Positions 1 to 42,094 of a stretch of 42,094 bases of DNA are shown one piece after another (positions within the stretch are counted from its first letter, which is position 1; each line of letters begins with the position of its first letter). A program made the position numbers and the translations under genes. Source of the DNA: a virus; IMG/VR virus record IMGVR_UViG_3300021197_001547, positions 1 through 42,094 of that record; one strand, given 5' to 3'. The notes under the pieces are model-generated. The model was not told the origin of the DNA. It was given only the letters and a program-made list of their open reading frames with translations, and ran no database searches.

Positions 1-77
1 GTTGTTGAAACTGCTGGTACGATCTGCGAAAGATCTTTTTCTGTGACGTTAACGCCTGGACTTACTTGGAATCCCAT
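1..77 (-). CDS. gp18: Contractile tail sheath protein gp18, N-terminus only (partial)
   Basis: The first 25 codons of a gene that runs off the low end of the window. The peptide starts MGFQVSPGVNVTEKDLSQIV and continues PAVSTT, the typical N-terminus of T4-like sheath proteins in marine myoviruses. The sheath polymerises around the tail tube and contracts to drive the tube through the host envelope. The ATG at 77 is preceded by a strong ribosome binding site (AAAGGAG, about 8 bases upstream). It follows the large terminase gene, as in T4, where the order is 16-17-18-19. A leader of about 100 bases separates it from gp17, much longer than other gaps here, and carries a possible late promoter. 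Only the N-terminus is visible, so identity rests on that motif plus gene order. Confidence 0.88.
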   Translation of the reverse strand, partial: MGFQVSPGVNVTEKDLSQIVPAVST

Positions 78-116
78 TGTTTATTCTCCTTTAACGGCTG
101 TTATGCTTAACGATAA

Positions 117-124
117 TATTTATG
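117..124 (-). promoter_or_regulatory. Possible T4-type late promoter box ahead of gp18
   Basis: The minus strand reads CATAAATA, 7 of 8 matches to the T4 late consensus TATAAATA. It lies 40 bases upstream of the gp18 ATG, in the only sizeable gap on this side of the window. In T4 the late box sits about ten bases upstream of the transcript start, which would give a leader of roughly 30 bases containing the AAAGGAG site. High sheath demand makes a dedicated promoter plausible. A single near-match in AT-rich DNA is weak evidence by itself. Confidence 0.5.
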
Positions 125-138
125 AAAATACTATTTTC
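124..138. repeat. Perfect inverted repeat beside the gp18 late box
   Basis: GAAAATA and TATTTTC form a 7-bp perfect palindrome around a single central base. It abuts the CATAAATA box on its upstream side. It could form a weak AT-rich hairpin, act as a protein-binding site, or be chance. It lacks the GC-rich stem and T-tract of a convincing terminator. Confidence 0.4.
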
Positions 139-178
139 GCACCATCACAAAATTACTTCTATACCTCTTATGTAGGGA

Positions 179-2246
<2,068 letters not shown>

Positions 2247-2261
2247 GATTAATTACTCCAT

Positions 2262-3110
2262 TCAATATGTATTACCCTCAGCATCAATCGGTGGACCCGC
2301 AGTATAACCCGTTGCACCTCTGACGTAAATATTAGTTTCTGCTGTATACCCTGACACAGTACCTGTTGCACCAGATAGTCCGACATCAACGCGGGAGAAC
2401 GCACCTGTCGCGCCCTGAGAGGTTGCCCCTGTGGGTCCGTAGATCCAGTCGTTTAGTCCATCATTGAAGAATACAGTCTTGGTTTGACGGATAACGGAAG
2501 AGTTCTTCGTTGGACCGAAGCAGAATGACTTAGCAGTAAAGTCAAAGTTTATCTGGATGTTTCTTCTTGAATCAAAGTCTCCCTCATAATCCTCGACGAT
2601 TGACACATTGTTGAGAATGATAGGGACATCCAGTTTATCATAGAGTGTCGTGAAGTTGATTGAGACTGTGAACTCTGGTGTGAAGTAAGGCAGAATCTGT
2701 TCCATGATCTGCAATCCGTCGTCCATGTTTCGTGTGAATGCAGAGACAGCAAAGTTGAAGTTGTATGGAACTTCTGCAAACGCATAATCCAGAGTAGATC
2801 CGGCACCTGTCTGTGTAGATTGTCTGCTCTTCGATAGTGTGTTTCTTTTTCTCGATGGATCGTATGATACATCTGTAATCTCAAATCCGATACGAGGAAG
2901 TGTAATTTCTGCTTTGGCAGAATCACTCAAAGAATTGTAGTTATTGAGTCGAGTAAGAAACTTTTCCTTTGGTCCATATGATAAAGGAACCCGGATACGT
3001 TCTACTTCTGCACCCGAAGAATCACTTCGTGCAATAACGATGTCATTGAATAACGATCCGAATGCCACAACGGTTTTTCTCACGGAACTATTATAGAAAT
3101 GTGTAAACAT
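2262..3110 (-). CDS. gp15: Tail completion / sheath stabiliser protein gp15
   Basis: A 282-aa homologue of T4 gp15 (272 aa), the hexameric terminator that caps the tail tube and sheath and joins the tail to the neck. The N-terminus MFTHFYNSSVRKTVVAFGSL and the central RNMDDGLQIMEQILPYFTPE stretch are typical of the family. The last 55 or so residues are unusual: they contain several Gly-Ala-Thr-Gly units (GATSQGATG, SGATG, RGATG), absent from T4 gp15 as I know it. The start overlaps the gp14 stop by one base (TAATG), as expected for coupled neck genes. The stop is TGA at 2262-2264. Confidence 0.93.
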   Translation of the reverse strand: MFTHFYNSSVRKTVVAFGSLFNDIVIARSDSSGAEVERIRVPLSYGPKEKFLTRLNNYNSLSDSAKAEITLPRIGFEITDVSYDPSRKRNTLSKSRQSTQTGAGSTLDYAFAEVPYNFNFAVSAFTRNMDDGLQIMEQILPYFTPEFTVSINFTTLYDKLDVPIILNNVSIVEDYEGDFDSRRNIQINFDFTAKSFCFGPTKNSSVIRQTKTVFFNDGLNDWIYGPTGATSQGATGAFSRVDVGLSGATGTVSGYTAETNIYVRGATGYTAGPPIDAEGNTY

Positions 3111-4003
3111 TAATAGTTACCCTCCGAGAACGGATCATTCTCTGTGAAGTCGAATATAGAATCAGAATCAATTTCAAACTCTATTGATTCATTGTCACCA
3201 TCACTACCTCCAGTAACACCTTGTGTGATGACTGTTGTCGTAGTTACCTGTGAGTCCAGTGCATAACTGGTTCCGGTTGTTCGTCCAATGACATTCTGTG
3301 AGTTGGAGAATGTTCCAGAGATACCAACAATAGAAAGCAACTTCGTGGATAATGTCCAGTCCGTAACCTTAGCAAGTGCCGTCTCTGATCCAACAGAACC
3401 CTGATAAACTTCTTCTCCGATACGGAAGTCCTGTCCCGCATTGAGAGTTCCCAGTGTGAGTTCAATCTCAAACTCCTGTCTATCATCTTCGAGTGCATCG
3501 ATGTCCGAGTATCCGGTGTCGATTTCTTCGTGACTGTAGACGAACAGTTCGCATGAGACTTTATATGTGTGAAGTTTACCTAATTGATAGAATGGATTTT
3601 CGTGTTCAACAAACTTAATTTCAAACAAACCCTTCGAGAGTGGGAAGTAAATTAAATCACCTTCTCGGGGTTTTTGAATTGATGCCTCGTTTACTGTAAC
3701 GACTTGTTCGAATCGTTTCTTGGCAAAGACAAGACTTACACTGTCTCGTATCTCAAGTCCAAACTTAGAAACAAAGTCGCCGTCTCCTTCAAATCCATCT
3801 GCACTTTCAATATACATTTCGAGCGAGTACCCATCATCAAATTTTGACTGGGTGTCTTCACCGAACAGTTTATCTTCATTCATCAGAGTTCGGGGTATAT
3901 ACACCATATCCTCACCGTGCATTTTAATTGCTTCCACGGTGAGATCTTCAATGAGTCTTTGCTCACTCCCGATGTTTCGTCTGAAATAAGAATTTTTTGC
4001 CAT
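3110..4003 (-). CDS. gp14: Neck protein gp14
   Basis: A 297-aa homologue of T4 gp14, which with gp13 forms the neck that closes the filled head and accepts the tail. Diagnostic stretches are the N-terminal region with a GEDMVYIPR motif (about residues 30-38), followed by LFGED and SKFDDGYSLEMYIES, all common in T4-like gp14 proteins. The C-terminus is acidic and rich in Asp, Glu and Ser. The start at 4003 is just after the gp13 stop at 4005, and the stop overlaps the gp15 start, so gp13-gp14-gp15 form a translationally coupled set. Confidence 0.93.
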   Translation of the reverse strand: MAKNSYFRRNIGSEQRLIEDLTVEAIKMHGEDMVYIPRTLMNEDKLFGEDTQSKFDDGYSLEMYIESADGFEGDGDFVSKFGLEIRDSVSLVFAKKRFEQVVTVNEASIQKPREGDLIYFPLSKGLFEIKFVEHENPFYQLGKLHTYKVSCELFVYSHEEIDTGYSDIDALEDDRQEFEIELTLGTLNAGQDFRIGEEVYQGSVGSETALAKVTDWTLSTKLLSIVGISGTFSNSQNVIGRTTGTSYALDSQVTTTTVITQGVTGGSDGDNESIEFEIDSDSIFDFTENDPFSEGNY

Positions 4004-4004
4004 T

Positions 4005-4757
4005 TTATCCTACCATAAAATTCGGTGGTAACTCGTACTTGAGTTGAACTTCTTCTTCTATCTTTGTAATTTCTTCTTGTCCCTGAGAGTATAACTCTGC
4101 ACCATTGTATGAAAGACCACCGGGAAGTGTGATGTTTTGGAACTTGGATAAGTTCATTCCCCACTGTCTTTTGATCAGTGATGTAATATACTCTTTCAAA
4201 AGTCTATCATTATAGATTTCTGTGTATGTGTCTGGATCTAGAATAGAGTATGCTTCGATTACAACGAAGTCATCAACAGTAAATTGCTCCGACCAGTCAG
4301 TGTCGATCAGTAGTTTATTTGTTACTCTAGAAAATCGAACTGCCTTTTCCGGATCTAGCATCTGTTGAATAAGTGCAAGGTGTCTTTTTGTAATATCATA
4401 TTGTGCAAGATTACCCATACCAGTACGCACTCCGTAGAAATCATTAAGCGCCATTTGATACCGAACATCAAACATGTTCACGCTGTTGTTTCCTTGTTCG
4501 AAGATTCTCGTTACAGAGATAACAGATGGATCGACACCTTCCATATTAATATATTCATTTGTGATATCTTCTGCTGTTAATTGATACTTATAGAATTGTT
4601 TTTGCACACCATCAAAATGGTATTCTGCAAAGAATTGAAGTGCATCGTCAAGTCTATCTTCTACCTGTGCATCATCAACATTGATCTCGATCACAGGATC
4701 CCCGAGTCTTCTCAGGGCATAGTCCTTCAGTTGTTGTCTCGTTGCTGGTTGTGCCAT
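4005..4757 (-). CDS. gp13: Neck protein gp13
   Basis: A 250-aa homologue of T4 gp13 (309 aa), the head-completion protein that forms a ring on the portal. The N-terminus has the family pattern: TRQQLKDYALRRLGDPVIEI, then VDDAQVEDRLDDALQFFAEY. In cyanophage gp13 the same block reads almost identically. The ATG at 4757 directly abuts an upstream TAG (TAGATG) and has an AGAGGAG site a few bases further up. It is slightly shorter than in T4. Its product acts with gp14. Confidence 0.93.
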   Translation of the reverse strand: MAQPATRQQLKDYALRRLGDPVIEINVDDAQVEDRLDDALQFFAEYHFDGVQKQFYKYQLTAEDITNEYINMEGVDPSVISVTRIFEQGNNSVNMFDVRYQMALNDFYGVRTGMGNLAQYDITKRHLALIQQMLDPEKAVRFSRVTNKLLIDTDWSEQFTVDDFVVIEAYSILDPDTYTEIYNDRLLKEYITSLIKRQWGMNLSKFQNITLPGGLSYNGAELYSQGQEEITKIEEEVQLKYELPPNFMVG

Positions 4758-4855
4758 CTAAAATGCTCCTCTTCTTTTTATATGTATGATTTCTAGTGCA
4801 TTTTCTAATGGCAGTTCCTTCACCACCTCTTGGTTTTCTAAACTTTTTCGAACAT
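4758..4855 (-). CDS. Possible 32-aa micro-gene that needs a -1 shift (frameshifted or damaged)
   Basis: The gap between the 106-aa gene and gp13 is exactly bounded by TAGATG at both ends. An ATG at 4855 opens a frame that stops after five codons (M-F-E-K-V). Slipping back one base on the run of five A's just after the third codon opens a frame to the TAG abutting the gp13 start. The product would be MFEKSLENQEVVKELPLENA followed by LEIIHIKRRGAF. The unit is 98 bases, one short of the 99 needed. Either the phage uses a programmed -1 shift, or one A is missing (true deletion or homopolymer read error). The downstream part also contains in-frame GTG codons preceded by AAGAGG that could start a 21-22 residue peptide. 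No function is recognised. Confidence 0.4.
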
Positions 4856-5176
4856 CTATTTTTGTTTACCAAGGAAACGTCGTACCTTCCTGATCCTTTC
4901 TGACTCGATTCGGGCCTCGTCATCATAGATCTTTTTGTAATTTTTAAACTCGTTCAATCTCGAAATGAAACGATCCCCATCTTCCCAAGGAATAGGAAGG
5001 GGGATTATTGTCGAACCATTACTTTTGTAATGCTCTCGATTTTGGATATAGACTCTGGTTCTTTGATCGTGTGGTGGATCATAGTCCGGTTCTAGTTTTT
5101 TAAAAAGTTGAATATCTATTTCTTCATTATTTATTATGACTCTATCTTCGTCTACATTATGAATAAATCTGTTCAT
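4856..5176 (-). CDS. Small hypothetical protein, 106 aa
   Basis: I do not recognise this gene. It encodes a soluble, charged protein: the N-terminal half is acidic (NVDEDRVIINNEEIDIQLF) and the C-terminal third is basic and helical, ending RIRKVRRFLGKQK. There is no signal peptide or membrane segment. The ATG at 5176 lies 11 bases after the stop of the LamG-like adhesin gene and has a TGGA-type ribosome site. Sitting directly after adhesin genes and before the neck genes, it could be a fibre-assembly helper or a small structural protein, but nothing in the sequence proves this. The stop TAG is immediately followed by the ATG of the possible micro-gene. Confidence 0.75.
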   Translation of the reverse strand: MNRFIHNVDEDRVIINNEEIDIQLFKKLEPDYDPPHDQRTRVYIQNREHYKSNGSTIIPLPIPWEDGDRFISRLNEFKNYKKIYDDEARIESERIRKVRRFLGKQK

Positions 5177-5187
5177 GTATTATTCCA

Positions 5188-7065
5188 TCATGGTTTCGTG
5201 CTAAATCCATATCCTGTTCGACTAAACGTCTCTGCCGACACCACATTAACAAACGATCCCTTAGCAACAGTAACACTAGTTGTATTTCCTAATTTAATTA
5301 CCTTTGCATCAATAATTTCTTTACCATTAGAAATTCCAACAATAGAGGATGTTTTACTCTTTGCTGATTCTGTTTCTTCTACATTCAACCTTCTAAATTC
5401 TGTTAGATCATTCCATAGGGCCAATACTTCGGATCCTCGGAACAGAACACCTTGACCTTCTGCATTTTGTACGGTGTAAGCAAGTTGAGTTCCATTTGAA
5501 TTACCTGCGTTGATCGACGTAACCACTTGACCCAACACACTCATATTTTCTGGGTTTGCTACGAAGGAAAACTCTCCTCCGCCTGTTACACCAGTATGTG
5601 TAGTACCCACTGCACCGACATATCCAGTCGTTCCACTAAATCCTGCACATCCACCTTCACCTAAGAATAGAGTACAAAATGCATTAGTAGATGAACCCAC
5701 CGGTCCTGGCATGTTAGTCTGTCCTGTGAGTCTCAAGTATTCTAAGTCGTCGGTATCTGACTGTAGTTCGTTTCTTACAATACTTTGATATGTTGCTGGA
5801 GTTACAAGATCTAGTCCTCCAACTCCGTTCGCACCACTGTTTCCTCCGGTGGACTGTACTGCGTAGTGAGCAGCACAAGACATACCTTTTATGAATCCAC
5901 CAGAAATTTGTGGGTAATTGTAGTCCCCGGTTCCTGTGACATTTTTGAGTAATAGTCTATGTCGTTGTGGATCCCAGTTCGTCACAATTCCTTCGTAGAA
6001 ATCTCTCTTCAGCAGACCCGGGGAATTTCCGGAACTTACATCAAACAGATTACAGAATCGAGGTCCGTCAGCGTCCATGTAGTATGCAACACCCGGTTGC
6101 CATTTATCGTCACCTAGATTTGCAGTGCTTCCATCCGCAGAACCAGTCTGTCCTCTTGCCTGAAGAACTGTACCAAGACAACCACTAATTAGTTCGCTTC
6201 CTGAAGTTACACCGATAACCAATTCGTCCATGTAACCAGACCATCTCTTAGTTCGATCATCCGCCTGACCAGGATTAAATACTGCCCCGAGAGAGAATGG
6301 TGCAGAGTTTAACTTTATACCTCCGCCGTCTGTAGATTGATTTTGTGTTCTTATTCCGTTTACAAACGAAGTGACAGTTGCTCCTGCTGCACTTGTAGCA
6401 TATGCAACTGCGATATGATGCCACTTTTGTCTGGGAATAAGAATACCACTAGTTGGTCCTGTGGATGCAGTGGTTAATGTAGTTACAGTTATTGAGTTGT
6501 TTAATCCTTGTGTACCAGTGTCTGCCGCATCGCTCCAGTGGAATTTAACAACATCTCCTTCTGATTTTAGAGCAAAAGAGTCTCCGCTTCCTCCGGTGAC
6601 ACCACCAAGCGGACCGGATGCTCCACTCTCAGGTCCAGTAAATCCATCAGTGTCAAGTTTACCTACGATTACGGAATCCAATCCCGAAAAAGTTGGGAAA
6701 TATAACCATGCACTTAACAGGAAGTTGTCTCCTGTTACTGCACCACCTCTACTTGGAAGGATTATAGATCCATATTGGAAAGATATAGATCTTTCGTGAC
6801 AACCCGCAGTTAGTCCCTGCCAGTTACCACCAAATGGGGTTTGGTAAATTGGAGTAGGGGATTCTGGTTGAATAAAAGCAGCAGTTTCTGGAGTTTCTGA
6901 TCTAGTATGCGCCCGAACTTTGTCTATTTCGACTCTCTCACCTGCTGCATAATCACCACACCCGATGATCGGTCTGTAATACCAACCGTCCTCTGCCGTT
7001 CCACCGGCGGATGCTCTTCTTTGGGTGGGAATACGTTGAGTTGCCCGAGGGTCTGTTCTGGTGAC
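5188..7065 (-). CDS. LamG/concanavalin-like adhesin with unresolved start (about 625 codons)
   Basis: A virion adhesin-like protein. A lectin-type jelly-roll (LamG/laminin-G-like) domain is visible: FLLSAWLYFPTFSGLDSVIV, then IPRQKWHHIAVAYA, SFVNGIRTQ and RWSGYMDELVIG, the usual strand pattern of these domains. The rest is Gly/Thr/Ser-rich with recurring TGPTG and TGATG-like pieces, ending RTGYGFSTKP. The frame is open from just after a TAA at 7066-7068 down to the TGA at 5188, yet has no ATG, GTG or TTG before the TTG at 6681. Starting at that TTG (497 aa) would cut through the first LamG strands. So the true start is uncertain: an altered start codon, an ATT at 7030-7032, readthrough from the 55-aa frame, or a sequence error. 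The coordinates give the whole open frame. Confidence 0.72.
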   Translation of the reverse strand, partial: VTRTDPRATQRIPTQRRASAGGTAEDGWYYRPIIGCGDYAAGERVEIDKVRAHTRSETPETAAFIQPESPTPIYQTPFGGNWQGLTAGCHERSISFQYGSIILPSRGGAVTGDNFLLSAWLYFPTFSGLDSVIVGKLDTDGFTGPESGASGPLGGVTGGSGDSFALKSEGDVVKFHWSDAADTGTQGLNNSITVTTLTTASTGPTSGILIPRQKWHHIAVAYATSAAGATVTSFVNGIRTQNQSTDGGGIKLNSAPFSLGAVFNPGQADDRTKRWSGYMDELVIGVTSGSELISGCLGTVLQARGQTGSADGSTANLGDDKWQPGVAYYMDADGPRFCNLFDVSSGNSPGLLKRDFYEGIVTNWDPQRHRLLLKNVTGTGDYNYPQISGGFIKGMSCAAHYAVQSTGGNSGANGVGGLDLVTPATYQSIVRNELQSDTDDLEYLRLTGQTNMPGPVGSSTNAFCTLFLGEGGCAGFSGTTGYVGAVGTTHTGVTGGGEFSFVANPENMSVLGQVVTSINAGNSNGTQLAYTVQNAEGQGVLFRGSEVLALWNDLTEFRRLNVEETESAKSKTSSIVGISNGKEIIDAKVIKLGNTTSVTVAKGSFVNVVSAETFSRTGYGFSTKP

Positions 7066-7233
7066 TTATATATGAGTTTTTAATTTGTCCAATAACGCTT
7101 GATCCATAGTGAAAACATCATACGCCGCCTTTGATCGATAGCGTGATGTGTTTGCCTCGGCATCTAAAATATCTACAATTATGCCGTTTTTGTCTAAAAC
7201 TATGGTCTTTTTTGTGTTATTTGTTACTGACAT
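7066..7233 (-). CDS. Small ORF, 55 aa, in frame with the LamG-like adhesin
   Basis: A 55-codon ORF: MSVTNNTKKTIVLDKNGIIV, then DILDAEANTSRYRSKAAYDV, ending DQALLDKLKTHI and TAA. The ATG lies nine bases after the stop of the beta-helix gene and has an AAGG-type ribosome site, so translation looks likely. The peptide has a short beta-hairpin-like start and an amphipathic helical end; no family is recognised. Its TAA is directly followed, in the same frame, by the start-less LamG-like open frame. It may therefore be an independent small protein or the N-terminus of a 681-codon gene broken by one stop. Confidence 0.65.
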   Translation of the reverse strand: MSVTNNTKKTIVLDKNGIIVDILDAEANTSRYRSKAAYDVFTMDQALLDKLKTHI

Positions 7234-7242
7234 ATAGTTACC

Positions 7243-10200
7243 TTAGTTTACACCTGATGATGGGTTAATATGCGATGAAGAATCAACTGTCCAACTATCA
7301 CCACTATTTGGAACAACCTCACCAGATTCTAGTTCTGTTATACCTACTTTATTTATGAATGAACCCAACTTGACAGAACCGTGTGCCACACTCATCCCTG
7401 CATAGATGGTAGGAGTTGTGGTTATAGTGATAGTATTGCTACTGCCAGGAGTCAATGTTCTAGAGATAACGGAGATAGCATTTTCACAATTTATAATAGA
7501 GTCTTGTATTGAGAAGAAATTATATTCTGAATTATCTCTTGCATAGGCAAAGTTTGCTTGAATGTTTGAATTCTGTTTTGCATAGTATCCACCACTGGTT
7601 CTAATACAGGCAGTGTTCTTTGCATTGATGTTACTATTTGCTCTTGAGTAAAAACCAGCACCCGAACAACTTCTTACAAAAGTATAATCTGCATCAACAG
7701 ATGAGTTCTCCATAGCGTAAGCACCAACATTTCTCATAAGAGTTATAAATGATCTTTCTGAGTTGACTGATGAGTTATTGTATGCCATTATACCGATTCC
7801 ATATGGATGATCGATAAATGTATATGTCGTGTCCTCTGGTTCTGGTGGATCTGAGTCGCATTGTGCTACACACAGGCCCGCGAATTCGGTGTCGCCGGGA
7901 CATGGACAAAGATTTGCTCTTGGTCCGCCAGGTGGACAGAAATCACACTCTAATTTTTGACCGGGAAGTCCATCACAATCTGTTCCAAAATCTATGCATG
8001 AAGACGGATTATCGCAGAAACATGGTAGTCCACCTACCCCGCCGTTGACATCGCAGCAACACGAATCTCCATTATTACAACTGTCATTTCCCGCACCGTC
8101 TACGCAGTTGGTATTACAACAAGGATCACCCGTGCAATCTGCATCTTGGCATCTATCTCCACAAGTACATGGAATGACTCCATCACTATAGCATCCGGGA
8201 TTACACTCGTCAAAGATCGGTGAGTTGCCATCACAGCAAGGAGGTCCGCTTACACAACACTCGCCCTGAGAGGGACCGCAATTACATCCATCGCAGATGC
8301 CGCAATTATTGCACTCCGCCGGTATGTCGGGGCAATTAAGGTCACACTGTTGTCCACAAGTTAAGGAGTCACAACCACACGCCGCATTCTGATCATCGGC
8401 GGCACAAAACTGGGGGGTATTGGCCTCGTCCCCACAGAATGTCCCGTTGGCACAGGAACCCTGACCGGGAACGAACTCTTCGTAACAACAACAAAGATTG
8501 AACGCCGGACACGGGAACGAGTCGTCGTTGAAAGATTGTTCTCCGCCCGATTCCTCACCACCAGTAGAATTAAATTCATCCCAAGGTGATGTATTAGAGA
8601 AGAATCCTGGCGGATAACAAACACCCCCACTAATATCTTCCTCAGAAGTACCACATGCTTGATTTGGTACATACTCTCTGGGTGTTACTGTTTCTGGTAA
8701 AACTCCATTACCGACTGACATAGAACCAGAACCATCGACAAAAATAATACCGTAAGGGGGAACTTCATTAGTTAACTCATCTCTCAGCGGTAGATTTTCT
8801 CCACTAGAGGTAGGAAACATTGCTTTAAGATAAACTTGATTTCCGGTGTTCAATGGGTAGTAATTAAATGTATCTCTTATAGGATCTCGCATTAAATTGT
8901 AAGGATCTTTGAAAGAGTTCCAAACACATGACGTTTTCACAAAACTACCATCTCCAAGTGGAAGCAGTAGAGTTTTTCCTGTATCAAGTTCGGCTACGTC
9001 AGAACCAACATTTTTTAGATCAATTACATATTGAGAATATCCAGCAGAAGCAATGAGTGAATTACCTACTTGTAAAGATGAGTTATTGTTTGCAATTGCA
9101 CCAATGATATCACAACCAGTTAGTGTTGAATTGTTTGAAATTAACGTAGAATTATCTTGTGCAACCAAACCGAAAGAACAATCTGATATTGCTACTCTAT
9201 TTAATTCTACGAATGAATTGCTGTGTGATACGATACCTGCATACCAACCAGAAAGACCAATGTTACTTGAATCTCTTGATCCAAACAACGCATTTTTATA
9301 CACTAAAATTCCCTCACCATTTGAAGATGCTGGGTTTATTTCATTGAAGTGTTTGAATCTAACATCACCTTGTAAAACAATGTCTGCCATACGGTCAAGT
9401 GTACTATTATCTGAGACAACCAACCCCTTGACAACATTTGCCCTAGATCCTGTATCTGGTCTCTTAAAGTCAAATACTGTTTTAACAATGGTTGCAGATA
9501 TCTTGTGATTAGAAATTATCTCAACACCATCAGTTGTATCTATTCCAGAAAGTGATAAACTCCCATACTTTCCAACAGGACTTGCGTCTTCGTAAGTATT
9601 CTCCACACTATCGTTAGGATAACTACCAACATAAATATCGTCACCTACGGTAAGATCTCCCCCATCAGTTACTTTAGATTTTCCTAATTTATGAAGGAAG
9701 TTTTTTCCACGGGATCTAAAAGTTAGAGTGTTATCTACCGAATTTACATTGATAATCTCAAAACAACCAAGAGTGTTTGTTCGGGAATCTGTATTCCCAC
9801 CTGTTAGTCCTTCACCATAAGAATATCCCTCTTGACGACCTGAAGGATTGTAAGTATTCGTTGTATTTATTTCATCTCGTAGTAAAATATAATCTCCAAC
9901 TTCAATACCAGATACACTGGGTGCAACCGGACTACTCGGAAGTGGAACTAAACTTTCTTTGCTTGCTACCTTAATCGTAATTCTATTATCTACCAGAGAT
10001 CCAACACCAAATCCATTCGCTGTTTTATTTTCAACCGCGTCGTACTTATAAGATGTTACCTGCTGTAAGACAAAAGGCAACGATTGCTCACCAATAAGAT
10101 CTATTCTTTTTTTGTCTTTGTTCCGGACATGAATCGGAGATCCAAAGGTATATGTTCCTCTGGCGCACTGAATTCTACCATGACCTGATTCTGTAAAAAA

Positions 10201-10371
10201 CATTCGGGAGAAGTCTGCAAATGCTCTGTTTGGGTTATAGTAAGGATTTGTTATACTTCCATCACCAGTATCATCACTCCCATTAGGAGAACAATGTAAT
10301 ATGGTAAGGTCATCAACCAAGTTTATTGGAAGTTGTCCTTGTGGTATTTTAATTGCACTTTGATCAGCCAT
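7243..10371 (-). CDS. Beta-helix (pectate-lyase-like) tail protein with cysteine-rich insertion
   Basis: A 1042-aa protein. The N-terminus has the layout of phage beta-helix fibres: CSPNGSDDTGDGSITNPYYN, then a 'GRIQCARGTYTFGSPIHV' segment as in pectate-lyase-fold proteins. From about residue 300 there are repeating coils such as SNSFVELNRVAISDCSFGLV, AQDNSTLISNNSTLTGCDII and ANNNSSLQVGNSLIAS. The coils resume after residue 850 (NNSSVNSERSFITLMRNVGA, ENSSVDADYTFVRSCSG, ANSNINAKNTACIRTSGG). Between them, residues about 572-838 form a segment with about 46 cysteines. It probably acts as a trimeric receptor-binding or polysaccharide-recognising spike; catalytic residues cannot be assigned. The ATG at 10371 has a GGAG site overlapping the previous stop. 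Confidence 0.85.
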   Translation of the reverse strand: MADQSAIKIPQGQLPINLVDDLTILHCSPNGSDDTGDGSITNPYYNPNRAFADFSRMFFTESGHGRIQCARGTYTFGSPIHVRNKDKKRIDLIGEQSLPFVLQQVTSYKYDAVENKTANGFGVGSLVDNRITIKVASKESLVPLPSSPVAPSVSGIEVGDYILLRDEINTTNTYNPSGRQEGYSYGEGLTGGNTDSRTNTLGCFEIINVNSVDNTLTFRSRGKNFLHKLGKSKVTDGGDLTVGDDIYVGSYPNDSVENTYEDASPVGKYGSLSLSGIDTTDGVEIISNHKISATIVKTVFDFKRPDTGSRANVVKGLVVSDNSTLDRMADIVLQGDVRFKHFNEINPASSNGEGILVYKNALFGSRDSSNIGLSGWYAGIVSHSNSFVELNRVAISDCSFGLVAQDNSTLISNNSTLTGCDIIGAIANNNSSLQVGNSLIASAGYSQYVIDLKNVGSDVAELDTGKTLLLPLGDGSFVKTSCVWNSFKDPYNLMRDPIRDTFNYYPLNTGNQVYLKAMFPTSSGENLPLRDELTNEVPPYGIIFVDGSGSMSVGNGVLPETVTPREYVPNQACGTSEEDISGGVCYPPGFFSNTSPWDEFNSTGGEESGGEQSFNDDSFPCPAFNLCCCYEEFVPGQGSCANGTFCGDEANTPQFCAADDQNAACGCDSLTCGQQCDLNCPDIPAECNNCGICDGCNCGPSQGECCVSGPPCCDGNSPIFDECNPGCYSDGVIPCTCGDRCQDADCTGDPCCNTNCVDGAGNDSCNNGDSCCCDVNGGVGGLPCFCDNPSSCIDFGTDCDGLPGQKLECDFCPPGGPRANLCPCPGDTEFAGLCVAQCDSDPPEPEDTTYTFIDHPYGIGIMAYNNSSVNSERSFITLMRNVGAYAMENSSVDADYTFVRSCSGAGFYSRANSNINAKNTACIRTSGGYYAKQNSNIQANFAYARDNSEYNFFSIQDSIINCENAISVISRTLTPGSSNTITITTTPTIYAGMSVAHGSVKLGSFINKVGITELESGEVVPNSGDSWTVDSSSHINPSSGVN
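7858..8656 (-). other. Cysteine-rich insertion inside the beta-helix protein
   Basis: About 267 residues containing roughly 46 cysteines (about one in six), with CCC twice and many CC, CxC and CxxC pairs, plus abundant Gly, Asp, Asn and Pro. Examples are PAFNLCCCYEEF, CGICDGCNCG and NGDSCCCDVNGG. The flanks (PPYGIIFVDGSGSMSVG before, HPYGIGIMAYNNSSVN after) belong to the beta-helix, so this is an insertion into it. It could be a disulfide-bonded or metal-binding knob. Confidence 0.85.
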
Positions 10372-10387
10372 TTTGCTTTATATTCTC

Positions 10388-11581
10388 CTAGAGTTCAGAA
10401 TCTACAGTAACCCATATTCTACCAGATACGTTGTTTGGTTTTGATGATCCGGGTCTTCCGCCGTTTGGATTGTGTCCGGTGTTTAGATCTTCTACCAATG
10501 TTCCAACAACGCCGGTCTTGGTAATTTGGATGACAAACCCGTCAACCTCTTTATGTAGTATACTTATTCCACGGTTTGGATCTGCTGATGTCCAATCACC
10601 ATATATTTGTCTTGCCACCCAGAAGTTGTTTCTTTTTTCATCCATCTTGATTAGTTCAGAAACATCGCTATCTGTTGCAATAACTCCATTTGTGGCAACA
10701 AATCCACGGATGGTTTCGAAGTACCTTTTACAATCTCTAATTTCATCTCCGATACTTCTTTGTTCAAAGTCCGTGCTTTGCTCACCTGCTTCTAGTTGAA
10801 CCTGAGAAAAATCAATCGCTTCTGTTGCTCCCGTGTTCCATCCAAGAACAGCAGATGTAGCATCACCGGCAGTTCCCGTCTGAAGATAAAATCTAGCAGC
10901 GAGATAACTACTTGCGGTGTTACCATAACCAGTGGGTGTTTCAGTTCCAACATCACCCAGAGTTTTTCCCGCTAAATCAGGAACACTAAATGTGTGTGAA
11001 TATTTCGCCCAGTCAGATCCTAGTTGGAAAGTTGCTCCGGAGAGTGGCACATCTACACTGTGGTTACTAGCACCAGTTCCAAAAACTTGAACAAGCGCCG
11101 AACTAATAACTCTAGATGACCCACTGACCGTGGTAAATCTACTCTTGAATGAAAGTGTCGCACTCTTACCAGCAAGAGTTTTTACATTTTCGATTCTTTG
11201 CTCTAGGAATGCTTCTGTGGTTTCACCGTTAGCAAAGGTTGCCGGTCCGTATAACGCAGAGAGTGATGATCCAGTTCCACTGGTTTGTACTCTTAAGTAA
11301 TGATTACTGGTAGGATTAAATCCTTGAGGACCGTCTATATCATGTTGTTTTCTTGAGACTACAACTTCTGGTTGAACACCAATGGTAGTTCCCACGGCAA
11401 AATATCTCCAGCGATCAGCAGTATATTCAAAGGTTGAACCGAGTGTAGTTTCTCCAAATCCAAATTGATATGCGTTAAACTCACCACGTTGACAGATATT
11501 GAAATCGCCATTGATAATAGCATTTCTTCTTTCTTGTGGACCTTGATGTCCTCTTAGATTTATTGCACTACTTGCGTACAT
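10388..11581 (-). CDS. Lectin-like (CBM-type) tail adhesin, 397 aa
   Basis: A virion adhesin of the type that begins with 'xxNxIINGDFxxxQRG' (here RRNAIINGDFNICQRGEFNA, residues about 18-37), found at the tips of many marine phage fibres and resembling carbohydrate-binding jelly-rolls. Further family blocks are EAFLEQRIENVKTLAGKSAT, WAKYSHTFSVPDL and IDFSQVQLEAGEQSTDFEQR, ending in the DCKRYFETI motif. The C-terminal 110 residues form an extra domain. The same block is the C-terminal domain of the 1108-aa fibre, so the two genes share a module. The ATG at 11581 follows an AAAGGAA site. It lies between the collar fibre and the beta-helix protein, so it is probably a distal receptor-binding part. 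Confidence 0.85.
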   Translation of the reverse strand: MYASSAINLRGHQGPQERRNAIINGDFNICQRGEFNAYQFGFGETTLGSTFEYTADRWRYFAVGTTIGVQPEVVVSRKQHDIDGPQGFNPTSNHYLRVQTSGTGSSLSALYGPATFANGETTEAFLEQRIENVKTLAGKSATLSFKSRFTTVSGSSRVISSALVQVFGTGASNHSVDVPLSGATFQLGSDWAKYSHTFSVPDLAGKTLGDVGTETPTGYGNTASSYLAARFYLQTGTAGDATSAVLGWNTGATEAIDFSQVQLEAGEQSTDFEQRSIGDEIRDCKRYFETIRGFVATNGVIATDSDVSELIKMDEKRNNFWVARQIYGDWTSADPNRGISILHKEVDGFVIQITKTGVVGTLVEDLNTGHNPNGGRPGSSKPNNVSGRIWVTVDSEL

Positions 11582-11601
11582 TTAGTTTAATTCCTTTTCT
11601 A

Positions 11602-14600
11602 TCAGAAAGATGAAAGTGCTACTCGTTTCCATGTGTCGCCTTCTACACACACATAGAAGTGTGTGTTACTCCATGCAATGTCTCCAGTATTACCAGAAGC
11701 AGATGAAGTCGCAGGGACCACCGGACCAGTTCCACCAGACTCATCTGATCCGAGACGGAATCTACCCTTGACATCGATGCTTGCTCGTTCAACACCATCC
11801 GTATCAAACGACATTTTATTTGTACTATGATCGTACTTGATTTTTCCTTCATCTACGACACCAGCAGTATTGTGGAATCGTAAAGAACCTGTTTTGCTTC
11901 CTAGAGATCTAACTTCGATTGCTGGATCACCTGTTCCGTGACAAACAATCTTTGTATCAGAACCATAGACATAAAGATCAGATGCAACCGAGGCATCTGG
12001 ATCAATACATTCTGAACCAACGGAAAGACTGTGCGAGAATGCACCAGTAGAACCGAAACTTATTCCATTCGTTGTTGATGTAATGCCATGTGCAGCAAAT
12101 GAACCCCTAACATCTAAAGATGCTCCGGGTGCTGCGATACCAATACCCACATCACCATCCATGTAAGAAATATCTGGAGCGTTTGTTTCCCACTGAGAGA
12201 AAGTTACACCGTGGAAGGTTGTACCAGATGCACTATCGTTTACTAGTGCTACAGTTGCAGTAGTTCCGGCGACAGGTCTACCAATTGGAAGTGTATATCC
12301 ATCTGTTCCGTTATTTGTTACTTCTACAGAAACACTCTTGAAAGTTCCCTGAACATCCAGCGATGCTCCGGGGGTTAACGTACCAATACCAACTCTGTGT
12401 TCTATTGCAGATCCAAGTGAAGTTCCCACCGTAAATACAGGGAGATCATCGTTTCCTGTTATTACAAACCCATCACCAGAAACACCCTTGATTCTAATAA
12501 AGTTTTCTGTTGCGGTGTCTTCATAAATTCTAACTTGTGCTGTAATACCGTCGAGACGAATTCCATCTGTATCTCCACCGGCAGTTCCACCGATGTGTAG
12601 TCGGGACTTGGGATCTGTATTGTTGATACCCAAGTATCCACCAGTACCAAGACGCATTCTTTCTGTTCCTACTACGTCAGAGGTTCCTTGTGATGTAGCA
12701 AACACAAGATCTTCACCACTGTTCGGTCTCAAGTCTCTGATCAGTGGTTTATAATCATAATATCCATCGTCAGAATCTTTGTCGTAGATGAGAATATCAC
12801 CATCATCAACTCCGGTGTCATAAACATTCGTAAGTTCACCGGCAGTCAATGCTACATCAAGTCCATTGATGAGCGATGCTTTTGCTGCTGATGTGAGTTT
12901 GATAATGTAGTTCACAACACCGTATGGTTGTAGGTTATTGTGACTTAAATTCTGTCCAGTATTGGTTAATGAAAAATTATCAAAAGATGTTGCGATTGAT
13001 CCTGTGATGTCAATGTTGCCAGTTCCGTCTTCAGTTTGGAGATTTAGACTTCCCGAACCAAAGGTTGCATTACCGATGATGTCGATTTCACCGTGATCAC
13101 CAAGTGCCGATCCACCCGGTCCAGTAAACAGTTCTGCAATTTGACTTGCTGTGTATGGGATCGGAAGTCCAGAGATAAATCTATAGCCAGGGTTATGTGT
13201 TCCTGTATTATCACGATCCTCCCCGCTCCACCGACCTGTAGGCCAACCTCCGCTATTCTGATCGCAGTCTCCACATACACGATACCGGTCTGCACCGGGT
13301 GTCGCCCCACCAGTGACTGGGGAATCGCCTCTAGGTCGAGCAGAGAATACCATATCATATGGTTGCTGTGGGGCGTAAAATGAAGCGTCATCATTTCCTA
13401 CTAATTGCGAAACCCCGACAACGTGAGTGTGCTGCGGAACCTTGAGTCCCGTTGAGTTTACTACACCAGATCCAGAGATAATAATATCTCCAATGTTCAT
13501 TGTTAGATTCGGTTCGATACCGAGTGAAGCATCTGGAGAAACTTCATGATTATGAATCGGGAGTTCTGGGATAGTAAGAAGGTGAACTTCTTCGCCACCT
13601 TCTTGTCCTAAGTTATAATCATATAATGTATTATTTGATCCAGCATTTGTTCCGATGATAGTCTTACCACGAAGATCTGGTTTTCTAAACTCTGTTGTCT
13701 CTTCGGAAGTAACAAAGAACTGAACACCACCTATATCCTGACCAATATTAAGGCCATTTGCATCTAAGATTGCGGTGATATTTGAATGTTCAACACCTGT
13801 ACTGTCTGTGTCTTCTACTGAAGGAAAACGTAAAACTGGATCCTCTGGAATCAGTACAGTTCCGCCAGCACCTTGAATTTGTTTAGTAAGGTGATTAACT
13901 GTAACTGTAAGCGTGTCTGTGGTATCATCCCACGCAGTGATTGTTCCTTGAACCGTTCGAGACTCACCCAATTCACCGCCGATTGAGTCATAGATGAATG
14001 TGGAAGATACTCTACCACCAATCACTGTATAGTTAGAAAGATCTACACCGAATCCATCTCTTCTTCCAATTTTAATTTTTTGGACGAATCCATATCGTTG
14101 ACCTATTCGTGAAAATAGTTCAGGATACGTTGATGAAATTAGAGATCCACCGTCACACAGACTCCATCCGTTAGGAACGTCGCCCTGTTGACCAGCATAT
14201 GGTGCAATTACACCGGCAGGTTGAATACCTTCAAGACTTACTGTTGCTTCACCACCAATAAGTGTTCCGATGTAATTAGTTACCAGACCTTTATTCTGCT
14301 CAGTCCTTGTGAGCATTGGTTTAATGACTGTACCACCAGCAGTTGGTGGTGCTTCTATCAATTCACCAGCAGTAGTATCCGAAAGGAAGTAAACCACCTT
14401 GGACTCATCGTCCATGTTTGCCATACTTGTAAGATCAATTTCACCTTGATATACAAGTGTAAATTGACTGGTGCTTTGAACTTTTTCTACGACACCAGAG
14501 ACTTCTGCATTGACAGCAGAGTTTGCTTGTGCGCCGGTAAACCCGGAAGTGGCAGTATCCCAACGAACAACACTACCTGCAACAAATCCGTGTGTTGCTT

Positions 14601-14670
14601 GGGTTACGTTATTCCGGATGGACTTTCCATCTGCGGATGCTGTTTGTAATTTGAATGCACTATATGCCAC
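11602..14670 (-). CDS. Tail fibre with phage collar domain (gp12-type), 1022 aa
   Basis: Contains the phage tail-collar domain, known from T4 short-fibre gp12: GVIAPYAGQQGDVPNGWSLC then DGGSLISSTYPELFSRIGQR (about residues 153-192). The second half follows at about 329-376 (RKPDLRGKTIIG, LTIPELPIHNHEV), so the domain is split by about 130 inserted residues. A late motif NNLQPYGVVNYIIKL closes the region. The N-terminus (27-138) carries an adhesin module also found twice in the preceding gene. The C-terminal half has fibre repeats of the type GxxxPxASLDVxGxF (LTPGASLDVQGTF, AAPGASLDVRGSF), ending CVEGDTWKRVALSSF. The gene starts with GTG at 14670, preceded by ACGGAG; no in-frame ATG lies nearby. 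Confidence 0.9.
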   Translation of the reverse strand: MAYSAFKLQTASADGKSIRNNVTQATHGFVAGSVVRWDTATSGFTGAQANSAVNAEVSGVVEKVQSTSQFTLVYQGEIDLTSMANMDDESKVVYFLSDTTAGELIEAPPTAGGTVIKPMLTRTEQNKGLVTNYIGTLIGGEATVSLEGIQPAGVIAPYAGQQGDVPNGWSLCDGGSLISSTYPELFSRIGQRYGFVQKIKIGRRDGFGVDLSNYTVIGGRVSSTFIYDSIGGELGESRTVQGTITAWDDTTDTLTVTVNHLTKQIQGAGGTVLIPEDPVLRFPSVEDTDSTGVEHSNITAILDANGLNIGQDIGGVQFFVTSEETTEFRKPDLRGKTIIGTNAGSNNTLYDYNLGQEGGEEVHLLTIPELPIHNHEVSPDASLGIEPNLTMNIGDIIISGSGVVNSTGLKVPQHTHVVGVSQLVGNDDASFYAPQQPYDMVFSARPRGDSPVTGGATPGADRYRVCGDCDQNSGGWPTGRWSGEDRDNTGTHNPGYRFISGLPIPYTASQIAELFTGPGGSALGDHGEIDIIGNATFGSGSLNLQTEDGTGNIDITGSIATSFDNFSLTNTGQNLSHNNLQPYGVVNYIIKLTSAAKASLINGLDVALTAGELTNVYDTGVDDGDILIYDKDSDDGYYDYKPLIRDLRPNSGEDLVFATSQGTSDVVGTERMRLGTGGYLGINNTDPKSRLHIGGTAGGDTDGIRLDGITAQVRIYEDTATENFIRIKGVSGDGFVITGNDDLPVFTVGTSLGSAIEHRVGIGTLTPGASLDVQGTFKSVSVEVTNNGTDGYTLPIGRPVAGTTATVALVNDSASGTTFHGVTFSQWETNAPDISYMDGDVGIGIAAPGASLDVRGSFAAHGITSTTNGISFGSTGAFSHSLSVGSECIDPDASVASDLYVYGSDTKIVCHGTGDPAIEVRSLGSKTGSLRFHNTAGVVDEGKIKYDHSTNKMSFDTDGVERASIDVKGRFRLGSDESGGTGPVVPATSSASGNTGDIAWSNTHFYVCVEGDTWKRVALSSF
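14257..14592 (-). repeat. Fibre module, copy in the collar-domain fibre
   Basis: Residues 27-138 of the collar fibre. The pattern is HGF-G-VVR at the start, VSGVVEKV and FTLVYQGEIDL in the middle, and VVYFLSDTTAGEL, KPML and GLVTNYIGTLI at the end. It matches two modules in the neighbouring 1108-aa fibre, judged by eye. Confidence 0.7.
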
Positions 14671-14692
14671 TTGGTATTATCTCCGTGTTATA

Positions 14693-17600
14693 CTATTTAG
14701 TAATATCATTCTTGAGTTCTGCGTCGAATTCATATTCAGCAAGGATTGCACGATCTCCAACCCCATTTGAAACAATGTAACTTCGAGAAGGCATAAAACC
14801 TCTCTTTGTCAGGACTTGTGCCCCAGCATAACCATTAGTCATATCTCCGACTACTGCCGATTCGAATGAACTATTAAGTATGTCAGTTGCTTTGACACAA
14901 GTTGGATTAACTCTCATCGGAACTGGGAAACTTGTGTAGGTTCCGTATGTTCCTTGTGTTTCATCTACTCTACCATTCCACCCACCTTGTGCAATTTGGT
15001 AATACTTCTGACATGCTTCGAGATCAATTTCGGCAATCGGTGTCTGGAAGTTGGTTGCTTGTTGTCCATGTTCTACCTGAACCTGTGCTAAAGAAAGAAC
15101 ACCATCGTATGTTAATCCCTCAGCAAATCCAGCAAGAGTCGCACCGTCTGATGTTGTGAAGTTAGCATTGTCGTCATTTGAGAATGTAATGTACTTGAGA
15201 TCGAGGAAAGATGTATCACCAAGTTTAGTTTGTGTGGGGAACTTAGGAAGTGCTACTGTGTGAGTAAATTTACTCCAAGTTTCTCCAACTGCAATATCAT
15301 CTACATGAATAGAGTGACCCTCTGCTGTGTTTCCAATTCCTTGATAATCTTGAACCACCGCAAGACGAACCTTTCCATCTTTGCTTCCCTTTGCCCAGTA
15401 ACTAATCGTTATGTCTTTGTTTGCAAATCTACGAACATTTTCAATTCTTTGTCCAACTGAAACTGTTGACTTGTTGGTGTTTCCATAAAATTTATCAATG
15501 TATCCTTGGAAATTAAGGTAATTTTTTGGGTATCCCGGAACCTCAATTTGAGCATCGGCAAATGTTCCTTGTGACATTCCGCCGATTATGTTAGAACTGG
15601 TTCCTTGTGAAGTAAAGTCAGGAACAACCTCTGCATTGAATCTGTCTGTAAGGAACTTATCATAGGCAGACTTATCTGCTGGTAAGTCATCTCCCAAAGA
15701 TCCCATCGTTGTTCCTCTTTGCCAATTATCAAAGTTGCTGTTAATGATAAGGTTTCTTCCTTGTCGTCCAACAACAGGGGGAACTGAAAGACCACTATCC
15801 TCGATGAAGTATCCGAGGACTTCGACTTGCACAGAAAAGGTGTCTGTGTAAGAGGGAATTCCCTGAACTACATCATATGGTTTTCCAAGAGAAACTGCTA
15901 TCTGTCCATTTGGATTTGAATTTTCAATTGGAATGATCTTTGTAAAGTTATTGGTATCAGCGTTAAAACTTTCCATCCCCGCATCTCTCGTAGATTGGGT
16001 GGCAATATTTTCAGTAGTTTCAAAATTGATTGGGAAGTTAGCATTTGGAACACCAGCATAAACTTCTTCAAACCTACCAATACCTCTTCGCTTTATGTAA
16101 ATCTTCACCATCATATGCGTGGCATTGTCGGGTGGTGTTATCTTTGTGAAGTAATCACTGATACTTGTCCATGCGGTCGTATCGTTTGTATAATTATACT
16201 CAACCATATGTGGTTGACTGGTATTATCAGAAGTTTCTGTTGATTGACTAAAGAATATTCTGAACTTTTCATATGTTGAAATTGCAGGATCATACGGAGA
16301 CGGATTTGTTCCTGATGCTACGAATGGTAAGGGAGCAGTTGATGTTGCCTTCTTGAACATCAGTTTAGTTACTTTTTGTCCATCGGTTGGGGAGAACGTC
16401 TTACCTGTTAATGAAGTAGTTTCTTCTGAGTCTCCGTCGCCAGTAGGTGGAGCAACATTTGTAGTAATTTTTCTACCAACATACGACAGAACCAGTCCTC
16501 TTGTTGGACTCGTTGCAATGAACATTGGTTTCTTAACCATGTTAATAGTTCGTGGATATTCTAATCCAAGACTACTGATCGGCGCACCTGAACTGTTTGG
16601 TGTTAAGAAGTATACTCTTCCCGTGTTATATGTGTATGGTCCGTCCTGAAGATCTACCCAACCTGAGTTTGTAAGATAGAATGCATCTGATGATCCGGAT
16701 CCTTGCACAACTTCACTGATGATTCCCTGTGACTCTGCATCATATTCACTATTTGCTTGTGCTTTAACATAGACACCAAACGGTTGTGCTGGATTTGTTA
16801 TACCAGTTTCAAACCTCATAACATCACCAACGGTATATCCGTGGTTCTCCTGATTAACAAGAAGTCTATTTCCCTGTGAAACCACACCAGTTTCAATTGA
16901 CTCTGCAATTTCTCCGCCGATATAACTAACAACGAATCCAGTGTCTCCTGTTACACCAATCATCATTGGTTTTCTTACGAAACCAACTTGCGAATCTATG
17001 GGAGCATTTTGAGAAAGCATACCAGTCGTTCCAGACGAGAGGAAGTAGGCCTTTCCAATCTCCAAGGTAAATCCTGCGGGGACATTATCAATTATGGTTT
17101 CCCACTTAGAACTCTTAACCTCACCTTGGAACGTAATGTCGAATGTTTTGTCATTGATGACTTCGGATACAATACCGATTGCTTCTGCACTTTCTTTACT
17201 ACCGGCAAATGCTCCGGTGAAACCTTCACCGTGAGGTCTGACTGGCATACCAAAAGAAAGTCCATGTGCCGTATCTGTCGTTACTCTCTTCTTGTTAACA
17301 CCGTGGAAGAAACTAGTGTGTCCCTCTTCGTCAATTTCTGCTACATCAATTGGTGTTGATAAAGTTGTATTATCATAACGGAGAGTTACGCTTCTGTGAT
17401 TCCTAGTTATTCCACGCTGACCGTTTGTGAATCCGGGAGGAGCAGTAAATCCAAAAATGAGAACTTCACATGACTCACCACCACCAAAGTGTAGATTGCC
17501 TGCGGTTCCTGTTACTAATCCTCTACCGTCACCAAATTCTATATTTTCGTTTGTAGTCCATGCACCAGTGTGTCCACATACACCAATTTGGTGTGGTTTC

Positions 17601-18019
17601 CATAACCAACCGGCACTAGGACCGTCTGAACGAGCGATGATAATACCACCACCACCCGCTGCAAGAATTTGTGAATCTGCACTTAATCCTTGTGTTCCGT
17701 CTTCGTAGGTTCCACCTAGTACAAGGTTGTAATCAGCAACAGTAACATTCGTAGAATGAACAGTTGTCATTTGACCTAAGATGGTAATATCAGAACCAAA
17801 GGTAACACCCTTCTGAACAAACCCGGAGTGTTCTATGGCAAGATTTCCGTTTACATCAGTGGCCACAGAGATACCGTCACCAGAAACTCCAGTATAAACT
17901 TTGAGTCTGTTTAGTTTATCAATAATGTCTTCGTTAGTAATACGTCTCCACTCTTGGAACGTATCACCTAAAGAAACGTCTGCAATTTCATATGTGTTAA
18001 ACTGTGGTCCGGTAGACAT
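14693..18019 (-). CDS. Large tail fibre / adhesin, 1108 aa
   Basis: A modular fibre. The N-terminus (about 1-50: EIADVSLGDTFQEWRRITNE, DIIDKLNRLKVYTG) resembles the virion-attachment start seen in many marine T4-like fibre proteins. It is followed by DITILGQMTTVHSTNVTVAD (about 77-96), a common fibre block. Two copies of an HG...YIGG adhesin module occupy about 251-371 and 392-518. A middle segment (about 540-740) includes a possible beta-sandwich. The C-terminus (about 753-1010) is the lectin-like domain with GRNLIINSNFDNWQRGT, VGQRIENVRRFANKDITISY and LAQVQVEHGQQATNFQ. It is likely a baseplate-attached fibre with its sugar-binding tip at the C-terminus. The start at 18019 has an AGAGG site overlapping the tandem TAATAA stops of the 62-aa gene. 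Confidence 0.88.
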   Translation of the reverse strand: MSTGPQFNTYEIADVSLGDTFQEWRRITNEDIIDKLNRLKVYTGVSGDGISVATDVNGNLAIEHSGFVQKGVTFGSDITILGQMTTVHSTNVTVADYNLVLGGTYEDGTQGLSADSQILAAGGGGIIIARSDGPSAGWLWKPHQIGVCGHTGAWTTNENIEFGDGRGLVTGTAGNLHFGGGESCEVLIFGFTAPPGFTNGQRGITRNHRSVTLRYDNTTLSTPIDVAEIDEEGHTSFFHGVNKKRVTTDTAHGLSFGMPVRPHGEGFTGAFAGSKESAEAIGIVSEVINDKTFDITFQGEVKSSKWETIIDNVPAGFTLEIGKAYFLSSGTTGMLSQNAPIDSQVGFVRKPMMIGVTGDTGFVVSYIGGEIAESIETGVVSQGNRLLVNQENHGYTVGDVMRFETGITNPAQPFGVYVKAQANSEYDAESQGIISEVVQGSGSSDAFYLTNSGWVDLQDGPYTYNTGRVYFLTPNSSGAPISSLGLEYPRTINMVKKPMFIATSPTRGLVLSYVGRKITTNVAPPTGDGDSEETTSLTGKTFSPTDGQKVTKLMFKKATSTAPLPFVASGTNPSPYDPAISTYEKFRIFFSQSTETSDNTSQPHMVEYNYTNDTTAWTSISDYFTKITPPDNATHMMVKIYIKRRGIGRFEEVYAGVPNANFPINFETTENIATQSTRDAGMESFNADTNNFTKIIPIENSNPNGQIAVSLGKPYDVVQGIPSYTDTFSVQVEVLGYFIEDSGLSVPPVVGRQGRNLIINSNFDNWQRGTTMGSLGDDLPADKSAYDKFLTDRFNAEVVPDFTSQGTSSNIIGGMSQGTFADAQIEVPGYPKNYLNFQGYIDKFYGNTNKSTVSVGQRIENVRRFANKDITISYWAKGSKDGKVRLAVVQDYQGIGNTAEGHSIHVDDIAVGETWSKFTHTVALPKFPTQTKLGDTSFLDLKYITFSNDDNANFTTSDGATLAGFAEGLTYDGVLSLAQVQVEHGQQATNFQTPIAEIDLEACQKYYQIAQGGWNGRVDETQGTYGTYTSFPVPMRVNPTCVKATDILNSSFESAVVGDMTNGYAGAQVLTKRGFMPSRSYIVSNGVGDRAILAEYEFDAELKNDITK
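14990..15763 (-). repeat. Lectin-like C-terminal domain shared with the 397-aa adhesin
   Basis: Residues about 753-1010 of the 1108-aa fibre align by eye with most of the 397-aa adhesin. Shared blocks are IIN-NFD-QRG, QRIENV, W-K-THT, and the C-terminal AQVQVE-G-Q-T-FQ followed by a Cys-Lys-tyrosine motif. This points to an ancient domain duplication rather than recent DNA repetition, since nucleotide identity is not obvious. Confidence 0.75.
16466..16846 (-). repeat. Fibre module, second copy in the 1108-aa fibre
   Basis: Residues about 392-518. Begins HGYTVGDVMRFETG, contains GIISEV, VYFLTPNSSGAPIS, VKKPMF and ends GLVLSYVGRKI. It is the more divergent of the two copies in this protein. 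Confidence 0.7.
16907..17269 (-). repeat. Fibre module, first copy in the 1108-aa fibre
   Basis: Residues about 251-371. Begins AHGLSFGMPVRPHG, contains GIVSEVINDKTFDITFQGEV, AYFLSSGTTGMLS, VRKPMM and ends GFVVSYIGGEI. It has the same order of blocks as the copy in the collar fibre. Confidence 0.7.
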
Positions 18020-18022
18020 TTA

Positions 18023-18211
18023 TTATTTTTCCTCTTTGATTAAATCACAGATCTTTGTCTTGAGATTTTCTATCTCTTGCCTTAGATTATGTATGTCTTT
18101 TTTTTGACTTCTTTTTTCGAGGTCTTCTTTTAGTTTTACTTTATTCACCATAATCAAAGCGCCCGTTTCTAGATCTCGTTCATAATTTTTATTATCAGTT
18201 TTCGCTCTCAT
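18023..18211 (-). CDS. Small coiled-coil protein, 62 aa
   Basis: A 62-residue protein with an N-terminal DNKNYERDLETGALIMVNK motif followed by a long charged helix with heptad-like Leu/Ile spacing (LRQEIENLKTKICDLIKEEK), i.e. a likely coiled coil. Small proteins with this 'NKxYxRDxxTGAlxN' start occur in many T4-like marine phages next to baseplate and fibre genes. The function is unknown to me; a structural linker or assembly factor would fit. The start overlaps the stop of the 1746-aa gene (ATGA at 18208-18211) and it ends in tandem stops TAATAA just before the fibre start. The tight coupling supports a real gene. Confidence 0.8.
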   Translation of the reverse strand: MRAKTDNKNYERDLETGALIMVNKVKLKEDLEKRSQKKDIHNLRQEIENLKTKICDLIKEEK

Positions 18212-21200
18212 ACCATTGCTACCACTCTAAGGTCTTTAATTTGCGGGACATTACTAGTATTGTCAGAAAACATTAATACCTTAACTTGTAATGTGGTGTA
18301 TTGTCCAATTTTATCTTGAGCGCCATCACCAACTTTAAAACTAGTTTCTGTAAACTCGAATGGGTTCTCTGTTTCCTGCACAGGTGTCAATTCTTGTAGT
18401 CTATAAAAATCAGATTCTTCAATTTCTTGATAGGTAGAAGGTGGAAGAGTTCTACAGTAAACTTCAATTGAAGTTCCAGTTGGTTTGTTGATATCAAGGA
18501 AGACGCGAAGATCGTCTCCAACCTCTTGCAGTTTTATGCAACGTGTTAGATACCTAGCGGCCGCGTTATCAACGGCAGGACTTTGATAATTTGGATCACC
18601 AGCACCAGAATTGTTTATCACGTTTTCTACTGTAACAACAGAAAGATTCTTCGTGTCGAGAACCGCACTTATTGTAGTAGAAGATGGATTTGTAAATTCA
18701 ACAACATGTGTAGTTTTTTCCTGTTCGGAAGGATTAGATGAAATTAACTGACTCGACGAGAACTGATAATTTTCATTTTGTGGTAACTGGAATGTGGTTT
18801 GTGAGGTCCCAAAAGTTAATTTATGAACTATCGATGTTGTTGGTAAGATTAATTCATTTGATAGAATCTTAGCAAGGTTTACATCCGTAGATACTCCCGG
18901 ATCTGTCAGATTAATCTGTAAGTTTCCGGGCGCAGCAGTAAACAAGCACCTGTTAATTTCACACATAAATATCGTTGCAGTTTCTTCTTCTGCCACATTT
19001 GTGTTTTGTGGTAGGAACACACTACCCATTTGAGGATCTCTAGTTATTACATTTCCAGTTAAAGAATCTTCTAGTCCAATATTTCCTGTATACAGTTTGT
19101 AATCATCTGTATTAGAAATGACACTCAACGAGTAGTTTCCGGGTTGTAGATATACCGGAGAAGAAAATTCGAATTTGGTTGCTGTTGGAATATCTGTATT
19201 GGCATTGACTTCGCTCGGATACACCGTAACCTCAGAGAAAGGTATGATCGAAGATGCAGATGGATATCCACTAACAGTTGGTCGAATCTGTATGGTAATT
19301 GGAAGTGTTTCAGATTTAGACGCAAAGTAAAGATTTACATGATCTAAAAATACACCATTAGAGTGTATATTAGAGGATACGGTAAAGATCTGTGAGAGTG
19401 GATCTACCCACTGTGTTTCCAATGAAAGATTTAAAGAATCTTCTCTAGTATAAACATCCCGAACAATTTTCTCACTAGTTACTGTTTGTCTTCGAAGAAC
19501 TATAGGACGAGTAGCACTAAAGGTGGTATCAGTGGTGTTCTGAACACCTTGTGCATAGTAGATACCCTCGGCAGACGTTTCTGCGTCGGCCGCCGTATTA
19601 GTAGACGAATCTGTTAGTCTAAAGACTTTTTCGCCGGTAAGATATTTCTTTGGGGGAATTGAAAATTTAAGATTTGTAATCTTACCAAATGAATCCGTTG
19701 TAATGTCACCACCAAGAGACCCTTCATTTGGTGTGCAGAATTGACCGACATCATCACCATCAAAGAAAGGAATGACTTTCGTATTTGGTTTTAGATTCTC
19801 TGCTTTAATCGTTATAGTTTGAGATCTAATGAAAGGAACAACACTAACATCAATAATCTTGTCATTTACTTTCTTCTTCAGAGTATCAGGAACATTCCCT
19901 AGTCTGATGTTAAGTCTAGACTTTCTTTGTTCGATGGTACTTGCAATGTTTGATACAGAAGATACGTTTTTCTCAATCCTAGATGCAATGAATATATCAG
20001 AGTTTTGAATTCTTGCTTGCTCTAAGAATCTTTCACCGACAACATTAACTAGATTGTCGTCTATGCTTTCAACTCCAGACCAAATACTAGACCATTCGTT
20101 CCACTGAGTTCCGAATCCTCTATTGTCATTGAAGTTATTGACTTTCCAGTTGTCGTTTGAACCAAGATCGTTAATTTTCACCACTGGACGAACTGAAGTA
20201 GAGAACCATTGATCCGATGGCGGATCGAGTTCTAAACGACCAATCCAGTTGATTAAATCGAACGGATTAACTGAAACAAAACCATTACTTAGAGTTTGTG
20301 AAATTAGTGGTTGGGTTCCTGTAATCTTAGAGTGAACAAGACCGTCCGAAGAAATTTGCAAATTGTCACCAAGTATTAATGAACTTGTATCTAGAGTGTG
20401 ACTAGTTTCGTTGAATGGTGGTCTTAGAATTGAATTTTCATAATCAACAGAACATGCATAATTTGAATTTGATACATCTCCTAACCCATGTCCTGCAAAA
20501 GTATCGACAACTATACCGACTTTACTTCCGATTTCACTACTATTACTCTTTTCAATATCCATCGCTTCAATTTCATTTTCGATAAGAGATAGTTTTGTAT
20601 AAAGTTCAAGATCATCAACTCTCTTCTCAACCCTACCAATGTCTGCCATGGTGTATCGGTTATTTTCGATATACTTAACCGCAACATCCGATGCATTGTG
20701 TGTATATGGTGGCAGTGCAATAGTATACAATGTCATAGAGTCAGGTCTGTCTGCTGGCGCCACTGGTTTGAGATCTGGAACTCCCTCGATAACATCAAAG
20801 TTTATGTCATCACCAAACGACTGTCTTGCAACAATCTTATCAATTCTAGACTGATAATATGTGTGTGACTCTTCTATGCTAATGATGTTATCTGTCGGGA
20901 TTACATGACCAGAAATTTCATTTCCTATGGGACCACTGTGTCTGAAGTCTATACAACTTGCCAGTGAAGTTGTCTTACCTAAACTTGGACTTGCAAACAA
21001 TGGAATATTATCATAAGTTATTCCAGCGTAAGATTCAACTGTAAATGGTCCAATTGATCCACTATGCTCAAAGTAGTCATATGTTATTCCAAACGGTTCA
21101 TTTAGTACAGATGATTGGTTCTCGGGATCCTGTGTGATATAAGTGCTATACTTCTCTGGTTTGATGTATAATTTTCCATTAAGATATCTTGTATCTCTTT

Positions 21201-23448
21201 GTCCATCATCAAACAAGAAGTCTCCCGGTTCCGCAGAATCCATTTCTGTTATTTGATATGCATCAAACTTATCTAGAGGGACATAAAACACAGGGGCGTC
21301 AAACGTACCTTCATTTACAAGTTCCGAGGTAGTAAATCTTTGACTTTGTTTAGTAAGTGTTTTACTTCTAATAGTAGGTGAAGTGATGATAGAATTTGAA
21401 GAACCTTGATCTTGTGCCACAATAGGAGCAACTAGAACATATTGATTTCCGGGAGAAGAATCTGGTATTGTTATAGTCAGAGTTTTCCCATCAGCAGATC
21501 GTTGATAAACGGGGGCATCATCTGAATTATTTTGGAAGTAATTATCTACAAGTTGGAGTACCCCAGTTGTCCCGTCTTCAGTAATGGGTCGTGCAAATAA
21601 AATGTAATCACTAGTATTTGTGATGAATTCAGTGCCAGATTCACTAAAGAACTGATGAACACCCTCTGGGTCTGTTGCAACACTGAGATTCCAAGTTGCA
21701 ACGCCATTGTCGTCAACTGTGATTGTGTTTGATCTATTATAGACGTATCTAAGTTGATTAATTGACTTAACAGTTTTTCCCTGTGGAACTTCAAATACTA
21801 GACCGGACTCTGGAATATCAAATAACGTCTGACTATCTTTAGAGTTTGGAACAGAAACTAACCTGATAGCCGGGAACCCAGTTCCTAGATTTTCAGGTGC
21901 AGTATTGAGATCACTCAGTGGCGTCATATAATACGCACTAGAAAAGTCACCATCACCAATAAACGAATCGATATAAAATCTATGAATGTAGTTTTCATCT
22001 ACTTCTTGACCTTGGTGATTAGATATTTCATTTTTAACGGCGCCTATGACAGAAGAATTGTTTTCTTTTTCTAAGTTATGTACCGTTGCATTGCCGATTC
22101 TTTCTCCGGTTTGTTTCCAAAGACTGACAGTAACTGCACCTGTTATTACATCATAACCATTCGTAGGAGCAATTAAGTTGTTAAAGAATTCTCTATTACC
22201 TGTAAAGTCATCACCAACACCGTCTGGTGTCGGTGCATTTCCGTCACCATCAACTTCAACTCCAACGAAAAAGTTTCCGACCTTTGCTCCGGGAATCTTA
22301 GTTAGACTAGAACTATCGGTTGTTCTTGATTTATTAATGTTAATAAACTGTGGCGATTGTGTTTCGTACTCATAGCCATACAGATATGCTTTTCCCGGTT
22401 GAAGAGCAGAAACTAATTTAGTAGAATCTCCACCCCGATCGGATGTATAAACACCTCGGTTTGTTCCATCATTTAAGTGTTCTCGTAAATCAATCTCAAA
22501 TGGTTTTACTGTATAGGATCCAGATTCATCGAATGTTCTTCTTGCTAGTGTCTTTTCTAACTCTGCATAGTCTGTGTATAGAGTCTTAAAAATTACACTA
22601 CCTTCATCGAATCTGACTAGTTCTATGAAGTTCTTTGTGGTTGAAATATTATTCACAAAACCAAGATTCAAATCAATCTTATATCGATCGGCACCCGGAG
22701 CGTTATAGTTATAGGATCCAGAAGCAGGATCTCGCAGAGTCGCATCATCTCCCTCTGTTACAGCACTTCTTCGGACACTAAAACCTACGCTTCCACTTGG
22801 TTGATCAAAGTATCGAACTCCATCACCAGTAAATCCATAAATCGAAGTTGACTGTTTATCTGTTTTTACAAAGAAACCATCAGTGTAGAAAATACCGGGA
22901 CTTGTTGTTATTACTTTAGATCTTCCCTGAACACCATTAACAATCGTTGCATCAGTAACGGTCTCAGATACCTCTGCAATTTCTCCTGCTCCTGTACCTC
23001 CTACAATTGTCGACCCAAAAGTTCCTCCGGGTTGAAAAGTGTTTCCTTGTAGAAAGTTTACATACAGCAAGTCGTAGTTGTCTACGGTAGATGTGGGTGT
23101 TTTTTCAAGATGAACCACCCTTGCACTAACAGTCTCTGATGTTCCACCGTCAGTTTTAACCTGACTAATATCGTACCCACCAAGTAAATCTAAATCAGAA
23201 CCTTTAACTATCCTGACATAAGAACAGTTTTGAACTGATTGATCACCACCGAGAATCTTTGCCCCATCTTCGAAGATATGGTCACCCATCCTAGAAACTT
23301 GGTTCTGGAGGATGCTTTGAAGTTGAGTAAGTTCTCTTGCTTGAACTGCATAACCCGGCCTAAAGAGGACTCTAAGAAACTTCTTGTCTTCGTCGTAGTC
23401 GTCATAGTAAGGATCTATGTTCAGTAATGTCGGGTCATATGATGCCAT
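18208..23448 (-). CDS. Giant DUF4815-type baseplate/virion protein, 1746 aa
   Basis: The N-terminus has the hallmark of DUF4815 proteins of marine myoviruses: PYYDDYDEDKKFLRVLFRPG then YAVQARELTQLQSILQNQVS (about residues 13-52), with GDHIFEDGAKILGG after it. The middle has long beta-rich segments, including LQPGKAYLYGYEYET. A helical part with FIASRIEKNVSSVSNIASTI and further beta-sandwich domains follow towards the C-terminus. In cyanophages a protein of this type and size follows gp8 in the position T4 uses for gp9 and gp10, so a role at the baseplate periphery, for example as a fibre anchor, is likely. The product acts in the virion. The ATG at 23448 has an AAGGTGG site and follows gp8 by 13 bases. 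The stop overlaps the 62-aa gene. Confidence 0.88.
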   Translation of the reverse strand: MASYDPTLLNIDPYYDDYDEDKKFLRVLFRPGYAVQARELTQLQSILQNQVSRMGDHIFEDGAKILGGDQSVQNCSYVRIVKGSDLDLLGGYDISQVKTDGGTSETVSARVVHLEKTPTSTVDNYDLLYVNFLQGNTFQPGGTFGSTIVGGTGAGEIAEVSETVTDATIVNGVQGRSKVITTSPGIFYTDGFFVKTDKQSTSIYGFTGDGVRYFDQPSGSVGFSVRRSAVTEGDDATLRDPASGSYNYNAPGADRYKIDLNLGFVNNISTTKNFIELVRFDEGSVIFKTLYTDYAELEKTLARRTFDESGSYTVKPFEIDLREHLNDGTNRGVYTSDRGGDSTKLVSALQPGKAYLYGYEYETQSPQFININKSRTTDSSSLTKIPGAKVGNFFVGVEVDGDGNAPTPDGVGDDFTGNREFFNNLIAPTNGYDVITGAVTVSLWKQTGERIGNATVHNLEKENNSSVIGAVKNEISNHQGQEVDENYIHRFYIDSFIGDGDFSSAYYMTPLSDLNTAPENLGTGFPAIRLVSVPNSKDSQTLFDIPESGLVFEVPQGKTVKSINQLRYVYNRSNTITVDDNGVATWNLSVATDPEGVHQFFSESGTEFITNTSDYILFARPITEDGTTGVLQLVDNYFQNNSDDAPVYQRSADGKTLTITIPDSSPGNQYVLVAPIVAQDQGSSNSIITSPTIRSKTLTKQSQRFTTSELVNEGTFDAPVFYVPLDKFDAYQITEMDSAEPGDFLFDDGQRDTRYLNGKLYIKPEKYSTYITQDPENQSSVLNEPFGITYDYFEHSGSIGPFTVESYAGITYDNIPLFASPSLGKTTSLASCIDFRHSGPIGNEISGHVIPTDNIISIEESHTYYQSRIDKIVARQSFGDDINFDVIEGVPDLKPVAPADRPDSMTLYTIALPPYTHNASDVAVKYIENNRYTMADIGRVEKRVDDLELYTKLSLIENEIEAMDIEKSNSSEIGSKVGIVVDTFAGHGLGDVSNSNYACSVDYENSILRPPFNETSHTLDTSSLILGDNLQISSDGLVHSKITGTQPLISQTLSNGFVSVNPFDLINWIGRLELDPPSDQWFSTSVRPVVKINDLGSNDNWKVNNFNDNRGFGTQWNEWSSIWSGVESIDDNLVNVVGERFLEQARIQNSDIFIASRIEKNVSSVSNIASTIEQRKSRLNIRLGNVPDTLKKKVNDKIIDVSVVPFIRSQTITIKAENLKPNTKVIPFFDGDDVGQFCTPNEGSLGGDITTDSFGKITNLKFSIPPKKYLTGEKVFRLTDSSTNTAADAETSAEGIYYAQGVQNTTDTTFSATRPIVLRRQTVTSEKIVRDVYTREDSLNLSLETQWVDPLSQIFTVSSNIHSNGVFLDHVNLYFASKSETLPITIQIRPTVSGYPSASSIIPFSEVTVYPSEVNANTDIPTATKFEFSSPVYLQPGNYSLSVISNTDDYKLYTGNIGLEDSLTGNVITRDPQMGSVFLPQNTNVAEEETATIFMCEINRCLFTAAPGNLQINLTDPGVSTDVNLAKILSNELILPTTSIVHKLTFGTSQTTFQLPQNENYQFSSSQLISSNPSEQEKTTHVVEFTNPSSTTISAVLDTKNLSVVTVENVINNSGAGDPNYQSPAVDNAAARYLTRCIKLQEVGDDLRVFLDINKPTGTSIEVYCRTLPPSTYQEIEESDFYRLQELTPVQETENPFEFTETSFKVGDGAQDKIGQYTTLQVKVLMFSDNTSNVPQIKDLRVVAMV

Positions 23449-23461
23449 TTATTTGTCCACC

Positions 23462-25810
23462 TTAGAAACCAAGAATAATCTTGAAGTTTTCTTGTTGTTC
23501 GATGTTACGATCTATTCGTCTTATATTCTCTATGTATAATACATCACCAGATGATAGTTTCAATTCTGGTTCAGACACAGATGTAATCCACTTATTTTCT
23601 GGTAGATTTGGTGAACCACCAGACACACCAAATCCATCAGTTCCTGCTCCGCCTCTGAAGGTTCCGATTACATTTGTAAGTAGCAATTCTCCTGTCCCTC
23701 CGGACTCGTACTTCCATTCAACCACACTTCCCTTGGCGTAATTGGAATTTACCTTTGATCCTTGCTCAATTACATCATCAGCAGAGAACATTCCTTCTGT
23801 CAACTTATATCCGGTTGGAGAAGTTGAGTCTACCCTACCTTCAACAACTACATTTGTTGTAGTTCTGTATACCTTGTTTAAAACTTTTGATGATGTTACG
23901 TCATCTACTGAAACTATCCGTGCTATGTCTTGTTCTCCTGCGATCATTTGAGGTGTAATCACGCCGTTAGTCGCTCCCTCAACAAAGGTTTTGATTAACT
24001 CACCACCCTTTGCTTCTACTCGCACTACGTTTGGATAGAAAGCAGAACTACTGATACCACGAACTTCTGATGCTAAAGTAGAACCAGAGAACGATCCAAC
24101 TACAGGATCTACCAATAATTCGTTACGATCTGGGTTCCATGCTTTTACCAAACCTTCTGCCGTTCCGGTTCCAATTCCAGTATACTGTGATACCTTTTCA
24201 TCTACCTCGAACGAACCGAGTTGACCCAAAGTGGCACCAAAAATAATTCGTTTTGTGTCGTCATTGAGTTCTTGAGTTTTGAATGTACCCTGTACATCTT
24301 CAAGAATCAATTCAACGTACTCACTATTTCTACCAGTAAAAGACTGGATTTTAGCGGCGGCCTTACTTTCACTACCTATGATAAATTTACCATCTAAGAA
24401 AGTACCACTTGTATTAGTAAAATCATAATTAGCAGCCAGATACTCTGGTTTTCTAATTACCATTTTATTTGCCTGCTTTAGTTCTTTTCCTGCAACTTTA
24501 TTTGTGCCATCGTTCAGTAATGGATTTTTTACAATCCCGAATTGTCTAAAATCATTTTTAGTCGAGATCTCATTATTCTCATCTCTGCTAATTTTCATGT
24601 TGATCATAGTTCTTGATGCTTCAAGATCTTCAACTATGTTCGCTGCGTGACCTTTCTTTGGACCAATTATAGGTCTCCAGTTATCGGCAGTCCCGGATGA
24701 TGGTGTAGTCAATATATCTACGGTGGCAACACTATAGTCTTTGCCTTTAGTAATTGTAACCAGATCACTAACTTTATTTGAAGAATTTAATTTGGTTCTA
24801 ACAGTACAATCTGTTCCGTCACCAGTTATAACCGCATGTGGGATTATGATATACGATGAGGGTTTCTTAGTAGAATCTAAATTGCCCAATGTTTCATCTG
24901 AGTACAATTCAAAATCAAAAGGTTGATCTACAACGATATACGGATCACCATCAAATCTTGCGTCATTATCACCATCGAAATACACATAATTTGATATTCT
25001 TCGATATTGTCCAACTTCTGGTCCTCGTCCATCTACAATGTAAACTGCATACCCAGCATAGTATGAACTGATTTCATTCGGTGCCAAATTTTTATCAAGG
25101 TAAACACGATTTAAATCTCCCGTGTTTCCATGACGCACGTTTTGCCTGACTCCTTCGGCAAACCCTGCTGAGTATACTGCGGAACCTTTAACGTCTCTAT
25201 CGAATTCCTCGATAGATCCTGCAACGGCCTTTTCTTGTGCTTGGTATTGATGAATACTGTTTGTATTTGTTATATCGGTAACAAGACGAACAGGCATATA
25301 ATCATCAGTCATGAATGGTCTAATATCTTCTGTGACTTTACCCAAAAACTTCCACTTATATCGATCACTACCAACTGTGACAACATCGGTTCCAGTAAAC
25401 TCTGGTTTTACCGTTGATGCTCCGCCATCATTATTATCAATGACTTTATATACTCTAGAATCATCAACCAATGCATAAAAATTATTAGCAGTCAATCCAC
25501 TAGATGGATTTTCGAATAACGACAGAGTATCATCATATTCAGAGTAAAAAGAACCAGAAACCCAGTTGTTTCTCGGTACGACATGGATAGCATCATTTTT
25601 ATCAATACGCTTTGCTGCTATTGCATTTCTAAATGCATCGTTCTGAACATCTATAGAACCTGTTACGCCAGGTGCTGCGGATTCATTTGGCCACTCGTCT
25701 ACATTACCTATAAACAAGTAATATTGATCTTCGTTTGACTTATCAAAGTCATTAATCAAAGAAGTCGCAAAATGACGACCGAATGGTTTTTGGAAGTTTT
25801 GTGTACTCAT
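23462..25810 (-). CDS. gp8: Baseplate wedge protein gp8 (enlarged marine form), 782 aa
   Basis: A homologue of T4 gp8, a baseplate wedge component. T4 gp8 motifs recur in order: YYLFIGNVDEW near residues 30-40 (T4 FITFGRSEPW), VVPRNNW (T4 IPRRDW), DRYKWKFLGKV (T4 GYVWEYLFEI), and the C-terminal SGDVLYIENIRRIDRNIEQQ then ENFKIILGF (T4 SGEMIYMENR...INILFTF). At 782 aa it is more than twice T4 gp8 (334 aa); the extra length lies between the third and last motifs, in repeated beta segments (ELILEDVQGTF, ELLVDPVVGSF, ELLLTNVIGTF). The ATG at 25810 was chosen over one at 25843 because it lies just after the upstream TAG (25812-25814), has a GGAG site, and matches the usual N-terminus. Confidence 0.9.
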   Translation of the reverse strand: MSTQNFQKPFGRHFATSLINDFDKSNEDQYYLFIGNVDEWPNESAAPGVTGSIDVQNDAFRNAIAAKRIDKNDAIHVVPRNNWVSGSFYSEYDDTLSLFENPSSGLTANNFYALVDDSRVYKVIDNNDGGASTVKPEFTGTDVVTVGSDRYKWKFLGKVTEDIRPFMTDDYMPVRLVTDITNTNSIHQYQAQEKAVAGSIEEFDRDVKGSAVYSAGFAEGVRQNVRHGNTGDLNRVYLDKNLAPNEISSYYAGYAVYIVDGRGPEVGQYRRISNYVYFDGDNDARFDGDPYIVVDQPFDFELYSDETLGNLDSTKKPSSYIIIPHAVITGDGTDCTVRTKLNSSNKVSDLVTITKGKDYSVATVDILTTPSSGTADNWRPIIGPKKGHAANIVEDLEASRTMINMKISRDENNEISTKNDFRQFGIVKNPLLNDGTNKVAGKELKQANKMVIRKPEYLAANYDFTNTSGTFLDGKFIIGSESKAAAKIQSFTGRNSEYVELILEDVQGTFKTQELNDDTKRIIFGATLGQLGSFEVDEKVSQYTGIGTGTAEGLVKAWNPDRNELLVDPVVGSFSGSTLASEVRGISSSAFYPNVVRVEAKGGELIKTFVEGATNGVITPQMIAGEQDIARIVSVDDVTSSKVLNKVYRTTTNVVVEGRVDSTSPTGYKLTEGMFSADDVIEQGSKVNSNYAKGSVVEWKYESGGTGELLLTNVIGTFRGGAGTDGFGVSGGSPNLPENKWITSVSEPELKLSSGDVLYIENIRRIDRNIEQQENFKIILGF

Positions 25811-25811
25811 A

Positions 25812-27662
25812 CTAGTATATATCTCCGCCGGTTGGTCCAACATTATTCACATCTAGGGTGAAAAAGTTTCTGAGAGTTATGCCATCAAATGAAATTCCGT
25901 TAGGTATTGTTGTTACACCACGAACAGCAGGGTGGAAGTAGATTGAAAAATATGTTACTCCAAGATTTTTTGCAGCAGTATATCCACCATCAAATGTTGC
26001 ACCACTACTACCAAGAGGTCTTCCTAACGGATCATGACTTGTGATACCACCTTCTGGGACTGTTACAAAGGTAATACCTTGAGTGCCGGGATTAAAAACA
26101 GATCCATCTGGTCCAGTTGCTGCGAAAGGATTATACCCAAACGGATATAAATCCCCGGTTGCACCTACGAAGGTCCCCCCGACATTCCCAGTTCGACCGT
26201 TATTTCTTAGATTTAGCGTTGTTCCGGGAGCATATGGAGTGTAATGCCCAATGATAGGAAGTTCTTGAATCTTGCTTATGTTAAGGTCTTGAGAATTGTC
26301 TCTTGTCAAAACTCTAGTTAGTGCTATTTCACCAAATACTTTCATCCCTGCTGGGTGAATTATTTTCTTTATTGTATCTTCGAATTTACTAAGAGTAACT
26401 TCAGATCGTAAAACATAAGAATGAATTTGGTAGTAGTCATTATCTTGTACGACTTTATTAGAACTAATTTTACCCATGTTTCCATCATAATATCCCGGTT
26501 TACGATTTACTGCTTTGGGTATCAAAAGACCATATGCACTTCCATCACCTGTTTGACTTCGGACCGTAAACGGAATGGATTCGTTATAAAAAATTCCGCC
26601 GTCTGTAATATGAACATCTAAAATCTCGCCCTGTAAACCAACTTGAGATACATATCCCACAGCACCTGCGCCTGGAACACCGTATATTTCGCCGATAGGA
26701 ATTGATGGATCTTGTTCGTAAATACCAAATGAGCAACATGGCGCACATCCAAAATCAATTTGTGGATACACAAGAACATCATCGCTTCCTGTCCTATAAC
26801 GATTTAATATAATCGGATCGCCTATTTGATAATTAAATCCCGAACTAATAATTCGAACCTCTGATAATATACCATAAACATTTTCATAAACATCTCCGGT
26901 TGTTCCTCCTACATCGAAGAATGCAGGTTGTCCCGGAGCAAATTTTCCATTGATTTCTTTCAAAGAAAATTCAGCAACATCAGCACCACGAACACTGTAT
27001 TGTATTACAGAATCCACTGTTGCAAATGCCGTGATTTTTTTACTATATGGATCTCTTTGCTTAATTTTTTCATAAACATAGTCAAAAAGATCGTCCCCAG
27101 CAAATGCTGTTGTTTTTATAATATCTGGAGAGTTCCATCTACCATCAGATAAACGAAGCATATCCGTCTCTGGATAATAGAACTCTAATACACTATTATA
27201 AATTATACGGAATAAGAACTCAAAGGCCTTTTCTGTTCCTTTGAGTTTATAAAACTCTTTTATGTTTTTAATTACTGACTGGACATTTAGAGGAGTCGTG
27301 CCGTTATTTGTAGTTGCTAATTCAGTTGGAAAATTTAAAAGGTAAGTTTTTCTAAACTCATCAACAAAAGAATTTATAGTGGTATCGATATCCGACACTG
27401 AGGTGAGTCTACTAATTGCACCAACTGAATTTTCATTTTGTTCTACCCATTCATAATACGCTTCGATAAATGAAAGAAACATTGGGTAGTCAGATCGGAC
27501 AAAATCAGGAACCTGTGATTCTATGAAGGGAGATATACGGAAAAGAACTGACTCTTGTTCTGGAGTCAGTTCAGCAAGAACCTGCGAGATATCCGATGGT
27601 TGGAGATCAACGAAGGACTTTAACTTGAATAATAGGGGTAAACTATTATATGGGTTTGACAT
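25812..27662 (-). CDS. Baseplate wedge protein in the gp7 position, 616 aa
   Basis: Between gp6 and gp8, where T4 has gp7 (1032 aa). The N-terminus is strongly like a conserved marine T4-like phage protein: QVPDFVRSDYPMFLSFIEAY (about residues 50-69), then VDEFRKTYLLNFP and IKNIKEFYKLKGTEKAFEFL. The middle is beta-rich (KIISSGFNYQIG-like repeats; a short CAPCCSFG motif). A Gly-rich segment with GATGDLYPFGYNPFAATGPD occurs near residue 500. I infer a wedge function from position and from coupling to gp6 (TAATG overlap). I cannot demonstrate homology to T4 gp7 by eye, so gene 7 is not assigned formally. The stop is TAG. Confidence 0.75.
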   Translation of the reverse strand: MSNPYNSLPLLFKLKSFVDLQPSDISQVLAELTPEQESVLFRISPFIESQVPDFVRSDYPMFLSFIEAYYEWVEQNENSVGAISRLTSVSDIDTTINSFVDEFRKTYLLNFPTELATTNNGTTPLNVQSVIKNIKEFYKLKGTEKAFEFLFRIIYNSVLEFYYPETDMLRLSDGRWNSPDIIKTTAFAGDDLFDYVYEKIKQRDPYSKKITAFATVDSVIQYSVRGADVAEFSLKEINGKFAPGQPAFFDVGGTTGDVYENVYGILSEVRIISSGFNYQIGDPIILNRYRTGSDDVLVYPQIDFGCAPCCSFGIYEQDPSIPIGEIYGVPGAGAVGYVSQVGLQGEILDVHITDGGIFYNESIPFTVRSQTGDGSAYGLLIPKAVNRKPGYYDGNMGKISSNKVVQDNDYYQIHSYVLRSEVTLSKFEDTIKKIIHPAGMKVFGEIALTRVLTRDNSQDLNISKIQELPIIGHYTPYAPGTTLNLRNNGRTGNVGGTFVGATGDLYPFGYNPFAATGPDGSVFNPGTQGITFVTVPEGGITSHDPLGRPLGSSGATFDGGYTAAKNLGVTYFSIYFHPAVRGVTTIPNGISFDGITLRNFFTLDVNNVGPTGGDIY

Positions 27663-29827
27663 TAATACCCTCCGCCTCCTGAGAATGATCCGCCGTCACT
27701 ACCACCACTATCATCACTACCACCACTATCATCACCGCCTGCACCACCCGGTGGTGATGGTGGAACACCAACGTCATCGTCTGGAGGAATGATGGGCGGA
27801 TCTTGAACCGTGCCATCTACGACACTAGTTCCACCCTGTCCACTGTCTGAATTCGAAACTGATCCATCACCACTATAGAATGATGATGATTGTGATCTAT
27901 CTATTATTGTGCTATCTGCACCAGTTGGAACTTGATATCGATCCAATCCAACCGCAAGAGAAGTAGAGATATTATCATATCGTTCTTTTCTAAGTGCTTT
28001 AGTAGTTATTGAGACTTTAATAGAATCGCTGTCTGATTCATCGTATGTTAATATTAAATTATTCGTTGCCAAAACATCTTGATCATCTGGAACTGCCGTG
28101 AACCGAATAACTTCGCTTCCATCATCGATAGATACAGGAACAAAGGAAGACGATAATGTTATCTTACCTTTCTTATAATTTACTGCACCAACATTTGAAT
28201 TTAAAATTTTCTTGGTTCCCTTTTCAAAGTACAGTAAACGGATAAATCCACGACCATCATCTTCAGCAAAAGCGGTTTGCATTTTACCATTTAAATCTAG
28301 ATGTTTAAAATTTGTAGATGTAATAACTGGCATATGACCATCATGTGGATGAAAGATCGGGTTCTTGAAATTTATTGTATACCCGGTAGATGCCCCTAAC
28401 GTCGGATATAACCATTTTTGTATTCTTATCGTTGTTTGATTTCCAAGAATAGAATCTTCTGTCTCGTCAATTTTTTCAAGTAATTTAGAAAACACCATGT
28501 CTTGCTCAAACTTTTCTAGGTTTGTATCAATGTATGACTTAATATTTGCTTCTGTTAGAATAGCAACCGCTTGTGGTGATAATAAAGTTTTGTTTGGATT
28601 GTATAAAACTTCTGTATCTAATAGTAGATAAAGATACTCTGGGTCGATAACCTCCGGAATTATACTGACAAGGTTCTTACTTTTAACTATGTCATTGATA
28701 ATATTTCGCTTGGCACTTTCATTTAGATACTTACCACTCTCTGGTTTTATAGAGATAAAAACTTTTCCATATTGAGGTGGAGATTCTTCCTCACCACCAT
28801 ACACATTAATTGTTTCAACGTCTGCGTATTCTTTTGCTACTAAAGTTTCATAATCGATGGCAGTTACTGCACGATCTTGTGCTTGGAATGTTCGAGGAGC
28901 AAAGTATTTTATGTCTTTAATATCTTCTGGATCAGAACCACCAGAAGAAAAGTCTATAGTTTCCACATATGCATTACCCGAAATCGAGAATGCCCTATTT
29001 GCAGTAGACTCATTTTTGCCGATATTATTGGCATTACTTCCTGCACTAGAAACATATGTTAAAGTTATGACATTACCATCTGCTAATTCTTGTCCAACAA
29101 TACCATCCCCGAAATACACTTCAAAGAAATTATCTTTTGATTCTTGCAAGAACCAAACTTTGTCTGTTGATTTATAATCTGTAAAGTTTGTTCCTTTAGA
29201 CCAAGTATCGAAAAATCCACTTCTATCTGAAGTTGAGGTTTGTACATTTATCACCAGATGTTCTGTATCTACATTTACATCTGGAATTCTAAACATTTTG
29301 TTCGACACTGTTGAGTCATAAACAAAGGAAACAGTTCTTCGTATTCCTTCATAAATTGACACATTAGGAGCAATTCCGTTTCCTAAATTATCTTGGTTTG
29401 TATCTTCTTCAATTAGCACAGGGGTTTTATTAAAGAAAGTATAATTTGTTCCATCAGGACCCGTGGCGGTAAATGTTGTAAATGCAGGCAAATATGTGCC
29501 TGATTCATAAGTGGTGTTATACTTTACATTTACAGTAGAAAAGGCAGACTTTTTTGATGTTGGAGTATATCCAAGATGTTTTGATAGAGAAACAACAGAG
29601 TCTCTCATAACTGCACTGTCTAAGAACATTTCATTCGCAACCATGTTTGCATAGAAACCCATGTAGTGAGTATTGTATGAAAGAACATCTAAAAGTATAG
29701 ATAGACCAGATCCTTCGAAGTCATAGTCTTTGAAAACTTCTTGAGACTTCAGATAAGTCTTGAGAGATTCTTTGATATTCAGAAAGTCTAATTCTGTAAG
29801 TTCAAGATTTTTATCGTTGGTTGCCAT
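27662..29827 (-). CDS. gp6: Baseplate wedge protein gp6
   Basis: A 721-aa homologue of T4 gp6 (660 aa), the dimeric clamp that forms the continuous inner ring of the baseplate. The N-terminal block is typical: LDFLNIKESLKTYLKSQEVF, then DYDFEGSGLSILLDVLSYNT and HYMGFYANMVANEMFLDSAV (about residues 13-75). The baseplate J-like core follows (FAPRTFQAQDRAVTAIDYET). After the gp6 core the protein ends in a Pro/Asp/Gly/Ser-rich tail of some 80 residues that T4 gp6 lacks. Start and stop both overlap neighbours (TAATG with gp25, TAATG with the gp7-position gene), so gp25-gp6-gp7-like are coupled. Confidence 0.94.
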   Translation of the reverse strand: MATNDKNLELTELDFLNIKESLKTYLKSQEVFKDYDFEGSGLSILLDVLSYNTHYMGFYANMVANEMFLDSAVMRDSVVSLSKHLGYTPTSKKSAFSTVNVKYNTTYESGTYLPAFTTFTATGPDGTNYTFFNKTPVLIEEDTNQDNLGNGIAPNVSIYEGIRRTVSFVYDSTVSNKMFRIPDVNVDTEHLVINVQTSTSDRSGFFDTWSKGTNFTDYKSTDKVWFLQESKDNFFEVYFGDGIVGQELADGNVITLTYVSSAGSNANNIGKNESTANRAFSISGNAYVETIDFSSGGSDPEDIKDIKYFAPRTFQAQDRAVTAIDYETLVAKEYADVETINVYGGEEESPPQYGKVFISIKPESGKYLNESAKRNIINDIVKSKNLVSIIPEVIDPEYLYLLLDTEVLYNPNKTLLSPQAVAILTEANIKSYIDTNLEKFEQDMVFSKLLEKIDETEDSILGNQTTIRIQKWLYPTLGASTGYTINFKNPIFHPHDGHMPVITSTNFKHLDLNGKMQTAFAEDDGRGFIRLLYFEKGTKKILNSNVGAVNYKKGKITLSSSFVPVSIDDGSEVIRFTAVPDDQDVLATNNLILTYDESDSDSIKVSITTKALRKERYDNISTSLAVGLDRYQVPTGADSTIIDRSQSSSFYSGDGSVSNSDSGQGGTSVVDGTVQDPPIIPPDDDVGVPPSPPGGAGGDDSGGSDDSGGSDGGSFSGGGGY
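27698..27733. repeat. Perfect 18-bp tandem duplication in the gp6 C-terminal tail
   Basis: The plus-strand unit ACTACCACCACTATCATC occurs twice in a row (27698-27715 and 27716-27733). In gp6 it encodes Asp-Asp-Ser-Gly-Gly-Ser repeats in a Gly/Ser/Asp-rich tail ending SFSGGGGY. Being in frame, length changes here would not disturb the gene. It is a likely slippage site. Confidence 0.85.
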
Positions 29828-30219
29828 TATCGTAATCTCTCCAGTGCAAGATTCAAGGTTTCTATTCTATCGTCATTTTCTAACCTAAAAATAATAGTTG
29901 CTACCATTTGATGTGTATCGGATATAATTGCAACTCTAACATCTTCCACTATTGCTCTAGGTTCAAAATCCTGAATAACCTCTTTTATCCTATCTTTTGT
30001 TTCGATGACCGCAAAGGGCCCTGCTAGTTCAAATAATTGATCTGTTATTCCACCGAAGAGGCCTGGTTGAAATGGTCGTTCGTATTTATTTGTCATTACT
30101 AAATTTCGAATAGACCTTTTTACCGCCTCATAATTCGTCTTTAGCGGAACATCTCCTGTAATGGGGTTCCGAGTAAACGAAAGATCTAGATCTGAAAATT
30201 TGTATTTTTTATCTCTCAT
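29827..30219 (-). CDS. gp25: Baseplate wedge protein gp25 (GPW/gp25 family)
   Basis: A 130-aa protein of the GPW/gp25 family, matching T4 gp25 (132 aa). Gp25 starts sheath assembly on the baseplate and belongs to the wedge core. Diagnostic features are DLDLSFTRNPITGDVPLKTN (about residues 10-29), then AVKRSIRNLVMTNKYERPFQ and PGLFGGITDQLFE. These correspond to the 'NPxTgDv..k.n..AVkqSirNLi.T..gErpf.P..G' pattern of the family. The start at 30219 is a few bases after the stop of the 215-aa gene (TAG at 30224-30226) with only a weak ribosome site, so it probably depends on coupling. The stop overlaps the gp6 start (TAATG). Confidence 0.95.
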   Translation of the reverse strand: MRDKKYKFSDLDLSFTRNPITGDVPLKTNYEAVKRSIRNLVMTNKYERPFQPGLFGGITDQLFELAGPFAVIETKDRIKEVIQDFEPRAIVEDVRVAIISDTHQMVATIIFRLENDDRIETLNLALERLR

Positions 30220-30223
30220 ATGT

Positions 30224-30871
30224 CTATTTATCTGCCTGAAGTGTAAGATGTGTAGAAATCTTACGAACTGACTCGTCGATTATATTCTCAACAACTCTTT
30301 CATCAATAGCATCTACTTTATCTGTTGCACACCACTGGAACATGACAAAACCAGTGATGAGTCCGTGGTGCTTCAATGGTTGTACAGAGAATGCCAGAAC
30401 ATTGTGTAACTCTAGAAAGTTCTTACAATACGAACTTTCATCTTCTTCACGCCAATCTCTATCCAGATAAACTACGGATGGTGTGTCTTTCTTTATTTGC
30501 CGAAGCAAAGAAACGCACATGGAGATTAGGATGTTTTGAAGTTTCTCACCACAACTAGAAATGCCATAACGAAGTGACTCATGTGAGGTAGACATTTTTT
30601 TCACACCAGAACCGTCGAGGAAGTATTCCCCGTTGTGGAACTGAATAATCATTGCCCTTGCGGCATCTACTTTCGTTCGTGCCTCCGTGAGTGCTTCATG
30701 TACTTCGCTGTGCATATCCCATAATTGATCATTTGCCCGGCGGTTTGTTTTGCCGGTTAGTAATCTTTTGAGTGTCTGCTTTAACGTCCATGTTATACCC
30801 ATACCGATCAGAGCAATCACGATTCCAAGTTCAACATAAAAACCGAGATCAACTGATTTTAATAAGTCCAT
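30224..30871 (-). CDS. Membrane-anchored protein with a GAF-like domain, 215 aa
   Basis: One N-terminal transmembrane helix (about residues 10-31, GFYVELGIVIALIGMGITWT) is followed by a basic stretch (KRLLTGKTNRR) and a predicted coiled coil (about 48-72). A soluble alpha/beta domain begins ARAMIIQFHNGEYFLDGSGV (about 71-90) and continues KKMSTSHESLRYGIS, LHNVLAFSVQPLKHHGLITG. The 'FHNGxxF...M...HE...G' pattern and overall layout are reminiscent of GAF-like sensor domains seen in uncharacterised phage proteins; that is inference. It is unusual for a membrane protein to head the baseplate operon; roles in membrane signalling, lysis timing or exclusion are possible. The ATG at 30871 has an AAGGAT site and follows a perfect late promoter. 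Confidence 0.75.
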   Translation of the reverse strand: MDLLKSVDLGFYVELGIVIALIGMGITWTLKQTLKRLLTGKTNRRANDQLWDMHSEVHEALTEARTKVDAARAMIIQFHNGEYFLDGSGVKKMSTSHESLRYGISSCGEKLQNILISMCVSLLRQIKKDTPSVVYLDRDWREEDESSYCKNFLELHNVLAFSVQPLKHHGLITGFVMFQWCATDKVDAIDERVVENIIDESVRKISTHLTLQADK

Positions 30872-30926
30872 ATGTACAACAATCCTTAACTTATATTATT
30901 TTGAGATGTAGTAGTATTTATACTAT
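30872..30926 (-). promoter_or_regulatory. Late promoter region with perfect TATAAATA box
   Basis: A 55-base gap between the 1474-aa gene and the 215-aa gene. On the minus strand TATAAATA lies at 30915-30922, an exact match to the T4 late promoter consensus read by the phage sigma factor gp55. It is within a near-palindrome (TAGTATAAATACTA). The 3' end of the box is 44 bases upstream of the next ATG, leaving room for a transcript start and the AAGGAT ribosome site. It probably drives the 215-aa gene, gp25, gp6 and the following baseplate genes. Confidence 0.8.
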
Positions 30927-33900
30927 TTACATACCCGCCTCTGCGGCATCCATCGATTTACCGGGTGTAATTGTGAAAGAAAAATTAATTGGTACGCCTC
31001 CGGTCCAGTTTCTAACTTGAGAGGAAAATTGGACTCGTAAACTATCATCTAGAGTTTTACCTGGTCTGGTTTTGGTATGATATCCTGATGGTGCAGGAAC
31101 AGACCACTGTATAAAATTATCAGTCTGATCCCTGCCCTCGTTACAATACTCTAATAGATCATCCACGGTTTCTATCTTAAATGCTAGATTAGAACTGTTC
31201 AATTCGTGTGTACATTTCATCTGCAAGTGTTTGTCTAAAGTTTCTTGTGATGGGGGCCAGAAGAAATTTCCGTCTTGTATTGGTGCATCTCCAGTTTGTG
31301 GGTATGCAGGATCTGTGCCAGGTCCAGAAACCATCCTCTCAATTTTATCAACAACTCCGGGAGTAGTAATTTCAAACTCTGTACCAGAAGGATCGAAGAA
31401 TCTATGACCAACTGTAACCTTACTATCATTCACAAATACTTCTCTTTTCCAGCACCCATTCTTTAGTGTTTCAAATTTATCACCAGAAATATTCTTTCTT
31501 CCCCTCGCCACCCTCGCCGCATCAGTCTGTACATATTGACCGTCTCCACTAGCGTATCCCCGGCCCATAATAGAAATTGGAAGTGTCATATAGACCTCAT
31601 CCCAGTTCACAGTTTGCATAGGCATTATTTGTACATTACATACGATATTGTCTTCATTAAAAACATATTCCCTCACAATATAACCGATACCACCGCTCTG
31701 TGCCATCGCTTCGAATGAATCAGAAAAATGGCCATCTTCAAACACAGATGGTTTGTTTAGGAAGTTGTAATTGAACGCTTGTCTATGAGTGAATGTTCCA
31801 ATGTCACCATCTTGTCCACGACCAGTGTCCCATTCTGCTGTAGCATTATTGGGGGACGGATATGCCCAAGCGTAACCAGATCCATCCTCCTCGACCAAAT
31901 TGTTCCATATTGGAGCGAGTTGTCCGAGATCTGCATCCTCAGCAGGATCTGATTTTGTATATCTCTTTAAGAATATTTGATTGGATGCCAAAAACCCTTT
32001 TCGCTTACCAACTAAAACTGCGCCATTCTCTGGAGTAGTAAGCAGACTAATTCCACCACCAAATACAGTCATCCCCCATAAGTATTCGGAATCTTTCCCA
32101 TCTCCATTTTTTCTCTTAAGATACTCTTGATCTTGGTTTGCGGGATTCCAACCATCCGCGTGGAGGTGACAATAATATGAACCAGTTTTTATACTAATAC
32201 CACCAATATCAGGTCTAGTCGAGGAATTCGGATATTCACATTTTTGATTTGTATATGCTCGAAGAGCATCACTAGCAGCATTCCAATATCTTGTAAATGA
32301 AGGCCACACTTTAACAAATGATTTATCACTATGAGCAGGAAGCGGTTCAGGACGAACATTCGATAGATCTTCGTTTGCAATTGTACCTTTGGCAAATCTA
32401 TACGAATCGGTATTCACAGTATTGTCGTCCTTGTCCATCCAAGAAGACGTTGCCGTTCGTGGTGCGTCCCGTGAAACTTTCGGATTAATTCCACCAGTCG
32501 GCAACCCCGTAAAACCACCCGAGTTCTTAGCGAAGGGTTCTCGGAAACGAGTCTTAGATTTGTATTCAGGATTTGGTTCTGTTAGTCTACCCTTTGCCCA
32601 TGCTCTTTGTTCTTCTACACTTACCTGATCACCGATATTAGTATCAATATCATATATAACTCCATATGGATCTGCATTCCCTTCACCGTGATGCCATTGA
32701 CGAATCATGGGATCTGGACTCTCATATTGTCTACCCATTCCATGTGCAACCAAGGTCTGACATGCAGACATCTCTGGTATTTGTAATGTACTACCATATT
32801 CATTTCCGATAAATTGTAACCATCGTCTAGGGACAGTCGCTAAGTGACCGCCATCGACTCGGGAATTCATATCACATGCACCAGTAAGAGAACCATCCGG
32901 TTCTAATGCCATGGTGTAGTTCCAGTAATCTGTCATGTCATTTAACTGACTCTCGAAATCTCGCAAACCCAATTCTACATTTGCTAATACAGGATCGGTT
33001 GAATTTTGAATTCCTCCTGCTTTCATATTTTCTTCTAGAACATTGGCCCTTCTCTTTAGTAAATACTGTCGCACTTCATGTAAACAATACACCGCGAATG
33101 CACAGTAAATATTATCATATCCACCAGACTCTTGCCAGGTTGGAACATTATGGTTATACCGATTGTCTGATTTTCTTACATTGAGAAGGAATAGGTAATC
33201 TATAGCAGGATCGTTTAGATATGCCATTGCCTTCGCCATAGGCAACCAACAATGTACCCATTGATTGTGGGCAGAGCAGGTGTGATTACCAACAAATCTT
33301 TCGAGGTGATTTCGTATTCCCGTCCTTATTATATCTTTTACTTCTTCTGCATCATCCCCCTGAAAAATATCATCTTCATGAGTTCCGATTTCAGGATAAA
33401 CATCCAACAAAGGCATAATAGTATTTGTTACGAATGCAATCGCACCACCTCTATAATCACCGTCCCAAAATGTGCTATTATAGTTCTGATCAAACGCCAT
33501 CAATTGTTGCAGCAGTGAAAGAACAAGTCTATTTCGTATACCTACATGTTTGTAAAATGGATTTGCATCTCGGAGGAATCCCAACCCAAATGTTGGTTGG
33601 TATCCATCGCCTTGTAGATATTGCTCAGTTCCCAACGGATCCCCACCAAATGAATAGTATCTGGCTATGTGTGCGCCCATTGTCGATGTCGGTCCAAGTC
33701 TGGGGTATACTTGATCTTTCCAGTTGGAATAAATGTTTCCATCCGGATCATACAGATATCTGAATATACTCGAATACGGATTACCCAAAGATCTGAGGTT
33801 GCCGTCTGCATCCAAATGATCACCAATTACCGGTCGGATATCTTCATCAACATTAGAATGCCAATTCCATATCACACCAAACCAAGGGGAACTGGGATTC

Positions 33901-35351
33901 ATATTTTGTTCATATAGATGACATGGTAAATATTCATATGTCCCTTTACCGAAAAGAGTATTGGTAATTTGATTTAACTTATTCTCATTCCAATATTTAC
34001 TCTGCTCGAAATCACTTTCATTCTGATCATAATCGTCTTTGATATTATTATAGATCTCATCAGACATTGATGCGCCATAATCCCAAAATTGTCCTACGTT
34101 ACCACTTACAACATCTCTTGGCGTACCAATCCAATATGGATCATCTTCTGTATTAACTTTATTGAAAGCAACAGTGTTTGTTTTATACTCTTCTCTTGCT
34201 TTCTTTAGCATCATCCATGCTCGTCTTTGAATAGGATTCAAGAAAACAATTTTATTAGTGTCCCATGACTCAACTTCCAATCCATCATCATACATGTAAC
34301 TTATACCATTATTCAAACGTATTGCAGTATTTCTATCCGAACACATAATAAGTGGAACATCTGTGATGCCTTGTCTGCTATAGTTAAAGAAGTCTTTGAA
34401 ATTACTAGGAAATGGATCCGTCCGTTCTGTCGCGTCATGTGTTTCTATCATCAACGTATCACCGTGCGTATTGACACCCACTTCGGGATCTCGATTCTCC
34501 CATTCAATTCTATAGACTTCTCTTACTTTATCATTTCTGAGATGATCTGGTCCTGCTATAGAATGATCCAATGTGAGAATAGATCGAGAGACATCCTCAT
34601 CTATATCATGAACTTCCCACGTTTTTTGCCTATTGCCGTCGGCGTCTTCTGCTGGTAACATTGAAAATTCTGTAATGAGTTCACCATCACCATCGACCTC
34701 ATCCTTGAATATCTTTATGTCAAATCCTTTTCGGCCTATTTGCATAGATCTTGCTTGGAACCATTGTTTGATTCCTATGTTGGGATCCAACCCCATGATA
34801 CCCGGTGGTAGTGAGCAAAAATATACTGTACCACTTTTAGGCGCTCTATCATTCCACAAAGAAAGATCAGTTATTCCCATGTCACCCTTCCACCCATAAG
34901 GAAGTGGTGGGTCGAGTAGAAGTTCTACACTAGAAAATCTTCCATCGGAACTCAAAGTGTGATAAAAAGAACCTATTCGTATCTGATAAACACCACCACC
35001 GGAGTCAGATGCTGGTACATCAATTTGTAAATTTGAGATTCCATCAAAACCAAGTGGCCAAATTGTTTCTGAATCTGGATATTTTAAAGGTTCTGGTGGA
35101 CTGGCATCAGGTGGCCCATATACATGACCATGAAAGACATCTTTATTTTTAAAATCAACAGAGTCTAAAAATTCTTTGTAGATAGATTTTCCATTGGGGT
35201 CGAACACTTCAATTGTAAAACTGGGTGCAAAATTCCACCACTGTGGTTCAAACATAAGGTTTGCAGTGAAAGCATATCCACTCTCGTTATCAACGTAGAA
35301 TGAATAACCGAAGGAGGGGATAGAATGTCGTGTTTCTTGTCTTTCTGCCAT
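30927..35351 (-). CDS. Unrecognised 1474-aa protein, possibly polysaccharide-lyase-like
   Basis: I cannot assign a family with certainty. The N-terminus (about 1-170) looks like a beta-sandwich (SFTIEVFDPNGKSIY, GGGVYQIRIGSFYHTL). A middle region is helix-rich, with GNHTCSAHNQWVHCWLPMAK then AMAYLNDP (about 685-712), LHEVRQYLLKRR, and a Gly/His stretch SRVDGGHLATVPRRWLQFIG (about 826-845). The C-terminal third is beta-rich (GMTVFGGGISLLTTPENGAV, FVNDSKVTVGHRFFDP). A helical toroid followed by a beta-sandwich is the architecture of heparinase- and hyaluronate-lyase-like enzymes, which suggests a capsule-degrading virion enzyme; this is inference. It is the last of three large neighbouring genes. 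The ATG at 35351 follows AAGGAT, and the TAA is five bases before the late promoter box. Confidence 0.75.
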   Translation of the reverse strand: MAERQETRHSIPSFGYSFYVDNESGYAFTANLMFEPQWWNFAPSFTIEVFDPNGKSIYKEFLDSVDFKNKDVFHGHVYGPPDASPPEPLKYPDSETIWPLGFDGISNLQIDVPASDSGGGVYQIRIGSFYHTLSSDGRFSSVELLLDPPLPYGWKGDMGITDLSLWNDRAPKSGTVYFCSLPPGIMGLDPNIGIKQWFQARSMQIGRKGFDIKIFKDEVDGDGELITEFSMLPAEDADGNRQKTWEVHDIDEDVSRSILTLDHSIAGPDHLRNDKVREVYRIEWENRDPEVGVNTHGDTLMIETHDATERTDPFPSNFKDFFNYSRQGITDVPLIMCSDRNTAIRLNNGISYMYDDGLEVESWDTNKIVFLNPIQRRAWMMLKKAREEYKTNTVAFNKVNTEDDPYWIGTPRDVVSGNVGQFWDYGASMSDEIYNNIKDDYDQNESDFEQSKYWNENKLNQITNTLFGKGTYEYLPCHLYEQNMNPSSPWFGVIWNWHSNVDEDIRPVIGDHLDADGNLRSLGNPYSSIFRYLYDPDGNIYSNWKDQVYPRLGPTSTMGAHIARYYSFGGDPLGTEQYLQGDGYQPTFGLGFLRDANPFYKHVGIRNRLVLSLLQQLMAFDQNYNSTFWDGDYRGGAIAFVTNTIMPLLDVYPEIGTHEDDIFQGDDAEEVKDIIRTGIRNHLERFVGNHTCSAHNQWVHCWLPMAKAMAYLNDPAIDYLFLLNVRKSDNRYNHNVPTWQESGGYDNIYCAFAVYCLHEVRQYLLKRRANVLEENMKAGGIQNSTDPVLANVELGLRDFESQLNDMTDYWNYTMALEPDGSLTGACDMNSRVDGGHLATVPRRWLQFIGNEYGSTLQIPEMSACQTLVAHGMGRQYESPDPMIRQWHHGEGNADPYGVIYDIDTNIGDQVSVEEQRAWAKGRLTEPNPEYKSKTRFREPFAKNSGGFTGLPTGGINPKVSRDAPRTATSSWMDKDDNTVNTDSYRFAKGTIANEDLSNVRPEPLPAHSDKSFVKVWPSFTRYWNAASDALRAYTNQKCEYPNSSTRPDIGGISIKTGSYYCHLHADGWNPANQDQEYLKRKNGDGKDSEYLWGMTVFGGGISLLTTPENGAVLVGKRKGFLASNQIFLKRYTKSDPAEDADLGQLAPIWNNLVEEDGSGYAWAYPSPNNATAEWDTGRGQDGDIGTFTHRQAFNYNFLNKPSVFEDGHFSDSFEAMAQSGGIGYIVREYVFNEDNIVCNVQIMPMQTVNWDEVYMTLPISIMGRGYASGDGQYVQTDAARVARGRKNISGDKFETLKNGCWKREVFVNDSKVTVGHRFFDPSGTEFEITTPGVVDKIERMVSGPGTDPAYPQTGDAPIQDGNFFWPPSQETLDKHLQMKCTHELNSSNLAFKIETVDDLLEYCNEGRDQTDNFIQWSVPAPSGYHTKTRPGKTLDDSLRVQFSSQVRNWTGGVPINFSFTITPGKSMDAAEAGM

Positions 35352-35364
35352 ACTCTATTTATCC

Positions 35365-37020
35365 TTAAATTTCGGGGTTGAGAACATAATCACAAAGATC
35401 TCCAGGTCCAACCGTCCCACCATTAATATCATCCACCATCGTACTGCTAGACCATGAAGTTACAGAAACAATTAAACCTTTACTTAGTAACGTATTAACC
35501 AGTTTTTTGAATTCTGAGAATACCATGAGTCTACCGTTTGGGTTTTCTCCACTTTGACTATTATTAACCCACGGTGCCGTAATCAAGGCCTGAAGGTCAA
35601 GAACCGCATGATGTTCGGTTGTTGCTGGATCTAGATCCCATGTGGTAAAGTCAATAACAAACTGAGAACCTGTATTAATCTTTCCATAAAATTCTCCATC
35701 GACTTGAACACCAGAAGAAACGGGAAACAATCCCCATCCCTTGTTTTTGGTATAATCCCAAGTACCATTTAATTTCATTCCGCCATCTGCATCACGGGGA
35801 ATCAATTCAAATATTTGGTTATCAGTTCCGACTATAGTAGCGATAGTTTCTATTCGTTGATCTCCCGCCAGATAATCACTTTCGTTGTTTTTTCTGGCGA
35901 TTCTAGTTCCTGCATCAAACGAAGCATTATTAAAACCACATTGAGAAAGAATATCCCACTGACGTTGCCATTCATCTGCTGGATATACCGATGGTTCTTT
36001 ATCTGATCTTGACCACCCCGGTGCAAATGCTAAAAGATTATCATCGATAAAATCTTTGCTCGATGTTTCATATGCTTGACCATAACCTATGTAACAAAAT
36101 ACTTCTTGGACACCGGCCGCCCTTATTGCATCTGTAGCAACTTTCCACGAAGAAACTTGATCTCCTATGGACTCACCGGGTGAACCATTTGGTGTGAATG
36201 GAGTAGGATATGTGTTTACAAGACCTCGTTCCATATCTTGTCCGATCCGAGAATCACTAGCACGAGTATCGTAGGAATTTGCCTGTTCGATAAGCATACC
36301 TGTACCGGCCTTGTTTGTGAAGTATCCTTGATTGTCTTCGTTACTTCCGCTTAGAGGTTCCCCTGCCACAAACCCAGCGGGATTTCCAATCATCACACGA
36401 TTAAACACTCTTCCACCGGCAAGGGCCTTGTTTATAATCTGTTGTTGCACATAAAACAATCTACCATTTTGCTCGGGGTTCTGTAGAGCAGAAACATTAC
36501 CAAACGCTGGGGTATGTAACCAATCCGAACGACTACCGTTTATTCCATTTGCTATTCCGTAAGATTCTCTGAACCCAGAGAAAGATGCAAAGTAGTTGAT
36601 GTAGAATGGTGATCGATCTATAGTACGAGGAATAGTATTCCCCGGTTCTCCATCGCCCTCGTCTTCATCCCCACCACCAGAAGATCCTTCGAACTCGCTA
36701 ATGTAATGGCCTTCAGTGGTTTGTGGATTGTTTTTTTCAACCTCTACTTTATATTCAATATTGACAATATTTTGGGATTGAATCCAACTAAAATCGTCTG
36801 TAAAGAATGAACTACCTGGCATCGCATCACCTGATTGAATAGTTTCAATAAATGTCCAATTCGTAGTACCCAAGATACGACCGTAAAGATTATACGATAA
36901 TGCGTTTTCTGAGACTACAAAATTAATTTTATTCGCACTATCAATAATTTCAACCGATATAACACCGTTGTTCGAATTTGTTAGAGAATCACCTACAAAT
37001 ACAGTTCTATTCCATGTCAT
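35365..37020 (-). CDS. Unrecognised 551-aa protein with FN3-like and possible barrel domains
   Basis: The N-terminal 110 residues look like one fibronectin-III/Ig-type module (ISVEIIDSANKINFVV, LGTTNWTFIETIQSG, NIEYKVEVEKNN). A flexible acidic linker follows (SSGGGDEDEGDGEPGN, about 114-129), then about 420 residues with a pattern suggesting a (beta/alpha) barrel. Examples are PFYINYFASFSGFRES, WKVATDAIRAAGVQEVFCYI, QWDILSQCGFNNASFDAGTR and LVNTLLSKGLIVSVTSW. Such barrels are common in glycoside hydrolases, but no catalytic pair can be assigned by eye. The start overlaps the stop of the 1253-aa gene (ATGA at 37017-37020), and the next gene follows after 13 bases, so the three are co-translated. 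Probably a virion or adhesin component. Confidence 0.75.
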   Translation of the reverse strand: MTWNRTVFVGDSLTNSNNGVISVEIIDSANKINFVVSENALSYNLYGRILGTTNWTFIETIQSGDAMPGSSFFTDDFSWIQSQNIVNIEYKVEVEKNNPQTTEGHYISEFEGSSGGGDEDEGDGEPGNTIPRTIDRSPFYINYFASFSGFRESYGIANGINGSRSDWLHTPAFGNVSALQNPEQNGRLFYVQQQIINKALAGGRVFNRVMIGNPAGFVAGEPLSGSNEDNQGYFTNKAGTGMLIEQANSYDTRASDSRIGQDMERGLVNTYPTPFTPNGSPGESIGDQVSSWKVATDAIRAAGVQEVFCYIGYGQAYETSSKDFIDDNLLAFAPGWSRSDKEPSVYPADEWQRQWDILSQCGFNNASFDAGTRIARKNNESDYLAGDQRIETIATIVGTDNQIFELIPRDADGGMKLNGTWDYTKNKGWGLFPVSSGVQVDGEFYGKINTGSQFVIDFTTWDLDPATTEHHAVLDLQALITAPWVNNSQSGENPNGRLMVFSEFKKLVNTLLSKGLIVSVTSWSSSTMVDDINGGTVGPGDLCDYVLNPEI

Positions 37021-40000
37021 GGTCTTGCTCCACCGACAGCATCACCGATGATGTCTGTTCCTCCCGGATTGATATCCGGTCCATCATCTGCTGTATCACC
37101 ACATCCCGGATCCTCGGGGTCTCCGCCTCCATCATCAACCGTGCCTGGATCAATTTCACTGTCCTGTAGAATTATGAAAAGTGTTTCATCAGACAACGGT
37201 GGATCTGGATCTGTTATGGGCGGATCCGGAGGATCTGCGACAGGATCTAAACCAAATAATATTCTAGCGTACTGTGATTCGTAATTTATAAATTTATAAA
37301 AGTTGATTGCATTTTGTGGTGTGATATCCCCAAACTCACCGACAGTATTCCATGTGCCGGGGTGTAGTTCTCCGTTCACCAATTCGGGATTGAAGGAATC
37401 TGGTACACCTATATCACATAGGCCTTTGAGTCGTTCGGGAGCAAAGGCCTTATTCGCCGGATATGGTTCTCCATCTTGTTCTCGACCGCGAAGATACCAC
37501 TCCCATTTTGTTAAAGGCCACCACTGACCCCAATTGATTACCATTGTTGTTTTTGGGATGACAGGATCCTCTCCACCGACGAGGTGATCCCAAACTTCAA
37601 CTGGCATCCAAGGGAAATCATTCCCCACACAATTTCGATCTAGTTCCTGATCTGTCTGGTTTTCTAGAACTTGACCTGTAAATTTTCCGATGACTTGTCC
37701 ACCAATATTGTTATTAACATAATCACTTTCGGTTGGAACTACCACATCGGGGAAATGTTTTTCATATGGCCTTTGATCACAACTATTCATTGTGTTTGAT
37801 GTCGCTGCTTTCATTTCATATGCATGTGATGTCATAATACCTGCCTTTGATCCTAGACGTTCCTCCATGGCCTTAAAATAATTTCTAAGAGGCATGGTCA
37901 TATTAGTGCCTGCCTGAGAAAAATATATTTCTGCATTATTAAAGTCTACTGCACCGAGCATCATCTCTGCAATATTTTTTGTTGTTCCAAGTCCAAGGCC
38001 TTGACGAATCTCATCCATCTCTTCTCTAGTAACACGACTAAATGAGTCTGGCAAACCTGTTACATCAAGTCTATGAGTTGCGTCTCCATTCCATGCATCG
38101 TATAATGTAGCGTTTATCATACCATCAATATGATCTCTTGCAACTTCCAGTGTATACGCTCCCTCAGCACCCGGAGCAAGGTCTCCTTCGTTGAAACAAA
38201 GGTGCCAATATCTTGCATCACAACCAATCGGACCTTGATATAATGCTATTCTTCTACCGGGTTGACCAGTGAAAGCAGAATCTGAACCATCAGGTAGTGT
38301 GGGTGACTCACTTAATATAGATTTTGTATATGTGATTATATCAACAAAAGTTTGTGCCATCATTTCCAATTTTATTTGTGAAATTACCAATCGCTGTTTT
38401 AACACTTCCATTGTCGGATTCGGTTGTGCTATTTCTGAACTTATGTCGAAAGGAAAATCTGTCGGAACCCCTTCACAAGATTTTTTCCACGGACTCAATA
38501 CATGTTTCTGTTCGAAAGAGATTTCAGTTCTGTTGTTTGTTACACCGAATAGTCGTGCTAGGCCTGCTCGTTGTATAATTGAGTGGAGACACCTATCATA
38601 ATTTGGTATCTCCATATTATACAACATGATGCCAAATTCACCAACTAAATCTTCACCGATCGAATCTATGGTATCTTTCTCGTTTCTAGCGTTACTAAGA
38701 ACTCGATTTTTCATACGTTCATATAAACATTCTAGCATCGCGGACCATTGGGTTAAGTCTGCTCGATTCAAAATATGCCATCTCGTCTCATCATTAGAAT
38801 ACCACAAACCCGGTGTCCAAATTACTTGCTCTCCAATGATTCCGCCTTCAGAACCCGTTGTGAGTGGTTGTGCTTTCAGTGTTCCATCTTCACCTGTATC
38901 TGGATCAAACCAACACCCCGGATCTCCGGGGAACATCAATTCATTTCCCCGCTTGTGTCCATACTCACTACTACCAAGAGTAGAATATACTTTCTCACCA
39001 GTGATAGCATCGAAAGGCAGATCATCGCACCAGTGAGCAACAAATTTCCAATTGGTTCCTATCTCTGGAGCAGCATCAATTACGTCACCATAAATCGAAC
39101 CAACTATAGGAGTTTGATCACCAGATGGACCATTAAGTATAACGCCTCCGCGTCTTTCAGGAATGGCCCTTTTTTGTTGGACTCCGCGATCGCGGATAGA
39201 ACCCATGTAGTGTAAGTATTGATTCTTCATCCAATCAGAATCTTGATCTGTAGTATTTAACCGATCTGCTACGAAGTATATATTTTCAAGGCCGTCAGCA
39301 GGCCTCGTTTTAAATCTACCATAACCACTCGCCCACCACCTTTCCATGTTAGTTCTATAATATAATCCGCTGGGTCCAGGTCTCTCAGAATCACTTCTCA
39401 CAATACCATTTCGCCATCTAGCATAATCAGAATCAGAACCATTACCAAAATATCTCTGTCTGGTTTGAATCTGTGGATAAAATGGCAACCATGTATCATC
39501 ACCAATGTTTGGACTATCTTGCCAACCGGTCGGTGGTTCTACAAATCCACAATACCATCTGTTCCAGAGCAGAAGTTCTTCATCAGTCATGAATGGGTTG
39601 CTTATACTAGGAGAATTTCCGTTAACGAAATCGGTCGGAATATACCACGCATCACCGCCTGGAACATATGTGTCGTTTTTGTATCCCCAGTCATCAATTG
39701 GGTTGGGAAATCCAAACTGATTGTTTGCTCCCCACTTATCTTTAATTGCATGATTCATTGCTGTGCCGTTTGGTGCAGCACAAATTTCATCTCGTCCATG
39801 CTTTCCTGTGTAATAGGTTTCAACAAAATTTGGGCCCACATCAACAGGACCATAGTTGTTATGAATTTCCCATACCAATTTATTACTCAACCCAGCATTT
39901 TCTACAGCATTTCGTATTCGTTTGAAGTAGTCCGTTAGTTTAGAACCCTCCCAGTCCGGATTGTTAAAAACTACTTCCCATTCAAATGGCCAGTGAGTAG

Positions 40001-40778
40001 AGTTCTCTTCTGTTCCCGCACAGGTTGCAGAAATCGTAGCAAAGTCCAATGGTGCAAGCATTCTTGCAGATGGACCTGTATCTTTCGCAAACATTGCCGC
40101 AAAATACGAATCCATGAAAGCACCTTTGCTTGTTTTGTCACCGGCGGCCCAATATAGCATAGAACCTCTATTGAGGTAAGGAACATATGCACAACCAACC
40201 GGATTGTCTGGATATGCTGCTTTATATCGCGTCATACCAGCGACCCAGGCATCGATAATCCATTCTCTCATATCTGTCCAATTGCTTGGTATACTATTAA
40301 GAACTGTATTTGACATTTCCAATATATTGCCTGCATCCCTATTCATTTCGATCAAAGTGTACCACGCAACCGAAGCATCAAAAAACGCACACTCCATATC
40401 AAGATTGATAGCAATATCATTATCCCACGGTAAACTAAACGATCCGTGTGGACCACCACCGGTCGGGAAATCATTTCCATGCATACCCGATGCGATTGAG
40501 TTCGCCGTCCACGGACGACCGGGTCTAAGACCGATCGGATCTCCTAATGTGTCGTTTGTTCTTTGTAGTTGTTCATCAACCCAATCGTTCATCATATTCA
40601 TCGCATCCTCGGCCGAATTTGGAAACCGATCGTACATGGCACTATCGGTTTCGTTCGCAAGAATCCAATGTGTCAGCAATACGTCATCACGACCCTTTTT
40701 AACTTGATCGTGTAAAACAGGATCGTATGCTCGTACCGGCATAGACTTGATGATATTTCCATTCCATACAAATTGCAT
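37017..40778 (-). CDS. Unrecognised 1253-aa protein, first of three large neighbours
   Basis: No family recognised. The start at 40778 (MQFVWNGNIIKSMPVRAYDP) was chosen over an in-frame ATG at 40904 because it lies just after the upstream TGA (40783-40785) and has a GGGAGA site. The protein is Trp-, Asn- and Gly-rich and looks globular throughout: WDNDIAINLDMECAFFDASV, TDMREWIIDAWVAGMTRYKA, KLVWEIHNNYGPVDVGPNFV, and near the end MVINWGQWWPLTKWEWYLRG. The last 60 or so residues are Pro/Asp/Gly-rich (DPPDPPITDPDPPLSDE, DDGGGDPEDPGCG), a flexible acidic tail. Location between tail-tip and wedge genes suggests a virion protein, perhaps an enzyme or adhesin acting with the next two. No signal peptide or transmembrane helix is seen. 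Confidence 0.75.
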   Translation of the reverse strand: MQFVWNGNIIKSMPVRAYDPVLHDQVKKGRDDVLLTHWILANETDSAMYDRFPNSAEDAMNMMNDWVDEQLQRTNDTLGDPIGLRPGRPWTANSIASGMHGNDFPTGGGPHGSFSLPWDNDIAINLDMECAFFDASVAWYTLIEMNRDAGNILEMSNTVLNSIPSNWTDMREWIIDAWVAGMTRYKAAYPDNPVGCAYVPYLNRGSMLYWAAGDKTSKGAFMDSYFAAMFAKDTGPSARMLAPLDFATISATCAGTEENSTHWPFEWEVVFNNPDWEGSKLTDYFKRIRNAVENAGLSNKLVWEIHNNYGPVDVGPNFVETYYTGKHGRDEICAAPNGTAMNHAIKDKWGANNQFGFPNPIDDWGYKNDTYVPGGDAWYIPTDFVNGNSPSISNPFMTDEELLLWNRWYCGFVEPPTGWQDSPNIGDDTWLPFYPQIQTRQRYFGNGSDSDYARWRNGIVRSDSERPGPSGLYYRTNMERWWASGYGRFKTRPADGLENIYFVADRLNTTDQDSDWMKNQYLHYMGSIRDRGVQQKRAIPERRGGVILNGPSGDQTPIVGSIYGDVIDAAPEIGTNWKFVAHWCDDLPFDAITGEKVYSTLGSSEYGHKRGNELMFPGDPGCWFDPDTGEDGTLKAQPLTTGSEGGIIGEQVIWTPGLWYSNDETRWHILNRADLTQWSAMLECLYERMKNRVLSNARNEKDTIDSIGEDLVGEFGIMLYNMEIPNYDRCLHSIIQRAGLARLFGVTNNRTEISFEQKHVLSPWKKSCEGVPTDFPFDISSEIAQPNPTMEVLKQRLVISQIKLEMMAQTFVDIITYTKSILSESPTLPDGSDSAFTGQPGRRIALYQGPIGCDARYWHLCFNEGDLAPGAEGAYTLEVARDHIDGMINATLYDAWNGDATHRLDVTGLPDSFSRVTREEMDEIRQGLGLGTTKNIAEMMLGAVDFNNAEIYFSQAGTNMTMPLRNYFKAMEERLGSKAGIMTSHAYEMKAATSNTMNSCDQRPYEKHFPDVVVPTESDYVNNNIGGQVIGKFTGQVLENQTDQELDRNCVGNDFPWMPVEVWDHLVGGEDPVIPKTTMVINWGQWWPLTKWEWYLRGREQDGEPYPANKAFAPERLKGLCDIGVPDSFNPELVNGELHPGTWNTVGEFGDITPQNAINFYKFINYESQYARILFGLDPVADPPDPPITDPDPPLSDETLFIILQDSEIDPGTVDDGGGDPEDPGCGDTADDGPDINPGGTDIIGDAVGGARP

Positions 40779-40782
40779 ATGA

Positions 40783-41979
40783 TCAGAGTCTCCCGATGAC
40801 GTTTTGTGCTTCTGATGCTCGTTGTTCTGTTGTGGATGCTTCACTTGCTGACATTGCAAGCAATCCCTCACTACCCAACGATTCCTGAATACCTGCGATC
40901 GCATTCTTTGCTGAGGCAGATACAGTATCTATTGCACCCTGAGCAAACTCCGTGATGCCCGACTGCACTGATCTAACAGCGTTTCCTACTTCTCCGGCGA
41001 GTTCATTTGCCTTTGCCTTTGCTTGATTGATTGCATCTGCACCTGCTGCAACAAACGGAGGTGCTTCTGGTAACTCTGGGGTTGGGATCGAGAATGTTCC
41101 TGACGGGATTGACGTTCCTTGCTCGAATGCCTGTAGTGCATCGAGTTTACCCTGAAGATCAGGATTTGCAAACTCCTTCATTAACTGACCAGTCCAACAC
41201 GGATTCGATCGTACTGCCGCGATCAAAGTGTTTGCAGTTCCATACTTCTGTACCATGTCTCTCATGTTGGTTAGATTATCAACTGTTTGGTTGTAACTGT
41301 TTAACGCATTGTTTTTTGTTTCGGTTAGTTCACTTGAGAGAGTTGTTAGTTCTTGGACCAGTTCATTTTCTTGGATGTCACCACCAAGGAATGAACCAAT
41401 TGTTTGTTGGAGTATATTGTTAGACGCACCGACCGATTGCATCAGTGTAAGTCCACCGTCTTCAAGAATTAAATTGAAGTTTGGTCCAAAGTTATCTTCG
41501 ATCACATCCTGTCCGGGAAGTCGAAGGTTTGCCTTCATGCTGTTGAATGTATCAGACAGACTCACAATATTATTCTGGTTGAAGGCATTGGCATCAAGTG
41601 TGTTGACAGCACCAGACATTCTGTCCGTTGCGTCTTTGATGTTGTTGAGAATTCCTGCGTTTGGACTTCCGATTTGTGCGCCGGGTTGTCCGTTCAATTC
41701 ACCGAGCAAATTGTTCATACTCTGTAGTGCATCAATAGTTGACTGTTGTAGACCACCTGCCTCACCTTCGGGTGGTTGGTTATCTAAGATATTTGTGATA
41801 GACAGTTCGTTATCCTCTGCAACTGCCTTCGCTGTGTTGACGATCGTGCCAACGGGGTTCTGAAAGGCGTTGCCAGTCATCACATCGTTGATGATGTCTA
41901 GTGAAGTTTGACCAAGATCTTGTGTCTGGGGATCGCACTGTGGATCGAGTGGGTTGAAATCTTCTAGACTTAATGGCAT
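40783..41979 (-). CDS. Helical virion-associated protein, 398 aa (unknown)
   Basis: I do not recognise a family. The sequence is Ala/Asn/Gln/Leu-rich and mostly helical. The C-terminal region (about 300-398) is an amphipathic, coiled-coil-like stretch: AINQAKAKANELAGEVGNAV, RSVQSGITEFAQGAIDTVSA, SAKNAIAGIQESLGS. A conserved-looking motif SNPCWTGQLMKEFANPDLQG lies in the middle. It contains no membrane segment. The ATG at 41979 overlaps the PAAR stop by one base (TAATG) and replaces an in-frame ATG at 42024, which lies inside the PAAR gene. Coupling to the spike-tip gene suggests a tail-hub-associated or ejected structural protein; this is inference from position. Confidence 0.78.
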   Translation of the reverse strand: MPLSLEDFNPLDPQCDPQTQDLGQTSLDIINDVMTGNAFQNPVGTIVNTAKAVAEDNELSITNILDNQPPEGEAGGLQQSTIDALQSMNNLLGELNGQPGAQIGSPNAGILNNIKDATDRMSGAVNTLDANAFNQNNIVSLSDTFNSMKANLRLPGQDVIEDNFGPNFNLILEDGGLTLMQSVGASNNILQQTIGSFLGGDIQENELVQELTTLSSELTETKNNALNSYNQTVDNLTNMRDMVQKYGTANTLIAAVRSNPCWTGQLMKEFANPDLQGKLDALQAFEQGTSIPSGTFSIPTPELPEAPPFVAAGADAINQAKAKANELAGEVGNAVRSVQSGITEFAQGAIDTVSASAKNAIAGIQESLGSEGLLAMSASEASTTEQRASEAQNVIGRL

Positions 41980-42094
41980 TATCCGGCCCTCACATTTCCT
42001 GAACCTGTTGCTGAGTGTCCACATGATGCGGCATCACCTGCACGACATACTGGTATTCCGCCGACTCTAACCATACCAGATCCGGTCACTATAA
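41979..42094 (-). CDS. PAAR-repeat tail spike tip protein, C-terminus only (partial, gp5.4 type)
   Basis: The last 37 codons of a gene that begins beyond the window. The peptide reads IVTGSGMVRVGGIPVCRAGD then AASCGHSATGSGNVRAG and TAA. This is the signature of PAAR proteins: GS-V-VGG-P-CRAGD followed by CGH-ATGS-NV. PAAR proteins cap the central spike (T4 gp5.4 on gp5) with a sharp, often metal-bound cone that pierces the host membrane; the Cys and His seen here are typical metal ligands. The stop overlaps the next start (TAATG). Confidence 0.88.
   Translation of the reverse strand, partial: IVTGSGMVRVGGIPVCRAGDAASCGHSATGSGNVRAG

Follow-up and report, generated by a model that had tools for sequence, protein, structure and literature searches.

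A tail protein of 1042 residues, encoded on the minus strand at positions 7243-10371 of the window (the whole 42,094-base stretch analysed, which is an IMG/VR virus record), carries between two beta-helix-type coil stacks a segment of extreme cysteine density, whose cysteines are retained among related phages while the residues between them diverge. The segment spans residues 573-838, from the first to the last cysteine (7858-8655, minus strand), and contains 46 of the 55 cysteines of the protein. The fixed cysteines and free loops, the even cysteine counts, the negative charge, the lack of histidine and the position in an adhesin cassette are best explained by a disulfide module, and the segment is considered, with some reserve, to be probably an extracellular part of a beta-helix adhesin, a spacer or knob stabilised by disulfides that would form by oxidation after lysis.

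Virus lineage and the adhesion cassette

The genes of the window lie nearly all on the minus strand in the order gp17-gp16-gp15-gp14-gp13, followed by a string of tail-fibre and baseplate genes. The gp13-type neck protein (4005-4757, minus strand), which is 94-97% identical between lineages and was used as the synteny anchor, has its best matches in Kyanoviridae phages of Pelagibacter, Methylophilales and Synechococcus at an identity below 50%, and the window is therefore assigned to a T4-like marine-type myovirus without close isolate in the searched collection; tblastn found no relatives among isolated phages. The comparison genome was a 128-kb relative, G001, which also has genes for an outer-membrane protein resembling porin O/P and for a protein like glutamine synthetase (L036, 12316-13338, and L037, 5966-7051, both minus strand). 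One match to the porin-like gene, a partial copy at 85%, lies on a 5.5-kb contig that was binned with a Flavobacteriales MAG and is itself likely of phage origin, and the other Bacteroidota matches are weak.

The identity between the window and G001 amounts to 94-99% for the gp13-gp17 proteins and to 77-100% for the core baseplate-side genes, while the protein with the cysteine segment reaches only 49%, the laminin-G-like (concanavalin-like) neighbour (5188-7233, minus strand) 59%, the neighbour of the tail-fibre C-terminal type (phrog_4492; 10388-11581, minus strand) 51%, and several other genes 30-62%. Such divergent genes beside a conserved neck-terminase block are the usual signature of a host-adhesion cassette. 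The gene studied lies between a tail-fibre protein gene and gp13-gp17, near the gene of a Collar-domain protein, and this neighbourhood together with the fold suggests that its product is present in the virion. The laminin-G-like gene contains one in-frame stop (7066-7068, codon 56) at a place that is open in the relatives, which may be natural or a sequence error. Farther along the window three long genes of 1474, 551 and 1295 residues (30927-40904), for which Pfam gave no match, adjoin highly conserved genes and are 55% and 30% identical to G001 or align over only 43 residues.

Composition and architecture of the protein

Phage virion proteins are made in a reducing cytoplasm and are usually poor in cysteine, and the other proteins of the window contain on average 0.63% of this residue, with no more than 6 per 250 residues among the long ones. 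Against this background the 46 cysteines in 266 residues (17.3%, about one residue in six), which bear out the figure of about 46 in 267 residues given by the original prediction, have a binomial chance of 2e-50 for at least that number. All of them are encoded by ordinary TGT/TGC codons, and they include two CCC runs and several CC and CxC motifs; a comparison of the segment with itself gave no match that would indicate internal tandem repeats.

The GC content of the segment (0.50 against 0.37 in the remainder of the gene) is higher, as had been noticed at the outset, but separate origin, one of the two causes named there besides Cys/Gly codon needs, is only weakly suggested by it. The third-position GC is 0.395 in the segment and 0.234 in the remainder, while in the orthologue of L002 the two values are alike (0.279 and 0.290), so that the step is largely attributable to amino-acid demand.

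The protein begins with an N-terminal domain of about residues 1-300 (9472-10371) with a CSPxGSDxxGDGSITNP-type start, which is common to homologues without the cysteine segment, and continues with a first coil stack at about residues 315-445 (9037-9429), common to L058 and L060 and predicted to form strands with pLDDT 54-75 over residues 351-440. A Cys-poor connector without coils (residues 446-572; 8656-9036) precedes the segment, and a second stack at about residues 853-970 (7462-7815) comes after it, all on the minus strand. The coils are termed beta-helix-type irrespective of handedness. AlphaFold modelled the full-length protein poorly (mean pLDDT 36, with about 20-28 in the cysteine segment), and both this model and its PDB search were set aside for the segment; nevertheless, coil-type strands appear in the model at about 353-442 and 859-968. 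When the C-terminal fragment after the insert was modelled alone, pLDDT rose to 83-95 over its residues 11-120, and the predicted strands recur every 21-23 residues, in keeping with a beta-helix, whose successive coils measure about 20-25 residues and contain about three short strands apiece; support for the first stack is weaker. The Foldseek search of this fragment against the PDB returned many beta-helix neighbours (the P22, phiAB6, AS12 and CAB1 tailspikes, pectate lyases), all of them weak and none with E < 0.001. The protein resembles tailspikes with the P22-type right-handed beta-helix (the pectate-lyase-like fold) in the coil-type repeats that flank the insert and in the tail-fibre neighbourhood, and differs from them in the lack of any significant structural or sequence match and of a counterpart of the cysteine insert in the PDB sequence search. 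No polysaccharide depolymerase domain of the window protein was matched in Pfam.

According to these data, coil-type repeats do stand on both sides of the segment, as expected from the claim that it interrupts a beta-helix cleanly; however, since about 125 non-coil residues intervene before it, the insert is placed at a domain boundary and not within an unbroken helix.

Cysteine conservation and distribution of the segment

Scans of IMG/VR added three lineages to that of the window (L002/L003/L004, L005/L009 and L006/L007), whose proteins are 44-54% identical to the window protein and all carry the cysteine-rich segment at the same position. L002 and L003 are identical across 13 kb despite differently numbered metagenomes, and L005 and L009 code for the same protein; such identical or orthologous sequences on several separate contigs led to the rejection of mis-assembly, which had been raised as a possible artefact.

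In the alignment of the four lineages invariance extends to 30 of the 46 window cysteines but to only 17 of the 220 other segment residues (Fisher p = 2e-16, indicative only, the aligned rows being related), while outside the segment 40% of the non-cysteine residues are invariant. Two close relatives, L006 and L007, are 97% identical outside the segment; inside it 44 codon differences alter the amino acid and 20 are silent, and indels occur as well, yet none of the 48 cysteines is lost, whereas about nine changes would be expected at the rate of the non-cysteine residues. The segments contain 46, 44, 50, 48 and 48 cysteines, every count being even, although parity adds little weight because it would arise in four related lineages about 1 time in 16 by chance. 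Conservation is distributed unevenly along the alignment: the last third (residues 735-838; 7858-8169, minus strand) is the best conserved and most of its cysteine columns are invariant, while large Gly/Asp-rich indels, in a stretch of very variable length, occupy the first third.

A gp13 scan yielded 80 related contigs, and at the same locus of more distant T4-like phages homologues of the N-terminal 450 residues without the cysteine segment were found. The protein of L058 (and L138) stops at about residue 535 and is matched by hhalign with a probability of 100% over residues 4-450 of the window protein, and L060 encodes at the same place a protein of 918 residues with 12 scattered cysteines (probability 99.2%). 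Thus, the original prediction of a real insert is upheld, and the opposite possibility, that the segment is an ordinary part of the fold in all homologues, is true among the four close lineages and false among the more distant ones, so that the segment either is an insert specific to these lineages or disappeared from the others. The coil stack after the insert could not be shown to be homologous to the downstream parts of the L058/L138 and L060 proteins; in particular, its match to the short protein after the L058 homologue was not significant, and a split gene is therefore no longer claimed.

Other proteins of high cysteine content are encoded in T4-like phages. In G001 a separate gene (L041, 14887-17616, minus strand) next to a hub gene, labelled gp5-like from reading of the sequence and not from a family search, encodes 910 residues with 129 cysteines without any database match; identical copies were found on contigs under other metagenome numbers, and the corresponding place in the genome of the window would fall past the contig end. 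This protein shares with the window protein the phage lineage (G001 carries the orthologue that is 54% identical), the structural gene cluster and the extreme cysteine density. The T4-like contig L081 encodes upstream of gp13 two proteins (3-677 and 1369-4449) with 25 and 50 cysteines and GACC-type repeats, the second also with leucine-rich repeats, and L035 (Marine virus AG-345-P14) encodes a fibre-like protein of 286 residues with 26 cysteines (5105-5962), whose C-terminal part contains cysteines, aromatic residues and histidine and for which tblastn matched its own record only. The L081 and L035 proteins are likewise located upstream of gp13 and are unrelated in sequence to the segment, and no Pfam family of cysteine-rich domains was matched by the G001, L081 or L035 proteins. 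Homology of the window segment to the 129-cysteine or L081 proteins was rejected, as comparison with Cys-fixed shuffles revealed nothing beyond cysteine composition (for the 129-cysteine protein 6 of 60 shuffles reached the alignment score), while the L005 segment scored above all 60 shuffles, so that, judged by alignment, an L005-type segment may be distantly linked to that protein.

A candidate disulfide scaffold and its alternatives

The disulfide reading, already put forward in the original prediction, is the most economical account of the cysteine conservation. The protein would serve a T4-like marine myovirus as a tail adhesin, of either the tailspike or the side-fibre type. In it the N-terminal domain and the first coil stack form the family scaffold, and the insert at the domain boundary, ahead of the second stack, would stand out from the fibre as an extracellular spacer or knob, either compact or shaped like a rod. 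In place of a hydrophobic core about 22-25 intra-segment disulfides would hold the segment together. In the host cytoplasm the chain would be synthesised in a reduced and acidic state, its charge (42 Asp/Glu against 3 Lys/Arg in the window segment; 42-55 against 3-7 with the orthologues included) would keep it soluble, and it would reach its final oxidised form after lysis, in oxygenated sea water. Since the framework would be fixed by disulfides, the loops between the cysteines would be nearly free to vary and could offer new surfaces for contact with the host receptor, a design with fixed cysteines and variable loops as in small disulfide-rich extracellular domains. The reading is further backed by the 129-cysteine protein in the structural cluster of G001, by the adhesion cassette, by the coils on both sides and by the homologues that lack the segment, and phage Milano provides a precedent for extensive disulfide networks in virions (PMC10811340). 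Against it stand the low pLDDT of the segment, which shows no ordered disulfide fold, the lack of a match to any recognised family of disulfide-rich domains, and the outcome of a crude search of short ORFs for CxxC, which brought up no gene like thioredoxin, DsbA or Erv in the 128-kb relative.

Four other explanations were weighed and are taken here in order of falling weight: metal binding by thiolates, a redox lock, host mimicry and a passive spacer. A metallothionein-like cluster, in which Zn, Cu or Fe-S coordinated by the cysteines would give a metal-loaded knob as the cysteine counterpart of the histidine iron sites of T4-type fibres, is unlikely, and the metal-binding part of the original prediction is weakened accordingly, although CC, CxC and CxxC spacings are common in the segment and metal-binding fibre tips do exist, with HxH iron sites in T4 gp37 and an alterophage (PMC11705849). 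The likeness to these receptor-binding fibres lies in the use of an unusual chemistry for stabilisation, but the known sites are histidine-based, while the window segment contains no histidine and its orthologues 0 or 1. Moreover, with the excess of Asp/Glu given above thiolate clusters would become extremely anionic, the overall cysteine spacing is irregular, the segments contain 10-18 aromatic residues and even numbers of cysteines, and metallothionein families gave no Pfam match at E up to 1 with the segment or its orthologues.

The disulfides might instead be meant to break at the host surface, as a lock that keeps the fibre closed until it meets a reductant or low oxygen, for which the place of the segment between two coil stacks would be a possible hinge site. 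The model for such a lock is Agrobacterium phage Milano, whose virions have an extensive disulfide network in sheath and baseplate, with short tail fibres disulfide-bonded to the baseplate, and whose disulfides must be reduced before tail contraction, by a surface reductant or local oxygen loss as its authors suggest (PMC10811340). The likeness would lie in the use of cysteines in proteins of the virion; in the Milano particle the disulfides are shown and here they are proposed. The structural proteins of Milano contain 2.1% cysteine and are bonded both within and between chains in sheath and baseplate, which contrasts with 17% in one 266-residue insert of a fibre-type protein, no homology being claimed. 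The lock is considered quite unlikely for this segment, as a switch would not need so many cysteines, and fixed cysteines with fast divergence of the loops look like a structural scaffold.

A module that the phage acquired from a host with a cysteine-rich protein envelope, or that was adapted to bind to such a host, would agree with the higher GC of the segment and with the further cysteine-rich proteins in the structural clusters of G001, L081 and L035. Yet the segment has no match in Pfam, PHROGs, NCBIfam, PDB or phage records, known disulfide-rich domains (EGF, granulin, LDL-A, WAP and others) gave no Pfam match at E up to 1 and none among the PDB sequences at E up to 10, and the alignment to the 129-cysteine protein is not clearly above the Cys-fixed shuffles. 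Host mimicry is consequently improbable, and the derivation from a eukaryote-like or extracellular protein suggested earlier finds no similarity in Pfam, PDB or NCBIfam. The least probable, and already disfavoured, is a flexible acidic spacer whose cysteines have no specific role: it would suit the nearly complete lack of predicted order in the segment, its length of 244-294 residues between lineages with the indels of the first third, and the Pro/Gly/Asp-rich beginning of the gene right after the shortened L058 homologue (2320-3216), but the cysteine conservation is strong and specific.

A description of such a segment was not found in open-access papers. If the disulfide-stabilised module is taken together with the other cysteine-rich proteins, marine T4-like phages might conceivably possess a new class of disulfide-scaffolded host-recognition modules, invented several times independently and sometimes present twice in one virion, but this wider proposal is doubtful. 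If the disulfide reading is true, the conserved frame of 44-50 cysteines with hypervariable loops would be a distinct way to diversify a receptor-binding surface, and it would raise the testable question of when and how the frame is oxidised, which might take place during assembly or be delayed until lysis releases the phage into sea water. It would also carry the recent finding of disulfides in Milano, where they lock the tail, over to the adhesion apparatus of phages in the ocean.
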